From Salipaludibacillus sp. LMS25 (GTDB taxonomy: Bacteria; Bacillota; Bacilli; Bacillales; Salisediminibacteriaceae): DNA of 64,000 nt. The translations under genes were made by a program, and so were the position numbers. Below the pieces are notes generated by a model. That model was not told the origin of the DNA, searched no databases, and saw nothing but the letters and a program-made list of their open reading frames with translations. Positions 1 to 64,000 of this stretch are shown in pieces; the first letter of the stretch is position 1, and each line of letters opens with the position of its first letter. Location of the stretch: contig NZ_CP093299.1 in NCBI RefSeq assembly GCF_024362805.1, forward strand, positions 1,736,001 to 1,800,000. The letters run 5' to 3'.

Positions 1-396
1 GCACCGCCTTATTACCCAGCCGTCAACTCATCTCATGATGAAACGATTCAAACAGCTATTAGCGTTATTGCTCAAGCTGCCGCTGACTATGAAACAGAGT
101 TAAAACATATTCATTACTTTAACGGCATCTGCGATTTGAGCTACGTGAATTATACCGGCCACGACGATGAAATGACCGTCTACAAAAAAAACACCCCTGT
201 CTGGGGCAAAACATACGATATTCCATTCAACGACATGGCAAAATTAAAAGCACCTGTGTTAAATGTAGGGCCATTCGGCAAAGACCCACACCAACGTACC
301 GAGCGGCTTCATTGTGACAGTGCGTTCGTCCATACACCGCACATGTTAGAGCAACTTATTAAACATCTCCTTAAGAAAACGACAGTGCCGCAATAG
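1..396 (+). CDS. rocB: RocB-like M20-family peptidase, C-terminal part (5' end outside window)
   Basis: The reading frame is open from base 1 to the TAG at 394-396, giving about 131 C-terminal residues. They resemble the end of RocB, the M20-family protein of arginine utilisation in Bacillus. The segment NVGPFGKDPHQRTERLH matches the conserved RocB tail that carries a metal-ligand-region histidine. Family members are cytosolic and associated with arginine/ornithine catabolism, although the exact reaction of RocB is poorly defined. The catalytic N-terminal half lies outside the window, so integrity cannot be judged. The gene converges on the sirtuin gene with a 1-bp gap and no clear terminator between them. 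Confidence 0.8.
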   Translation, partial: APPYYPAVNSSHDETIQTAISVIAQAAADYETELKHIHYFNGICDLSYVNYTGHDDEMTVYKKNTPVWGKTYDIPFNDMAKLKAPVLNVGPFGKDPHQRTERLHCDSAFVHTPHMLEQLIKHLLKKTTVPQ

Positions 397-397
397 C

Positions 398-1123
398 CTA
401 CTTCTGAGCAATCGCATCCATGTGGACGAGTAATTCACCCGCCTTACCTTCGATCGTTAAATCAAATGTGTAGCCAGCATGCGCTTCCTTATTGATGACT
501 ACAACCCTGCCATCCGTCATCATTGGTAATTGATTGGCTGGATAAACATCAAGACTCGTCCCAATAACAAAGACTAATTGTGCTGTTTTAATCGCTTTCA
601 ATGTTCGCTGCCATGCCTCCTGTGGCAGCATTTCCCCAAATAACACTACGTTCGGCCGCAGCTTGCCGCCGCACGTGTCACAAGCTTGTCCGTGTGTAAA
701 ATCGGAAGTAGCTGCTTTTTTTCCACAACGGTGGCACGTGATCGTATGAATAGACCCATGCAGCTCCTCTACAGCGTCACTTCCTGCTTTTCGGTGCAGA
801 CCATCTACATTTTGCGTGCCAATAAGGTCAATCAACCCACGCTTTTCCCACCGTGCTAATACATGATAGCCTTCATGCGGCAACACCTCTTTCAATGCCT
901 GGATTCTCGCTGTATAAAAGGCATGAAACAACTGATAATTTTCAGTCAAAGCTTCTGTCGTTGCCACCGTCCGCGGATCAATCTGTTTCCACCAGCCCGA
1001 CTTAGAACGGAAATCAGGAATGTTCGACTCCGTTGACATTCCCGCCCCTGTGAACACAACAGTCTTTTGTGATTGCAACAACCAATCAACAGCCTTCTGA
1101 ATGTCTTGTACGTGCTTTGGCAT
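398..1123 (-). CDS. cobB: NAD-dependent protein deacylase (sirtuin, Sir2 family)
   Basis: A 241-residue sirtuin. The start is the ATG at 1123, because AGGAGG lies just upstream (about 1131-1137 on the + strand, reversed); a longer frame back to 1174 has no such site. Visible motifs are the NAD-binding GAGMSTESNIPDFRS near residue 25, TQNVDGLHRKAGS with the catalytic histidine in ELHGS, two zinc-binding pairs (CHRC and CDTC), and GTSLDVYPANQLP near the C-terminus. Sirtuins remove acyl groups from lysine side chains using NAD and release nicotinamide and O-acyl-ADP-ribose. Length is typical for bacterial class enzymes. All key residues appear intact. The target proteins cannot be inferred from context. 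Confidence 0.93.
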   Translation of the reverse strand: MPKHVQDIQKAVDWLLQSQKTVVFTGAGMSTESNIPDFRSKSGWWKQIDPRTVATTEALTENYQLFHAFYTARIQALKEVLPHEGYHVLARWEKRGLIDLIGTQNVDGLHRKAGSDAVEELHGSIHTITCHRCGKKAATSDFTHGQACDTCGGKLRPNVVLFGEMLPQEAWQRTLKAIKTAQLVFVIGTSLDVYPANQLPMMTDGRVVVINKEAHAGYTFDLTIEGKAGELLVHMDAIAQK

Positions 1124-1189
1124 GATAATCCTCCTTGCGTGATCTTGTACCCACTTATAACAAGACGAAACCACTTAAATAATGTAGAT

Positions 1190-1376
1190 TTAATCACCTC
1201 CAACTGCCAATTCTTCTAAAATATTTCCCTTTTTGTCCACATATCTAACGGTAGCTTCGTTATAGTTCTCGGCGCTATTCATGATGAAGAACCATAACTT
1301 GTATCCATAATCTTGTTCAATTAACTCTGCTTCCTCATACCCCTCCACCATTTCAACTTGAATGCGGTAATCAGGA
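1190..1376 (-). pseudogene. Truncated 3' fragment of a type-B small membrane protein
   Basis: On the minus strand the frame ending at the TAA at 1190-1192 reads about 61 residues, including YKLWFFIMNSAENY and KKGNILEELAVGGD. This resembles the C-terminus of the intact gene at 2138-2671 (LWYLISEEHAYSD, GDGNVLKEMQLGQSD). A stop lies immediately upstream and no membrane anchor or plausible start with a ribosome site is present, so I read it as a decayed duplicate. The function of the parent family is unknown. Confidence 0.6.
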
Positions 1377-1451
1377 CATTAGCGACCGTTAGCTCCCACT
1401 TTAATAGATGTCGCTCTCCTCTCTATTTTGAGCAGGGAGTTTTACAGACGG

Positions 1452-1955
1452 TTATTTGTGATAAAATTTCGGATCTTCAATTCCTAATTCATCCCCTACA
1501 TGGGTATGTATCCGCCCTTCATAGATGTATACTTCAAGGGAATAAGGCGATACATAATCCTCCTCATCATACGGGCTCGTATTTTGAAACCTAACTCTCA
1601 CGACATCTTCCATTTTCAGCTTATTTCCTTCTAATGTGTCACTCACCTCAATCCAATTTTCTTCATTAACAGCACGTTCCGGGTAGACTATCTCAGGAAA
1701 CAGATCCGCTATTAATTCCCATCTTGCAAGCATCTCTTCCGTTTTTTCTGTAGGATAATAGATTATCTCATCAGTCAGTTTAGATGGGTAACGCATATCA
1801 AGGTAAAACTCTGCCCCTAACAAGCTATTAGATTCTAATTCACTATCATTGGTCACTTGATAAACTTTCTTTCGATCCTCATTGAAACTTATTATGACGC
1901 AAACCACAATGGCGATGATAAGCATTGATATGTGATGTTTTTTCTTATAAACCAT
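1452..1955 (-). CDS. Small membrane-anchored protein, type A copy 1 (unknown function)
   Basis: A 167-residue protein starting MVYKKKHH, with one hydrophobic segment at about residues 9-24 and a long acidic extracytoplasmic part. It is a clear paralogue of the gene at 2717-3217: both begin M(V/I)YKKKH, share YLD(M/I)(R/K)YP near residue 52, RWELI near residue 79 and ENW in the middle, and even their leader DNA is alike. I recognise no domain. A strong terminator (2015-2042) separates it from the genes upstream, so it is probably transcribed from its own promoter. The neighbourhood of duplicated small genes suggests immunity-type proteins, but that is only inference. Confidence 0.7.
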   Translation of the reverse strand: MVYKKKHHISMLIIAIVVCVIISFNEDRKKVYQVTNDSELESNSLLGAEFYLDMRYPSKLTDEIIYYPTEKTEEMLARWELIADLFPEIVYPERAVNEENWIEVSDTLEGNKLKMEDVVRVRFQNTSPYDEEDYVSPYSLEVYIYEGRIHTHVGDELGIEDPKFYHK

Positions 1956-2014
1956 GCCGTATCAGCCCTTTCATCTAAAATATCCCCCCAAGCCTCATGA
2001 CTAACAAAAAAGAA

Positions 2015-2042
2015 AACGTGATGCAGTGTGCTGCATCACGTT
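2015..2042 (-). terminator. Rho-independent terminator after the type-B gene
   Basis: A perfect 12-bp stem (AACGTGATGCAG / CTGCATCACGTT) with a 4-nt loop. On the minus strand it is followed by TTTTCTTTTTT, so it should end transcripts coming from 2138-3217. Confidence 0.85.
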
Positions 2043-2137
2043 AGAAAAAATGGGCTTTGGGAGCTCAGAGGTCCACCTTTACTGATTAGTTCCAATTAAC
2101 ACTCGTTACATGGGGGCATTTAGTCTGTCTCATACCG

Positions 2138-2671
2138 TCAATCCGATTGACCTAACTGCATCTCCTTTAAGACATTCCCGTCTCCATCAAGCCACTTTAC
2201 ATTGGCATCAGAATAAGCGTGCTCTTCTGAGATGAGGTACCATAGCCCAATTGGCCCCTCTGGTGTTTCTGTTTTCCCTTCATTCTCTACAACAACTTCA
2301 ACCGCGTCTTCATCGCCCCTGTTACCAATAATAAGATGATAGTTTGCCAACTCAACACTCTGTGTAGTAGGGTATTCCCCCGTGCTGAAGCCACTTACAA
2401 ATGACCAGCCATTATTCTCTTTTTTAAACTCTGCCACTCCAAATTTCTCAGAGTTACTGAATCCCCAACGATAAAAAACAATAGCATGATCATCCATCGT
2501 CTCAAGCTCTAGAATTCGAGGAATACTATGATTTAACGCATCTAGTTGTACTTTAATTTCGTCTTCTACCTGACGTCTACTCGTCTCTTCTTCTTTTATA
2601 CTTAGTAAGTAGCCCCCAACCAATAGTACAAAAATAACAACTGATAATCCTAACTTATATTTTATTGGCAT
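2138..2671 (-). CDS. Small membrane-anchored protein, type B (unknown function)
   Basis: A 177-residue protein with an N-terminal hydrophobic segment (about residues 8-24, LSVVIFVLLVGGYLLS) and an extracytoplasmic domain ending LDGDGNVLKEMQLGQSD. No domain was recognised. Truncated relatives occur on both sides (1190-1376 and 3477-3674). Together with the type-A genes the order along the minus strand is B-fragment, A, B, A, B-fragment, which points to tandem duplication of an A-B unit. It is followed by a strong terminator. The start ATG has a purine-rich stretch (AGAGGAG-like) upstream. Confidence 0.75.
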   Translation of the reverse strand: MPIKYKLGLSVVIFVLLVGGYLLSIKEEETSRRQVEDEIKVQLDALNHSIPRILELETMDDHAIVFYRWGFSNSEKFGVAEFKKENNGWSFVSGFSTGEYPTTQSVELANYHLIIGNRGDEDAVEVVVENEGKTETPEGPIGLWYLISEEHAYSDANVKWLDGDGNVLKEMQLGQSD

Positions 2672-2716
2672 ATTAGTATCTCCTCTTAAGTTTCCTCGAG
2701 TCCCTTTATATTCGGT

Positions 2717-3217
2717 TTATCGATATTTATCAACATCTTCATCTGTAATACCAATTTCTTCTCTATATTCTTCATTTAACCAGCCTCGTGTCAAATACGT
2801 GTAAAGTGGGGAACTCATATAATCAGCTTCTATCGGGGAGAAATCCTCGTCAAGTTGTCTATCTATAGATTGGATCATACGATAAGTTCTCGTATAAAAC
2901 GAGTCCACAACCTCCCAATTTTCTTGTTCAATTGCTTCCCTAGGGTAAGGTATCTCAGGATAAACTTCAGTTATTAATTCCCATCTTTCAAAAAAATCAC
3001 GTCCGTAGTCACCCACAATATATTCGATATTACTGGCATTATCATCTGGATATTTGATATCCAAGTATAGTCGCTCCGCTGTATAGGCAGCCAATTTCAG
3101 TTCAAGCTCATTTTTCCCTTCATACGCTTTTTGTCCATATTCGTAGATATTCACAATCAGGCAAAGAATGATAGCGATGATCAGCACCCATTTTTTATGT
3201 TTCTTCTTATAAATCAC
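2717..3217 (-). CDS. Small membrane-anchored protein, type A copy 2 (unknown function)
   Basis: A 166-residue paralogue of the protein at 1452-1955. The N-terminus MIYKKKHKKWVLIIAIILC carries a single membrane segment, and the shared features are YLDIKYP, RWELI and ENW. The start is GTG at 3217, with AAAGGA about 10 nt upstream; the equivalent position in copy 1 is ATG. It lies 45 bp upstream of the type-B gene on the same strand, so the two are probably co-transcribed and end at the 2015-2042 terminator. Function is unknown. Confidence 0.75.
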   Translation of the reverse strand: MIYKKKHKKWVLIIAIILCLIVNIYEYGQKAYEGKNELELKLAAYTAERLYLDIKYPDDNASNIEYIVGDYGRDFFERWELITEVYPEIPYPREAIEQENWEVVDSFYTRTYRMIQSIDRQLDEDFSPIEADYMSSPLYTYLTRGWLNEEYREEIGITDEDVDKYR

Positions 3218-3476
3218 GTCGTATCAGTCCTTTAATCATTATGTATAATGCCTTAAAGAAAAGGCCATTTCCTTTTCAAGGATAATCACAGTCAGAGAGT
3301 ATTGCTCGCTGTCATTATAAGACAATGACTTCTATTATAAGGTAATCACAACAAAGTACGAAACCAGCGAAAGTCATGTTTTAGACAGTATAAGGGGGCT
3401 TTAAAGCTTCTCGTTGTAGGTCTTTATTCCTTCTTCACTTTTAACCGCATGGAAATTCCCCCTAAAGATAAACACG

Positions 3477-3674
3477 TTAATGTCCTATTTTAAAGTCATC
3501 GTCTACATATAGTTCATCAAACAACCCATCTTCTGTTAGAGCTAGGATGCGGGAACCAGAAAAATCTATCTCGTCGTCTGTAATGAGGTACCATATGTTT
3601 TTATCGCTTATCATGATCTCGTTTTCATCGACTGTTTCAAAATGTATCTCATCAAACGAACCTTCAATCAGTGC
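3477..3674 (-). pseudogene. Second truncated fragment of a type-B small protein
   Basis: The minus-strand frame ending at the TAA at 3477-3479 gives about 65 residues, including NIWYLITDDEIDFSG and acidic C-terminal residues ending KIGH. It resembles the LWYLISEEHAYSD region of the type-B protein at 2138-2671. A TAG lies directly upstream and there is no methionine start with a ribosome site, so it is probably a remnant. Confidence 0.5.
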
Positions 3675-3723
3675 CTAAAAAATCAACCCCGAAAGGCTTC
3701 ACCCAGCCAATCGAGGTTCGTTT

Positions 3724-3993
3724 TTACATATTAGAGTTTACTTCCTCAAACCATTCCAAAAATATATCAGACCCAACCTTATGAGGATCATTAGAATAAA
3801 CCATATCGTACCTGTAGTCTGCTTTCAAACTATTGTCAGCTGCATTATAAATTAACTTTTTCTCTGTAGGCATTTCTCTATTACATTTCTCGCACAATTT
3901 ACCCATTTTCTTAATATCTTCAAGTATTATATTCATTACACCACGTTGTCTTTCAGTAGAAGTATCATACTGAAAACTTTCATTCTTATCCAT
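3724..3993 (-). CDS. Small protein, possibly an immunity-protein fragment
   Basis: 89 residues, ending LKADYRYDMVYSNDPHKV then SDIFLEWFEEVNSNM. The KADYRYD segment followed by an acidic WFEE tail reminds me of YezG/DUF600-like immunity proteins of LXG toxin loci, but the match is from memory and weak. There is no good ribosome site before the ATG at 3993 and only 15 bp separate it from the divergent gene at 4009. It may therefore be a 5'-truncated remnant. It lies beside the duplicated small-protein array, which fits an immunity-gene graveyard. Contains one CxxC pair (CEKC). Confidence 0.4.
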   Translation of the reverse strand: MDKNESFQYDTSTERQRGVMNIILEDIKKMGKLCEKCNREMPTEKKLIYNAADNSLKADYRYDMVYSNDPHKVGSDIFLEWFEEVNSNM

Positions 3994-4008
3994 AACGTCG
4001 TTTAATTT

Positions 4009-4743
4009 ATGCTTATGAAGAAGGATATTAAGTTAGGGGTTGTAGATGACGATATAAACATTCACAAAGGTATAGAAAATATGTGTATGAGCAAAAATGA
4101 AATCTCAGTTCGAACATATTCCAGTGGGATTAGTTTGATAGAGGATTTGAGTAATGATGTAGATATAGACATACTTCTTTTAGATATCAGTATGCCTACT
4201 ATAAATGGGTTTGATATTGCCGAACACGTCAGAGTAAGCTATCCTAGCATAAAAATTATTTTTATGTCTTCTAACCCAGACTATGCATTAAAAGGATATA
4301 AATATTATCCAGAAGACTTTATTACAAAGCCAATCAATGTGTTAAGGTTGATGAGAACCATTAATAGAATTATAGAAAGAGAAAATTCAACAACTCCAAA
4401 GGTACAAAAAATTGGAGTTCGAACAGATGGAAAAATTATTCTAGTTGAAATTTCAAAAATCATCTTTATCGAAAAAAAAGGAAAGAAAAGCTTTATTCAT
4501 CTTGAGGGTAGTAAAGTCGTAGAAGCTAATGAAGGTCTATCTAAATTAGAGCTAATGTTATCAGAATACCAATTTTACCGGGCACACCAATCGTTTTTAA
4601 TCGCAACCGAGAAGATTGAAGAGATAGAAATTGATAATTTTATGCGGTCATACAATATAAAATTAGTGGGAACAAGTATGCAAGTTTCGTTAAGCAGAAA
4701 CAAATACAAGGAACTTAAGAACCTTATTAAAGATATTATTTAA
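4009..4743 (+). CDS. Orphan LytTR-family response regulator
   Basis: 244 residues. The N-terminal receiver domain (about 5-125) shows the acidic pocket VDDD, the phospho-acceptor in LLLDISMP (near residue 64) and the conserved lysine in ITKPIN. The C-terminal LytTR DNA-binding domain spans about 140-240. Such regulators (AgrA/LytR type) normally pair with a membrane histidine kinase, often in peptide quorum sensing or bacteriocin control. No kinase lies next to it; an IS256 element begins 48 bp after the stop. The first ATG at 4009 lacks an obvious ribosome site, with ATG 4015 as an alternative. The DNA is AT-richer than that of the neighbouring transposase. Confidence 0.85.
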   Translation: MLMKKDIKLGVVDDDINIHKGIENMCMSKNEISVRTYSSGISLIEDLSNDVDIDILLLDISMPTINGFDIAEHVRVSYPSIKIIFMSSNPDYALKGYKYYPEDFITKPINVLRLMRTINRIIERENSTTPKVQKIGVRTDGKIILVEISKIIFIEKKGKKSFIHLEGSKVVEANEGLSKLELMLSEYQFYRAHQSFLIATEKIEEIEIDNFMRSYNIKLVGTSMQVSLSRNKYKELKNLIKDII

Positions 4744-4893
4744 AATTTAAATAAAACCTTCATTATCTTGAAAGGTAGTGTCATTTGTTAGATGACGTAC
4801 AATAGTTTGTGTAAGAAAAATGTTTAAGCCGAAAAAAAGGTAGGGTATCCTCATTGTTAACGATGAAATCAACTGAGAGGAGATGCCCTACCT

Positions 4894-6069
4894 ATGACTA
4901 CTAGTATAGGACAAGAATCACTAGAAAATCAACTAGATCACATGGTGCGTGACTTCGTGAAAGAAAAACTAGAAGTGATCATGAAAGAAGAAATGACAAA
5001 CTTCTTTGATCACGAACACCCAGAGTTAAAAAACGCAAAGAATGGTCATGACAAGCGTCAATTGGACACGAAGTATGGTCGAATCGATTCTTTACAAGTC
5101 CCACGTGATCGTGATAATGCCTTCCAAACGGAGATGTTTCAGCCTTATGAACGCCACCAAGCATGGCTAGGCGAAACGATCATTCAAATGTATCAAAAAG
5201 GCATGAGCACGCGAGAAATCAGCCATTTCCTTGAGCGTATCTTGGGTCATACCTATTCGCCAACGACGATCAGTAACATCACCGACGTCGTGGGAGAAGA
5301 TATCGAATCATGGCAACAACGAGAGCTTCAAAAGCGTTATTCCGTCGTCTATTTAGACGGAACGTATCTCAAGCTACGACGAGATGATGTCGCCAACGAA
5401 GTCGTTTATGTCGTGGTTGGCGTGACCGAAGAAGGCTACCGAGAAATCCTTGGATTCTATGTCGGTGGGAAAGAAAGTGCGCTTGGTTGGAAGGAAATCC
5501 TCCTAGACCTCTATGAAAGAGGCGCAAAAGAAGTTCTCCTCGGGATCTTTGACGGGTTACCTGGTTTAGAAGAAGCGATGAAGGAAGTCTATCCAAAAGC
5601 GGATATCCAACGCTGCGTCGTGCATAAAGTTCGAAATGCCCTTAATGTAGCACGTAAAAAGGATCAATCGGCCATGGCGGAAGATCTTAAACCGATCTAC
5701 CAGGCAAACACGAGAGGGGAAGCTGACAAGTGCTTTCAAGCATTCAAAGAAACCTGGTCAAAGAAATACCCGAAAGTCGTTCAATCATGGGAACGAGACC
5801 TGGATGTTCTTTTGACTTTTCTTCAGTATCCGTCATCGATTCAGCCGATGATTTATACCACGAACATCATCGAACGAACGATGAAAGAGATCAAGAAGCG
5901 AACCAAGACAATGAACAGTTTACCGACAGAAAAAGCGGCAGAAAAGATAGTTTACCTTCAATCCGTTGAATACAACGAGAGATGGGCCCAGCGGAAACTA
6001 AGAGGTTTCAGCACGGCTCAGCCGGTTTTACAAGATCTATTCAAAAAGCGTTATGGAACAGAAGACTAA
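4894..6069 (+). CDS. IS256-family transposase (mutator type), intact
   Basis: 391 residues, full length for the family. The catalytic triad is visible: Asp in VYLDGTYLK (near 155), Asp in GIFDGLPG (near 220) and Glu in IIERTMKEIKKRTK (near 332). The CVVHKVRN motif after the second Asp is also typical. The start ATG follows GAGAGGAG with good spacing. The enzyme moves the element through a circular intermediate and makes 8-9-bp target duplications, in agreement with the 9-bp repeats seen. No frameshift or stop was found. Confidence 0.96.
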   Translation: MTTSIGQESLENQLDHMVRDFVKEKLEVIMKEEMTNFFDHEHPELKNAKNGHDKRQLDTKYGRIDSLQVPRDRDNAFQTEMFQPYERHQAWLGETIIQMYQKGMSTREISHFLERILGHTYSPTTISNITDVVGEDIESWQQRELQKRYSVVYLDGTYLKLRRDDVANEVVYVVVGVTEEGYREILGFYVGGKESALGWKEILLDLYERGAKEVLLGIFDGLPGLEEAMKEVYPKADIQRCVVHKVRNALNVARKKDQSAMAEDLKPIYQANTRGEADKCFQAFKETWSKKYPKVVQSWERDLDVLLTFLQYPSSIQPMIYTTNIIERTMKEIKKRTKTMNSLPTEKAAEKIVYLQSVEYNERWAQRKLRGFSTAQPVLQDLFKKRYGTED

Positions 6070-6094
6070 GAGGGGAAACTGGAAATGTCTTCAT

Positions 6095-6130
6095 TTCAGG
6101 TATGGGCCCCCGCGGGGGCCCATACCTGAA
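6095..6130. terminator. 36-nt perfect palindrome downstream of the transposase
   Basis: 6095-6130 is exactly self-complementary, with a GC-rich centre (GGGCCCCCGCGGGGGCCC). It lies 26 bp after the transposase stop, inside the IS. No long T-tract follows, so it may block transcription or translation by structure rather than act as a classical terminator. Confidence 0.6.
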
Positions 6131-6200
6131 CCTCCCCCCTTCTAGTACTGAGTGATACCCTAACTAACTTACACAAACTTATTGACACTACCATTTGTTA

Positions 6201-6719
6201 TCTTTCGTAATTAGATAATAATAGCAATAGTTAACAAAGAATAATAAAGTTTAAACCCAAACTGAAAAGTATCTTTTAAAATAATGGAAAACAGTTGTTT
6301 AGGATAATAATAGTGGTACACTTGTCTTAAATATTAAAGTTTCCCACTATAAATGCTTGTGGCTTCATCCTCTTGACTTTCTACACACGTTTCAAAATCC
6401 ACATTCCTTTCAAGTTACACGCCTCTTTTTGCAAGCTTTTATTGCCTTTTATCACCTCATATTACCCTTTATATCAGCCGCATTTATCCCAGCCATTCTA
6501 TACCCTCAATTATTTAAACTAAAAGACACATATGAAAAAGCCTAAAGAACTACTTGATAAATGATACAATGGCAGTCGGTCATCGTTTAAAGACCTAATC
6601 CAATATAGGCATATAGTCGTTTAGCTTGTCTATTTTTAGTAAAGTGATCGCCTAGGTTGTTCACATCTAAACGGACGTGCTTTATATATCATCAACTTGA
6701 CTATTTAAAGGAGAGTGTT
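6201..6719. other. Intergenic region, AT-rich
   Basis: No convincing gene. A 62-codon frame at 6357-6545 lacks a ribosome site. The segment presumably contains the promoter of the 6720 gene, but I cannot single out its elements. Confidence 0.5.
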
Positions 6720-9059
6720 ATGTGGACGTTTAAACATAAAAAGAGACTGCTGTCTCTGTCTCTTGTGATTAGCCTAATGTTGTCGCCCCTAATTGGAAGT
6801 GTTCATCCTTCCTTAACGAACGCGGAGGAGAGATTTTCCACCGACGTTACAATTGTTGAGTGGCATTTTGACCATGAAACGCCTACCGCAACAGGAGGAA
6901 TTGAAAGCAATTTAAATCGACAAATTTCACTTAAAGGGGCTAGTTTAGCCGGTTATGTCCTTGGATTCGGAGACAACTCCCGGGCCATTAATTCTAATCG
7001 TTGGAATAACTCACAAGACTCGTATTGGTTGATCGATTTTTCCACCGTAGGGTTTGAGCATTTAACCGTATCCTCAAAGCAATATGGTTCTCTCACAGGA
7101 CCAAAGGATTTTGAGTTGCAATATAGTATCGATGGCACCACTTGGTTAACTGTTCCTCATTCAACGATCACTGTAGAGTATAACTGGCTTAGAGGTCAGG
7201 TTAACCAATTATCATTACCTGAAAAATTAAATAATCGAGAAACTGTCTTTCTTAGATGGCTCAACACATCTGAAGAAGCCGTAGGGATCGGCTATAGTTT
7301 GAGCACCACCGGCTCAAATCGAATAGATGATATTGTTATCACAGGCCGACCTGTTGATGAGCCTGATAACCCTGATGATGACATTGCAGAACTCCCAGAA
7401 GACCAAGAAGAAGAACAAGAAGCAGAAGAGAAAGAGGAACAAGAAGAAGTGAAAGAGGAAGAAGAAACGCTTGAACCTCAACCAGAAAATGAAAGTGAGG
7501 AGCATGTTGAGCCTTCACCTGACGAGGAAGCCCCTTCTGATGTTATCACTTCCATTAAATCCGCCAGAAGTATGCACGGTCAAGACGTCACCATTGAAGG
7601 CGTTGCTAATAGCGATGGCGGTCTTTTGTCAGCAACGAATTTCTCCGTGTATATCCAAGATGATGAAGCAGGAATTCACCTTTTTCATGAACATCCAGAT
7701 GTGTTTCCTACAATAAATGAAGGGGCTCTTATTCGCGCTAGTGGGATGATTGACGTTTCAATAGATGGCATTGTCCAGCTCGTCATTTCACAAGTAGACG
7801 TTATTGAAGAAAACCAGCCGCTCATTATGAAATCCATTGACCTGTCTAGCTACAAAGAGCCTAATTTATGGGATGAATATGATGGTCAGCTCATTACATT
7901 TACAGGTTATTTAGAACGTGTTCACAATTCGTCACGAGCTCATTTTATTAATGAGGAATTAGATGGCCTCGACGTTCGAGCTTTAAATTATCCTTTAATA
8001 GATTTAACCGAACTAGCCCCACATCATTGGTATACAGTAACAGCTATTTTCTGTAAAAAGACGGGTGGCTATGAAGCCATTGTGAGAAGAGGATCTGATA
8101 TTTCGGTTGAAGTTGAACAGCCCCCTACACCTTTGTCTGACAAAACAGCTGTAGATATGGATGCCGCAGCGTTAGAAGTGATTTTTCAAGGAACGGATTC
8201 ATATGAGCGAGTTTTGCAAAATGTCATTCTTGAAACAACAGGTCGTCATGGCTCGTCCATTGTATGGTATAGTCCTCGCCCTGCCGTCATTTCATCAACT
8301 GGCCATGTCACACATCCGGTAAACGTCCCAGTACCGGTGCCGTTAACAGCTATCATTTCAAAAGGCAACTTTCAGAAGGCGAAATCCTTTCTGGTTATCG
8401 TTAAACCCATACATCATGAAACGATTCCACCTTTTTCGCCTGTCCCTATACCTGTTTTACCTGAGGACTCTCATGATGAAACGCCTTCTGACAGCGTTGA
8501 GCCCGACATGACTCCTACTTTGCCAATTTATAAGAATAACGAGGGCCGATATCAACCTCCTAATCACACTGAGGGGCGAGAGGCGCATGTGGCATCAGCT
8601 ATCATTCTGCCGCAACCTTTAAATAGTATGTCGTCGTACACGGGTGAAGCAGCAACATATGAGAAAATCATTACGGTTAAACACGGTTCAGCAATGTCAA
8701 CCGAAGAGCCTGAAGTGGCCAACGGGCATTCACCCACTTTGCAACGTGTGACTAACGGGTATGTTTATCTGCCTGAGATTGTTGATGCTCTAAATGACGA
8801 TTGGGCTTTTAAAGGAACGAATATGGCAAGCATTATAGTGCCAGAAACTGTCGTGGCAATTGACGAGGAAAAGTCAGAATCACGGTACAAATCAGGGCTT
8901 GATGAACGACCAGATTCTAGTATCTCTACGCTGACAGAACAAACGAACGCCAGGGACTCATCCTCGTCACCCTTATACGTATTGCTTGTCTGCCTTCTTG
9001 CTCTATTAATTGTTACAGGCGCTGTTTTTTATTTCAAGAAAAGAACTTTACATCTCTAA
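6720..9059 (+). CDS. Large secreted, membrane-anchored surface protein with nuclease-accessory-type domains
   Basis: 779 residues from the ATG at 6720, preceded by AAAGGAGAG; a longer frame starting at 6657 lacks such a site. The N-terminus is a signal peptide (KHKKRLLSLSLVISLMLSPL). About residues 40-205 form a beta-rich domain with GFGDNSRAINSNRW and QYSIDGTTW, like those on extracellular nucleases. A strongly Glu/Asp-rich linker follows, then an OB-fold-like domain (about 275-370; VTIEGVANSDGGLL) and a bacterial Ig-like domain (about 490-580). The C-terminus is a membrane helix (PLYVLLVCLLALLIVTGAV) with a basic tail. I see no LPXTG motif and no nuclease or phosphatase catalytic domain. 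It could be an adhesin or a scaffold. Confidence 0.75.
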   Translation: MWTFKHKKRLLSLSLVISLMLSPLIGSVHPSLTNAEERFSTDVTIVEWHFDHETPTATGGIESNLNRQISLKGASLAGYVLGFGDNSRAINSNRWNNSQDSYWLIDFSTVGFEHLTVSSKQYGSLTGPKDFELQYSIDGTTWLTVPHSTITVEYNWLRGQVNQLSLPEKLNNRETVFLRWLNTSEEAVGIGYSLSTTGSNRIDDIVITGRPVDEPDNPDDDIAELPEDQEEEQEAEEKEEQEEVKEEEETLEPQPENESEEHVEPSPDEEAPSDVITSIKSARSMHGQDVTIEGVANSDGGLLSATNFSVYIQDDEAGIHLFHEHPDVFPTINEGALIRASGMIDVSIDGIVQLVISQVDVIEENQPLIMKSIDLSSYKEPNLWDEYDGQLITFTGYLERVHNSSRAHFINEELDGLDVRALNYPLIDLTELAPHHWYTVTAIFCKKTGGYEAIVRRGSDISVEVEQPPTPLSDKTAVDMDAAALEVIFQGTDSYERVLQNVILETTGRHGSSIVWYSPRPAVISSTGHVTHPVNVPVPVPLTAIISKGNFQKAKSFLVIVKPIHHETIPPFSPVPIPVLPEDSHDETPSDSVEPDMTPTLPIYKNNEGRYQPPNHTEGREAHVASAIILPQPLNSMSSYTGEAATYEKIITVKHGSAMSTEEPEVANGHSPTLQRVTNGYVYLPEIVDALNDDWAFKGTNMASIIVPETVVAIDEEKSESRYKSGLDERPDSSISTLTEQTNARDSSSSPLYVLLVCLLALLIVTGAVFYFKKRTLHL

Positions 9060-9063
9060 ACAA

Positions 9064-9090
9064 GGCGGGGGAAATTCCCGTCTTTTTAAT
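9064..9090 (+). terminator. Terminator after the surface protein gene
   Basis: Stem GGCGGG / CCCGTC with a short loop, followed by TTTTT, starting 4 bp after the stop codon at 9059. Confidence 0.7.
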
Positions 9091-9230
9091 AGGGTTGAAC
9101 CTTTTCCAGCTCAAGCAAGCCCCCTGTTGCAGGGAGGCTTTCTCAGTCTGAAAGTTTATCAACGGGTCTTCCCCCGTTCTTGGTGCTCACGCCAAGACAT
9201 TGACAAACGCTATACATGGCATTTCTAGCC
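9091..9230. repeat. Cluster of three consecutive hairpins, possible structured RNA or IS end
   Basis: Three further inverted repeats follow the terminator: AAGCCCCCTG / CAGGGAGGCTT (about 9115-9140), AACGGG / CCCGTT (about 9160-9178) and CTTGG / CCAAG (about 9179-9198). No convincing coding frame is present. Such arrays occur in the ends of IS200/IS605-type elements and in structured RNAs, but I cannot assign the class. Confidence 0.35.
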
Positions 9231-9317
9231 TTTATACCTTAAGAAGAGTCCCTCCATACAAAAATCCTAAGATTCTTCTAGCTTTCTCTTTTTCTTTCTA
9301 TCAAACTTATAATCTAA

Positions 9318-10052
9318 TTACAAAATTCCAAGTCCTTTTGCTCCAGTAATATGAGTTGGCAATTGATATGGTCCAATTATTTTTGTTTTTGGTTTTTTAG
9401 CTTTATTTTGATTATTATACGCTTGCCAGACAATTTTAGAGCAATAAGTCGGGTTCTTTGAAGTTATTTTTCCACCAAATCCATATTTATAGTTTTTACC
9501 TTTGTAGTTTTTTGAAGCCCAGTCACCAGCTTTTCCAGCACTATTGTTAGATACACGATAAACTTTTGTATGTGTTATTCCATCTCGCTGGCCTTTAACG
9601 ATTCCATAATTTTTTTGCCATGCTTTCACGCTAACTACCGCAGGTTTTTTATTAGGTCCAGCGATATGCAAAATTCGGTTGCTACTTATTGCTATCCCAG
9701 CATGCCCAGTAAGCCCTTTGTAAGATGTTCCATTACTAACTAAAATATCCCCTTTTTTGAGAGTGAAAGTTTTAGAAGCTTTAGCATAAGTCATTATGCC
9801 ATCAGTATCATCAGTATCAAGAACTACATTTGGTACTTCTAATTCGTCAAATAAAGATTCATCATTTATTTCAACCCATTCATCATAAGAGATATCTCCA
9901 GGCAAATATCCTTCCACAATTAATTGTTCAAAATTTTCTTCAGATAAATCGTAATCCTCGCCATTTGCTTCTTTTGCAAATGATGTGTTAGAATAAAAAA
10001 ATAAAGAACCAATAAAAATAAACAATACCAAAAACATCAATTTCTTCAACAT
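9318..10052 (-). CDS. Secreted permuted papain-like amidase (YiiX/NlpC-P60-like)
   Basis: 244 residues from the ATG at 10052, which has AAAAGGGG about 9 nt upstream; a GTG three codons earlier is possible. The signal peptide is LKKLMFLVLFIFIGSLFFYS, cleaved near SFAKE. An acidic propeptide-like stretch precedes the catalytic domain. Motifs are KGDILVSNG, the catalytic-type histidine in GHAGIAIS, ILHIAG and the cysteine in YCSKIVWQAY. The order H before C is the circularly permuted arrangement of YiiX/YycO-like enzymes. Family members cut amide bonds in peptidoglycan or lipids; the substrate here is unknown. No genes on the same strand are close enough to form an operon. Confidence 0.8.
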   Translation of the reverse strand: MLKKLMFLVLFIFIGSLFFYSNTSFAKEANGEDYDLSEENFEQLIVEGYLPGDISYDEWVEINDESLFDELEVPNVVLDTDDTDGIMTYAKASKTFTLKKGDILVSNGTSYKGLTGHAGIAISSNRILHIAGPNKKPAVVSVKAWQKNYGIVKGQRDGITHTKVYRVSNNSAGKAGDWASKNYKGKNYKYGFGGKITSKNPTYCSKIVWQAYNNQNKAKKPKTKIIGPYQLPTHITGAKGLGIL

Positions 10053-10187
10053 AATATACACCCCTTTTATTTACATTAAATTAGTAAAAGAGGATAGGAT
10101 TAATATGTCAATATCCAAATATGTAAAAATTAGATATATCTCCATATTATTATTGCTCTGTTACTCATTATAGGAGGAGTAGTCTTT

Positions 10188-10457
10188 ATGAACTTCTTTA
10201 CTAAGAAAAAGGAGTTCACTGAAATTATAGATACATATATTGCTGAAAATAATTACGAGGATCATATACAAGAAAAAGAGATTTTATACGACTGGAAACA
10301 AGGATCATATTACGCAAAAGTTATATTTGAAGATGAGCCTGAAAATTATTATGAAATCTATGTAGAAACAAACTCAGACAACGCTTATGTCATAGGATAT
10401 AACACCGCTAAGAACGAAGAAATATCAGATAAAGAAGGAAAATACATTGATTATTGA
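10188..10457 (+). CDS. Small DUF3139-like protein, apparently lacking its membrane anchor
   Basis: 89 residues from the ATG at 10188, preceded by GGAGGAG 9-10 nt upstream. The tail pattern (YYAKVIFEDEPENYYEIYVE) recalls DUF3139 proteins of Bacilli. These normally start with a membrane helix. Here the in-frame codons just upstream encode IIIALLLIIGGVVF back to a TAG at 10131-10133, so the anchor is present in DNA but has no usable start. Either the gene was shortened by mutation, or the Shine-Dalgarno in the old anchor now drives a soluble form. Function is unknown. Confidence 0.6.
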   Translation: MNFFTKKKEFTEIIDTYIAENNYEDHIQEKEILYDWKQGSYYAKVIFEDEPENYYEIYVETNSDNAYVIGYNTAKNEEISDKEGKYIDY

Positions 10458-10473
10458 TTACTGTAAAACGAAT

Positions 10474-10523
10474 AAAAAAACAAACGCCACTCTCATCAGC
10501 AGTAGAGTGGTGTTTGTTTTTTT
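10474..10523 (+). terminator. Strong, possibly bidirectional terminator
   Basis: Stem ACAAACGCCACTCT / AGAGTGGTGTTTGT (one G-T pair) with a 10-nt loop, followed by TTTTTTT on the + strand and preceded by a run of A on the other side. Confidence 0.9.
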
Positions 10524-10649
10524 CAGTCAGGTGAAAAATACTTTTGAAACTTATTTTCTTTCACCACTTTTTTAAGACTAGTAATTTTTGATAATAGCCA
10601 ACAAGAAGAAGTAGCCCAGTTAGATTTTTATAGTGCCTTTAGTTCAAAG

Positions 10650-11030
10650 GTGGCCGTGACAACCCGCACAGGGGAGATTTTAGCTAGAGGACAATTTAAA
10701 TTTTTCTCTATGAAATGGCTTGTTTTTGGACTTAACGACGAGCAACTCGGTATTTTAAAAGGGAATACCTTCTCTTTTAAAAAGAAATTCATGTATACGA
10801 CAGAGGGACACACGTACAAGATCTGTTCCCCATCTTATTCACGGGATTTTACCATTACTAATGAAAAAGAAATGGTCGTTGCAACGTTTAAATTGACTAA
10901 TCATGTTTTGTCAGTAAAAAATGCTTTTGAGATTTGTAACGTGACAGAGGAACTGAAAACGGAAGAAATTATTATGATTGTCATGGGGATTAATGCTATA
11001 TGGAAGCGTCGAACTAAAGGGAAATCTTAA
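10650..11030 (+). CDS. Tubby C-terminal-like domain protein, possibly 5'-truncated
   Basis: 126 residues from a GTG at 10650. The open frame continues upstream to a TGA at 10545-10547, adding about 34 residues without any ATG. The sequence (GEILARGQFKFFSMKW, then FSFKKKFMYTTEGHTYKI) has the strand pattern of tubby-like/LURP-one domains found in Bacillus proteins. Such proteins are thought to bind phospholipids or act as scaffolds, but bacterial roles are poorly known. No convincing ribosome site precedes any candidate start, so the 5' end may have been lost next to the 10474-10523 terminator. Confidence 0.5.
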   Translation: MAVTTRTGEILARGQFKFFSMKWLVFGLNDEQLGILKGNTFSFKKKFMYTTEGHTYKICSPSYSRDFTITNEKEMVVATFKLTNHVLSVKNAFEICNVTEELKTEEIIMIVMGINAIWKRRTKGKS

Positions 11031-11107
11031 AGTTAACGCAGTTAGTTTGGAGGTGTGTTAAGCTTAACATAAGACTAATAACTTTGAGAACAATGGAGGG
11101 GATTCCC

Positions 11108-12016
11108 ATGAGATTAGGTATCATTGGCTTAGGTGACATTGCTAAGAAAGCCTACTTACCGGTACTGGCAGAGAAGGAAGGGGTTGAAATAGTCCTATGC
11201 ACCCGAAACCCCGAGACACTCACCACCTTATCAAAAAAATACCGTTTTGACGAAACTGCTCACACAGTAGAGGAACTCATGACCAAAAACATTGACGCAG
11301 CGATCGTAAGCACGGCAACAGACGCCCATGTGGAGACAGCTGAAAAATTGCTTGCCAATGGTATTCATATCTATATTGACAAACCTATTTCCACCATTTT
11401 ATCTGAAACTGAAAAAATCGCTAAACTGGCAAAGGACTCTGGTGCTATTGCGATGGTCGGTTTTAATCGCAGGTTTGTCCCAAAAGTGAAAGAGCTGAAA
11501 CAGCACGGAAAAGCGAATATGATTATTATTCAAAAAAACCGTTTCTCCTCCCCAGACTTCGTGCGACGGTTTATTTTAGATGACTTTGTTCATGTCGTGG
11601 ATACGCTTCGCTTCCTGATGGATACGGAAGTAAAAGAGGTAAAAGTCGATTTTCAGCGGGATGGCGACATGCTTAACAATCTTATCATCCAGTTGATTGG
11701 CGATAACTGCCATGCTCTTGGCATCATGAATAGAAATGGTGCTGTCAATGAAGAAATCATTGAATACACGACAGGCCACCACAAATACGTCGTAAACAGC
11801 CTCGTTGAAACAACACACTACCATAATAAAAATATTAGCATGACAAAATTTGGTGATTGGGAACCTACCTTATATAAACGGGGCTTTTACAACATTATCG
11901 ATTACTTTATGGACTGTGTAATCAATAACCGGCAGCCAGACCCTTCCATAGATGATTCCCTGTTCACCCATGAAATTTGCGAAAGTATTGTAAAAGCGAT
12001 TGATGAATCTTTATAA
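11108..12016 (+). CDS. Gfo/Idh/MocA-family NAD(P)-dependent oxidoreductase (MviM/YceM-like)
   Basis: 302 residues. The ATG at 11108 has GGAGGGG 8 nt upstream; an in-frame start at 11084 is less likely. The N-terminal Rossmann domain shows the dinucleotide motif GIIGLGDIAKKAYLP, and IYIDKPIS matches the conserved EKP-type motif near residue 97. The C-terminal half is the alpha/beta substrate domain. Family members oxidise or reduce sugars, inositols or related compounds; the overall pattern is closest to the MviM/YceM group, whose substrate is not established. It appears to be a single-gene unit. Confidence 0.82.
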   Translation: MRLGIIGLGDIAKKAYLPVLAEKEGVEIVLCTRNPETLTTLSKKYRFDETAHTVEELMTKNIDAAIVSTATDAHVETAEKLLANGIHIYIDKPISTILSETEKIAKLAKDSGAIAMVGFNRRFVPKVKELKQHGKANMIIIQKNRFSSPDFVRRFILDDFVHVVDTLRFLMDTEVKEVKVDFQRDGDMLNNLIIQLIGDNCHALGIMNRNGAVNEEIIEYTTGHHKYVVNSLVETTHYHNKNISMTKFGDWEPTLYKRGFYNIIDYFMDCVINNRQPDPSIDDSLFTHEICESIVKAIDESL

Positions 12017-12373
12017 AATTTTTATGTTGGTATGGGAAAGGATGACTGGGGTGGCCTTTATACCCCTTAAAAACATTTAGAGATTAATTCAACTTTAGTT
12101 GCTCTGTTCTATACAAGCGGACAAACTTATTCAATTAACATTTATCGTGGAAATATTAATTATGTGGGAACTCAAAGGTCCCCTTTTTCCCTTGAGTCCC
12201 CTACTATCCTTGTTCGGCACTCTCGATTTTCTTCTTCCGTTTCCCTACCTCTCCTTGATCGTGTAAGTCAGATGCTTCTTTCTGACTTTTCTCAATTGCT
12301 CAGTTTGAGTCAACCAATTACCCATACGGCGCCACCTTCATAAGGTTCTACCAGTTATAAAACAGTAGCATCG
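12017..12373. other. Intergenic region with one imperfect hairpin
   Basis: An inverted repeat (GGGAACTCAAAGG / CCCTTGAGTCCCC) lies at 12165-12202. A 26-codon frame on the minus strand near 12290-12330 has no recognisable product. Nothing else was found. Confidence 0.4.
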
Positions 12374-12658
12374 TTATCGATTGATTCGCTTCAACAAGTA
12401 CTTTATAACCTTATCTTTACCACCTAAGTCGTCGCAATCAAGCACGTTTGCCTTCACTTGTTCCAAGTAGTCCACCTCTCGCATGTCAGCTACATAATTA
12501 AGGAACGGCAGTGGGTATTCACCGTTTGCGTGGCAGTTTTCGGAATGATGAGACCACGATTTCAGCTCGATCTTTGTTCTTAATTGACATCTGTCATACG
12601 TATTCTCAACGGTCCCTCGCACGTCTTCAATCGTTGTCCAGTCCGTATTATCCTGCAA
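12374..12658 (-). CDS. Hypothetical protein, 94 residues
   Basis: I do not recognise this protein. It is soluble by sequence, has three cysteines and a basic C-terminus (DKVIKYLLKRINR). Its start is the TTG at 12658, supported by AAGGAGG 7 nt upstream, which is the main reason for calling it real. It has no close partner on the same strand and lies 220 bp from brnQ. Confidence 0.55.
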   Translation of the reverse strand: MQDNTDWTTIEDVRGTVENTYDRCQLRTKIELKSWSHHSENCHANGEYPLPFLNYVADMREVDYLEQVKANVLDCDDLGGKDKVIKYLLKRINR

Positions 12659-12815
12659 TGTTATTCCTCCTTAAACTTCCGTACATTTTTTAATATGACG
12701 ATTTATATAGAGGGTAACATCTCTATTTTTATGTGACAACGGATACCGATCGTACCTCCATACAATATCTACAAAAGGTTTAGCAACATATCTTCCTGAC
12801 AATTTAGTCTGCATA

Positions 12816-12870
12816 AATGACAAAAAGGCCTAACTGTCAAGATGATGAGAGACAATTAAACCTTTTTTCG
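12816..12870 (-). terminator. Terminator downstream of brnQ
   Basis: Interrupted inverted repeat AAAAAGGcctAACTGTC / GACAATTAaaCCTTTTTT, ending 9 bp past the brnQ stop on the minus strand, with runs of T on either side. Confidence 0.6.
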
Positions 12871-12878
12871 TCACGTTA

Positions 12879-14177
12879 TCACTTTAAAACGTCATACAAG
12901 TAGCCGAGTAGACCGCCCACGATACTTGGCACTATCCAACCTACTCCTTCAGCATGGAGAGGGAGATAGTCAACTATGTGAGAAATCCCCATATTTAATC
13001 CAGCCATAGTTAGCCCATCATAAATCCCTACGACCATGGCACCGATAATCGCCCCACAATAAACTGGACGCGAGAGCGGTAGCGCGGAATGGATAAGGGA
13101 TAACGCAATCAAGACGATTGTAACAGGGTACATCGCAATTAATATAGGTAAGGAAAAGGAGATGAGTTGAGCCAAGCCTAAATTGGCCATCGTCATACTA
13201 AATAAGCTGAGAACAGCTATAATCACAGGATATGAGACATTTTTCAAGCGACTACTCAAAAATTCACCACATGCAGAGACTAAGCCTACAGAAGTGGTTA
13301 AGCATGCTCCTGCCATGATAATGGCTAACAGAATAGTCCCAAATGGCCCAAATAAACTCGCCGTCACTGCGATTAAAACAGCCCCGCCATTTTCCATCTC
13401 ACCAATGACGTCAACACTCGTAGCTCCTAAATAAGCTAACGTGACATAGACAAACGACAAACCGATCCCTGCAATAATACCAGCTTTAATGGTATATGAT
13501 TTTACATCCTGAATATTCCTAACGCCTTTTTCTTGAATACGGTTAATAATTACAATCCCAAAAACGAGAGCGCCTATGGCATCCATCGTTAAAAATCCTT
13601 CAAGGAAACCGGTGAAATAGGCCCCATCTATATAAGGACCTGTTGCCCTGCCAACTTCCCCTAATGGTGATGTAAACCCTCTAATGGCAAGAACCACAAT
13701 GGCAACGAAAAGAATTGGTGTCAGTACTTTTCCCACACGATCCACTAGTTTTGCAGGATTAAGAGCAAGCCAAAATGTCACCCCGAAGAACACGAGTGTC
13801 GTCAAAAATAACGTGAATGCATTAGCTGACGGCAAAAATGGGACAATTCCGACTTCATAAGCGACAGTTCCAGTTCTCGGGATACCAAAAAAAGGACCGA
13901 TCGTTAAATAGATAACAACAGGGAAAATAAGCGCAAAAATACGATGAACCCTGTTTGCCAAAACGTCTAAATCTCCTTCAACATGTGAGATGGTTATAAT
14001 GGCTAACAAGGGGAGACCCACCCCTGTCACTAAGAACCCACCAACACTGGGCCATATTGCCTCACCAGCTTGTTGACCTAGGAGGGGCGGGAAGATTAAA
14101 TTTCCTGCCCCTAAAAACAAAGCGAACATAAAAAAACCTAAAGCGAATACTTCTTTTACTGGTAATTTCTTCTTCAT
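12879..14177 (-). CDS. brnQ: Branched-chain amino acid transporter BrnQ (LIVCS family)
   Basis: 432 residues with about 12 membrane segments. The start ATG at 14177 is preceded by GGAGG with 6-nt spacing. The N-terminal FALGFFMFALFLGAGNLIFPP and following GQQAGE region are signatures of the LIVCS sodium- or proton-coupled leucine/isoleucine/valine uptake family. Length is standard. It is a single-gene unit with a terminator. The long upstream region (14178-15073) may hold its control elements, but I could not identify a T-box or a CodY site. Confidence 0.93.
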   Translation of the reverse strand: MKKKLPVKEVFALGFFMFALFLGAGNLIFPPLLGQQAGEAIWPSVGGFLVTGVGLPLLAIITISHVEGDLDVLANRVHRIFALIFPVVIYLTIGPFFGIPRTGTVAYEVGIVPFLPSANAFTLFLTTLVFFGVTFWLALNPAKLVDRVGKVLTPILFVAIVVLAIRGFTSPLGEVGRATGPYIDGAYFTGFLEGFLTMDAIGALVFGIVIINRIQEKGVRNIQDVKSYTIKAGIIAGIGLSFVYVTLAYLGATSVDVIGEMENGGAVLIAVTASLFGPFGTILLAIIMAGACLTTSVGLVSACGEFLSSRLKNVSYPVIIAVLSLFSMTMANLGLAQLISFSLPILIAMYPVTIVLIALSLIHSALPLSRPVYCGAIIGAMVVGIYDGLTMAGLNMGISHIVDYLPLHAEGVGWIVPSIVGGLLGYLYDVLK

Positions 14178-14657
14178 TAAATCCTCCACTACGACGTCAC
14201 ATTAAACTATTTTAGAGCCACTGGCGCCACGTATATTCTCTATATCATGCTCGTCAGTTATTCAAAAAATGCTGTTTAAATAAAATATTGTGACAATTTT
14301 ACTGTTAGATTGCCGTTCAACTTGTTAATTATTGCACAAACAATCACCTTTTCAATATTACCTAATAATACAGAAAACTGCAAAACTATTTTTTTAAAAA
14401 CTTCTGTCTATTCGAAATCACGATGAAAGAAAGTGTTCTATGGAGCAGTAGAATCACCTTTACTAGCGATCTCCCTATCACCAGACTCACCAATTATCAC
14501 CACAATTAATCTTTATTTACTTATTTTCGTCATTGTGTGACTTAAAACGATAATGGCCTTCGTTTCTCCGTGCGCAATGCCATCACCATATGTGTGTGTT
14601 CAACGCCTATTACTGACGCTGAAAAAACCCACACTCTCTAACCGAGGTATGGGCTAT
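14178..14657. other. Upstream region of brnQ without other genes
   Basis: About 480 bp, AT-rich, with no supported gene and no recognisable riboswitch. It presumably holds the brnQ promoter. Confidence 0.4.
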
Positions 14658-14816
14658 ATAAAGCTAAGCTTCAATCAGTGGGCGTTTTCCTTCACTCCCC
14701 ACCTAATTGTTCGTTTAACTTATGGGACCTTTAGGGGCAGTTTATCCCCCACTTAAACGTTTCGATCTTATTAAGTTTTGAGGTGAGGGTGCTACTGCCC
14801 CTTAGAGTGGGATAAA
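14658..14816 (+). repeat. Interspersed structured repeat, copy 1
   Basis: First of five copies of a repeat that begins ATAAAGCTAAGCTTCAATCA and ends GAGTGGGATAAA. Internal features are a hairpin near the 5' end (CAATCAGTGGG, here with a degraded partner arm) and a nested pair (GGGGCAG with CTGCCCC, enclosing a CCCCAC / GTGAGG stem). It contains no gene. This copy is slightly diverged from copies 3 and 5. Confidence 0.85.
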
Positions 14817-14956
14817 AATACAATAGTCCTCTTTTTTCGACAAATTTCGAAATTAATTATATTACTCTAGAACCATTATTCATTTTCATTTACAATTATT
14901 AACGGACGATTTATATATACGTTAAACAAAGCGTATCGGCGTGTATAAACCTATAA

Positions 14957-14997
14957 AAGCCCTCAATGATTAGGTGACTACTAATCATTGAGGGCTT
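14957..14997 (-). terminator. 17-bp-stem terminator
   Basis: Perfect stem AAGCCCTCAATGATTAG / CTAATCATTGAGGGCTT with a 7-nt loop. On the minus strand it is followed by TTTT, so it likely ends the transcript of the 15074-15556 gene. Confidence 0.85.
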
Positions 14998-15073
14998 ATC
15001 TATACATAGCTTATTTTCTTTCGGTAAAAGGTTATTTTTTCCGCTGATTGACGGTACGTTCCTCTTTTTTGCT

Positions 15074-15556
15074 TTATTCTATGTCTATTTGGCTAAAAGA
15101 AAACGTTTCATTAAACTCACCATTATTTGTGCTAAAGCTGACGTCAAAGCTGGATTGGTTGAGTTCTTCTTCAATCTCCGCCAAATCCATCGTTGACGTC
15201 CCATATAGACGGAGCACGGTGTCCTCGTCATCTAAATAGATGTTGGAAGTGGGGTAACGGCTAGAATTCCTCTGATTCCATGCAATGCTAATTGGCCATT
15301 CCGCTTCCATACTGTATCCTGTTATTCGATCTTCTGTCCCTGTATTTTTCCAATAGACTTCAATAAGCCAATCGCCTGCTTTTCCTGATTCAGGCGTTGT
15401 CTTAGTCAGTTCATAATACATTGTCATATTTTCCCCTGGAATCTCTCCTATATAAGAAGCTTCTACATCTTCCCGTCCAGCCGTTAAATATAAAAATCCT
15501 ATAATGCCTATTAATGCAATTGATATCAAAAAATAAGTAAGTCTCATTTTAGTCAT
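15074..15556 (-). CDS. Membrane-anchored hypothetical protein
   Basis: 160 residues from the ATG at 15556, which has GGAGGT just upstream. A single N-terminal membrane helix (LTYFLISIALIGIIGFLYL) is followed by an extracytoplasmic beta-rich domain that contains many Asp/Glu residues. No lipobox cysteine is visible and I recognise no domain. The gene ends at a strong terminator. It resembles the anchored small proteins at 1452-3217 only in architecture, not in sequence. Confidence 0.65.
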   Translation of the reverse strand: MTKMRLTYFLISIALIGIIGFLYLTAGREDVEASYIGEIPGENMTMYYELTKTTPESGKAGDWLIEVYWKNTGTEDRITGYSMEAEWPISIAWNQRNSSRYPTSNIYLDDEDTVLRLYGTSTMDLAEIEEELNQSSFDVSFSTNNGEFNETFSFSQIDIE

Positions 15557-15794
15557 GTCATACCTCCATTTATCACTTATATAACAAACTAAAACATTAA
15601 ACAAGGTTAGATTTGACTAATACACAAAACAATTGGTAATAGCAATTAGTAATATCTCAGGACTTTAGTAGGTCTTCTTATATTAAAATCCCCGCGGTTG
15701 TCACATTCCATGAGATTATGCAAGGCACTAGCGACCGTTTCCTCACGCCTAATAGATTTAGCTCCTATAATGCTAGTGATGATTAACACTCCTA

Positions 15795-16382
15795 TTAGTT
15801 AACAAGCTTAGTAAAATATCGATAAATCTTATTCAACTTTTTATCCTGTTTTCCGCTTGAACTTTCCATATTACCAAACTCAAAAAATGTCACTCTTTTA
15901 ATACCGACAACATTTAATACAGCTCGTTTCATCAAGACTTTGTGGCAATTATTTAACATGACTAGCGGATAGTTGGCAGGCCCTTTCATCGTCGAGATAC
16001 ATATGGCTGATTTCCCTTTTAACAGTCCCTCAGGAAAGATTCCTCCCTGATCGTTATAGGCAAAATTAGCTGCAAATACTTGATCAAAAAAACCTAACAG
16101 TATAGCTGGTGGCCTTCCCCACCAAATAGGGTAAACAAACACAAGTTTATCCGCCCACGTGATTTTCTCTCGGTACTTGTCAAAGTTAGCATCTTGGTAC
16201 ATATCACGGCGGCGTTTTGTTTCATTAAATTCTAGAACTGGATTAAATTTGTCTTGATATAAATCCAGGACTTCGATATGACTAATATGGGGGTTTTCTT
16301 CACTTCCTTCAACGATTTTTTGTGAAAAAGCATAGGTTAAACTCTTTCTGTTAGGATGAGCATTAATAACTAGTACATTCAC
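15795..16382 (-). CDS. NAD(P)H:quinone oxidoreductase / flavodoxin-like reductase (YwrO/KefF type)
   Basis: 195 residues from a GTG at 16382 with GAGGTGG 6-7 nt upstream. The fold is flavodoxin_2: INAHPNRKSLTYAF near the N-terminus binds FMN phosphate, and VFVYPIWWGRPPAILLGFFDQ is the family signature near residue 80. Such enzymes reduce quinones or other electrophiles by two electrons using FMN and NAD(P)H. The gene diverges from a MarR regulator, a common pairing for electrophile-stress defence. A near-perfect palindrome (16392-16421) sits directly on its translation-initiation region. Confidence 0.88.
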   Translation of the reverse strand: MNVLVINAHPNRKSLTYAFSQKIVEGSEENPHISHIEVLDLYQDKFNPVLEFNETKRRRDMYQDANFDKYREKITWADKLVFVYPIWWGRPPAILLGFFDQVFAANFAYNDQGGIFPEGLLKGKSAICISTMKGPANYPLVMLNNCHKVLMKRAVLNVVGIKRVTFFEFGNMESSSGKQDKKLNKIYRYFTKLVN

Positions 16383-16391
16383 TTAATCCAC

Positions 16392-16421
16392 CTCTTTACT
16401 TATCAATTGATTAGTAAAGAG
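16392..16421. promoter_or_regulatory. Likely MarR operator overlapping the oxidoreductase leader
   Basis: A 30-bp palindrome with 14 of 15 base pairs, arms CTCTTTACT and AGTAAAGAG around ATCAATTGAT. It lies in the divergent intergenic region. A second weaker inverted repeat (TCAAAT-ATAATT / AAATTATTTGA) is at about 16444-16479. Confidence 0.65.
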
Positions 16422-16502
16422 TAGTGGTTTGCTTAATATTTGTCAAATGATAATTGTTTTTTGATAAATTATTTGATATTGTTTGCGTAAGAGGTGAGTA
16501 CT

Positions 16503-16931
16503 TTGGATCAAACGACATTATTTAATCAATTTGTGACATTCACGACGGCTGTCCACCGTGTAACTCACGACATAACGAAAAACGTCAAAGCCGACCACAT
16601 CACGCCGCTACAATATAACATTCTCGAATATCTTTATGTCAGTCAACCTGTAACACCGACTGATATTAGCGAATGTCACGACTTATCGATGCCCAACACA
16701 AGCCGTGAATTAAAAAAATTAACTGAGAAGTGGCTAATCGAAAAAGTCGAAGACCCCCTCGACCGCCGAAAACGCTATGTCCAACTATCTTCAGAAGGAA
16801 AAAGCATGATGAAAGACGCATTTGACGTTGTAGAAGCACATTTTCAAAAACGAATTAAAGACGCCACGGATGATGACTTACACGACATAGAAAAAGCGAT
16901 AATAACGCTTCAAAATAAATTATTTTATTAA
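16503..16931 (+). CDS. MarR-family transcriptional regulator
   Basis: 142 residues from a TTG at 16503, chosen because AGAGGTGA lies 6 nt upstream; a GTG at 16494 is the alternative. The winged-helix domain contains ITPLQYNILEYLYVS, a recognition-helix region (DLSMPNTSRELKKLTEKW) and the wing DPLDRRKRYVQLSSEG, all typical for MarR. It is expected to repress the divergent flavin oxidoreductase gene and itself, with relief by an oxidant or phenolic ligand. No conserved sensing cysteine is present in the protein. A terminator follows at 16957-16996. Confidence 0.88.
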   Translation: MDQTTLFNQFVTFTTAVHRVTHDITKNVKADHITPLQYNILEYLYVSQPVTPTDISECHDLSMPNTSRELKKLTEKWLIEKVEDPLDRRKRYVQLSSEGKSMMKDAFDVVEAHFQKRIKDATDDDLHDIEKAIITLQNKLFY

Positions 16932-16956
16932 TAGCTGTCGTCCGCTATGTTACATG

Positions 16957-16996
16957 AAAAGATACGAGAAGAGCTCCCCCTTATCGTATCTTTTTT
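16957..16996 (+). terminator. Terminator after the MarR gene
   Basis: Stem AAAAGATACGA / TCGTATCTTTT followed by more T, 25 bp downstream of the MarR stop. Confidence 0.85.
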
Positions 16997-17031
16997 CAGA
17001 TGTCTTTCAGCATAGGAAACTAACTAGATTT

Positions 17032-17194
17032 TTTATCCCACTCTTAAGGGGCAGTAAAACCAACCCCCACCTCAAAACTTAAGAAGATCGAAACGTTTAG
17101 GTGGGGGATAAACTGCCCCTAAAGGTCCCATAAGTTAAACGAACAATCAGTGGGGGATGAAGGAAAACTCCCCCTGATTGAAGCTTAGCTTTAT
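17032..17194 (-). repeat. Interspersed structured repeat, copy 2 (minus orientation)
   Basis: Reverse-strand copy of the five-member family: read on the minus strand it starts ATAAAGCTAAGCTTCAATCA and ends AAGAGTGGGATAAA. Both hairpins are preserved. It sits between the MarR terminator and the stop of the ABC ATPase gene. Confidence 0.88.
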
Positions 17195-17208
17195 GGTAGG
17201 TCCCTAAC

Positions 17209-17871
17209 TCAGTCCTTAGTCACGTTTGATGGAGAGTCTGCCAAGACATCTCCGTTTTTTCTACTTTTCCTTTCTTTTACGTGCCCATTCTCCAATACGA
17301 TGACCTCATCGAACAACGGATTAGTGATGAGCTCTTGATCATGTGCCGCCACAATTAACATTTTTCCATCATCCTTTAACGCGCTAAGTAATGTTAATGC
17401 TTGCTTATAGCTATCATCATCTAATGCGTTAAATGGCTCATCAAGTAATAAAACATCTGGCTTTTCCATAATAGCTTGGCACAAACCTAACCGTTGCTTC
17501 ATTCCTAAAGAATATTTTTTAACTGGTTCATGACGCTGATTATACAAATCTACTTTTTTTAACGCTTTGAGGATCTCTTCTTCCGTAATTCTCTTATTTA
17601 TTGCCGCTAAGTACTTCAAATTGTAAAGCGCTGTTTGTCCTTCTAAAAAGTCTGGATTTTCTATCATCACACCAAATGTATAGGGTTTATTCTTTAAAAC
17701 ATCCCCTTTTGAAGGCCTAATTAAGCCGCAAAGCAGTCTTAGTAGCATCGTTTTCCCACTACCGTTGTGCCCTCTTACTAAATAGCCCTTTCCTTCTTCA
17801 AAATCGAAGGTAATGTCTTGTAAGACTTCTTTCTTCTTAATCGTTTTTGAAACTGTTTGCACATTTATCAT
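17209..17871 (-). CDS. ABC transporter ATP-binding protein
   Basis: 220 residues with Walker A GHNGSGKT (near residue 36), signature SLGMKQRLGLCQA (near 123) and Walker B LLLDEPFNALDD (near 147), followed by a switch histidine in AAHDQE. It overlaps the preceding permease gene by 4 bp, so the four genes at 17209-20058 form one operon. The composition, one ATPase with three hydrophobic proteins, resembles ABC-2-type export or bacteriocin self-protection systems. Nothing in the window identifies the substrate. The C-terminal 25 residues are basic and extend slightly past the usual domain end. Confidence 0.9.
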   Translation of the reverse strand: MINVQTVSKTIKKKEVLQDITFDFEEGKGYLVRGHNGSGKTMLLRLLCGLIRPSKGDVLKNKPYTFGVMIENPDFLEGQTALYNLKYLAAINKRITEEEILKALKKVDLYNQRHEPVKKYSLGMKQRLGLCQAIMEKPDVLLLDEPFNALDDDSYKQALTLLSALKDDGKMLIVAAHDQELITNPLFDEVIVLENGHVKERKSRKNGDVLADSPSNVTKD

Positions 17872-18542
17872 CGCTTATTATCTCCTTTAAATTCATAGTG
17901 ATTAACTAGCCGACTTAATAGAACGTAAGACATGAAAAGAATGATAAATTTCCCTACGAAAACGAGTAACGTATTTTCTAACACGTCTATGGATCCCGCT
18001 ACAAACAAGCTGACATACAAGTTGTGAGCAGAACCTATTTGCAAGAATAATAAGGTTATAATCACGCTGAAATAAACCCAAGACTTACTGACATACAGTA
18101 ACAGCAAGCCGACAACCACATTGCCCCAAAATAGGAAGGTTAATAAATAAGTGATAAAAACAAGTATGATCGCTTTAATCTCACCTATGTTTAAGGGGAG
18201 AGAGAATATAAGATTGACTACTAGCATTAAACTCGTTAATAAACTCACAACACCCAGTAGTTCCAACTGGATTTTCTGTAAAAATGCTTTACGGGAGCTT
18301 CTTACAACAAGATAGGGACCTAGTGAAAAAAGCTCATCTACCTTATTCATAATGAAAAAGACGAAGAGGGCTTGAATACCTAAATTTAATACGAGTAAAA
18401 AAGTAGATACATGCCCTGTTGCCCAATCTACCCCCGCAAGCCCTTGAAAGACTGCCGAAAAACCAGACATATCTGTTGTTTTTACAGACGCGAAATTAAT
18501 TAGCGACATAATGAGTAACGTCCAGATGATATGTTTTCTCAA
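17868..18542 (-). CDS. ABC-2-like membrane protein
   Basis: 224 residues, about six hydrophobic segments. The start is TTG at 18542, which overlaps the stop of the upstream gene in a TTGA arrangement and has AAGGAGAT in front. A longer frame beginning at 18620 runs 27 codons into the preceding gene and is unlikely. I recognise no specific family signature. It is most likely a permease half of the exporter powered by the 17209 ATPase. Confidence 0.75.
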   Translation of the reverse strand: MRKHIIWTLLIMSLINFASVKTTDMSGFSAVFQGLAGVDWATGHVSTFLLVLNLGIQALFVFFIMNKVDELFSLGPYLVVRSSRKAFLQKIQLELLGVVSLLTSLMLVVNLIFSLPLNIGEIKAIILVFITYLLTFLFWGNVVVGLLLLYVSKSWVYFSVIITLLFLQIGSAHNLYVSLFVAGSIDVLENTLLVFVGKFIILFMSYVLLSRLVNHYEFKGDNKR

Positions 18543-19177
18543 TTTAATATCTCCTTGCGTTTCCCTATATAATAAATAAAATAAATTAAAATAGGTGTTA
18601 CAAATGATAGCGTCGTCCAATACGTCTTTATTAACACTGAATCATCTATCATATACGTAAAAAAAACAACCCCGTGGTAGGTAATTAGTAAAACGAAACT
18701 TATGACTATATTTATAAATAGAGAGAGGATTTTTTTATTCGTTATGAGATAGACCAGAGCATACGTCATATAAACAAATAGGCAATATAGCATGAATTTT
18801 AAAAGAGGTGCTATCAACGACAGATTCAGCTCTATCGCTAATCCCTTAGCGAAGGCAACACTTAAAAGAACAGTTAGCGTACTTATCAAAAACACAACAC
18901 TGATAAGTATGCCATATGTGATAATTTTAATGGGGAGTTTCGTCGTGTAACGACTAACTAAAAGTGGATTAAGAAACTCCTTCCTTGTGGCATAAAGAAA
19001 TAACACGAAAAAAATACTCGTATTGAACAGTAATTTTTGTGGTCTCATTAATAGCTCTTCAAACATGAGATGATCGAATGTTTGAACTGCTGTTACTTCT
19101 ATGAATTGGACAGTAACAAACACGAGCGTTACCGTATAAAATAGAAGCCATATATAAGTTCCCTTATTGAAAATCAT
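18539..19177 (-). CDS. ABC-2-like membrane protein
   Basis: 212 residues with about six predicted membrane helices and a short basic C-terminus (GKRKEILN). It overlaps the genes on both sides by about 4 bp, showing translational coupling. No catalytic or binding motif is visible. It may pair with the 17868 product to make the membrane channel of the exporter. Confidence 0.75.
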   Translation of the reverse strand: MIFNKGTYIWLLFYTVTLVFVTVQFIEVTAVQTFDHLMFEELLMRPQKLLFNTSIFFVLFLYATRKEFLNPLLVSRYTTKLPIKIITYGILISVVFLISTLTVLLSVAFAKGLAIELNLSLIAPLLKFMLYCLFVYMTYALVYLITNKKILSLFINIVISFVLLITYHGVVFFTYMIDDSVLIKTYWTTLSFVTPILIYFIYYIGKRKEILN

Positions 19178-20058
19178 AGTAAATAACTCTTTTCATATTT
19201 TTTAATATTCGTTATAGATAGAATAAGTAAGATGATGATTAACAGTGAGGGAAGTGTTACTACGGAGAAGACAAAGCTTTGAAAACCTGCATCTGATGCT
19301 TGATAAAAATAAATACCTAGCAGGTAATGATCGCTCACAAAATACCATGTGGCTTGATAGACCGAATAACCTAGCTTATATAAGACACTGCCCGAAAACG
19401 ATGAGACAATCAACGTCACAAAATAAAATATAAATGGCATAATTTGTAGTAAATATTTATTCTTCACAACATGAGTTAATAATGACGTAGCCGAAACAAC
19501 AAGACATATGTAGATTATTAGAAGAATGATATGGCCTAGCATCATTAAAAGATGATATTCTCCATTTACCTCACCTAATCCCGTTATGAGAAAGTCCGAG
19601 TAACCTCCCCATAGTATTACGCTTAAAAGAGCTAATAAACTAAAGTAACCTAAAATAAATGTAATGATATATAGACATTGGGCTGTAAGTAAAGATAAGA
19701 CGTATTTTGTATATCCCATCTTTGAGACCATGATGGCGCCCATCCCTGCATTTATATAATAGTAGGTTACCGCACAAAGGTGTATACCAAACCCAATAAG
19801 TAAAATGACCACAAATACAATATAAAAGTCGGGTGAAAATAAAAAACGATCTAAAAAAGCCATCCCATTATAGCCTTCAAGGGTAAGCTTAGCACCTTCT
19901 ATATTTAAATCTGCAGGATTTAAAGCAATTTGCTCTTTCCAATCATTTTTTTCCATGTGTGTCATGTAATAACTGATTATCACAGGAAGAGAAATGGCTA
20001 TCAGAATAAGTATATTAAAACGGGATTTTATGTAGCGTAAATACTCGTGTTTTATCAT
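19174..20058 (-). CDS. ABC-2-like membrane protein, first gene of the four-gene operon
   Basis: 294 residues: a positively charged N-terminus (MIKHEYLRYIKSRFN), a first helix, a roughly 55-residue extracytoplasmic loop, then five more helices. This is the usual layout of ABC-2 permeases with a large first loop. AAGGATGG precedes the ATG at 20058. The promoter should lie in 20059-20485. Substrate unknown. Confidence 0.78.
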   Translation of the reverse strand: MIKHEYLRYIKSRFNILILIAISLPVIISYYMTHMEKNDWKEQIALNPADLNIEGAKLTLEGYNGMAFLDRFLFSPDFYIVFVVILLIGFGIHLCAVTYYYINAGMGAIMVSKMGYTKYVLSLLTAQCLYIITFILGYFSLLALLSVILWGGYSDFLITGLGEVNGEYHLLMMLGHIILLIIYICLVVSATSLLTHVVKNKYLLQIMPFIFYFVTLIVSSFSGSVLYKLGYSVYQATWYFVSDHYLLGIYFYQASDAGFQSFVFSVVTLPSLLIIILLILSITNIKKYEKSYLL

Positions 20059-20485
20059 CTGAGATCCATCCTTTACAAAGGAGTAACAGCGAAAGCAGCC
20101 CTCTCGCTGTCACTATTATCATTGGTTTAATGTGCGTTATGTCTGCTTCTAATAGTGGCTGTACCAACTTGATTCCAGGCTGGTCTAATTTGCGCATCAT
20201 CATTGTAGCCGCATAATGTATTATTTTGTCCTGTTTGTATAGATGTCAGAAAAGAAATCATTGAAAATGCGAGGTCATTCACGGGGAACTAGTTAGGGTT
20301 TTTAAAAAGTTTCTTACTATTGAAGATTAAAGGTCATGTCTATAGTTACTAGACTACCTCTATTACATGGGATTGTAAATGTCCTTTTTAAGTATAAAAC
20401 ATAAAGACAGAATACACCTTTCACATCTTATTTCCCTAATGAGTTTTGTAGTTCGTGAAAATGAAAAACCAAAAAAGCGAACAGT
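20059..20485. other. Intergenic region upstream of the ABC operon
   Basis: A frame on the minus strand (20203-20015) has no good ribosome site and overlaps the first operon gene; I do not call it. A 7-bp inverted repeat (ACAGCGA / TCGCTGT) lies near 20080-20115. No other feature was found. Confidence 0.4.
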
Positions 20486-20508
20486 CTACAAAAAGTGACT
20501 GTTCGCTT
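20466..20508 (-). terminator. Terminator overlapping the 3' end of the GntR gene
   Basis: A 12-bp stem AAGCGAACAGTC / GACTGTTCGCTT, followed on the minus strand by TTTTTTGG. The stop codon of the GntR gene lies inside the hairpin. Confidence 0.85.
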
Positions 20509-21196
20509 GAATGACGAATTGTGATTGTTCATAGTTATAGGTGATTTTTGAAAAATCGAATGGCTGGCCATTCGTTAAATGAAAGACCGTTTCAACATAC
20601 AATTTAGGCATCCCCTGTTTCAATCCGAGATAGCCCGCTTCCTCTTCAGTTAACATGTCCACATGAAGGTATAAATCGGAAAAGCCGACCTTCAGTCCCA
20701 ATCCTTCCCTTATATAATGAAAGATTGATTCAGATACAATTTCCTTATTCAAATACGTAATAATCGCTTTATTATAAAACGACTCTTCTAAACAAAGTGT
20801 CTGCCCGTTAATATAACGTACTCTTTTGACCGAATAGACGTCATCGTCCGCCTTTATATTCAAATTAAGTGCCACTTCCTCGCTAGGCTTTATGACGTTT
20901 AATTCGATTACTTCTGTCGTAATCGTGAACTCCTCAAGATCCTTCTTAAATCCTTGGTTAGACAGTAAACTTATGTAGCCTTTTCTCTTATGTCGCCTTA
21001 CAAAAATACCGCTTCCCCTTACTTGAAAGACGACCCCTTTTTTCTCTAAAAGATCCAATGATTTCGTAATCGTGCTCTTACTCACGTCAAATTGAGCCAT
21101 CAACTTCTCTAAAACTGGCAGCTTATCACCTTGTTGAAGGGCATGATCCTCTATATACTTTTCGATTTCTATAGCGATTTGTTGATACTTTAACAT
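20486..21196 (-). CDS. GntR/HutC-family regulator (UTRA domain) of the beta-glucoside operon
   Basis: 236 residues. The start ATG at 21196 has TGGAGA about 7 nt upstream; the frame extends 10 codons further without support. The N-terminal winged helix (about 1-70) includes KYQQIAIEIEKYIEDHALQQ and the recognition helix MAQFDVSKSTITKSLDLLEKK. The C-terminal UTRA domain (about 90-230) senses small sugars or phosphosugars in HutC-type proteins such as TreR and YydK. It diverges from the PTS gene at 21368, and an operator-like palindrome sits in that gene's promoter. The likely inducer is a phosphorylated beta-glucoside. Confidence 0.9.
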   Translation of the reverse strand: MLKYQQIAIEIEKYIEDHALQQGDKLPVLEKLMAQFDVSKSTITKSLDLLEKKGVVFQVRGSGIFVRRHKRKGYISLLSNQGFKKDLEEFTITTEVIELNVIKPSEEVALNLNIKADDDVYSVKRVRYINGQTLCLEESFYNKAIITYLNKEIVSESIFHYIREGLGLKVGFSDLYLHVDMLTEEEAGYLGLKQGMPKLYVETVFHLTNGQPFDFSKITYNYEQSQFVIQANSHFL

Positions 21197-21303
21197 ACGC
21201 ATTCTCCATTGTTCGTTTTCTAACACATTACCAAAATTATAGCATATTTACCTTTAAAGCTCACTCTTCGTTATTATTAATGGATAAATATTTTATTTAG
21301 GTA

Positions 21304-21332
21304 TTGATAAATTATACCGGTACAATTATAAT
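21304..21332 (+). promoter_or_regulatory. Sigma-A promoter with embedded GntR operator
   Basis: TTGATA (21304-21309) and TATAAT (21327-21332) are separated by exactly 17 bp. The spacer holds the palindrome TTATACCGGTACAA, so a bound regulator would exclude RNA polymerase. Confidence 0.7.
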
Positions 21333-21367
21333 GTAAGCGTAATGACAAACTTAAAGGGGGCTTTAAG

Positions 21368-23272
21368 ATGGCGGAAAAAGTGAGAGATTACCCTAAGCTT
21401 GCCAAGGATATATTAGAGGCTGTAGGAGGAGAAGAAAATGTCATAGGCGTCAGCCGTTGTGCTACAAGACTTCGATTAGTACTTAAACGCTCGCAATCTA
21501 AAGCGAAAGAAAAAGTGAGTGCTATGCCTGGGGTCATTACAGTAGTGGAAAACAGTGGCCAATTCCAAGTTGTGATTGGTCAACATGTTGGTGAGGTCTA
21601 TGAAGCCTTTACGAATTTAGTTAATCTCGACTTATCAGAAGGTCAAAGTGAAAACAAAGGAACCGTTTTAAATCGCGTCATCGCTACGATGTCAGCCGTT
21701 TTTGCACCCTTTGTTTATATTCTAGCTGCTGCTGGTATTTTACAAGGTTCACTTATTTTACTTAATTTAGTGTTTGATAACTTTGCAGCAACGGGCACTT
21801 ACGAGGTGTTGAGCTTTATTTCATGGGCGCCATTTACTTTTTTGCCGATCTTCATTGCCATTACCGCTTCAAAGCATTTTAAAACCAATACGTATATTGC
21901 CGTGGCATGTTGTGCTGCATTAGTGAGTCCTACATGGGCAGAAATAGCCGCCCAAATTGCAGATGGTCACACAATAACGTTTCTAGGTATTGCTTTGTCG
22001 GAAACTGTTTATACATCGTCCGTATTACCTCCACTTTTTTTAGTATGGATTTTGTCTTACCTTGAGAAATTTTTAAACAAGAATATGAATGAGATTGTAC
22101 GGCCATTATTTGTACCATTTTTATGCATGCTCCTCATGGTTCCATTAACAATTTTATTAATTGGCCCTGTGACAACAATGGGGGCTAACGGCATTGCTAA
22201 CGGCTATAATTTTTTAGCAGATTATGCACCAGCTCTAGCAGGCGCTATTATTGGGGCTTTCTGGCAAGTGCTCGTTATTTTTGGGGTTCACTGGGGCATT
22301 ACACCGATGGTTTTAGCTAATTTTGAGTTATATGGGCAAGATTCCTTCCAAGCGTATCAAACCATCGCCGTCATCGCTCAAGTAGGAGCTGTCCTCGGTG
22401 TTATCATTAAAGCAAAAAGTCAAGAAACACGAAAGGTCGGTGTTTCAGCAGGGGTAACAGGTCTGTTTGGTATTACTGAGCCAGCTATTTACGGGATCAC
22501 CTTGAGGTTTAAAAAGCCGTTTATTTTTGGCTGTATTTCCGGTGCTATCGGGGCGATCGTCGCTAGTTTCTTCAAACCTTATTATTTCGCATACGCTGGA
22601 CTCCCAGGACCATTAACAATCGTGAATGCGATAGACGCAGACTATCCAACGTCCATTTGGGGAATTTTAATTGGGGTAGCCATCGCCATCATTCTCCCTG
22701 TCGTTTTAATCCAAATCTTTGGATACGGAGAAGATACGGCCAAGCAAGCTGGGAATAACAGCTTAGTGAATGAGCAAGGACAAAGTGGCAAAGGGTTAAC
22801 TACTAGTGCAACAACTAATGAGGAAGCGGTCACTTCCCCACTAAACGGCACTGTCATCCCTCTGTCAGATGTTCGAGACGAGGTGTTTAGTTCAGGTGCC
22901 ATGGGAGAAGGCTTAGCCATAGAGCCATCTGACAACACATTATATGCCCCATTTGACGGAACCGTTGTGATGCTCGCTCCGACTAAACACGCCGTTGGCT
23001 TGCGATCCGATTCTGGTGTCGAATTACTCGTGCATATCGGGTTGGATACTGTGACATTAGACGGAAGCCCATTTAAACTAAAGATCCAAGAAGGTGATGA
23101 GATTAAAAAAGGCGATGTCATTCTCACCTTTGATAAAAATGCGATTCACCAGCAAGGTTTAGAGACGATAACGCCTATCATTATTACGAATAAGGATGCT
23201 TATGAAGAGATTCTTATTGAAGAGCTTAAAGACGCTACGTTAACAGATACATTATTTACTGTGATTAAATAG
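21368..23272 (+). CDS. bglP: PTS beta-glucoside transporter, EIIBCA fused subunits
   Basis: 634 residues. The order is EIIB (about 1-90, phospho-cysteine in GVSRCATRLRLVL), EIIC (about 105-455, with the substrate motif GVHWGITPM and GITEPAIYGI) and EIIA (about 480-634, with the phospho-histidine in LLVHIGLDTVTLDG). It imports and phosphorylates aryl- or gluco-beta-glucosides such as salicin or cellobiose. AAAGGGGG precedes the ATG. The phospho-beta-glucosidase gene follows 12 bp later, so the two are one transcript. It is a paralogue of the 47982-49826 transporter but has a different regulator. Confidence 0.93.
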   Translation: MAEKVRDYPKLAKDILEAVGGEENVIGVSRCATRLRLVLKRSQSKAKEKVSAMPGVITVVENSGQFQVVIGQHVGEVYEAFTNLVNLDLSEGQSENKGTVLNRVIATMSAVFAPFVYILAAAGILQGSLILLNLVFDNFAATGTYEVLSFISWAPFTFLPIFIAITASKHFKTNTYIAVACCAALVSPTWAEIAAQIADGHTITFLGIALSETVYTSSVLPPLFLVWILSYLEKFLNKNMNEIVRPLFVPFLCMLLMVPLTILLIGPVTTMGANGIANGYNFLADYAPALAGAIIGAFWQVLVIFGVHWGITPMVLANFELYGQDSFQAYQTIAVIAQVGAVLGVIIKAKSQETRKVGVSAGVTGLFGITEPAIYGITLRFKKPFIFGCISGAIGAIVASFFKPYYFAYAGLPGPLTIVNAIDADYPTSIWGILIGVAIAIILPVVLIQIFGYGEDTAKQAGNNSLVNEQGQSGKGLTTSATTNEEAVTSPLNGTVIPLSDVRDEVFSSGAMGEGLAIEPSDNTLYAPFDGTVVMLAPTKHAVGLRSDSGVELLVHIGLDTVTLDGSPFKLKIQEGDEIKKGDVILTFDKNAIHQQGLETITPIIITNKDAYEEILIEELKDATLTDTLFTVIK

Positions 23273-24724
<1,452 letters not shown>

Positions 24725-24740
24725 ACATAAGTCACTAAAT

Positions 24741-24787
24741 AGGGCTGTCACCAAACATGTGAGTTTAGGTGACAGCCCTTTTATTTG
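24741..24787 (+). terminator. Terminator of the first beta-glucoside operon
   Basis: An 11-bp stem GGGCTGTCACC / GGTGACAGCCC followed by TTTTATTT, 17 bp after the stop codon. Confidence 0.92.
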
Positions 24788-25322
24788 GCAGATCACAGAC
24801 CGTATAATAACGTCTAAACTTTATTTCACCAATCCTCATGTCAAACTAATAGTATCATCTGAAAAAACGAGTAATGGAAGATACCACTGCTCGTTAAATG
24901 GATTATGAACTGTAAAGTGACTAGCCTAGGATAACGGAGCATCCTATTCTCAAATTTAAAGTAAGCACTGCGTATGAAGGGCTATTTCATAATGCTTTTA
25001 CTTCTCTCGCAGTAAATAACAATCCATTTGACTAATTGCGACCTTTACCCTTCGTTTCATTCTCTTCTCAACTTTTTTGTTAAGCGTGTGAGCACAGTAT
25101 ACGATCCCTTCCTTAAAGTTAATTACTTTATGGGACTACGGTTGCTTAAATAACTAACTAACGTTAACGCTATTGACTAGAACGTTACAATAACACATAC
25201 GCCACGACGGCAATGGTGTATTAAGCGATCCTATAAAATTAGAACTTTTAATTGTTTTTAATTACTCCTTCTGTTAAATTTATTTTATCGATAAAAAATA
25301 TTAATCAGAAGGTCGTGGTCAA
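24788..25322. other. Intergenic region, no gene seen
   Basis: About 535 bp without a supported coding frame. The 3' end presumably contains the promoter of the MFS gene. I see no repeat or RNA. Confidence 0.4.
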
Positions 25323-26567
25323 GTGTCCTTTTTAAACGAAAAAAATGCTCGGTATTTATTGGCTGGTCGTACAGCTTCATCTCTTGGTGACAGCATTTAT
25401 CAGATAGCTGTTATATGGTACATGTATGAATTAACTAAAAGTACAGTATTCACAGGCATAGCCGTAGCATGTCTATCAATACCTCAAACTCTTAACTTTC
25501 TCTTTGGGCCAGTGATCGACGCCTCTGATAAGAAGAAAATTTTAGTTCATTCTCAGTTAATTCAATTTAGTCTCATGGCTATCGTTCCGTTAGGTATTAT
25601 TTTTCATTTTGAGAATGTATACCTCGTTCTAATCGTGATAACTCTCCTTGCATTTGTAGAAAATTATCAAGGAACTGCTGAAGTAAGCATCGTGCCACAA
25701 ATAATTGAAAAGAGGCATGTAGGAAGCTTTAATTCGTTTAATAACAGTTTACAAGAAATGATTAACTTGGCTTTTACAGGATCATTTTCAATTATCATTT
25801 TGTATGTAGGTATTCGAGATATTTACTTATTCAATGCATTAACTTTTTTATTTGCATGTTTATTCTTTGCTAAAATAAAGTATAGCCGACATGCAAATTT
25901 GTCCAAATATGCCTTAAAAAGTAGCCAATTAACTATTTCTGAATATAAAAACAATCTAAAGGAAGGGCTATCTTACTTTTTATCTAGTAGGCTCTTTATC
26001 ATTTCACTTCCTTTCATGTTCGCAAACGGTTTAATGAGTGGAGTAGGGGCTATTTTGCCAGACTTTGCACACTTCCTTGGAAATTCTAACTATTATGGTT
26101 TTCTAATGTTTGCTATATCGATTGGATTATTAATAGGGAGTCTCATCAGTCCACTATTTATGACATTTAAAGTTGGTACCATTTTTATAGCTTTACCACT
26201 GCTCACTGCCATCATATGGACGATAGCACTTATACAACCTGTTCTTTACCTAACCTTTATATTGTTAAGCTTATCGATGGTACCATTTGGTATAATGAAC
26301 ATTGTATTTTTAACACTAAACCAAAATGCCGTTGATGAACGTTTACTTTCTCGAACCCTGTCAATTATCGATAGCTTTTTATTTACAACGATCCCTATTG
26401 GAGCTGTTTTAATTGGCATTGTAGCTTCAGTCACATCACCATTAATGATGATGTATATCGGTGCTACATCCTTTTTAATCATTAGTTTATTTTACTTTGC
26501 ACATCCCTATTTACGGACCTTACCAACAATAGAGAATCTAACATTATCTGCTAAGGAGCCATCATAA
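25323..26567 (+). CDS. MFS efflux transporter (MefA/EntS-like)
   Basis: 414 residues with about 12 membrane helices, starting at the GTG at 25323 behind AGAAGG. Early residues (NARYLLAGRTASSLGDSIYQIAVIWYMYE) and the following DASDKKKIL loop are typical of the macrolide-efflux / enterobactin-exporter branch of the major facilitator superfamily. Its stop overlaps the start of the adjacent regulator gene (TAATG). This suggests a drug or metabolite exporter controlled by that regulator. Substrate is not inferable from sequence. Confidence 0.85.
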   Translation: MSFLNEKNARYLLAGRTASSLGDSIYQIAVIWYMYELTKSTVFTGIAVACLSIPQTLNFLFGPVIDASDKKKILVHSQLIQFSLMAIVPLGIIFHFENVYLVLIVITLLAFVENYQGTAEVSIVPQIIEKRHVGSFNSFNNSLQEMINLAFTGSFSIIILYVGIRDIYLFNALTFLFACLFFAKIKYSRHANLSKYALKSSQLTISEYKNNLKEGLSYFLSSRLFIISLPFMFANGLMSGVGAILPDFAHFLGNSNYYGFLMFAISIGLLIGSLISPLFMTFKVGTIFIALPLLTAIIWTIALIQPVLYLTFILLSLSMVPFGIMNIVFLTLNQNAVDERLLSRTLSIIDSFLFTTIPIGAVLIGIVASVTSPLMMMYIGATSFLIISLFYFAHPYLRTLPTIENLTLSAKEPS

Positions 26568-27100
26568 TGCCAAATTTAAATGAAATTACAAAATTAATTT
26601 TTGATGACATTTCTTATAAAATCATTAAAGAAACCTCTAAACAGGTTTTAACAAGAAAAGAACTTTCAAAAATCTTAAAGGTCCCTTCATCAAATCTCTA
26701 CTACAAAATTAACAAATTACTAAACGTTGATGCGTTACGCATTAAAGAGCAGAAGCAAATAGGCAACTTAATTGAGAACGGTTACTCAAGTGAGCACATT
26801 TTTGATGATACTCTCATTCTAAATAAATCTTATTTACGTCATAATTTTGAACCCTTTTTACATTACTATCTAGTTAATCAAAAGAAAATGTTGGACTTAC
26901 TTGAAAGAGATTTAAGCACAGAGAGTCATGAAGATAATACAAAAATTATTTTTGGAGATGTCAAATTGAGTCGTAAAGATTGGGAGCAATTTCACAAACT
27001 AGTATCACAGTTTCTAGAGAAACATCAGTCAAACGATCACGATGCTTCAACAATAGAATTAGTCATTACCGCAGTTAAAGAAGAAAAGTATAACTCATAA
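26567..27100 (+). CDS. Winged-helix (ArsR-like) regulator
   Basis: 177 residues. The N-terminal part (about 10-75) reads as a helix-turn-helix: KQVLTRKELSKILKVPSSN followed by LYYKINKLLNVDALRIKEQ. The C-terminal part is helical and acidic, without a recognised ligand domain. The ATG overlaps the stop of the MFS gene by one base, so the two are co-transcribed and translationally coupled. The likely role is control of the pump, by analogy with other efflux-regulator pairs; the inducer is unknown. Confidence 0.75.
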   Translation: MPNLNEITKLIFDDISYKIIKETSKQVLTRKELSKILKVPSSNLYYKINKLLNVDALRIKEQKQIGNLIENGYSSEHIFDDTLILNKSYLRHNFEPFLHYYLVNQKKMLDLLERDLSTESHEDNTKIIFGDVKLSRKDWEQFHKLVSQFLEKHQSNDHDASTIELVITAVKEEKYNS

Positions 27101-27681
27101 CATACATTATTAAAAAGAAGATCCTGTTTATTGACCCTTATTAGAGGACAAACAGCCACTAGTGATACGGATTGGCTTATAAAAACAGTAAGACACTGCA
27201 TCAACTAGAAAAAATCATTTATGACTACACGATAGATTTTTTCTATTATTACTGTATAAGAACACTATGGTTACTAGTAACGGTGGCACGGTTTACTGTG
27301 AAAACCTATTTGGTACTCTCGCAAAATTTACAGCTCTAGCGATGACTAAACGTATTCTCAAGGGGCTTATGAACTCTTCTTAAAAGACCTCATTGAAGGC
27401 AACGCCTTGTACTAGGTCTTTTTTATAATGGCATGGTTTGGTCAATCATAACACCTGGCACTGTTAAGAACATTTTATAGCGTTAACTTGCCCTTTACTC
27501 CTTTTTTACCCTATTTTATTTACATACATTAAAAACCCCACTGTTTATAAGGCTCATTATTGATGACCTTTCTACAACATAAAAAGCCTCTTCTGGGCGT
27601 TTTACGGACAGTTATCTGTGATAAACCAAACCGCCTTTTAATATGATTAAGGAAGAACTGATCATGAAAGGAGTGGCGTTA
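27101..27681. other. Intergenic region with two hairpins
   Basis: Holds a 10-bp inverted repeat (AGAAAAAATC / GATTTTTTCT, about 27208-27245) and a clear terminator (27388-27428). A fragment at about 27606-27635 matches the short repeat seen near 1440. No gene is supported. Confidence 0.5.
27388..27428 (+). terminator. Terminator hairpin with nested stem
   Basis: Outer stem AAGACCT / AGGTCTT with an inner AAGGC / GCCTT stem, followed by TTTT. It lies about 290 bp after the regulator stop. Confidence 0.75.
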
Positions 27682-29553
27682 GTGAATTATTTTATTGGCA
27701 AAAATCAAGATAATAATGCGCCTATTTCTAATGGTAACGTACTGGCGTGGATTCAACAATATGATGTAGGGTGTCATCCAGTTGATAGGATCACGCAATT
27801 TTTTTTAAAATACTTCGACATGTCAAGTTCTCTGTTAGATGATAACGGATCTTATGTATTAGTCAAAGATCACAATGAGAAAGTATGGTATGACCCTTAT
27901 GGCTTCGTCCAAGAGAAATTAGGACAAATCGGCGAAATTGTCTCCCTCAACGGTACAAGATATGTCGATGGTTATGGTGTATACGAAGTTGTTTCTCACA
28001 AAGGCAATACCGTCGTTAAAACAAAGACATGGGCCCCACCTAACACAAATTCTCTAGTACGATCCATTAGTGTAAAAACCCTCCGTGGCAATCAATCTAA
28101 AGCTTCCATTTATCCTGTCCTTCACCTGAAAAACATCGTTCAACGACTTGATAACATCTTCATATCCCGTATTTCTGAAAACCAGTGGCTGGCTGTGACG
28201 GTTTTTCCTGTTATCGAAGGGATCAGTGGGGATATCGGCAAAGCTGTTACAGGAGAACGAATCACCATTTTTGAACATAGCCTCCTTCCTACCCCATTAG
28301 TTTTCACCATGCCGACTCAACTACTACCGGGACCAGATTACAGTCAACCGGTTTACCAACTATTTGCTGCTGGCGAATCGAAAGAGCAGGCCATTCGCGA
28401 ATTAGAACGAACGCGAAGTGAGGTTAGACAAAGTGAACAAAAAACATTACGTTATTGGCAATTACGCCACGAACAAACCGTTGATGTTGGCCCGATTCCA
28501 GAAAAATATGATTATTTTTGGAAAGTTAGCAATACGTTAATAAAAATGAGCTTACAAAGTGATGGCACACCGATTATTATAGGATTCAAACCGTATATCG
28601 GAAATGTATGGATCCGTGATAGCTTATGGGTAGCTGCAACTTTAGCTTTAGCAGGACACTTAGAAGATGCTGTAAAAGCATTATACGCCACACTCAGTTA
28701 TTTAATTGAGCGCCCTGACGGCAACTATTATTTTGCCTATAATGTCGTGACAAAACTACCAAATGAGCATGCATTCGAAAATGATACAACAGGACTAATT
28801 TTATATGGCATTTGGCAAGTATGGTCATTAACCAATGAGTCAACATTGCTCCAAGATATGTGGCCAATAATAAAGCAATCGACCGAATGGATATTAAATA
28901 ATCGCGATACCACCGGACTCATCCTTCCAGATGCAGGTATTTGGGAAACATTTGGTCCTCACTTAGACGAACATTTTGAACATATGACATGGACATCTGC
29001 CATCTCAGCATTTGGTTTAAGCAAAGCTGCCATAATGGCTGATGCTATCTCAGAACACGAAAAAGCTAATCAATATAGAGAAGGGGCAACCGAATTAATT
29101 CAAGCCATTTCACAGCATAACGTCCATAACGGCATTGTCACGCGATCACTGGAATCAAAATTATTAGATGCTTCAGTCAATTTATTCTTTTCAGAGTATC
29201 CTATTTTTCCAAAAGAATGGTTGCAACCTACAATAAAAGCGATGAGGCAAAGGCTAGAAGACCCCTTCATTGGTGGCATTTGGCGACATGAAAGCTTAAC
29301 CACTGAGGAGGGAGATTTAAAGCCATGGACAGGGCCAACTTTTTGGTTGGGGCAAGCATTTTTAATGGCCAATAACGTTAACGAAGCTTGGCGGTATTTT
29401 AATCATAATTATAATAATAGTGCCTTTTGTGGACTTCTTCCTGAATTACTCTATAGCACTGGTCGTCCAAGAGGCATTGGCTTACCAAGCTACTCTCAAT
29501 CGGGCGTTATTAGATCTTTGTTGCTGTATAAGCGTTTATATATGCCAGACTAA
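27682..29553 (+). CDS. GH15-like glycoside hydrolase (glucoamylase-type alpha/alpha barrel)
   Basis: 623 residues. The start is GTG at 27682, preceded by AAAGGAG with 8-nt spacing; an earlier ATG at 27643 has no such site. The N-terminal part (about 1-270) is beta-rich and the C-terminal part (about 280-620) is the helical barrel. GNVWIRDSLWVAATLALAGH and later WETFGPHLDEHFEH, HMTWTSA and WTGPTFWLGQAF match GH15-type active-site blocks. There is no signal peptide, so it acts in the cytosol, perhaps on maltodextrins or other alpha-glucosides. It stands alone between repeats and long spacers. Confidence 0.75.
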   Translation: MNYFIGKNQDNNAPISNGNVLAWIQQYDVGCHPVDRITQFFLKYFDMSSSLLDDNGSYVLVKDHNEKVWYDPYGFVQEKLGQIGEIVSLNGTRYVDGYGVYEVVSHKGNTVVKTKTWAPPNTNSLVRSISVKTLRGNQSKASIYPVLHLKNIVQRLDNIFISRISENQWLAVTVFPVIEGISGDIGKAVTGERITIFEHSLLPTPLVFTMPTQLLPGPDYSQPVYQLFAAGESKEQAIRELERTRSEVRQSEQKTLRYWQLRHEQTVDVGPIPEKYDYFWKVSNTLIKMSLQSDGTPIIIGFKPYIGNVWIRDSLWVAATLALAGHLEDAVKALYATLSYLIERPDGNYYFAYNVVTKLPNEHAFENDTTGLILYGIWQVWSLTNESTLLQDMWPIIKQSTEWILNNRDTTGLILPDAGIWETFGPHLDEHFEHMTWTSAISAFGLSKAAIMADAISEHEKANQYREGATELIQAISQHNVHNGIVTRSLESKLLDASVNLFFSEYPIFPKEWLQPTIKAMRQRLEDPFIGGIWRHESLTTEEGDLKPWTGPTFWLGQAFLMANNVNEAWRYFNHNYNNSAFCGLLPELLYSTGRPRGIGLPSYSQSGVIRSLLLYKRLYMPD

Positions 29554-29622
29554 TTTTATCATCCCCCTTAATTCATTAATCACTGTTTACTAAATGATTA
29601 GATAAAAGATCAAATGATCTCA

Positions 29623-29781
29623 ATAAAGCTAAGCTTCAATCAGTGGGCGTTTTCCTTCATCCCCCACTGATTGTTCGTTTAACTTATGGGACCTTTAGGG
29701 GCAGTTTATCCCCCACCTAAACGTTTCGACCTTCTTAAGTTTTCAGGTGGGGGTTTTACTGCCCCTTAAGAGTGGGATAAA
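29623..29781 (+). repeat. Interspersed structured repeat, copy 3
   Basis: A near-consensus 159-bp copy. It has both arms of the first hairpin (CAATCAGTGGG / CCCACTGATTG) and the nested second structure (GGGGCAG, CCCCCACCT / AGGTGGGGG, CTGCCCC). It begins and ends with ATAAA and lies 70 bp after the glucosidase stop. Confidence 0.9.
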
Positions 29782-30187
29782 TGGTCAGGCAGAAAAGGCT
29801 AGTTATTCTGCCTGAATCCGTTTAATGAGTGAGAATGTATCTGCCTATATATAGTGATTGTGATAACTATGAGTTTAAATCGAACGTGAGAAACCCTCAC
29901 CTCTCCCCATTTAATCTCAGTTGCTTCCCCTAGCCGTTAACACATAGACTCCTCATGCCCTTTTTTCATCTTAACTTGTTACTCATTTCTTAATATAGGT
30001 GTATCCTTCTCTGACAAGAATAAAGCTTATTCTAAAGGTCATTATTTACGTTTAGACCATATTCCATAGAAAATAATAAACATTTTATTGAAAAATGTGT
30101 GTACTTTTTTAATAATGCTATGTATAATGTTATATAACAGAAGTTAATTAAATAAACTGTACTATAAGAAGGAAGGAGAAGTAAATC
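29782..30187. other. Intergenic region upstream of the glyoxylate operon
   Basis: About 400 bp with no gene. A TATAAT-like box (TATGTATAATG, about 30120) may be part of the promoter for the zinc-ribbon/aceBA operon. Confidence 0.4.
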
Positions 30188-30319
30188 ATGAAAAAGACGA
30201 GTCGTCCCTTTAAATCTTTGTCTGAAAAAACGTGTCCTGAATGCGGAGAACCGATTAAAGAGCTGACCGAGTCTTACTTTATGGAATGTGAACGCTGTCT
30301 AACTAAAAAAAGTGAGTAA
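30188..30319 (+). CDS. YhfH-like small zinc-ribbon protein
   Basis: 43 residues, preceded by GGAAGGAG 6-7 nt upstream of the ATG at 30188. The two pairs CPEC (16-19) and CERC (34-37) form a zinc ribbon, and the whole layout matches the short YhfH family of Bacilli. The gene is 43 bp upstream of aceB on the same strand with no terminator, so it is probably the first gene of the glyoxylate operon. Its role is unknown. The stop overlaps a spurious extended frame of aceB. Confidence 0.8.
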   Translation: MKKTSRPFKSLSEKTCPECGEPIKELTESYFMECERCLTKKSE

Positions 30320-30362
30320 GCGTCATCTGTTTAATAACAAAAGCGAAAAGGGGTTATCTTGT

Positions 30363-31952
30363 ATGAGTACAGTTGGCAAAAAGATTAAAATCCTTGGGGA
30401 ACGAAATGCCGCATTTGACGACATTTTAACCGAAGAAGCACTTCACTTTATTAGCTGCTTAGAAACTCGCTTTGGCAAAAGAAGAAAGGATTTATTAAAC
30501 GACCGGAAAAAGTTGCAAGCGGCAATTGATGAAGGTCACACCCCTCATTTCTCATCCGAAATGAGGTCTATTCGGGAAGGGGATTGGACCGTCGCTCCCC
30601 TCCCCCCCGATTTACTAGATCGAAGGGTAGAAATCACGGGCCCAGTAGACAGAAAAATGGTCATTAATGCGTTAAACTCTGGCGCTAAAGTTTTTATGGC
30701 TGACTTTGAAGATGCAAACTCTCCAACTTGGAACAATTGTCTAGAAGGACAGATAAATTTGCGAGATGCGATCCGTGGTACTATTTCGTTTACAAATGAA
30801 AGCGGTAAACATTATCAACTCACTAATGATCCTGCCGTCATAAAGGTGAGACCGAGGGGATGGCATTTAGAAGAGAAACATCTTTTAGTTGATGGACAGC
30901 GGATATCGGCAAGCTTATTTGACTTTGGGCTTTATTTTTTCCATAACGCAAAAGCGTTACTTGAAAAAGGTAGCGGTCCTTATTTCTACCTTCCTAAAAT
31001 TGAAAACCATCGTGAAGCCAAACTATGGAATGATGTGTTTGTGTTTGCACAAAAAGAACTGGGTTTTCCTCAAGGAACAATTAAAGCGACAGTACTAATC
31101 GAAACGATTTTAGCAGCTTTTGAAATGGATGAGATTTTATATGAATTAAAAGAGCATTCGGCTGGATTAAATTGTGGGCGTTGGGACTATATTTTCAGCA
31201 TTATTAAGAAATTCCGTCATTGGCAGGACGTCATCCTGCCGGACCGTTCCGCTGTCACTATGACCGTCCCAAATATGAGAGCTTATTCACTTTTAGCGAT
31301 CCAAACTTGCCACAAACGGAATGTTCATGCCATTGGAGGAATGGCAGCACATATTCCTGCGAAAGACAATCCAGACATTAATGCGGCTGCATTTGCCAAA
31401 ATCCACGAAGATAAGGAGCGGGAAGTAAAAGACGGCCATGATGGCACGTGGATTGCTCATCCAGGAATGATCCAAACAGCCCTTGATGTTTTCAATGAGC
31501 ATATGCCCACGGCCAACCAAATTCATAGAAAACGTGAAGACGTGACCGTTGAAGGAAAAGATTTGCTCGACGTACCAAACGGGGCCATTACAGAAGGCGG
31601 TGTCCGTACAAACATTAATGCTAGCATCCGATATATAGCCTCATGGTTATCAGGAAGAGGTGCTGCTCCGATAGATCACTTAATGGAGGATGCGGCAACA
31701 GCTGAAATTTCTAGAGCTCAGCTATGGCAATGGCTTCACCATCCAAAAGCCACTCTTGATGATGGACGCCATGTGACCGATGAGATGGTCAGAGCGATGA
31801 TTGAGGATGAAATTGGAAAAATAACGCATGAAGTGGGCAAAGAACAATTTCAGAGAGGGCGTTTTCCTGAAGCTAAACAACTGTTAGAAAACCTTATTTT
31901 TGCTAAGCATTTTGAGGAATTTTTAACAATTCCGGCTTATGAAAAACTATAA
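30363..31952 (+). CDS. aceB: Malate synthase A
   Basis: 529 residues from the ATG at 30363, with AAAGGGG about 9 nt upstream. Malate synthase A features include [45 protein letters not shown] near the catalytic base region and [11 protein letters not shown]. It condenses glyoxylate with acetyl-CoA to malate, the second step of the glyoxylate shunt, which permits growth on acetate or fatty acids. Full length and intact. It overlaps the 5' region of aceA only outside the chosen aceA start and forms an operon with it. Confidence 0.97.
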
Positions 31953-31968
31953 TGAGAGGAATGAGACG

Positions 31969-33246
31969 ATGAGCAATGACAAAGTGTTACAATTGGAAAA
32001 AAGTTGGCAGAAAGACGAGAGATGGCATGGTATCACAAGACCGTATAAAGCTGAGAATGTCTTTCGTCTAAGGGGATCTATTACGATTGATTACACACTT
32101 GCTGAACGAGGCTGTACGAAACTATGGGAGCTTCTTCATACGGAAGCTTTTGTTCCAGCACTTGGTGCTTTAACTGGAAACCAAGCGATGCAGCAAGTCA
32201 AAGCAGGCTTAAAAGCGATTTATTTAAGCGGCTGGCAAGTAGCAGCAGATGCAAACCTTTCCGGAAGTATGTACCCTGATCAAAGTCTATATCCCGCTAA
32301 CAGTGTCCCAGAGGTAGTTAAAAAAATTAACCGCGCTCTTCAGCGTGCTGACCAGATTCATCATATGGAAGGCCATGACCAGATCGATTGGTTTGCGCCG
32401 ATCATTGCTGATGCTGAAGCAGGATTTGGCGGGCAGTTAAATGTTTTTGAACTCATGAAAAGCATGATCGAAGCAGGTGCAGCAGGGGTTCATTTTGAAG
32501 ATCAGCTTTCATCCGAAAAAAAATGCGGGCACCTAGGAGGAAAAGTTCTTTTACCGACACAAACAGCAGTTCGTAATCTCATTGCTGCCCGTCTTGCTGC
32601 GGATGTAATGGATGTCTCGACCGTCCTGATTGCCCGTACAGATGCTAATGCCGCTGACCTTATCACAAGTGATGTGGATGATTATGACGCTCCTTTCTTA
32701 ACAGGGGAACGCACGGCAGAAGGCTTTTACAAAACAAAAGCAGGCCTTGATCAAGCGATTGCCAGAGGCTTAGCTTATGCCCCTTACGCTGATTTACTCT
32801 GGTGTGAAACAGCTGAACCAAATATAGACGAAGCACGCCGATTTGCTGAAGCAATCCATGAGAAATACCCTGGCAAATTACTCGCATATAACTGTTCACC
32901 TTCTTTTAACTGGAAAGCAAAACTAGATGATGCCAGTATTGAAGACTTCCAAAAAGAGTTGAGTGACATGGGCTATAAATTCCAATTCGTAACACTTGCA
33001 GGCTTCCACGCCCTTAATCACGGCATGTTTGAACTTGCTCGTCACTATAAAACACGTGGGATGGCTGCATACTCTGACCTCCAACAAGCCGAATTTGCTA
33101 GTGAGCGTCACGGATATACTGCCACAAGGCATCAACGCGAAGTGGGCACAAGCTATTTCGATGATGTAGCGCAAGTTGTGACAGGTGGAACATCCTCTAC
33201 TACTGCCCTTAAAGGCTCCACAGAATCTGAGCAATTTCAGCGGTAG
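31969..33246 (+). CDS. aceA: Isocitrate lyase
   Basis: 425 residues from the ATG at 31969, preceded by GAGAGG. The catalytic cysteine motif [10 protein letters not shown] (near 185) is intact, as are [20 protein letters not shown] and the C-terminal [12 protein letters not shown]. It splits isocitrate to glyoxylate and succinate, the entry step of the glyoxylate shunt, and works with aceB 16 bp upstream. Length is normal for a bacterial enzyme of this class. No strong terminator is visible after it. Confidence 0.97.
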
Positions 33247-33482
33247 CGTGTTAAAATCTTAGTCTCTTTAGTCATGAGATGGTTACAGGCTATGAGTTCT
33301 TACTATACGGACTTTTAGTCTGTAAGCCGTCCCCTTTTAGTAACTTATGTGTACACTTGTGATAAAAACAGCTCACTGAGTGACGATGGTGTAAGGTAAA
33401 ATGATTACGTATGTATATATATATAGCCCAACGAACATGCTAAAGAACTCCAAGAATAACTAGATTATTGTATGCAATTATA

Positions 33483-34346
33483 CTAGCCAATTACACGTTT
33501 TAATTGTTTACTATAACCTTCCAAAAACACCCAAATAACACCTAAAACAATAGAGATCACAAAAAACAACAATGGTAACTGATGTAGACTGTTAGGTCCG
33601 TAATAGTTTAATTGGTGATGCTCTTCAACAATATTTCTATAAGAGTCTTTGTATTCATATTGAATGACAAATGGCGTCGATGCCTTGACAACAGTTCCTA
33701 AATCATAATTACTCGGTACAATTTGATCCATATTTTGAACAATGCCTTTATTACTGATTACAATAGATGCATGTGAGTAATCAATTGGAAGAATAGTTGT
33801 AGGTTTTCGGTATACAAACTCATTTTCTTCTAACCAATCTTCTACCTCTGTTTCCCTAAAAACAGCTATCAAATTAAGTTTTTCTTGATACTTTTCAAAA
33901 ACATCGATAAGTTGCTCTTCTTCTACATTTGACAGGTCATGTGAACTTTGAAGAACACTAAAAATATCGTCCATGATATGTTGTCGATCAATTTCAACTT
34001 CTTCAACTGCATGTAATGCTTCTCTATACATTTTTGATTCTATTAAAGCATGAACTAGAAATAAACTGGCTAAAACAAGTGATACAAGGGCAAACCCTAA
34101 CACATAACGGGTAAATCGCTTTTGCATAGTAAAAAACTCCGATAACCCTTTTATAAGTTGTGGTTTTTCTCCAAAATTCTCAATGGCTATACGCACAGCC
34201 TCTTCCTCTGATTTACCTTGCTCCTTTAATTCATGAACAGCTTCTATTAAGTGAGAACGCATTTCATGTTTTAAATCACTTATTTCTTCTTTTTTTCCAT
34301 TTACATGGCGATAAATAGCGTTTACATACTCGTCAATTTGTTTCAT
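33483..34346 (-). CDS. Membrane protein with permease-prefix-like domain, PadR partner
   Basis: 287 residues. The N-terminal 75 residues (MKQIDEYVNAIYRHVNGKKE, then EMRSHLIEAVHELKEQGKSEEEAV) form the helical prefix domain seen in DUF1700-like and permease-associated proteins. A membrane helix lies at about 78-100 and another at about 252-272, with a 150-residue extracytoplasmic region between. It overlaps the upstream PadR gene by 14 bp, the usual two-gene unit in Bacilli. Its role is probably in envelope-stress or membrane homeostasis, but this is inference from the pairing. Confidence 0.75.
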   Translation of the reverse strand: MKQIDEYVNAIYRHVNGKKEEISDLKHEMRSHLIEAVHELKEQGKSEEEAVRIAIENFGEKPQLIKGLSEFFTMQKRFTRYVLGFALVSLVLASLFLVHALIESKMYREALHAVEEVEIDRQHIMDDIFSVLQSSHDLSNVEEEQLIDVFEKYQEKLNLIAVFRETEVEDWLEENEFVYRKPTTILPIDYSHASIVISNKGIVQNMDQIVPSNYDLGTVVKASTPFVIQYEYKDSYRNIVEEHHQLNYYGPNSLHQLPLLFFVISIVLGVIWVFLEGYSKQLKRVIG

Positions 34347-34683
34347 TCCTATTCTCCCCTTCTAGAAATGTATCTATAATCGTTTTTACAAATTGCCATT
34401 CCTTGCGCTTCTCTTCAAAACCTTTTTCGCCTAGGGGAGTCAGTTTATAATATTTCCTTCTACCTCCTGGCCCTTGTTCATCCCCCCAATAAGAGGAAAT
34501 CCACTTGTTTTTCTCTAATCGCTTTAAAGACAAATAAAGCGTCCCTTCTTTAAGTGTAAATTGAGCATTACTTTTTTCCCGAACCAGCTTAGCCAATTCG
34601 TATCCATACATATCGTTAGTATTTAGAAGCGAAAGAACTAATGTATCGATATGACCTTTTAGTACTTCTTTATTAATTTCCAA
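34333..34683 (-). CDS. PadR-family transcriptional regulator
   Basis: 116 residues starting at a TTG (34683) with GGGAGGTG 6 nt upstream; the frame extends a few codons further without support. The PadR winged helix is evident: LKGHIDTLVLSLLNTNDMYG, then FTLKEGTLYLSLKRLEKNKW and GPGGRRKYYKLTPLG. PadR regulators typically repress a neighbouring membrane protein gene. Here the 33483 gene overlaps it and is the expected target along with itself. Confidence 0.9.
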   Translation of the reverse strand: MEINKEVLKGHIDTLVLSLLNTNDMYGYELAKLVREKSNAQFTLKEGTLYLSLKRLEKNKWISSYWGDEQGPGGRRKYYKLTPLGEKGFEEKRKEWQFVKTIIDTFLEGENRNETN

Positions 34684-35082
34684 TTTAACACCTCCCAATT
34701 TAATATAGTTTATATTACTTAATAATACAAGGTATTTAAATTTTAATTAAATAAACTGTTTACAATTAAGTGCCTAATTAACTTCTTCTTATCGTTTATA
34801 TCCCAGCTACTTTCCATCCATTAGAGTAAACTGATAGTGATCAAAAAAAGAGATTATATGAAAATGTATCCTTATTAGTGGAGGGGGACAGTCTTTAAAC
34901 AAAATCACAAGAAGGGCCGAGAGATGAAAATCAGCACTTATCCACCAAGGATGGGGAGTCAACAGAAGACGAACTAAGCTACTCAAGATTCGCCACTTCA
35001 TCCATAAAGGCAAACGCCCATTCTAGGAAATGCATCCCTTCTATTTGAAAAATAAATAAGGGTATGTTATTATTTAAAATAT
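34684..35082. other. Intergenic region between PadR and TetR genes
   Basis: About 400 bp without a supported gene; a 68-codon frame on the minus strand (34807-35013) has no ribosome site. It holds the two divergent promoters. Confidence 0.4.
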
Positions 35083-35100
35083 TGAATGACAGTCAGTCAT
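35083..35100. promoter_or_regulatory. TetR operator O1
   Basis: TGAATGACAGTCAGTCAT lies 31 bp before the TetR gene. Its core is an imperfect palindrome of the TGACNGTCA type. An exact reverse-complement copy occurs at 35699-35716. Confidence 0.75.
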
Positions 35101-35131
35101 TTTTATACTTGCGTTACTGGAGGACTGATAC

Positions 35132-35719
35132 ATGCGTCATCAAACGAATAAATACGACTTGCTCATTGAGGCAGCAATCAAAGTTATGAAAGAAAAAGGA
35201 TTCGAAAAAGCTTCTGTATCCCAGATAGTGAAGGAAGCAGGCGTGGCTCAAGGAACCTTCTATTTATATTTTGAATCGAAAAGTGCAGTGGTTCCAGCCA
35301 TTGCCGACAAAATTCTAAGTGCTCTTTTAACAGAGATAAAAGAGAGACATGATCAGGAAGCCTCTATCTTTGCCATTATAGAGATGGTCGTTGACGTGAC
35401 ATTTGATATTACGGAAGAATATCATGAGCTTATCTTATTTTGTTACTCGGGTTTAGCTTACTATGATTCATTCGGGCGTTGGGAAGATATTTATCAACCT
35501 TATTACCATTGGTTAGAAGATCAATTAGCTAAAGCGCAGGCAAAGGGAACTATTAACGCGACAATAAGGCTTTCTTCGCTGGCTAAAATGGTAATAAATG
35601 TGATTGAGACTTCGGCAGAAACATATGTTTTAGCTAATCAAAGTATGGAAACACTCAACACGATTAAACATGAAATAGTCACTTTTGTAAAAAGCGCTAT
35701 GACTGACTGTCATTCATAG
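35132..35719 (+). CDS. TetR-family regulator of the CDF transporter
   Basis: 195 residues. The N-terminal helix-turn-helix (KVMKEKGFEKASVSQIVKEA, then GVAQGTFYLYFESKSAV) is classical TetR. The C-terminal ligand domain is helical and unassigned. Two copies of the same operator sequence flank the gene: one before it and one overlapping its last codons, just upstream of the transporter at 35748. This suggests repression of both genes. ACTGGAGGAC precedes the ATG. Confidence 0.92.
   Translation: MRHQTNKYDLLIEAAIKVMKEKGFEKASVSQIVKEAGVAQGTFYLYFESKSAVVPAIADKILSALLTEIKERHDQEASIFAIIEMVVDVTFDITEEYHELILFCYSGLAYYDSFGRWEDIYQPYYHWLEDQLAKAQAKGTINATIRLSSLAKMVINVIETSAETYVLANQSMETLNTIKHEIVTFVKSAMTDCHS
35699..35716. 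promoter_or_regulatory. TetR operator O2, inside the end of the TetR gene
   Basis: ATGACTGACTGTCATTCA is the exact reverse complement of O1. It encodes the final TetR residues and lies about 30 bp before the transporter start, so binding here could block a transporter promoter or cause looping with O1. Confidence 0.75.
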
Positions 35720-35747
35720 AATGATTTAATTTAATGAGGTGCTTTAT

Positions 35748-36668
35748 ATGCTAAATACATTAGCATTGGAAAAAAAATTATTAACATTATCAGTCATCGG
35801 GGCTCTTGGCTTTGCACTGATAGGCATAGTATGGGGAATAATAAGTTCATCTCAGATGATCTTTTTTGATGGTATTTATTCATTCATCAGTGTTATTTTA
35901 TCTATGTTTTCATTATTTATGGCTCAATTTATTACTAAAAGCGACACGAAACGTTTTCCTTATGGAAAAGAAGTACTGGAACCCATTGCTATCATCGTTA
36001 AATATACAGTTATCCTAATCTTATGTATAATAGCAGTCGTATCAGCAATACAAGCGATATTGTCAGGGGGAAGAGACATTAGTCTCGGCTTTGCCCTTCT
36101 TTATTCCTTTATATCGACGATAGGCTGTTGGCTCGTTTACGTCCTTCTAAATAAACGAAAGGCAGCCTCGGGGTTCATCATGGCAGAAGCCAATCAGTGG
36201 AAGATGGATACCCTATTAAGTGCGGCTGTTCTCTTAGGCTTTTTAATAGCCTACTTTATATCTTATACGCCTTACGCAGCTTTCATATCTTATGTCGATC
36301 CATTAATGGTCCTTCTCGTTATGGGTTATTTCCTCAAAGTACCAATTGTAGAAATGCTGAAAGCCTTTAGGGAAGTATTAGATATGGCCCCATCCCAATT
36401 TATTCAAAAAAACTTAAAAGAGGTTACCGATAACATTCAAACCCATTACCAAATCGACGAGTCTATTTTGCGAATTTCGAAAGCTGGCAATATGCTATTT
36501 ATCGAAATAGACTTTATTCTTAATAAAGAATCTAAAATAAAAACGGTGGCCGATCAAGACAAAGTCCGGGAAGAAATTAGTGAACAAACTAAAAACTTAA
36601 ACTATAAAAAATGGTTGACTGTTTCTTTTACAAATAACAAGAAATGGGCAGGTAAAGTAATCGTCTAA
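35748..36668 (+). CDS. CDF-type cation transporter, variant metal site
   Basis: 306 residues from the ATG at 35748, with GAGGTG 7 nt upstream; a GTG at 35739 is less likely. There are five to six membrane helices in the first 215 residues and a cytoplasmic domain after. SDTKRFPYGKEVLEP is the CDF loop signature. The metal-site residues differ from the zinc exporter YiiP: the helix-2 motif reads DGIYS (second Asp replaced by Ser) and helix 5 reads QWKMD (His replaced by Gln). The substrate therefore may not be zinc. Its gene is controlled by the TetR regulator upstream. Confidence 0.82.
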   Translation: MLNTLALEKKLLTLSVIGALGFALIGIVWGIISSSQMIFFDGIYSFISVILSMFSLFMAQFITKSDTKRFPYGKEVLEPIAIIVKYTVILILCIIAVVSAIQAILSGGRDISLGFALLYSFISTIGCWLVYVLLNKRKAASGFIMAEANQWKMDTLLSAAVLLGFLIAYFISYTPYAAFISYVDPLMVLLVMGYFLKVPIVEMLKAFREVLDMAPSQFIQKNLKEVTDNIQTHYQIDESILRISKAGNMLFIEIDFILNKESKIKTVADQDKVREEISEQTKNLNYKKWLTVSFTNNKKWAGKVIV

Positions 36669-36722
36669 TGAACACGATGGGTAATCGGGATCATTAAACA
36701 ACAGAAGACAAATCCTATATCG

Positions 36723-36856
36723 ATAAAGCTAAGCTTCAATCAGTGGGAGTTTTCCTTCATCCCCCACTGATTGTTCGTTTAACTTATGGGACCTTTAGGG
36801 ACAGTTTATCCCCCACCTAAACTTTTCGATCTTCTTAAGTTTTGAGGTGGGATAAA
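36723..36856 (+). repeat. Interspersed structured repeat, copy 4 (internally deleted)
   Basis: 134 bp. It matches the family from ATAAAGCTAAGCTTCAATCA through the first hairpin and the CCCCCACCT arm, then jumps from GAGGTGGG straight to ATAAA. The closing CTGCCCC segment is missing. The ends are still ATAAA. Confidence 0.85.
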
Positions 36857-36991
36857 CTGCCTGACTCTCTGACAATAAGCAAAGCTTGTTTTCCTCTTAT
36901 AGACGGATGCCCCCTGCGCTCCAAAAACCTTAAAATAGGCAACAATCCCAATAAATCAGCTTTGTGTCATACTCTGATTAGAATCACGCTC

Positions 36992-37993
36992 TTATTTATC
37001 AGTGGTCAATTCCAGTTCCTGCTTTAATTGTTCAGATATATTTAACAAATTTTCTTCTGTAGGTATGACATAATAAATGCCATCTATCATGTCATCTTCT
37101 CCTTCTATTTCAAACGTTTTGATATCAGAAGTATTAATAGAAGAATAAATTTGCTGCAAATGAAAAATTTCAATTGGGCTTAGACTTGTTGTGACATTAT
37201 GACCTACAATATCTGTAATTTCACCTACTTTTAAAAGTGTATTAGTTGAGATTGCTTCATCTATAATCGCTTGTATAAATTGACGTTGTCTTTCGTCACG
37301 AGGATAGGCTGCATTTACGTCACGCTTTCTCATTCTGACAAAAGCTAAAGCTTCTTCACCATTTAATTTTCTTTCACCTTTTTCAAAATAGAGACGCTCT
37401 CCAGGCGTATAAAAATTCTTTTCCCAGAAAGGTTCCTTAATATTAACTTTAACACCATCTAATGAATCTACAATATCTTTAAAACCGTCAAAATTAACAG
37501 CGACATATTCATCAATTGGGATATCAAGCAATTGTTCTACTTTTTCAATAACGAGTTTATCTTCCCCATAACCAAACATAGAGCCATAGCTGTAAGCTGC
37601 ATTAATTTTATGAAAGCCTGCATACCGACCGACTTCCTCTTCAGTAAACTCTATACTTGTATCTCGTGGGACTGTCGTCATTGTCATTTGTTTGGTATCT
37701 GGGTTTAAAGTGACAACAATAAGTGTATCTGCCCGCCCATTTTGCCCGTTTGTTTCATAATCCTCTACACCGATTAGCAAAATCGAGATAGGATCTTTGC
37801 CTACCGTCACATTTTCCAATCTATACTCTGACTTATCACCAGAACGCTCTATCTCCGTATAGATATCATTTGTTGCATGATAGATAGTTATAAGGAAGAT
37901 AACACTATACGTCACAACAAAGCAGATTAATAGGGCCAGAATAATCATTAAATACTTTTTCCATTTATGTGATATTAATTTTGCTACACTCAA
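36992..37993 (-). CDS. LCP-family (LytR-CpsA-Psr) cell wall glycopolymer ligase
   Basis: 333 residues. One N-terminal membrane helix (about 14-36) is followed by the extracytoplasmic LCP catalytic domain. Core motifs are ILLIGVEDY, GRADTLIVVTLNP, TTVPRDTSIE, KINAAYSYG, and the arginine-rich ALAFVRMRKRDVNAAYPRDERQRQF. The conserved Arg and Asp residues that bind the pyrophosphate-linked lipid are present. Such enzymes attach teichoic acid or other polymers to peptidoglycan. The length is normal. It is probably co-regulated with the neighbouring polysaccharide deacetylase on the same strand. Confidence 0.9.
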   Translation of the reverse strand: MSVAKLISHKWKKYLMIILALLICFVVTYSVIFLITIYHATNDIYTEIERSGDKSEYRLENVTVGKDPISILLIGVEDYETNGQNGRADTLIVVTLNPDTKQMTMTTVPRDTSIEFTEEEVGRYAGFHKINAAYSYGSMFGYGEDKLVIEKVEQLLDIPIDEYVAVNFDGFKDIVDSLDGVKVNIKEPFWEKNFYTPGERLYFEKGERKLNGEEALAFVRMRKRDVNAAYPRDERQRQFIQAIIDEAISTNTLLKVGEITDIVGHNVTTSLSPIEIFHLQQIYSSINTSDIKTFEIEGEDDMIDGIYYVIPTEENLLNISEQLKQELELTTDK

Positions 37994-38009
37994 AGGATTT
38001 ACCTCACTT

Positions 38010-38237
38010 TTATTTCTTTTTTAAAAGCCGAACAATGTCCTCATCCAAACGTTCCTGTAAAAAACGGCTAATACAGTGATCTTCCGCTACAGACGGACGC
38101 TTTCCCCAGGACTCACCTTCAGCTAAATGATGCCATACAACCTTACGCATCATTGGATCTTCAGACGTAGCTGATCCTCTGGGAATTACCCCTTTCACTT
38201 TGCCCTTAATTTTAAACGACCATTCGATATAAAACAT
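38010..38237 (-). CDS. Small hypothetical protein between LCP and deacetylase genes
   Basis: 75 residues, basic, soluble. It contains a WHHLAEGESWGKRPSVAEDH segment and ends DIVRLLKKK. I do not recognise it. There is no strong ribosome site before the ATG at 38237, but the spacing to both neighbours (16 and 71 bp on the same strand) fits a member of one operon. Confidence 0.45.
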   Translation of the reverse strand: MFYIEWSFKIKGKVKGVIPRGSATSEDPMMRKVVWHHLAEGESWGKRPSVAEDHCISRFLQERLDEDIVRLLKKK

Positions 38238-38308
38238 TTAACAATGTTCGCTTGTTCGTGTTGAAAATGCCATTGTGACAATCATTCATATAAGTTTTAT
38301 AACAAGAA

Positions 38309-39139
38309 TTAGTAGTGGACGAAATGGAAAGGTGCCATCTCCTCCGTTAAAATACGTGTTTCATATCCATTGTCCCTAAGATAAACAAGTAGTTCTTCAA
38401 TGTGAGTAACCGTTATTTCCGAATCATGGAACAAAAGCACGTGGGATGATTCATGTGCTCGCTTCTCCAACTGTTCAATAGTTGTTGATACTAAGCGCTG
38501 ATCACGAAGCTTCCAATCATTACTGTCTACCTGCCAATCCCACAATTTAAAGCCATGTTCTTGTAAGATTTTATATTGCTCATGCGTTAGATGGGGATGA
38601 CTCCCATAAGGCGTACGAATTAAATGAGTCTTTACACCTGTAGCAGTGGCGACCGCTTGTTGATTTTCTACCATTTCATTTACCGGGCTTTGCGCAGTGC
38701 CATAAAAGTTTTCCAGTTGATGTGTTTCCCCATGAAGACCGATGGCATGTCCCTCATCAACGATCCGCTTAGTGGTATCTGGATATTGATTGACATTAGG
38801 AGCTAACGTAAAGAAAGTTCCCTTCATCTCATAATCATTTAACAAGGTTAATAGTTTCCCCGTTGCCGGTGTTGGCCCATCATCAAAAGTTAAATAAACA
38901 ACTTTTCCTTCCTCTTCGGCACCCGTGGACTCCTCGACCTCTTCGGACCCATTATTCCCCTGTTCTTCTTCCACGTCCTCTAATGAGCCTTGTTCTCCTT
39001 CTAAATCAGCCTCTAATACCTCGTTGTTCACTTCTTCACTTTCCTTTGAGCTAGTGGACATTATTTTTTCGCTGTCTATAATGACAAGAAATAGTAATAT
39101 AGCCAATGGACACATCATTATAATTCGAACTCTTTTCAT
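38309..39139 (-). CDS. Polysaccharide deacetylase (NodB domain), membrane-anchored
   Basis: 276 residues. I start at the ATG at 39139; a longer frame to 39214 lacks a signal-like start. The N-terminus has a short membrane helix, then a strongly acidic linker rich in Glu, then the NodB fold (about 80-275). Motifs are VYLTFDDGPTPATG, the metal-binding HGETH, RTPYGSHP and the C-terminal VLLFHDSEIT. It removes acetyl groups from N-acetylglucosamine-type residues of peptidoglycan or a wall polymer outside the cell. It lies near an LCP gene, so both concern the envelope. Confidence 0.88.
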   Translation of the reverse strand: MKRVRIIMMCPLAILLFLVIIDSEKIMSTSSKESEEVNNEVLEADLEGEQGSLEDVEEEQGNNGSEEVEESTGAEEEGKVVYLTFDDGPTPATGKLLTLLNDYEMKGTFFTLAPNVNQYPDTTKRIVDEGHAIGLHGETHQLENFYGTAQSPVNEMVENQQAVATATGVKTHLIRTPYGSHPHLTHEQYKILQEHGFKLWDWQVDSNDWKLRDQRLVSTTIEQLEKRAHESSHVLLFHDSEITVTHIEELLVYLRDNGYETRILTEEMAPFHFVHY

Positions 39140-39413
39140 CACTCTTTCACTTCTTTCTCTTAATTCATATTGTAAGAGTAATCTAATGAAATAAAGATAA
39201 GATAAAGACATCATAAATATTAACTAAAGATCGAAGCACGTTTAGAAGTTAGTAAACTATCACTCTTTCACCTAATTAAAAAGATTCACAGTCATGCCTT
39301 ACTCTTTTTTTCTTTATTATGAAAATGTTGTAGATGTATTTATTTAAAAACCAACTTGTTAAAACGTGTTTTAGAAAATGTTACAACGGTTACGACATAG
39401 CATGCTGTATGCC

Positions 39414-39466
39414 AAACGAAAAACCACCCAACGCCTGAACTTTAGCTCAGGTCGTTAGATGGTTTC
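39414..39466 (-). terminator. Terminator of the first two-component operon
   Basis: An interrupted inverted repeat (AAACCA, AACG, CTGA with their complements), overlapping the kinase 3' end. On the minus strand it is followed by GGTTTTTCG. Confidence 0.7.
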
Positions 39467-41331
39467 TTCTTACTGTCACCCTTATATAAATAGAAATAAA
39501 AACTTACACCTTTTTCGGTATTATACACGCCATAATCCGTCTCGTGTAATTTTAAAATGTTTTTAGAAATAGCCAGTCCTAATCCCGTTCCTTCTTTAGA
39601 GCGTTGATTCTTATCTACTTGGTAAAAACGGTCCCATATTTTCTCTAATTGGTAAGGATCAATCGGACTACCTTCATTTTCTATCGAGATTTTTACTCTA
39701 TCTCCTTTCTCAACCGAAGAAACTATTATTTGCCCCGACTCCGGGGTATGTCGAATAGCATTGGTTAAAAAATTAGTCACGACCTGTTCGATCCAATGGT
39801 GATTACCAACAACTTCGACATACTTTAAATCTAAATAAACGTTCAACCTTTTGGTTCGTGCCTTGATGGAGAGACGATGGAAAGCATCATGTATTAAATC
39901 ATTAATAAAAAATACTTCCATGCTCATCTTATACGTGCCTGACTCAAACTTAGCCAATTCCAACATGTCCACAATTAATCGGTCCATCCGTTGAACTTCC
40001 TTATTCATAGCCGAGAAATAATGCTCCCTTTTTTCAGTGGCTACCTCATCTTGTAGAATCGACATACAGCTTTTTATAACGCTTAATGGTGTTTTTAATT
40101 CATGTGACACACCTGCAATAAAGTTTTTACGTGTGTTTTCTAATTGTCTTTCTTTCTCTATGTCCTCCTGGAGTGTGTTAATATGGGCATGTAATGTGTC
40201 TGAAAGAAAATTAATATTCTTGGATAATTCACCAATCTCGTCTTTAGATTTAACTGGAACCTTTTCGGCAAAATCTAAATTTGCTATTCGTTTAGCCGTG
40301 TTATTAATTTTTAATAAAGGGCTAGCAATTTTTTTGGAATAATAAAAAGCGACCAACAAGATTAAAACCGCTACCGCAATAACAATATAAATATAGTACT
40401 CATTCATCATTTCGACTGCTTCATCTATCGGTTGTAATGATGCCATCGTATAAAAGTAGATCGTTTCTCCATTTTTATCTTTTTCCTGATCAATCAGTAC
40501 TCGATAATTTACGCCATTTTCTTCATATTCTCTCTCTTTCGTTTCTTGGAATGTCTTTGTGTTTTCGCTAAAAATTATGTCTGTTTGAAACTCTTTTAAT
40601 CGATTAAGAAATAGACGATTGGAGAGAATAGTGGCGTAAACAACGTTATAATTGTTTGATAACTCTACATCCTCAACACTTCCCGAAAAAACCTTAACGT
40701 TTAGTTCTTCATCATCATCCGCATGTTCAGCTACTTTAGTTGCAAGTACATCATTCTTCCAATAACCGACACCTTCACGTCCCTCTAAAGAGTAAAATGC
40801 TCTTGGATTTTCAAATGTTTCATAGATAATTCCTTCTGTACTTAAAACAATCTCATATGGGTAAATGACCTCATTTTTTTCTATCCCGTGAATCTCAATC
40901 CAGCTCTCTTCTTTACCTTCAAAAAAATCGGCCGGTTCTTTGTCATCATAAGCCTCTGCTAAATATAAGATAGATATAGTAAAACTCTGATCAGTAGACT
41001 TTATGAGCTCCTCTTCGTAAATAACCCCGCCATTTAATTTTACAAAAATATCATTCGTTCCTTTTATATCGCCATTTTCGTCTAAGACCGTTATCCATGC
41101 ATTATTTTCTTGATAAAACTGCTGTTCTAATGCGTGCCGATCTGTTTCATCACCTTCTAGCTGCTGATACTCTTTCTTAAACGAATCGACCGCCTCTGAT
41201 AACTGATTCATTTTATTATAGGCATAATAATCTTCAAAAAGGATCGTTTGACCAACATAAATGCTTGCTAGAATTAACAAACATAAGCTAGATGTGAGAA
41301 GAAACAGTTTGACTACTATACGATTTATCAT
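39442..41331 (-). CDS. Sensor histidine kinase
   Basis: 629 residues. Two membrane helices (about 8-28 and 312-332) flank a large extracytoplasmic sensor of about 280 residues. Then come HAMP (about 335-385), the HisKA box with SHELKTPLSVIKS (near 400) and the HATPase region with NFLTNAIRHT and EGTGLGLAISKNIL. All catalytic motifs are intact. Its ATG overlaps the stop of the response regulator gene by 4 bp. The long sensor domain suggests detection of an envelope or extracellular signal, but the ligand is unknown. Confidence 0.93.
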   Translation of the reverse strand: MINRIVVKLFLLTSSLCLLILASIYVGQTILFEDYYAYNKMNQLSEAVDSFKKEYQQLEGDETDRHALEQQFYQENNAWITVLDENGDIKGTNDIFVKLNGGVIYEEELIKSTDQSFTISILYLAEAYDDKEPADFFEGKEESWIEIHGIEKNEVIYPYEIVLSTEGIIYETFENPRAFYSLEGREGVGYWKNDVLATKVAEHADDDEELNVKVFSGSVEDVELSNNYNVVYATILSNRLFLNRLKEFQTDIIFSENTKTFQETKEREYEENGVNYRVLIDQEKDKNGETIYFYTMASLQPIDEAVEMMNEYYIYIVIAVAVLILLVAFYYSKKIASPLLKINNTAKRIANLDFAEKVPVKSKDEIGELSKNINFLSDTLHAHINTLQEDIEKERQLENTRKNFIAGVSHELKTPLSVIKSCMSILQDEVATEKREHYFSAMNKEVQRMDRLIVDMLELAKFESGTYKMSMEVFFINDLIHDAFHRLSIKARTKRLNVYLDLKYVEVVGNHHWIEQVVTNFLTNAIRHTPESGQIIVSSVEKGDRVKISIENEGSPIDPYQLEKIWDRFYQVDKNQRSKEGTGLGLAISKNILKLHETDYGVYNTEKGVSFYFYLYKGDSKKKPSNDLS

Positions 41332-42011
41332 TCTAATTCCTCAAACTTATATCCAGCACGAACAACTGTTTTTATTTGGTTGGCTCTCCTGCCGAGCTTT
41401 TGGCGTAAATTACGTATATGTGTATTCACTGTGCGATCATCACCTACATATTCATACCCCCAAATTTTAACAATTAATTGTTCTCGCGATATGACTATAT
41501 TTTTATTTTTCATTAAATACGTTAATATTTCAAACTCTGTATGTGTTAACGTGATTAACTGGCCGTCCACCTTCACATCGTGTGAACGAAGATCTAATTC
41601 CAAATGCTGACTAGTTAATACCTCGTGATGTTCCTGTAAGCTTTGACTAAATGAAGAAGTCAGTAAACGCTTGGCTCTTGCTAGTAATACTCTTGGGCTA
41701 TAGGGCTTTGTTACATAGTCATCTGCGCCTAACTCAAATCCTAACAATGTATCTTCTTCATCAGCCCTTGCTGTCAATATAATGATTGGCACTACTGATT
41801 TTTCACGTACTCTCCTACACACTGACCACCCATCCAATTCAGGCATCATAATATCTAAAATAACTAAATCAACCCTTAAACTTTCAAATAATGTTAAAGC
41901 CTCCGTGCCATTTCTTGCTTCTAACACGTCATAACCAGCATCTAAAAAGTAATCTTTACTTATTTCTCTTAGTATATCTTCATCTTCTACAATCAAAATG
42001 GTTTTTTTCAT
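41328..42011 (-). CDS. OmpR-family response regulator
   Basis: 227 residues. The receiver domain carries EDED, the phospho-acceptor in LVILDIMMPELDGW (near 53) and the lysine in YVTKPYSP. The winged-helix domain ends GYEYVGDDRTVNTHIRNLRQ then AGYKFEELE. It is the partner of the overlapping kinase. The upstream 240 bp contain no other gene, so they should hold the promoter; targets are unknown, though the deacetylase and LCP genes nearby are plausible. Confidence 0.93.
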   Translation of the reverse strand: MKKTILIVEDEDILREISKDYFLDAGYDVLEARNGTEALTLFESLRVDLVILDIMMPELDGWSVCRRVREKSVVPIIILTARADEEDTLLGFELGADDYVTKPYSPRVLLARAKRLLTSSFSQSLQEHHEVLTSQHLELDLRSHDVKVDGQLITLTHTEFEILTYLMKNKNIVISREQLIVKIWGYEYVGDDRTVNTHIRNLRQKLGRRANQIKTVVRAGYKFEELE

Positions 42012-42257
42012 ATAGACACTTCCTCTATTGAAACCTATTGCTCTATTTATTTTATACGTGGGCTTATTATCAAAAATCTTTAAAACGGCTTTTTGTACTA
42101 TATATGATTTCGACTAATTACGACATTATTTTAACAGACGTATATAAAGATTAGATAAAGATTTAGAGTCTTATATCCCTTATTAATAATTAGTTATTCA
42201 TTTGTTGTTCATGTTTTTCTGTTACGCTCTTCATGAAAATAGAGAAGGGAGTCATAA

Positions 42258-43649
42258 ATGATGAAACTATTTGAAATTGGTTTATTTATTATCTCGTGTT
42301 TGCTGGTGTATGGGTATGTATTCGGTTTTTGGATGCAGACAAAAAAAAGGGTAGTAGTCGGTATCCTAGGGCTTGCCCTGCTACTCTCTCATGCCGTATT
42401 AGAAGGATTTAGGTTTCAGCTTATCCCGCTTTATATCGTGCTTGCTTTATTTGGAGTAGAGATAGTGATCAGATTGATGAAGAAAAACCCGGACTTGCCT
42501 GTTAAGCCGAGTTTTTGGAAAAGAGTCGTGGCAGGTAGCATAAGTACCTTTCTGTTAGCAGCTACATTAATGGTAGCTTTTTATTTCTACCCCGTTGTCA
42601 AAATTCCTGAGCCGACAGGCCCCTATGCTGTTGGAGTGACAAATTATCATTGGGTAGATAATAGCCGGGAGGAAACGTATGCAGATCCTCCTGTTGATCA
42701 TCGGGAGTTGATGGTACGAGTATGGTATCCAGCCGAATTGACCGAGGGAGCTAAAAAAGCCCCTTATGCGTTAGATTCTGAGTCGACACGTATAGTCGCT
42801 GACAAGCTTTCTTTAGACAACAAATGGCTTCTCAAATCATTTCTGCAAGCGGAGCATCACACATACACAGATGTGCCACTTGCAAATAAGCTTGACCAAT
42901 ATCCCGTGTTAATATTATCACCAGGGTTCGGATTTTCACCTTATATGTATACTAGTCAAATTGAAGCATTAGTCAGCCATGGTTATATTGTATTTGGTAT
43001 TGATCATCCTTACCATGCTGAAATGCCGACAGTCTTTCCAGAGGGGCGAATTGCTGAAGGGGAAATGATTTTGTCCGAAGAGAATGAAGAAATTGATGAG
43101 CAGATAGTCGTATGGATTGAAGATGTCTTATTTTCTATTGATAAAATCAATGAACTGAATGAACACGATCCACAAGGACTAATGACAGGAAGACTGGATG
43201 TCTCACGCATGGGAATGTTTGGCCATTCTTTTGGCGGGGCTGTAACAGCTCAGGTCATGCATCTTGAGCCACAAATTATCGCAGGAGTCAATATGGATGG
43301 CTTCTTTTATGGACCTGTTATTGAGGAAGGTCTTGCTCATCCTCTTATGCTACTAACAGGCTCTGATGAAATGATCCTTAATGATGAGGAAGGCAATCCT
43401 AGACCAAAAGATGAATACCCACAGTGGGCTAAAGATTTTGTTGAAGACGAAAAAAGGAGAAGAGAAGGGGCGTTGAAAAATAATGGCGTTACAGTTGTTT
43501 TGGAAGAAGCTGATCATTTAAGTTTTTCGGATGCCATGCTGTACCCTTCTTTCTTTGACTTAGCGGAATACGACGACGCTTTATTAGAAAAAATTAATCA
43601 AAATCTGCTGGAATTCTTTTATAAACATGTGCAAGAAGTAAGTCCTTAA
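42258..43649 (+). CDS. Alpha/beta hydrolase with membrane-anchoring N-terminus (PAF-acetylhydrolase-like)
   Basis: 463 residues. About four membrane segments occupy residues 1-115 (first helix FEIGLFIISCLLVYGYVFG), then a lipase-like domain. The nucleophile serine is in GMFGHSFGGAVTA, an aspartate in VNMDGFFYGP, and the histidine in EADHLSFSD, consistent with a Ser-Asp-His triad of the platelet-activating-factor acetylhydrolase group. Likely substrates are short-chain or phospholipid-derived esters at the membrane. GAAGGGAG precedes the ATG at 42258 (42261 is the alternative). It ends about 75 bp before a two-component operon on the same strand. Confidence 0.82.
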   Translation: MMKLFEIGLFIISCLLVYGYVFGFWMQTKKRVVVGILGLALLLSHAVLEGFRFQLIPLYIVLALFGVEIVIRLMKKNPDLPVKPSFWKRVVAGSISTFLLAATLMVAFYFYPVVKIPEPTGPYAVGVTNYHWVDNSREETYADPPVDHRELMVRVWYPAELTEGAKKAPYALDSESTRIVADKLSLDNKWLLKSFLQAEHHTYTDVPLANKLDQYPVLILSPGFGFSPYMYTSQIEALVSHGYIVFGIDHPYHAEMPTVFPEGRIAEGEMILSEENEEIDEQIVVWIEDVLFSIDKINELNEHDPQGLMTGRLDVSRMGMFGHSFGGAVTAQVMHLEPQIIAGVNMDGFFYGPVIEEGLAHPLMLLTGSDEMILNDEEGNPRPKDEYPQWAKDFVEDEKRRREGALKNNGVTVVLEEADHLSFSDAMLYPSFFDLAEYDDALLEKINQNLLEFFYKHVQEVSP

Positions 43650-43724
43650 GTCATTAAAAAATGGTATGCTTTAATAGACTAAATTTTTGCTAAAAGAGTC
43701 ATTAAAAAGACAGGGGAATTCTTT

Positions 43725-44399
43725 ATGAGCACACTCTTGATTGTTGATGATGATCCACATATTAGAGAATTAATAAAGCTAGCACTACGTACAGATGGCT
43801 ATGACTTAGTCGAAGCACGCAGTGGAACAGAAGCTTTAACCATTTTAAAACGCGAGCCAATAGATGGTGCTATCGTGGACATTATGATTCCAGGGGTCGA
43901 TGGATTACACGTCTGCCGCGAAATAAAGCACTATTACGAAATTCCTGTACTTATGCTGACAGCCAAAGGGACCAACAGTGATAAAGTAAAAGGATTCCAA
44001 TCAGGAACAGACGATTATTTAGTAAAGCCATTCGACCCATTAGAGTTAAGTTATAGAATCAAAGCGTTGTTACGCAGATTTCGAATGGAAAAGGGATATT
44101 CAGTGCGTATTGGTGATTTTTACATGAATACGGAGCGTGTTGTTCGCGTGAGTGAGACGTCTATAAATCTACCTCCTAAAGAGTTTGATCTTTTGTTTAA
44201 ACTAGCCTCTCATCCTAATCGCGGTTTAACACGAGAGCAATTAATTGAGCATGTATGGGGCGTTGATTTTGAAGGTGATGAACGGACAGTGGACGTGCAT
44301 GTAAAGCGATTGAGAGAGCGCTTTTCACAGCTGACCGATAGCTTTGAAATTGCAACTGTCCGAGGTCTAGGGTATCGCTTGGAGACGAAACATGTTTAA
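43725..44399 (+). CDS. OmpR-family response regulator
   Basis: 224 residues. The receiver domain has VDDD, the phospho-aspartate in GAIVDIMIPGVDG (near 52) and YLVKPF. The winged-helix part contains ERTVDVHVKRLRERF and GLGYRLE. Its stop overlaps the start of the kinase gene by 8 bp. CAGGGGAAT lies before the ATG. The upstream hydrolase gene is a possible target because of proximity, but no evidence links them. Confidence 0.93.
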   Translation: MSTLLIVDDDPHIRELIKLALRTDGYDLVEARSGTEALTILKREPIDGAIVDIMIPGVDGLHVCREIKHYYEIPVLMLTAKGTNSDKVKGFQSGTDDYLVKPFDPLELSYRIKALLRRFRMEKGYSVRIGDFYMNTERVVRVSETSINLPPKEFDLLFKLASHPNRGLTREQLIEHVWGVDFEGDERTVDVHVKRLRERFSQLTDSFEIATVRGLGYRLETKHV

Positions 44400-45705
44400 A
44401 ACGTTATACGTTCGCACCGTTGCCGTTTATTTAGGAATAGTTATATTTAGTGTAGCGTTTAGCTTGCTAATAACTATTCTACTTTTTTTTGAAAAAACAG
44501 GTCAAGACCAAAAAGAGATATTCCAAGAAAAAGCTGAGCTGATCATGGATTTCTATGAACAGATGCAACCTGAGGATTTTGAAACTTTTATGAATCATTT
44601 GGCCAAAACATCTTCTTTAGCCATACAGTTAGTAGATCAAGAAACATCACATGTTCAAACGTTTAATCTGCCAAGCGAAACGCGATTATCTAAACTTGAA
44701 AAAGAAATATCCGCTTATACCGTCCCCTGGGAACGTGATGGGACAGTTTATCAGATGACATTATTTGAAGCTTATCCAGAGGGTAATCTTCTTGAGTTAA
44801 TTACTCTCCTTAGTCTTATAGTGCTGACTAGCATTGTGTTAGTGTCAGTAGCCACCCGTTATTTAGTCAGACCTGTAAACGCCGTGACGACCGTAGCAAA
44901 AGAAATTTCGATGGGGAATTTTAATGTTCGCCTGCCGACAACACGTCGCGATGAATTAGGCAGTTTAGCTGTTAACATTAATCATATGGCTACTGAATTG
45001 GGACAATTAGAACGGGAGCGAGAGGCGTTTGTGGCGAACGTCTCACATGAGTTTCAATCACCATTAACCTCAATTAAAGGATTCTCCTCTATGCTTTTAA
45101 ATGACGACATGCCCCGAGGAGATCAACAGAGAGCCTTAACGATTATTCAACATGAAAGCGACCGGCTCTCTAGGTTAAGTGATAATTTATTAAAATTAAC
45201 AGTACTAGACTCTGACAAGCATGCCTCTCACCCTATTCAATACAATGTAGCAGAGCAAATCAGGCGGACGGTATTTACGTTAGAACCTCAATGGACCCAA
45301 AAGAAGCTTCAAGTGGACATGAATGCCGAGAAAACATTACTCGTTGCCGAAAAGGATTTAATGAATCAAGTGTGGATCAATTTAATGTCTAATGCCATTA
45401 AATTTACTCCACCAGGCGGTAAAATTAGTATCCATGTAAGTACTTCCCAGCGTTATATCGAGGTACGGTTTAAAGATAATGGGCTGCCAATACCAGAAAA
45501 AGAAAGAGAGCGTATTTTTAGTCGATTCCATAAAGTGGATCGTATGAGAGATCGGAATGTGAGTGGAAGTGGGTTAGGCCTATCCATTGTAAAAAAAATT
45601 ATTGAGAGACATCGCGGTAAAATTAATGTTTTTCAAGAGAATGAGACGGAAAAATCATTTGTTGTGTTGCTTCCCAGAGCTGCTACTAGTAAAGACATGT
45701 ATTAA
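44392..45705 (+). CDS. Sensor histidine kinase
   Basis: 437 residues. Two membrane helices (about 10-32 and 135-158) enclose a sensor region of only about 100 residues. HAMP follows (about 160-210), then VSHEFQSPLTSIKG with the phospho-histidine and the ATP-binding blocks NLMSNAIKFTPPGG and GSGLGLSIVKKIIE. It is the partner of the response regulator at 43725. The short sensor argues for a small-ligand or membrane-embedded signal. Complete and intact. Confidence 0.93.
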   Translation: MFKTLYVRTVAVYLGIVIFSVAFSLLITILLFFEKTGQDQKEIFQEKAELIMDFYEQMQPEDFETFMNHLAKTSSLAIQLVDQETSHVQTFNLPSETRLSKLEKEISAYTVPWERDGTVYQMTLFEAYPEGNLLELITLLSLIVLTSIVLVSVATRYLVRPVNAVTTVAKEISMGNFNVRLPTTRRDELGSLAVNINHMATELGQLEREREAFVANVSHEFQSPLTSIKGFSSMLLNDDMPRGDQQRALTIIQHESDRLSRLSDNLLKLTVLDSDKHASHPIQYNVAEQIRRTVFTLEPQWTQKKLQVDMNAEKTLLVAEKDLMNQVWINLMSNAIKFTPPGGKISIHVSTSQRYIEVRFKDNGLPIPEKERERIFSRFHKVDRMRDRNVSGSGLGLSIVKKIIERHRGKINVFQENETEKSFVVLLPRAATSKDMY

Positions 45706-45719
45706 AAGGTTTATTTTAA

Positions 45720-46205
45720 AGGTGTACAATTGAGGAACAAGCTGGTGGGGGAGGTGCCCCTTTTTCCATACACACAAGTGGCAATTGTAACTTTACACCA
45801 GTTTTTGTTTTCCTAACTTTGCCCATTTATGATTCGTCAAATTAAGTGGCGATGTCCCTGAGTCACTAATTTCTAACGGCATGATAAGCCTCGTATAATG
45901 TGTTCTGGCATGAATTTGTTCGACTAAACCAAGGAAAAGTCGTTGAAATAAGTCTGGATTCATATCGTTCAATCGTCGTGAAAGCTGAGAAATACTAATA
46001 GAATCAAGGTCTATTTCCTTTGAAGCTCGTCGTCGAAAAGACATTCTCCTAATGCATGCTTTCAATTTCTTCTCGTTGTGCAAAAAGCAATAATTTCATA
46101 AATGATTCTGTCGTTAATTTTTTCGTATCGTGATCTCATTTTACTGGTTTCACTTTTTATTCCACAATTAAATATTGTTGGTAAAAACCATTGTCCAAAT
46201 GACGT
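45720..46205 (-). pseudogene. Decayed IS4-family transposase
   Basis: Several frames on the minus strand together resemble an IS4-type transposase: KKLTTESFMKLLLFAQREE (about 46130-46070), then ISQLSRRLNDMNPDLFQRLF and PLNLTNHKWAK, then after a frameshift RKTKTGVKLQLPLV and MEKGAPPPP. These pieces follow the usual order of the family N-terminal half. The catalytic C-terminal region is missing, and at least two frameshifts and stops are present. A 96-codon open piece at 45793-46083 is part of it and should not be called as a gene. Confidence 0.75.
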
Positions 46206-46469
46206 TTTTCGTGTAACCTTATCCAGAAGTTGTGTCCCTTTTAGTGGATTTGGACAGGATTACCACCTGACCTAACCATTATAAAGGACTTTTTCTCTGC
46301 ACAAACAAACTTTATGAAGGTTTCGAGGATTTTAAATATTAAGTTTTAATTAATGCAATGCTAGTGATGTCAAGTATTAATCAGAAAACGCTAAGAGGAC
46401 GTTCAAATAAAGGTCTTATGAGAGCCTATACTTGAATATCCTCTTTTTGTGCTGAGTGCTACTTAATGA

Positions 46470-46496
46470 GCTTACACAAACTTATTAAAACGACCT
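46470..46496. mobile_element. Solo IS256-type terminal repeat remnant
   Basis: CTTACACAAACTTATT near 46472-46487, followed by AAAACGACC, matches the right end of the intact IS at 6165-6191 (CTTACACAAACTTATTGACACTACC). The bases just upstream (TGAGTGCTAC) also match the IS interior. No transposase lies next to it, so it appears to be a leftover end. Confidence 0.5.
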
Positions 46497-46537
46497 ATTA
46501 GCAAATTAAGATCACTTACTATATAGATTTACTTCCT

Positions 46538-49826
<3,289 letters not shown>

Positions 49827-49844
49827 TCATTCATCTCCTTTCCA

Positions 49845-49926
49845 AAATAAAAAGGCATAACCTAAGAATTTAATAAATAATCGCCTTTTCAGCTAATCAT
49901 TTACTAATCCTTGTAGGTTACGCCTG
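49845..49926 (-). terminator. Conditional terminator before the PTS gene
   Basis: On the minus strand AGGCGTAACCT pairs with AGGTTATGCCT, which is followed by TTTTTATTTT. The first arm is also part of the RAT2 hairpin (49916-49944), so the two structures are mutually exclusive. Confidence 0.85.
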
Positions 49927-49944
49927 CTTAATCAGTTACGATCC
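49916..49944 (-). promoter_or_regulatory. Ribonucleic antiterminator (RAT2) for the PTS gene
   Basis: A 29-nt element reading GGATCGTAACTG, ATTAA, GCAGGCGTAACC on the minus strand. It closely matches the length and layout of known LicT/BglG-family RAT sites. It starts at the stop codon of the antiterminator gene. Confidence 0.85.
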
Positions 49945-50780
49945 TATTTTTCGGATGCTAATTTATTCAGATGTAATGTCAGATACACAATTTCTTCATC
50001 GGAAATCATCCAATTATGTTGATTCTCTAAAAACTCTTTAATTTTAACCGCACAGCTGTAACTATTAGTATATTGTAATTTTACAACATTCAGTAACGAG
50101 GATGTCTCTTCTGACACCACTTCATGATTTAATTGTCGCTTAATAAAATATCGAATATGAGTAATAAACCGTGTGAAATAAAAAGATTTCTCATTAAACT
50201 CACAGCCATAGTGATATTTAATAATGTTGGTAATACTCTGAATAATCTTCACAATAAATACTGTTTCTTCCATACCGTCTCTTGTACCTAAAGAATTCAC
50301 AAAATGCAATGTTATAAAAGCAGCTTCTTGTTCGGGTATTTCAATCCCGGTTCTTTCTTGCATAAGCCCAACAGCCTTAAGTGCCGTTGAATACTCCCTA
50401 CCATATAGCTGTTTGATTTCCCACTCCAATGCTGAACGAAAGCTTATTCCTTGCTTTGCTCGGGTCAATGCAAAACTAACATGATCTGCTAACGCAAAGA
50501 GTGCTGATTCATTTATTTTATTGCCAAATTCATCTTCATACAGTTGTATGATTTCACTTGCTAGTTCTATATCCTTTACGTCAATTCGTTTTAAAAGAGA
50601 CTCAAGTTCACGTGCAGTATCTTTGTTTTCTAAAACGAATTTTTTGGTTATATTGCTATCTTTAAGGCTATCACCTGCCTTAATTCCAAACCCGAGCCCT
50701 TTCCCCATAACGATTTCTTCCACTTGATCGGCATTTTTTACTAAGACGACATTATTATTAAATACTTTTATGACTTGCAT
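49944..50780 (-). CDS. licT: BglG/LicT-family transcription antiterminator
   Basis: 278 residues from the ATG at 50780, preceded by GAGGAGG; the longer frame to 50867 overlaps the leader and is unlikely. The N-terminal co-antiterminator RNA-binding domain (about 1-56) reads MQVIKVFNNNVVLVKNADQ and later GKGLGFGIKAGD. Two PRD domains (about 65-170 and 175-278) have the conserved histidines in ALADHVSFAL, FITLHFVNS, THIRYF and YLTLHLN. The protein is phosphorylated by PTS and binds RAT hairpins to prevent termination upstream of the beta-glucoside genes and its own gene. Confidence 0.95.
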   Translation of the reverse strand: MQVIKVFNNNVVLVKNADQVEEIVMGKGLGFGIKAGDSLKDSNITKKFVLENKDTARELESLLKRIDVKDIELASEIIQLYEDEFGNKINESALFALADHVSFALTRAKQGISFRSALEWEIKQLYGREYSTALKAVGLMQERTGIEIPEQEAAFITLHFVNSLGTRDGMEETVFIVKIIQSITNIIKYHYGCEFNEKSFYFTRFITHIRYFIKRQLNHEVVSEETSSLLNVVKLQYTNSYSCAVKIKEFLENQHNWMISDEEIVYLTLHLNKLASEK

Positions 50781-50816
50781 TTTAAAAACCCTCCTCTCTT
50801 TTAGGTACTTCATCAA

Positions 50817-50903
50817 CAAAAAAAGACATAACCTAAAAAAGCGGGAGCACTCTGTCACACGGGACATAAATACATTGTGCTTAAGCTTTAGTGGTTACGC
50901 CTG
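50817..50903 (-). terminator. Conditional terminator in the licT leader
   Basis: On the minus strand CAGGCGTAACC pairs (with wobbles) with AGGTTATGTC, followed by TTTTTTTG. The first arm overlaps the RAT1 hairpin. Confidence 0.75.
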
Positions 50904-50932
50904 AAATATTAGTAAATTATCAGTAACGTTCC
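50893..50932 (-). promoter_or_regulatory. Ribonucleic antiterminator (RAT1) for licT
   Basis: GGAACGTTACTG and CAGGCGTAACC are the same conserved flanks as RAT2, but the loop between them is longer (about 17 nt rather than 6). It allows LicT autoregulation. Confidence 0.7.
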
Positions 50933-51089
50933 TTACCTAGAGGATATCAGAAAAAGAAACCGCTGTCAAACATTTTTAAAAAGGATGGATCACGTTCTCT
51001 ATCATGTTGTCACACCTAGTAGTCACAACACTTTAATGATTATCCTCAACCAGCCAGCCGGCACCGCAATTGAACAGAACAGTGACGAC

Positions 51090-51248
51090 ATAAAGCTAAG
51101 CTTCAATCAGTGGGCGTTTTCCTTCATCCCCCACTGATTGTTAGTATAACTTATCGGCCCTTTAGGGGCAGTTTATCCCCCACCTAAACTTTTCGACCTT
51201 CTTAAGTTTTCAGGTGGGGGTTTTACTGCCCCTTAAGAGTGGGATAAA
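51090..51248 (+). repeat. Interspersed structured repeat, copy 5
   Basis: A 159-bp near-consensus copy with both hairpins and ATAAA ends, in the space between the antiterminator leader and the GrpB-family gene. Confidence 0.9.
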
Positions 51249-51304
51249 TCCTGAACGACAGGGCCCATTCATATCAAAATTCTCGTCATCTGAGCAACAC
51301 AACG

Positions 51305-51832
51305 TTAACAAGGCGATTTGTTTTTCACGTACCATTGTAACGCGTGTTTTTCAATTTCCTTAATAAGCCCCTCTTTGCCAGACATATAAGCTACAATATT
51401 ATAGGGGTACCTCTTTGCCAGTTCATGCTTTAGATCACCATACTCTTTTTTCTTTTCAGGGTAGGCTGTAAGATAGTCACGAAATGCTAGATGGCGTATA
51501 ATATCATTATTTCCGTGTTGATAAACATGAACATGATGAGTTCGATTATCTCCGCCTTTTTGAAAATAACGCCTTTCTTGTATCCCATTCTCCCCCTTTG
51601 GCTCATAACCAATCGCCATCATGTCTTCGTTATATGCCTCAACACTTTCAATATTTTTTACGACAGGCATCATATCAATAATTGGTTTCGCTCTTAATCC
51701 GGGCACGGCTGTGCTGCCAATATGATGAACTTCAATGACTTGGTCCCCAAATATCCCAGATAACTTTTTTGATTCTTCTTCAAACAATAAAGACCAATTT
51801 TCATTAAACGGCTTTACCTCCACTTTCCTCAT
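51305..51832 (-). CDS. GrpB-family (UPF0157) nucleotidyltransferase-like protein
   Basis: 175 residues. VKPFNENWSLLFEEESKKL and HHIGSTAVPGLRAKPIIDMM are the family hallmarks; the latter includes the GST and DMM motifs of the nucleotidyltransferase fold. RTHHVHVYQHG and IIRHLAFRDYL follow in the expected order. Family members are widely distributed but have no settled role. The gene appears to be monocistronic. No unusual change was noticed. Confidence 0.9.
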   Translation of the reverse strand: MRKVEVKPFNENWSLLFEEESKKLSGIFGDQVIEVHHIGSTAVPGLRAKPIIDMMPVVKNIESVEAYNEDMMAIGYEPKGENGIQERRYFQKGGDNRTHHVHVYQHGNNDIIRHLAFRDYLTAYPEKKKEYGDLKHELAKRYPYNIVAYMSGKEGLIKEIEKHALQWYVKNKSPC

Positions 51833-52511
51833 AACATGAACCTCCCAGCAGTTAATTCGTGTCGTTAGTTTATAACTACTCGTTAAAATACTAATGCCTG
51901 TTTAGTTTACGTTTTTCTGAATAGAGTATTTCACGTCAAAAAAACCTTAAATCTTCTGAAAAAATAAAGGCATTCACGTTCAGGAGGTTGAACAGTTAGG
52001 ATTACCTTTAGCTGTGTAGCTAATGACAGGTTCTATCAGTTAGGAAATCGGTACAACCAAATGTCTCGTATCTTTTGCTTTACTGACATATCGTGACACA
52101 CTGTATATCACCTTCCTTTTGTCCCCAACAGTCAAATAGTTAGTTGCGGACTGGGGAAAGACGACCCCTTTAGTGACCATTATACAAAGCGCCTGTTCGC
52201 CCTCATTTATACTTCCCACCACTTTAAACCAGTCCTGTTGGGCAGGGAACTAGAATTTAATATGAGTGAGGTTAATAAAATAGCATTGTGGCAATTAGAT
52301 ACTCGTATTTTGTCATAACTATTGGCGTAAAAAGACTTTAAAAAGTGATTCGTCATAACAGTATCTAATTACTTCTCTAAAGTTACATCACATAGGTATA
52401 GAGGCGTTTTGCCTTCTATTAGGTCAAATGTCACTTTACCACCGTGACTCTATTTTTTATTTGACTTAGCTAATACCGCATACGCAGCAGTTTACGGTTA
52501 TGGTTTTCTAT
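51833..52511. other. Intergenic region, one weak ORF
   Basis: About 680 bp. A 60-codon frame on the minus strand (52040-52222) starting GTG contains no recognisable domain and has no ribosome site; I do not support it. Nothing else was found. Confidence 0.35.
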
Positions 52512-53402
52512 TTAAAAAACAGCTTCACTTACTGAAATAAATGCGCTGAGTAATGGTGTAAGATTTTTATCTTTATGCCACGAGATAAAATGATATATGT
52601 CATGCTCTTTCCCTTGGGCCCAATCAATGAATCTTAATTCATCTTTCTCAACTTCTTTTTTCACCGCTTCATAGGGTAATAGGGCGATTCCTAGATCGGA
52701 TTTCACACAGTTTTTCAAAGTTTCAATGTTGGTAATTTCGAATGTAGAGTTGAATGTAATCTTGTGATCTGAAAGCATACCTTCAAGTAAATTTCTATAA
52801 GAACACCCTTTCTCAGTTAAGATCAGGGTTTCTTCAATTAAATCTTTTAATTTTAGATTTTCAAGCTGGGTCATTTTATTAACAGGAGAAGCAACAAAAA
52901 CCAACTTCCCTTTTGACAATTTAGAGACCTTTATATTATTCCATTCAATAGAATCTTCCCCAAATATAAAAGCAAAATCCAAATTACCACTCTGAAGCTC
53001 TGATTGGATGTCATCATATTTATGGATAGGTTTTATAATTACTTTTACTTTTGGAAATAAGATTCTCAATTCTTTCAATACATCAGGGAGCTTATAAGCA
53101 CATTGACTTTCAGTTGCTCCTACTACAATAGTACTTGTCATATTTTTATCGTAATTAATATCTTCAATTGCCGCTTGATATTGGGAAATGATCGTGTCGG
53201 AATATCCCCTGAATTTCTCTCCAAATGCCGTTAACACTAATTTATTTCCTAGCCTCTCGAACAAGTTTACACCTAATTCGGTTTCTAAGCTTTTAATTTG
53301 AGAAGTGACCGTGGATTGAGCATAGTTTAAAATTGCAGCAGCCTTAGTAAAACTTAACGTCTTACTTGCAACCTGAAATGTGGTCAATTGCTTTATATCC
53401 AT
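52512..53402 (-). CDS. LysR-family regulator, likely controlling the LysW cluster
   Basis: 296 residues. The start ATG at 53402 has GGGAGTGG upstream; the frame extends 17 codons further. The N-terminal winged helix (MDIKQLTTFQVASKTLSFTK, NYAQSTVTSQIKSLETELG) and the effector domain (about 90-290, including VGATESQCAYKLPDVLKEL) are typical. It diverges from the LysW-type gene at 53537, with about 134 bp between the two starts. LysR proteins usually regulate the divergent operon, so this is the likely pathway regulator. The effector is unknown. Confidence 0.9.
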   Translation of the reverse strand: MDIKQLTTFQVASKTLSFTKAAAILNYAQSTVTSQIKSLETELGVNLFERLGNKLVLTAFGEKFRGYSDTIISQYQAAIEDINYDKNMTSTIVVGATESQCAYKLPDVLKELRILFPKVKVIIKPIHKYDDIQSELQSGNLDFAFIFGEDSIEWNNIKVSKLSKGKLVFVASPVNKMTQLENLKLKDLIEETLILTEKGCSYRNLLEGMLSDHKITFNSTFEITNIETLKNCVKSDLGIALLPYEAVKKEVEKDELRFIDWAQGKEHDIYHFISWHKDKNLTPLLSAFISVSEAVF

Positions 53403-53536
53403 TTCTTTACCACTCCCATCATAATTCCCGATAGAATCCACCGGTTTTTTCATCTGGCTTACAAAGCCATTATATCATAGAATATACTTATCAATACTAA
53501 AAAGTGGAAAAATTGAAAAATAAGGAGGATTTTACT

Positions 53537-53710
53537 ATGACGAATTCTAGTTGTTTAGTATGCCAATCCAAAATCGAATTGACTGATGAATCATTTGTTG
53601 GTGAAATTATTGAATGTCTTGGTTGTGGGGAAGAACATGAAGTTATAGAAGAGAATGGATCGTTAACACTTGGCTTAGCTCCTGAAATTGAAGAATCTTG
53701 GGGAGAGTGA
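53537..53710 (+). CDS. lysW: LysW-type amino-group carrier protein
   Basis: 57 residues, preceded by AAGGAGG and a suitable 8-nt spacing. It carries two zinc-binding pairs, CLVC (6-9) and CLGC (27-30), and a very acidic C-terminus ending EESWGE, where the family has EDWGE. In LysW proteins the terminal glutamate gamma-carboxyl forms an isopeptide bond with the alpha-amino group of the substrate, protecting it during the pathway. The next genes encode the ligase, reductase, kinase and hydrolase expected to act on the carrier. The protein is short and soluble. Confidence 0.93.
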   Translation: MTNSSCLVCQSKIELTDESFVGEIIECLGCGEEHEVIEENGSLTLGLAPEIEESWGE

Positions 53711-53722
53711 CGTGATGCACTT

Positions 53723-54598
53723 ATGAAAATTTTAATGTGCGTTACTAAACTTAGAGATGAAGAAAGAATGATTATCAGCCAGCTAAACCAAAAAAACATA
53801 ACGGTGAAAGTTATCTTAGATTCTATGGGTCTTCCATTGGAGGACATTTTCAACGGAAGGTTTGATTTAGCGCTTATCCGCTGCCTGTCTCAGACGGAAG
53901 GTAGGAAAAGGGCTCACATTTTAGAAATGGCCGGTTTGAAAACAATCAATAATTCTAGTGCCATTAGTGTCTGTACAAATAAAATTTTACAAGCTCTATT
54001 ATTTCAAAAAAACACTATTGCTCAACCTAATTATATGGTTGCATTTACCCCTGCAGATCTAATGAGAAGTTCATTAGTATTAGGTACGCCATTTCTAATC
54101 AAGCCCGCGACCTCGTCATGGGGGCGGGGCATCAGTTTAATAGACAACCAAAAATGTTTAGATGCTTGGTTAGCAGCTAGAGAATCTTTAGATGTGAAAA
54201 ATAAAGAATTCCCAGTGCTCGCTCAGGAATTTATTAACAAAGGAAATTTTGATATTCGTGTAGTCATTATTGGGACAAGGCCTGTCGTTGCTTTCAAAAG
54301 AGTGTCTGATGATTCTTGGAAAACAAACACACATTTAGGCGCCTCTGTCATCCCTCTAGCAATTGATTCTGAAATAGAAGAAATAGTGTTACAAGTAGTG
54401 AAAGCTATTGGGGCAGGTGTATACGGCTTAGATTTATTATATGATCTTGAAAAAGAAGAATATATCGTCTGTGAAATCAATCAAAACCCTGAGTTTGCTG
54501 AATCATCGAAAGAACATAAAGTAGATATTCCTTTTTTGCTAGCAGGTTATGTGGAAGAAGTCATTAATCAGGAACGAAAGGAGAAAATCTATGGATAA
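53723..54598 (+). CDS. lysX: LysX-type ATP-grasp ligase (amino acid to LysW)
   Basis: 291 residues. RimK/ATP-grasp fold: an N-terminal domain (MKILMCVTKLRDEERMIISQ), then PFLIKPATSSWGRGI as the phosphate-loop region, ending with metal-binding acids in VCEINQNPEFAES and GVYGLDLLYD. It should join glutamate or 2-aminoadipate to the carrier C-terminus with ATP. I cannot tell which substrate it prefers. It begins 12 bp after lysW and overlaps the following gene by 8 bp. The ribosome site is weak, so translation may be coupled to lysW. Confidence 0.9.
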   Translation: MKILMCVTKLRDEERMIISQLNQKNITVKVILDSMGLPLEDIFNGRFDLALIRCLSQTEGRKRAHILEMAGLKTINNSSAISVCTNKILQALLFQKNTIAQPNYMVAFTPADLMRSSLVLGTPFLIKPATSSWGRGISLIDNQKCLDAWLAARESLDVKNKEFPVLAQEFINKGNFDIRVVIIGTRPVVAFKRVSDDSWKTNTHLGASVIPLAIDSEIEEIVLQVVKAIGAGVYGLDLLYDLEKEEYIVCEINQNPEFAESSKEHKVDIPFLLAGYVEEVINQERKEKIYG

Positions 54599-55217
54599 CA
54601 ATAACAATAAACAATTCCAAATGTCTTTTGTCTTATTACGCGTTTTAAATTCTGGGATCATCATGAGCATAGAAAAAAATGAAAAAGAAATAACTGGTCT
54701 TGAAAAAATATTGGCTAACATTACAACGCTACCTTATGTTTCTGTTTTTAATAGCTATACAGGTGCTTTACACGGCGCCCTTCATGGCAAAAATATTGGG
54801 TACGGAGATTCTGTTACTTTATCCAATCCAACAAATAAAGAAGAGAAGTTTTTAAAATGGTTAGGCATATCTAATTTAAAGGATAAAGAGACAGACGTTT
54901 TTGAGAGACTCTCGGTAAATTGGGAAAACATAGGCGATTTTGACAAAAACTTTATTACTCAATCTACTTTAGTGGTGGATTTAACGGATTTAGGATTTGG
55001 ACCATGTGCCGCCTTAGCCACAGATGAGAGAGAGGTGTGGGAGAAAGCTGAACGGCTTAAAATATTTGGAGCCTTTGATTTACGTACGATGTGGACCCAA
55101 GAAGAGAGCCATCCCGATCTTCAGCCCGGAATCCAATTTAACTACCGGATTAGTCCCTTGGTAGCTGCTTGTACCAAATTATCCTTAATAAAAAGAGGTG
55201 TAGCTGTTGAGAACTGA
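54591..55217 (+). CDS. Short degenerate DegT-fold protein, probable inactive partner of the aminotransferase
   Basis: 208 residues from the ATG at 54591 (AAAGGAG upstream), overlapping lysX by 8 bp. Residues about 50-75 (FNSYTGALHGALHG, then GYGDSVTLS) resemble the SGTxALHxAL and GDEV parts of the DegT/DnrJ/EryC1/StrS family. The C-terminal segment GIQFNYRISPLVAACTKLSL resembles the YNYRMSExQAA region. The central part that would hold the cofactor-binding aspartate and catalytic lysine is missing. It overlaps the intact DegT gene by 11 bp, so it may serve as a subunit or regulatory partner. This is inferred from weak similarity. Confidence 0.6.
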   Translation: MDNNNNKQFQMSFVLLRVLNSGIIMSIEKNEKEITGLEKILANITTLPYVSVFNSYTGALHGALHGKNIGYGDSVTLSNPTNKEEKFLKWLGISNLKDKETDVFERLSVNWENIGDFDKNFITQSTLVVDLTDLGFGPCAALATDEREVWEKAERLKIFGAFDLRTMWTQEESHPDLQPGIQFNYRISPLVAACTKLSLIKRGVAVEN

Positions 55218-56526
55218 TTTTATTAAAAAACCCCTTGATTTCCCCTCAGACGATATGATTCATGAAAACCTTGCTTATTTTGGAGGGAAAGCTATCCTTC
55301 CAGCAGATAACAGAAAGACAAACTTCCCATATATAACAAAAGAAGATATGATGCAAATATTAATTTCTATTCAACATGATCCAACTAAAGTTATTGATGA
55401 TTTTACTAATAGATATCGGAACTATGTTGGTTCAAATTATGCTATCCCAACTGCTAGTGGCACATCAAGTTTACATCTTGCTCTCGTAGGAGCTGGTGTT
55501 CAACCAGGTGATGAAGTGCTCATTCCAAACTTTACATTTATTGCTACAGCTCAAGCGGTTGTTGCTGCTAAGGCCATTCCTGTATTTACGGATATTGATC
55601 CAGATACATATTGTATGGATGTAACACAGGTGGAGAAATTGATTACTCCTAAAACAAAGGTTATTATGCCTGTCCATGTCCACGGGCTTCCTGCTGACCT
55701 TCCTCAATTGCAAAAAATATGTCATAACTATCAATTAAAACTTGTCGAAGATGCTTCACATGCACATTCAGCTTCAATCAATAATAAGATTTGTGGGTCT
55801 ATTGGAGATGCCGCTGGGCAAAGTCTAATGGCCGATAAAAACTTTCCAGTTGGTGGAGAAGGGGGAATGGCATTCTTTAAAAAAGAAGAAGATTATATGC
55901 GAGCGTTAGAATTCCTCAGTGACTCTGGGATTGATTACAGTATGTCGTGGATAGCAGCAGCTTTCGGCATTAGCCAGCTGGAGAGACTTCCTTATTACGA
56001 TAAAATAAGAGCACGCAATGCTAAGTTTTTAAGTGATGCTTTAGAAAATACTGATTTATTTAGCCCTCCATATGTTCCTGAAGGTTATAAACACAGCTAC
56101 AACATGTATCGAATAAAAATAAACCCTGGCGCAAAAGGATTAGATGATTTAGAAGATTATAAGGTTAAAGAAGCCATCCAACAAATTATTATGGAAGAAG
56201 GCGTTTTTGCAAGAGAGTGGCAAAACAGACCTATTCCTGGACATCTCCCTTTCCAAAACAAAAAAGGATTTGGAAATCAATATCCTTTTTGTCTAAGTAA
56301 CGTAAAACGGACTTATAAGGTTTCAGATTACCCAAAAACCTTAAATATGTTTCGAAATACGTTAACAATCTGTAGAGAACTACGATCCCCAATAGAATAT
56401 GAAAGAATCCAATCTTATGCACTAGCGTTCAAAAAAATTGATCAAAATCCAGACAAGATTCGAAGGGTTGTAGAAGAACTTGGAGATATCAAACGACCAT
56501 ATGAAAAGGACGCTAGATTAGGATGA
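55207..56526 (+). CDS. DegT/DnrJ/EryC1/StrS-family PLP aminotransferase
   Basis: 439 residues, starting at a TTG (55207) with GAGGTG 6 nt upstream. TASGTSSLHLALVGAGVQPGDEV, PNFTFIATAQAV, LVEDASHAHSA and the lysine in MADKNFPVGGEGG are the family signatures. The lysine corresponds to the PLP-binding residue. These enzymes transaminate keto groups of sugars or sugar-like chains. In this operon a ketone made by the transketolase from a LysW-bound aldehyde is the attractive substrate. Overlaps lysY by 4 bp. Confidence 0.93.
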   Translation: MRTDFIKKPLDFPSDDMIHENLAYFGGKAILPADNRKTNFPYITKEDMMQILISIQHDPTKVIDDFTNRYRNYVGSNYAIPTASGTSSLHLALVGAGVQPGDEVLIPNFTFIATAQAVVAAKAIPVFTDIDPDTYCMDVTQVEKLITPKTKVIMPVHVHGLPADLPQLQKICHNYQLKLVEDASHAHSASINNKICGSIGDAAGQSLMADKNFPVGGEGGMAFFKKEEDYMRALEFLSDSGIDYSMSWIAAAFGISQLERLPYYDKIRARNAKFLSDALENTDLFSPPYVPEGYKHSYNMYRIKINPGAKGLDDLEDYKVKEAIQQIIMEEGVFAREWQNRPIPGHLPFQNKKGFGNQYPFCLSNVKRTYKVSDYPKTLNMFRNTLTICRELRSPIEYERIQSYALAFKKIDQNPDKIRRVVEELGDIKRPYEKDARLG

Positions 56527-57566
56527 GCTCAAACATAAAGGTGGCAATTTTAGGTGGTGGCGGTTTTGTTGGTATGGAAACTTACAGACTATTAAAGGAA
56601 CAAGCGGACGTTTCTATTGAGTTTGTTTCTTCCGAATCATTAGCTGGTCAACCTGTAGAGAAATATTATCGTATGCTCAACAGCAAAAATAAACAATTAA
56701 GATTTAAACCCGTTAACCATTTAGAAGAGGGGTTTGACGTCGTTTTCTCTTGCCTTCCAACGGGAATTTTACCAGCGTATATTGATGAAATTAAATCGAA
56801 ATCAAAGATCATTTTTAATGTAAGTGGTGATTATAGACTTACAGATCAGCAACAACTAGAAAAATACTATCCTCAATCCCTTAAAACAGACACATATTTA
56901 GAATCACAATATTATATCCCCGAATTTCATGAGCTTGATAAAAAAGCAAAAATTATTAATTTACCAGGGTGTATGGCTGTTGCTAGTATTTACTCTCTTT
57001 ATCCTCTTGTTGAACATAATATGATAGAGGGCAAAGTTGTCATAGATGCAAAAACAGGATCTAGTGGAGGTGGAAAGCGATCTTCAGAACACCCAGCAGA
57101 AAGAGCCCATAACTTACGCCCTCATAAAGTCCATGGTCACCGCCACCAACCAGAGATTTGTCATGCTTTCAAAAGTATGTTCGGGACTGAACTAGACCTT
57201 CAGTTTTCAACATACAGTTTAGATCTACCTCGTGGGATCATGGTAACGTCATACTCCCAATTGAAAAAAAATATTGCTGAGGTTGATGTGAAAAAAGCTT
57301 TCTATCAAGCTTATAAGGATAAGCCTTTCATCGAATATATAAAAGATAACAAGAGCGCGCGATTTAATCCGATGATTAAATCTACAGTAGGAACTAATAA
57401 GGTTGAAGTGGCAGCTTATTTAGATGGAAAACATTGTGTATCAATTTCTACATTAGACAATATGATTAAAGGCGCAGCTGGACAGGCTATCCAAGCATTT
57501 AATCACTATTTCGATTATCCGGAAATGCAGTCCTTGAATTTTAATAATGAAGGGATGTGGCCATAA
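56523..57566 (+). CDS. lysY: LysY/ArgC-type reductase (LysW-bound acyl-phosphate to semialdehyde)
   Basis: 347 residues. The N-terminal nucleotide site is ILGGGGFVGMETYRLL. The catalytic cysteine lies in NLPGCMAVASIYSLYPLV (near 148), and GSSGGGKRSSEHP and VHGHRHQPEI match the reductase family. The expected reaction is NADPH-dependent reduction of the gamma- or delta-phosphate on the LysW-linked amino acid to an aldehyde. The start ATG is within the last codons of the aminotransferase gene. All core residues are visible. Confidence 0.92.
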   Translation: MSSNIKVAILGGGGFVGMETYRLLKEQADVSIEFVSSESLAGQPVEKYYRMLNSKNKQLRFKPVNHLEEGFDVVFSCLPTGILPAYIDEIKSKSKIIFNVSGDYRLTDQQQLEKYYPQSLKTDTYLESQYYIPEFHELDKKAKIINLPGCMAVASIYSLYPLVEHNMIEGKVVIDAKTGSSGGGKRSSEHPAERAHNLRPHKVHGHRHQPEICHAFKSMFGTELDLQFSTYSLDLPRGIMVTSYSQLKKNIAEVDVKKAFYQAYKDKPFIEYIKDNKSARFNPMIKSTVGTNKVEVAAYLDGKHCVSISTLDNMIKGAAGQAIQAFNHYFDYPEMQSLNFNNEGMWP

Positions 57567-59446
57567 TTAGTCAATTATATGTGGTGAAAGTAGGCAGCAG
57601 CACCGCGCTCTCTTCCAATCACACCGTTTATGAAGAGATTCAAAGAATCGCAAGTAAAGGAAATAAAATTCTTCTAATTGTAGGAGGCGCAGAAGGAATT
57701 CATAAATACTACGAGCAAATACAACGAGAAATTCCTTTCTTGGAGCTAAGTCATGGCGGCCATGCGAGGTATTGTCCACAAGAAGAAATGAACCATATCT
57801 ATAACGCTTATAACCAAATAATGATGCCATTTGTTAAAGACAAACTACAAGATCAAGGCTTGAAAATATACGTACAGTGCGCTGGGGATCATGGATTAGT
57901 AACAGGTAAACAAGGCCCTCCACTTAAAGTAATTTATAATGGTAAAAAAAGGATAGTGCGAGATTCTTTGTATGGCACCTACTATGATTGTGACACACAG
58001 TTTATCCAATCCTTATTTTACAGCTTTGATGTTGTGTGCTTGACGCCCCCCATTCAAAATATAACTAAACCTCAGCAATACCTTAATATTGATGCTGATA
58101 TGCTCGCAGCTCATTTATCTGTTCATATGAACGCACATCACTTGAGGTTTGTTACTGGAAGTAATGGGATATTAAAGAATGTGGATGAGCCAACGTCCAC
58201 TATCGCTAATATTTACTTAGATGATCCTTTGGAATTCGTTAAAGGAAGAATGAAACAAAAAGTTCGTGCTGCACAATTAGCCATAAAAGAAGGAATCAGT
58301 GATGTTTGCATAATGGGGCCTTTCATGGAATATTCTCACGCCACTTGGTTTTGGAATATGGAAAACGCTAATGATAACTATGATGTATTGAATAAAATGA
58401 TTCGCATTCCTTCCGTTTCCCGTAATGAAGAAGAACTAATTCATTACCTTTTCCATAACATTCGTATCCCAGGTGTTACCACCCGTATAGACAAAGCAGG
58501 GAACATTGTATTTGAAAAGGGAGAAGGTGAACACACTCTTTTATTATTAGGGCATGTGGATACAGTGCCTTATTTGTGGAAAGTAACCAGCGATAAAGAG
58601 ATGATTACGGGAAGAGGAGCGGTAGACGCTAAAGGTTGTTTTTCAAATTTCATTCAAATGTTAAAAGAGATCGACGTTCCAAAAAGCGGTAAACTAATGG
58701 TGGTTGGCGCTGTGGAAGAAGAAGTATCTTCCTCAGCAGGGGCCTACTATGTACGAGATCATCACCGTGCCGATGCCGTTATCATTGGTGAACCCAGTGG
58801 AATCCATAACCTGACTTTAGGCTATCATGGGTTACTTAAGTTGGGAATCACAATTCAAAAAAATCAAAAGCATAGTGCATCAAAAGATAATGTAAGTGTT
58901 GCTGACCACTTCTATGTCATAAAAAATGAGCTAGAAACAAGAGTCAGAGAAGTCGATCCCGATCATGTGGCTACCACTACAATGGTCAATCAATATAAGA
59001 AAGAGGACACAGATATCTTAGAAGCGATCCTAAACTTCAGAATCTCACCAGGTGTTGATGTAGATTATCTCAATAAATTAAATCTGACCATGTCTGGTGA
59101 AGCCTCAATTAAAGTCTTACGAGCAACGCCAGGATATATGAATAAAAGAAATTGCCCATTAGTCAAGTCTTTTGCCAAAAGTTTTGCTTCTCAAAAGATA
59201 AAAGTCAAGTATTTAAAGAAAACGGGCACTAGCGATATGAATACGCTAGCAACTAAATGGGTAAATACGCCAATTGTTGCCTATGGCCCTGGTGACTCAA
59301 ACCTCGATCATACAAATGAAGAATTTCAGTTATATGATGAGATAAATCAAGCGCAGACCATATTAAAAGATGCTATTGACCATTGGTTTTCTCAATTTTC
59401 GGAGGTGGAGAAAAATGATTATCGATCAAAAGCTGTCGAACATTGA
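57557..59446 (+). CDS. lysZ-lysK: Fusion of LysZ-like amino acid kinase and LysK-like M20 hydrolase
   Basis: 629 residues, starting at a GTG (57557). Residues about 1-265 are an amino acid kinase (VVKVGSSTAL; GGAEGIHKYYEQ; MKQKVRAAQLAIKEG), like LysZ/ArgB. Residues about 275-629 are an M20 metallopeptidase: GHVDTVP, TGRGAVDAKGC, the base in GAVEEEVSSS, GEPSG and SNLDHTNEEF, like LysK, which frees the product from the carrier. I know these as separate proteins in lysine and arginine pathways, so joining the first activation step to the final release step is unusual. Both parts look intact. It overlaps lysY by 10 bp. Confidence 0.88.
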   Translation: MAIISQLYVVKVGSSTALSSNHTVYEEIQRIASKGNKILLIVGGAEGIHKYYEQIQREIPFLELSHGGHARYCPQEEMNHIYNAYNQIMMPFVKDKLQDQGLKIYVQCAGDHGLVTGKQGPPLKVIYNGKKRIVRDSLYGTYYDCDTQFIQSLFYSFDVVCLTPPIQNITKPQQYLNIDADMLAAHLSVHMNAHHLRFVTGSNGILKNVDEPTSTIANIYLDDPLEFVKGRMKQKVRAAQLAIKEGISDVCIMGPFMEYSHATWFWNMENANDNYDVLNKMIRIPSVSRNEEELIHYLFHNIRIPGVTTRIDKAGNIVFEKGEGEHTLLLLGHVDTVPYLWKVTSDKEMITGRGAVDAKGCFSNFIQMLKEIDVPKSGKLMVVGAVEEEVSSSAGAYYVRDHHRADAVIIGEPSGIHNLTLGYHGLLKLGITIQKNQKHSASKDNVSVADHFYVIKNELETRVREVDPDHVATTTMVNQYKKEDTDILEAILNFRISPGVDVDYLNKLNLTMSGEASIKVLRATPGYMNKRNCPLVKSFAKSFASQKIKVKYLKKTGTSDMNTLATKWVNTPIVAYGPGDSNLDHTNEEFQLYDEINQAQTILKDAIDHWFSQFSEVEKNDYRSKAVEH

Positions 59447-60230
59447 TCCTCTAAACTTGGAAAGGTTAAAAGGTTTATCCAAAAAGGCGAGAGAGACCAT
59501 TGTAGATATTGGAGCTACTGAAACCGGTTGTCATCTAGGTGGAAGTCTTTCTGTAATAGATCTGTTAATAGCGTTATTTGATAACTATTCCTTAAATAAT
59601 AATAACCAAATTGTATTAAGCAAAGGGCATGCTGCCGCTGCATTATATTCTGTCCTCTATGTTCAGGGTGTCTTGAAAGAAAACCCTGCCCAAAATTATG
59701 GCAAACACAATTCTTTATTAACTGGCCATCCCAATCACAAAATAAAAGGTATTCCATATTCAACTGGAAGCCTGGGGCACGGCATTCCTTATGCTGCCGG
59801 CTGGGCATTGGCTCAGAAATTAAAAGGATCCACAGGCCTTGGAATAGCCATATGTGGAGATGGGGAACTTCAAGAAGGACTTTGTTGGGAAACGTTCCAA
59901 GTCGTTCAGGCGAAACAGATTAATAACTTTATGTGTGTCGTTGACATAAATGGCGCTCAAAACGATGGTCTCACTTCGCATATCTCCCCTTCAGAAAATA
60001 TTAAAGGAAGATTTGAAGCATTTGGGTTTCACACGTTGGAAGTTAATGGCCATGATTTTAAAGAGATAATTCAAGCCTTACAAGAGATTAACAATTGCTC
60101 AAAGCCATTAGCTATTTTAGCCCATACGATTAAAGGAAAAGGTCTACCAAGTATTGAAGGTAATCCTAAGGCTCACTACTTAAAAATCCCCCATCGCTTA
60201 AAAAACAAATGGAAAAGGAGTATTATATGA
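59415..60230 (+). CDS. Transketolase, N-terminal (thiamine diphosphate-binding) subunit
   Basis: 271 residues. The start ATG at 59415 follows GGAGGTGG; it overlaps the preceding gene by 32 bp. Motifs are GCHLGGSLSVIDLLIALF, LSKGHAAAALYS, GSLGHGIPYAAGWALA and the TPP-binding GDGELQEGLCWE followed by DINGAQND. It is half of a split transketolase; the other half is the next gene. Split forms occur in archaea and in specialised-metabolite clusters. It should transfer a two-carbon ketol group to the LysW-bound aldehyde. Confidence 0.93.
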   Translation: MIIDQKLSNIDPLNLERLKGLSKKARETIVDIGATETGCHLGGSLSVIDLLIALFDNYSLNNNNQIVLSKGHAAAALYSVLYVQGVLKENPAQNYGKHNSLLTGHPNHKIKGIPYSTGSLGHGIPYAAGWALAQKLKGSTGLGIAICGDGELQEGLCWETFQVVQAKQINNFMCVVDINGAQNDGLTSHISPSENIKGRFEAFGFHTLEVNGHDFKEIIQALQEINNCSKPLAILAHTIKGKGLPSIEGNPKAHYLKIPHRLKNKWKRSII

Positions 60231-61141
60231 CTTTATCAGGACGAGATGCCTATCGTGACGAATTAACAAAGATCGCGGAATATAATGATCATATTCTATG
60301 TTTAGAAGCTGATTTAGGGGGATCTAATCATAAGTTCGAAGCACAGTTTTCTGATCGTTTTTTTAATATGGGGATTGCAGAAATGACAAGCATTGATATG
60401 GCTGCTGGATTAGCAGAGGCTGGCTATATCCCCTTTTTTTCTACATTTGCTTCATTTGCTTCTTTACGATCGGCTGAAAGTATTAAATTAGCAATGGGAT
60501 ACATGGGGAAGAACATTAAAATTGTAGCGCCTTATGGAGGGGTTTCAGGTGGATGGTTTGGAACCACTCATCATTCCCTCGAAGATATTGCAATTGTAAG
60601 GTCGTTTTTAAACATTAAGATTGCTTGCCCATATGGCGAAGAAGATACACGACGAGTCATTCGAGAGGCTGCACTGTCCCCTCACCCTTACTATGTTCGA
60701 CTTTCTAGAAATGATGCTTTTGAAAGTTTAGAAAGAGAAAGTGATGCTGCTTTTTCTACTATAGTGAATCAAAGGGGAACTAGCAAACTGTGTTTAATTT
60801 CCATTGGGGAGCAAGGGACTGAGTTGTGCAAAAAAATGGAAGATATGTATCCGGAAGTTTCTCATATTCATTTATGTTATGTGGATCATTCAAGTTTAAA
60901 GGATGTAATTGATCAATTAGAAGGGCTTGGGGAACTATTTCTTGTAGTTGAAGAACACCGATTAGCTGGCGGAACAGCTTCCTTATTATCTGTTCTTCTA
61001 CCTAACAAGCGAGTGTACTCGTTTGACTGTGGTGAATTATGGCCCTTATATGGAGGAAATCATAAAGAGACCCTTTCTCACTTAAAGTTTGATTCTGAAA
61101 ACTTAGAGAAACGAATTACAAACCTTTTGATGACCCATTAA
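60227..61141 (+). CDS. Transketolase, C-terminal (pyrimidine-binding) subunit
   Basis: 304 residues from the ATG at 60227, preceded by AAGGAG and overlapping its partner by 4 bp. MGIAEMTSIDMAAGLAEAG carries the catalytic glutamate, SLRSAESIKLAMGY and YGGVSGGWFGTTHHSLEDIA follow, and the C-terminal domain ends LSHLKFDSENLEKRI. It completes the enzyme with the preceding gene. The expected role is elongation of the carrier-bound substrate by C2. The donor sugar is unknown. Confidence 0.93.
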   Translation: MTLSGRDAYRDELTKIAEYNDHILCLEADLGGSNHKFEAQFSDRFFNMGIAEMTSIDMAAGLAEAGYIPFFSTFASFASLRSAESIKLAMGYMGKNIKIVAPYGGVSGGWFGTTHHSLEDIAIVRSFLNIKIACPYGEEDTRRVIREAALSPHPYYVRLSRNDAFESLERESDAAFSTIVNQRGTSKLCLISIGEQGTELCKKMEDMYPEVSHIHLCYVDHSSLKDVIDQLEGLGELFLVVEEHRLAGGTASLLSVLLPNKRVYSFDCGELWPLYGGNHKETLSHLKFDSENLEKRITNLLMTH

Positions 61142-61169
61142 GCTTTTAATAGAAAGGGTGTTTGGAACA

Positions 61170-62405
61170 TTGGAAACTCAAAAGATAGTTGCTTTTGTAG
61201 AGCCAAGTTTTTATGGGGTAGATTTTGTTGAGAGAACTTTCCGAAAAGGATGTAAAGTTATTGCCATAGGCTCTTCACAAAAAAACCCTAAAAAATATGG
61301 CTATGAAAACTATTATCATGACTTTTTAATCGCTGATATTAGAGACCCAAAATCTATTTATTCTGCAATTAAAAAGTCACCATATGATGGCAAACTAGAT
61401 GCTTTAATTCCTGCTACAGACTATGCTTCACACTACACCGCTGAGGTGGCTGAATGGCTGTCATTGCCAACGATTTCCTCATCTGCTGCTCACCATGCGC
61501 GAAATAAAGAGTTAGCACGCCATGCATATAAAAAGAACAAAGTACCAAGTGCTCTTTTTGCGAAAGTGTCAAGTCCTGAGGAAGCGTGTATAGCCGCATC
61601 TAACATTGGTTATCCCGTTGTCTTAAAACCAACTAATTGTGCAAGCAGCCAAGGTGTGTCCTTTATTACCAATCAAGAAGAACTGCTTCATGCATTTCAT
61701 AAATTAAGAGAGTTCAAAAAAACATATATGGGGTTTGATGTCAGTAATGATTATTTAATTGAAGAATACTTGGAAGGACCAGAATTTAGTGTAGAACTTT
61801 TTCTTAAAGATAAAGAGGTTGTTTTTTCATCAGTGACGGAGAAGGAAACCTCTGATTTACCATTCTTTGTTGAAATTTCCCACACCGTACCTACCTCTAC
61901 CCATTTGGAAAAAAGAGAAGACCTTGTTGAGGTTAGTGTACAGGCTGTTAAAGCGATTGGAATTGATAAAGGGCCTAGCCACGTTGAAATAAAATTGACC
62001 AAATCTGGGCCAAAGATAATTGAAGTTAACGGGAGGCCTGGTGGGGATCAAATTGCTTCTCAATTGCTATTTAATACTTATGGACTGGATATTTTTGAAG
62101 AGACCGTAAATGTCTATTTAAATTTGCCCATAAAAAAGGATTTCCCAGTTAAAAGGGCCACTTCTATTGCTTTTTTGACCTCTCAAAATAACGGGAAAAT
62201 TCTAAGCATACACGGACTTAATCATATCAAGAATGATCCTTCAGTTATCAATTATGACATAAATGTTAAACCTGGGGATTTCGTCAAAATTCCTGAAAGT
62301 TCAGATGATCGGCTTGGATATGTAATTGCTACAGGAGAAAATCCTAGTGAAGCCAAAAAGAAAGCCCATGATTTGATTAATTGTATTAAATTAGAGTACG
62401 CATAG
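61170..62405 (+). CDS. ATP-grasp ligase (carboxylate-amine ligase), second in the cluster
   Basis: 411 residues. I use the TTG at 61170 because AAAGGGTG lies about 9 nt upstream; a GTG at 61158 sits on that site and is less likely. The N-terminal part (about 1-110) is a Rossmann-like domain, followed by the ATP-grasp core: YPVVLKPTNCASSQGVSF, YLIEEYLEGPEFSVEL, GPSHVEIKLT and IEVNGRPGGDQ. It resembles L-amino acid ligases. It is probably used to join the pathway amino acid to another amino acid, but the partner is not predictable. Confidence 0.85.
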   Translation: METQKIVAFVEPSFYGVDFVERTFRKGCKVIAIGSSQKNPKKYGYENYYHDFLIADIRDPKSIYSAIKKSPYDGKLDALIPATDYASHYTAEVAEWLSLPTISSSAAHHARNKELARHAYKKNKVPSALFAKVSSPEEACIAASNIGYPVVLKPTNCASSQGVSFITNQEELLHAFHKLREFKKTYMGFDVSNDYLIEEYLEGPEFSVELFLKDKEVVFSSVTEKETSDLPFFVEISHTVPTSTHLEKREDLVEVSVQAVKAIGIDKGPSHVEIKLTKSGPKIIEVNGRPGGDQIASQLLFNTYGLDIFEETVNVYLNLPIKKDFPVKRATSIAFLTSQNNGKILSIHGLNHIKNDPSVINYDINVKPGDFVKIPESSDDRLGYVIATGENPSEAKKKAHDLINCIKLEYA

Positions 62406-62416
62406 TTAGTTAGTAG

Positions 62417-62455
62417 AGCCCTCATTCATTCTTGTGAATTTTTGAGGGTTTTTTA
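62417..62455 (+). terminator. Terminator at the end of the LysW operon
   Basis: Stem CCCTCA / TGAGGG with an inner ATTCA / TGAAT stem, followed by TTTTTT. It lies 12 bp after the ATP-grasp stop. Confidence 0.9.
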
Positions 62456-62581
62456 TGTATGCCAACTATTTGAAAATACCAACGTTTTTTTCGATCGTAA
62501 CGATTCAAATTATTCGTTTTACAGCCTGAAATCCCTACGATACTATTTTTATAAAGCTTAATTTAATGAAGAGGTGATGGA

Positions 62582-63796
62582 ATGTCCGTTTTAACCAGGA
62601 AAAACTTTTTATTTTTTTTCCTTGCAGATATCATATCAGGATTCGGCGTTGGAATGAGTACCATTGGGGCTAATTGGTATTTATTAGATGAAACTGGGTC
62701 AACAAGTGCAGTCGGTATAATGTTAGCTCTTAACGTCATAGCTGGCTTTCTTGTTTCCCCGTTGACTGGTATTCTTACAGATAAATTTAATCGAAAAGGA
62801 GTCATCCAATTAACGTTTATTCTTCGCGCAGTGGCAATTGGGATATTAACAGCCGCTTTTATATTGGATGGATTTACCCTCATATACATTTATTTATTCG
62901 CTATCATTAATGGGATTGGCTGGAGCATCTATATGTCCGCTTCTCGTAGTCTTATTCAAGAATTGTTACCTGAAAAAGACTTATCCAAAGGAAATTCTTT
63001 AATTGAGATCAGTTTACAAGTAGGAATGTTTATGGCAGGTGCAGCTTCTGGGTTTATTTATAAGTTTGCTGGCTTTGAAACCATACTATTAATTAATTGC
63101 TTAATGTTTGTAACGAGTAGTATATTTATGATTTTCGTTAAATATCAGTCCATTTTGTTAGTAGATAAGGATGAAGGGTTTCTGCAATCCTTTAAGAAAG
63201 GCATTCATTATTTACATTCACATCAATTAACGTTTCTCGTAGGATTTGTAGCGATCGTTCCTTTAGTATGTACGATGATTTTTAATGTAGTCTTACCGGA
63301 ATATGTGAGTAGTACTTTAAATGCAGACTCCATCGTCTTTGGCTTCTCAGATATGGCTTATGGCATTGGGGGATTGATCTCAGGTTTTATAGCAGCTCCT
63401 TTTGCGAAAAAAATCACTAAAAATAAAGCTATAACTGTTATCTTCTCGTTGGCAGTTCTCACTTTAGTGGGATTATCCTTTAATTCGCTCGTGATCATTA
63501 TATACCTAGGAAGCTTCTTAATAGGCTTCTCTAACTCCTCTATAAGAATTATTATGAACACGATGCTCATGGAAATTGTCCCTAAACCTTTAATGGGAAG
63601 AGCAATGTCAGTATGGATGGGCATTTCCTTATTTCTTCAAGCGGTCTTTGCAGGCGGGATGGGGCTACTTATCGATGTTTTTTCTCCAGGTGTAGGTTTT
63701 ATTTGCATGGCTGGATTAATGTTGTTTGGCTTAGTCCTGCATTATTTTGTCTCCAAACGTGACATTAAAACGAATTCCCGTTATGAGGTGGTTTAA
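62582..63796 (+). CDS. MFS exporter adjacent to the cluster
   Basis: 404 residues with about 12 membrane helices, preceded by AGAGGTGATGG. The N-terminus (NFLFFFLADIISGFGVGMST, LTDKFNRKGVIQ) is the EntS/MefA-like exporter type, different from the 25323 pump in detail. It sits 126 bp after the operon terminator on the same strand, so it has its own promoter. Likely role: export of the cluster product. The next gene overlaps by a base or so (63797). Confidence 0.85.
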   Translation: MSVLTRKNFLFFFLADIISGFGVGMSTIGANWYLLDETGSTSAVGIMLALNVIAGFLVSPLTGILTDKFNRKGVIQLTFILRAVAIGILTAAFILDGFTLIYIYLFAIINGIGWSIYMSASRSLIQELLPEKDLSKGNSLIEISLQVGMFMAGAASGFIYKFAGFETILLINCLMFVTSSIFMIFVKYQSILLVDKDEGFLQSFKKGIHYLHSHQLTFLVGFVAIVPLVCTMIFNVVLPEYVSSTLNADSIVFGFSDMAYGIGGLISGFIAAPFAKKITKNKAITVIFSLAVLTLVGLSFNSLVIIIYLGSFLIGFSNSSIRIIMNTMLMEIVPKPLMGRAMSVWMGISLFLQAVFAGGMGLLIDVFSPGVGFICMAGLMLFGLVLHYFVSKRDIKTNSRYEVV

Positions 63797-64000
63797 ATGA
63801 AACTTGGCGTGATTTATGGTAGCACAAGAGATCACGGAAATACAGAGATGTTAACAAAAGAAGTGATTAAAAGTCTCCCAGATGTAGTAAAAATTGATCT
63901 CAAAAATTATCAGTTTAAGGATATTGTAGATCAAAGACATGATATAGATGGGTTTTCTCCGGTAAAAGATGACTACGACCACATTATTGACCGCATCCTA
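63797..64000 (+). CDS. NAD(P)H-dependent FMN reductase-like flavoprotein (partial, cut by window end)
   Basis: 68 codons are visible: MKLGVIYGSTRDHGNTEMLTK begins a flavodoxin-like fold. The GSTRDHGNT loop is the FMN-phosphate binding site. The ATG directly follows the MFS stop. The remainder lies outside the window, so the full length and any catalytic residues are unknown. It may reduce flavin or an intermediate for the cluster, or be unrelated. Confidence 0.7.
   Translation, partial: MKLGVIYGSTRDHGNTEMLTKEVIKSLPDVVKIDLKNYQFKDIVDQRHDIDGFSPVKDDYDHIIDRIL

Follow-up and report, generated by a model that had tools for sequence, protein, structure and literature searches.

Gene content and layout of the locus

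The stretch of Salipaludibacillus sp. LMS25 DNA analysed here, a window of 64,000 nucleotides, carries a compact amino-group-carrier gene block that runs from a LysR gene through position 63796 and beyond (Table 1). Open reading frames together with Pfam and NCBIfam profile searches bore out the presence, order and span of every gene named in an earlier sequence-only reading, which had missed two, the small DegT-like partner and the FMN reductase. The near-continuous arrangement that it described was also found: from LysX to the second transketolase subunit, neighbouring genes overlap by 4–32 bases with the starts as set here. The LysW start was corrected to 53537, with AAGGAGG upstream, and the LysR start to 53402 by its homologue in locus L057. 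TktN probably starts at 59415, after GGAGG; the transketolase C subunit has an alternative start at 60227, and the ATP-grasp ligase starts at GTG 61158 or TTG 61170. AAAGGAG at 54577-54583 precedes the start of the small DegT gene. The full FMN reductase gene encodes 190 aa (L056:1797-2369) and ends 369 bases past the window. In genome coordinates, the operon together with the transporter unit spans 1789403-1800369.

Table 1. Features of the amino-group-carrier gene block, in window positions
Feature	Position	Strand	Evidence or remark
LysR-type regulator	52512..53402	-	divergent from operon; Pfam HTH_1 + LysR_substrate
LysW amino-group carrier protein, 57 aa	53537..53710	+	Pfam Zn_ribbon_LysW
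LysX/ArgX-type ATP-grasp ligase	53723..54598	+	LysX_preATP_grasp + RimK
Small DegT-like subunit, 208 aa	54591..55217	+	PDB 8y96_C match
DegT PLP aminotransferase, probable catalytic subunit, TTG start	55207..56526	+	Pfam DegT 223.6 bits
LysY/ArgC-type acyl-phosphate reductase	56523..57566	+	TIGR01850
LysZ-LysK fusion, kinase + M20 hydrolase	57557..59446	+	AA_kinase + Peptidase_M20
Transketolase N subunit (TktN), ThDP-binding	59415..60230	+	Transketolase_N 101.7 bits
Transketolase C subunit, pyrimidine-binding	60209..61141	+	Transket_pyr 92.8 bits
ATP-grasp enzyme, L-amino-acid-ligase type	61158..62405	+	LAL_C2
Rho-independent terminator-like hairpin with T-run	62415..62452	+	sequence + fold
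MFS exporter, EntS/MFS_3-like	62582..63796	+	MFS_1 128.2, MFS_3 69.2 bits
NAD(P)H:FMN oxidoreductase, cut by window end	63797..64000	+	FMN_red 72 bits

The hairpin and its T-run stand between the biosynthetic operon and the MFS-FMN reductase pair. Its folding energy is -16.3 kcal/mol (z -4.3), and none of 200 shuffled sequences was equally stable. A pattern scan found 34 promoters against 40.4 expected and 4 terminators against 7.7 expected; the hairpin was not among the terminators that it listed. No inverted repeat was found in 53300-53560, and no Rfam family matched in the window at gathering scores. In 14 of 27 Paenibacillus-type loci, the 160 bases ahead of LysW contain a palindrome, TTATAAGGGATTNATTCCNTTATAAT, with up to 6 mismatches; it was not found in the window, in the Litchfieldia or Halobacillus loci or in the two firmicute plasmids.

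Carrier protein and loading enzyme

LysW matched Pfam Zn_ribbon_LysW at 43.3 bits (cut-off 27), and a PDB search returned LysW structures. Its C-terminus, EIEESWGE, has the E(D/E)xWGE-like end of the Zn-ribbon carriers; the WGE ending is present in 37 of 40 aligned rows, the other three being in a wrong reading frame. LysW did not reach the NCBIfam cut-offs of lysW (30.1 versus 53.2 bits) or LysW/ArgW (53.9 versus 75 bits), nor did LysX reach that of TIGR02144 (201.4 versus 275.6 bits). Since these scores fall under the cut-offs, both proteins appear to be homologues that do not belong to the lysine/arginine equivalogs; a secondary-metabolite amino-group carrier protein (AmCP) would be expected to score in this way.

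The best PDB match of LysX was 3vpb, ArgX with LysW. The SWGRG and NPEF motifs were kept in 38 of 38 rows, and the available part of PMC10433800 describes the role of the SWGR motif in LysX/ArgX ligases. As far as its specificity stretch, NPEFxxS, could be placed from that text and from general knowledge, it fits neither archaeal signature, and loading of glutamate is accordingly argued by exclusion. The same stretch is identical in the actinobacterial clusters.

Enzymes of the core

The DegT protein matched PDB 8y96_A (E 6.2e-180), and the PLP lysine motif was kept in 40 of 40 rows; its second PDB match was 8gyh, which we take to be Fic25, a Fic25-like DegT. The small DegT protein matched 8y96_C (E 9.2e-60), and it has 284 relatives at E 0.001; no phage record carrying it was found. 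PDB entries 8y96-8y98 contain both chains of an orthologous DegT/small-DegT pair, and over 437 residues chain A of 8y96 does not differ from the Prodigiosinella orthologue, whose locus has the same module. We found no paper behind these entries in the open-licence literature. The aminotransferase is thus very probably a complex of DegT with the small DegT-like subunit; a DegT aminotransferase had been proposed and is present, but by comparison with these structures it would act with a partner rather than by itself.

LysY scored 271.8 bits on TIGR01850 (cut-off 233.6), with its PGC motif kept in 40 of 40 rows. Roughly residues 1-262 of LysZ-LysK would form a carrier-bound amino acid kinase, and the rest a putative product-releasing M20 hydrolase, which scored 293 bits on TIGR01902 dapE-lys-deAc (cut-off 163). 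A single ORF of more than 520 aa encodes the fusion in 38 of the 39 core loci. The GDG motif of the transketolase N subunit was present in 35 of 36 rows; Transket_pyr was the sole Pfam match of the C subunit at 0.001, and this subunit matched the split transketolase of PDB 6yaj (E 2e-32).

Ligase and exporter

The second ATP-grasp enzyme scored 75 bits on LAL_C2 (cut-off 29.4). BL00235, BacD and RizA were among the seven best PDB folds for its predicted structure (pLDDT 93.4), with query TM-scores of 0.74-0.82 and 16-21% identity; the fold search gave 521 matches at 0.001, other ATP-grasp enzymes included, and the GAR synthetase-like 4dim ranked third. The LAL_C2 domain and the predicted fold together place the enzyme in the L-amino-acid-ligase class, and it could conjugate the C7 acid as the sequence-only reading had supposed. 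Because its relatives (173 proteins at 1e-30) spread over many genera among the matches listed, the ligase may also serve other roles. The exporter scored 97 bits on the EntS profile, under the cut-off of 324.

Distribution of the module

We compared 46 loci, all retrieved with the transketolase C subunit of the window. The core of LysW, LysX, small DegT, DegT, LysY, LysZ-LysK and split transketolase was present in 39 of them, from firmicutes, proteobacteria and actinobacteria, the last with the same core genes in the same order. Such recurrence indicates that the block is not a chance assembly, and the co-occurrence of LysW, a transketolase pair and a LysK-fused kinase in Firmicutes, suggested earlier as a database check, was found repeatedly. 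The locus counts are not independent, because a single cluster protein retrieved all loci and Paenibacillus accounts for 23 of the 39 with the core. The sequence-only reading knew of no description of the set in Bacillus-type bacteria; we found no paper on it there in the open-licence literature, but with so many Paenibacillus loci it is no rarity. Other Bacillaceae, Kroppenstedtia, a Clostridium MAG and enterobacteria also carry the module, as does a Staphylococcus epidermidis plasmid from a human isolate. The complete ligase-type module lies on two plasmids. In the genus of LMS25 the cluster was found in one of eight genomes, and in Bacilli in 4 of 398, LMS25 included; the module is apparently horizontally mobile.

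The ligase, MFS exporter and FMN reductase track the core. The ligase occurs in 33 of the 39 core loci (diverged in 2 of these); at 80 bits it was not found in the other 6, all actinobacterial, one of which (L038) ends just behind the transketolase. The exporter adjoins 31 core loci and the FMN reductase 27 at 45 bits or more, the latter not being found in 12 at that threshold. Protein distances of the three followed those of transketolase and DegT (Pearson 0.92-0.96, 0 of 999 permutations), a correlation that common ancestry also produces. LysR homologues occupy the same position in Litchfieldia (72%), Halobacillus (80%), a Pseudalkalibacillus plasmid (66%) and the S. epidermidis plasmid (34%), and none was found beside the cluster in Paenibacillus loci at 45 bits.

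Proposed pathway and product

The cluster contains the full set of transketolase pair, DegT and LysW, the hallmark of DADH-type AmCP pathways; that this set defines the kind follows in part from the available text of PMC9570651 and in part from general knowledge. In the proposed pathway, the C-terminal Glu of LysW would receive an amino acid, most likely glutamate, through the action of LysX. This amino acid would be phosphorylated by LysZ and reduced by LysY to the carrier-bound semialdehyde, to which the two-subunit transketolase would add a two-carbon ketol unit. After transamination of the ketone by the presumed DegT/small-DegT complex, the LysK domain would free 2,6-diamino-5,7-dihydroxyheptanoic acid (DADH) or a stereoisomer. 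Coupling to a second amino acid would be the work of the L-amino-acid-ligase-type enzyme, the MFS carrier would export the resulting peptide, and the FMN reductase might tailor the product or protect the cell. Homology to known enzymes underlies the C7-forming step, and it supports the earlier proposal that the pathway yields a DADH-type C7 diamino acid and not lysine or ornithine. We consider this whole pathway, from carrier-bound DADH synthesis through a ligase-made dipeptide to MFS export, to be probable (roughly 0.7). It builds on gene identities, intact catalytic motifs and conserved co-occurrence, all taken from the sequence; we infer the substrate, stereochemistry, dipeptide, export and biological role. 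The role would most likely be that of an antimetabolite-type antibiotic. Against the pathway stand the sub-cut-off scores of LysW and LysX and the core loci in which the ligase or the FMN reductase was not found.

More tentatively, and with somewhat less than even confidence, the locus may represent an NRPS-independent mobile module for making and secreting DADH dipeptides of a new class, antibiotic or metal-binding, as a carrier-protein counterpart of bacilysin. Soluble enzymes would make the expected product, a small peptide that lends itself to assays.

Alternative explanations

In a rival reading the product is a metallophore: a DADH peptide would leave the cell through the MFS carrier, chelate a metal and return through an Opp/Dpp-type ABC system, like the opine metallophores. 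In 16 Paenibacillus-type loci the gene immediately ahead of LysW, in the same orientation, encodes an SBP_bac_5 protein (gaps of 53-288 bases with script-set starts), DppB/DppC-type permeases occur in 18-19 loci, the exporter is EntS/MFS_3-like, and genes reading as a FecBCD-type siderophore ABC system lie ~8 kb downstream in the LMS25 genome. A CntK-CntL-opine dehydrogenase-SBP-DppBC operon follows the cluster in L020, but this is a single locus, L013 having only a lone CntL-like gene; neither CntL nor opine dehydrogenase was found among the cluster genes of the window. ORFs and annotation, partly with Pfam, revealed no Opp/Dpp importer beside the cluster in the window or in the Litchfieldia, Halobacillus and plasmid loci. 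In L059-L061 the importer runs with a luciferase-type monooxygenase, an acetyltransferase, a DinB protein and an amino-acid ABC system (by Pfam in L059) and, given these neighbours, looks like a separate operon. We consider a metallophore unlikely. The importer, a neighbour of the cluster in Kroppenstedtia and in Paenibacillus-type loci, was not accepted as a general part of the module.

A product of the azabicyclic (aziridine-type) alkylator kind, to which ficellomycin, azinomycin and vazabitide A belong, would use the same DADH precursor route (available part of PMC9570651), but aziridine formation in those pathways goes through DADH sulfation. No sulfotransferase, acetyltransferase or NRPS was found among the cluster genes, nor does the annotation of the S. 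epidermidis plasmid stretch show one, and such a product seems quite improbable. We rank just below it the loading of alpha-aminoadipate by LysX, which would give a C8 homologue of DADH. The NPEFxxS stretch, as placed here from partial text, is unlike the ArgX signature, but it is shared with the actinobacterial clusters, which are of a kind whose reported starting compound is glutamate (general knowledge and the available part of PMC9570651), and the genome has no homocitrate synthase over the cut-off. A compatible solute or house-keeping zwitterion of salt-loving Bacillaceae would fit several close hosts among the matches listed, Halobacillus, Gracilibacillus and Oceanobacillus, which are halophiles. 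The module nevertheless extends to Paenibacillus, enterobacteria and the S. epidermidis plasmid, includes an exporter and is rare in Bacilli, so we regard this explanation as very improbable. Least probable of all, and almost certainly wrong, is the synthesis of lysine or ornithine on LysW. LysW, LysX, LysY, LysZ and LysK homologues are indeed present, but in the cluster the place of a LysJ/ArgD aminotransferase is taken by a transketolase and DegT, and one of eight genomes of the genus has the cluster. An intact lysine LysW pathway, which the sequence-only reading named as a possible refutation, was checked through homocitrate synthase, lysA and argC: the absence of homocitrate synthase noted for the cluster holds genome-wide (best match 285 bits, cut-off 413.55), and separate lysA and argC genes lie elsewhere. 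This pathway was rejected on these grounds.

Comparison with known systems

What is known of carrier-protein amino acid synthesis comes mainly from lysine/arginine pathways and from Streptomyces NRPS products, and the vazabitide route runs through the same kinase, reductase, transketolase and aminotransferase steps as the pathway preferred here. The core chemistry is already known from Streptomyces; of the compact ligase-type version we found no published account in the open-licence literature. The LMS25 cluster suggests that carrier-protein amino acid synthesis has been repackaged as a portable module of a dozen genes with its own ligase and exporter. Common genome-mining rules may overlook such clusters, which have no NRPS or PKS genes.

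The likeness to vazabitide A and s56-p1, for which AmCPs make DADH according to the available part of PMC9303977, lies in the carrier-bound DADH route and is drawn from the described pathway and gene set rather than from Vzb protein sequences. Those systems feed NRPSs, whereas the LMS25 cluster has an L-amino-acid-ligase-type enzyme, an MFS exporter and an FMN reductase; no NRPS was found among the cluster genes by profile search or, by ORF length and reading, in 48-64 kb or in the next 12 kb. With azinomycin and ficellomycin the cluster shares the kinase, reductase, transketolase pair and aminotransferase leading to DADH (described for azinomycin in the available part of PMC9570651), but there azinomycin is described with N-acetyl glutamate in place of a carrier protein, and the sulfation and aziridine steps are absent from LMS25. 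The Thermus, Sulfolobus and Thermococcus lysine/arginine pathways have the LysW, LysX, LysY, LysZ and LysK chemistry in common with LMS25, which differs in lacking the homocitrate branch, in adding transketolase and DegT and in the fusion of kinase and hydrolase. BacD, BL00235 and RizA share the fold and LAL_C2 domain of the LMS25 ligase, but only the latter is tied to an amino-group-carrier core. Prodigiosinella confusarubida (L043) has the same module of LysR, FMN reductase, core, MFS and ligase, with DegT ~60% and small DegT 48% identical to those of LMS25; the order differs, with the FMN reductase first and the MFS gene ahead of the ligase.

Gene content of the cluster

The host genome is a single contig of 4,525,667 bases, and the window spans its bases 1736001-1800000. 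The cluster consists of an operon running from LysW to an ATP-grasp ligase, flanked by a LysR gene and by MFS exporter and FMN reductase genes. From LysX on, each gene overlaps the next by 4-32 bases, up to and including the second transketolase subunit. All genes named in the sequence-only reading were confirmed, and two were added that it had overlooked, the small DegT and the FMN reductase.

Features of the cluster and its upstream neighbours (window coordinates)
Feature	Position	Remark
PTS EIIBCA transporter	47982-49826	ordinary neighbour; upstream stretch 47982-51832
PRD/CAT-RBD antiterminator	49944-50867	ordinary neighbour
GrpB-family protein	51305-51832	ordinary neighbour
LysR gene	52512-53402	divergent from operon
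LysW	53537-53710	first operon gene
Small DegT-like gene	54591-55217	in operon
Operon	last base 62405	LysW, LysX, small DegT, DegT, LysY, LysZ-LysK fusion, two transketolase subunits, ATP-grasp ligase
Terminator-like hairpin	62415-62452	strong; after operon end
MFS exporter	62582-63796	after hairpin
FMN reductase	from the base right after the MFS gene	stop 369 bases beyond window

The small DegT was borderline as a Pfam DegT protein (19.7 bits against a cut-off of 19.8) and matched PDB 8y96 chain C at 9.2e-60. The window DegT matched chain A of the same entry at 6.2e-180. Both chain types are present together in the same three PDB entries, and chain A matches the DegT of the Prodigiosinella confusarubida locus (L043) without a difference across 437 residues. 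These matches indicate that the aminotransferase very probably acts as a DegT/small-DegT complex. The structure of an orthologous pair is thus already solved, and our search of open-licence full-text literature found no paper describing 8y96. The protein search found 284 relatives of the small DegT; the 120 that were listed include a 129-member cluster (P0066) labelled Staphylococcus aureus.

Predicted product and its fate

Amino-group carrier proteins make 2,6-diamino-5,7-dihydroxyheptanoic acid (DADH) for vazabitide A and s56-p1, according to a passage of PMC9303977. An excerpt of PMC9570651 gives the azinomycin steps to DADH as a kinase, a reductase, a transketolase pair and an aminotransferase, and, for vazabitide, suggests a route through the carrier. 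Judged by its sequence families, the window gene set fits the route in these passages. No homocitrate synthase scored above cut-off in the host genome, which has its own lysA and argC. Aminoadipate is therefore unlikely as the LysX substrate, and lysine or arginine synthesis, ruled out on the same grounds, is not the purpose of the cluster. LysW and LysX scored below the curated lysine/arginine cut-offs. The LysX stretch that we take, in part from passages of PMC10433800, to set the choice between glutamate and aminoadipate is of its own type here, yet identical in firmicutes, proteobacteria and actinobacteria. From the fit to the DADH route and the improbability of aminoadipate, we infer that the substrate is glutamate and the amino acid made is DADH or a stereoisomer.

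The last enzyme carries a LAL_C2 domain (75 bits; cut-off 29.4). Its predicted structure (34 sequences; mean pLDDT 93.4) was closest to L-amino acid ligases, with BL00235, BacD and RizA making up six of the seven best structural matches and GAR synthetase-like 4dim at rank 3. Relatives of the ligase, among the matches listed, spread over many genera. No NRPS was found among the cluster genes. The simplest reading would be an exported DADH dipeptide, by analogy with bacilysin: the ligase would join DADH into a dipeptide and the MFS carrier would export it.

We keep a metallophore role for the product as a rival reading. The binding protein of a peptide importer is encoded upstream of LysW in 16 Paenibacillus-type loci, and in Paenibacillus zeisoli (L020) an opine-metallophore operon (14405-20829; CntK-like, CntL-like, opine dehydrogenase, SBP_bac_5 and DppBC-type genes) follows directly behind the cluster; neither was recognized next to the cluster in the window, in its close relatives or on the plasmids.

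The palindrome TTATAAGGGATTNATTCCNTTATAAT overlaps a TATAAT box upstream of LysW in Paenibacillus-type loci (e.g. L027, 3169). It occurs near LysW in 14 of 27 such loci and is a possible operator.

Distribution and variants

One scan of an 84,980-species genome collection with the transketolase C subunit yielded 46 loci, 39 of which hold the core (small DegT, DegT, LysY, LysK and both transketolase subunits). Since 23 of the 39 carry Paenibacillus titles and a single cluster protein retrieved them all, these counts overstate independence. LysZ was recognized in all 39, LysX in 38 of them and LysW in 37; LysZ and LysK formed one ORF in 38 (the exception, L046, is from a frameshift-rich genome). 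The LysY catalytic Cys and the DegT PLP lysine were kept in 40/40 rows each, LysX NPEF in 38/38 and transketolase GDG in 35/36. Of the seven other loci, L045 has an incomplete or different cluster, L050 is a remnant, and five (L051-L055) have transketolase matches alone. The core is a known kind, and its wide occurrence among bacteria was reportedly noted by Hasebe in 2016.

In 33 of the 39 core loci the ligase was matched at 80 bits or more, including Chitinimonas and Chromobacterium ligases only 27-28% identical. Ligase and MFS occurred together in 31, and with FMN reductase in 27 (L031 had a sub-threshold reductase match, 39 bits). All six loci lacking the ligase are actinobacterial; five instead hold an amino-acid-permease-like protein (in L035 by Pfam), and the sixth, L038, ends right after transketolase. 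A Streptomyces camelliae plasmid carries core, permease and SDR. The complete ligase-type module was found in the window's relatives, in two enterobacteria (L042, L043), on a Pseudalkalibacillus plasmid in the window's gene order, and on the 54-kb plasmid of Staphylococcus epidermidis NCCP 16828, a human isolate (L073, 6633-19092). The last is ordered LysR, FMN reductase, MFS, helix-turn-helix gene, LysW through transketolase, ligase. DegT matches at 1e-80 occurred in 3 of 72,556 plasmid records, and querying for near matches to the Staphylococcus module returned only that module's own record. Searches of open-licence full texts, where most subscription papers are absent, turned up none that describes the ligase-type module. 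The antiSMASH label 'vazabitide A 4%' given for a Bacillaceae genome in a passage of PMC12272613 belongs to a LAP region and does not count as evidence for this cluster.

In Chitinimonas (L041, 10969-14797) and Chromobacterium (L047, 10979-14774), a third variant places a diverged ligase, a 452-460-aa protein and an MFS-type gene after the core. The 452-460-aa protein, scanned in L041, had no Pfam or NCBIfam match; its relatives carry the names hydrolase or amidohydrolase.

Ligase and MFS (34 loci), and likewise FMN reductase (30 loci), gave pairwise distances that correlated with the transketolase and DegT distances (Pearson 0.92-0.96, reached by 0/999 permutations), which shared ancestry alone could explain. 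In Kroppenstedtia, a genus of another family than Paenibacillus, transketolase, DegT, ligase and MFS all had P. caseinilyticus as their nearest relative, and the core tree nested the genus within Paenibacillus (support 100). The S. epidermidis plasmid, whose branch was very long, grouped with the enterobacteria at a support of 99. From these placements, the module therefore seems to move as a unit.

Within the phylum, occurrence was patchy, at 4/398 genomes of the class, 2/398 of the phylum, 2/35 of the family and 1/8 of the genus, the own genome counted in each. The fusion protein matched in 4/199 relatives' genomes, including the own and one remnant with an internal stop. The Heyndrickxia acidiproducens remnant (L050, 1978-6599) retains transketolase C, a split MFS and the ligase and adjoins an IS66 transposase. 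A decayed remnant in genome G126 (L058, 7386-9259) has fragments of LysK and, behind it, of MFS, and its FMN reductase ORF remains.

Among more distant neighbours, locus L013 has a lone nicotianamine-synthase-like gene (18783-19622) ~4.8 kb downstream of its cluster. Genes reading as a FecBCD-type siderophore ABC transporter lie ~8 kb downstream in the window's own genome (L056, 10307-14327).
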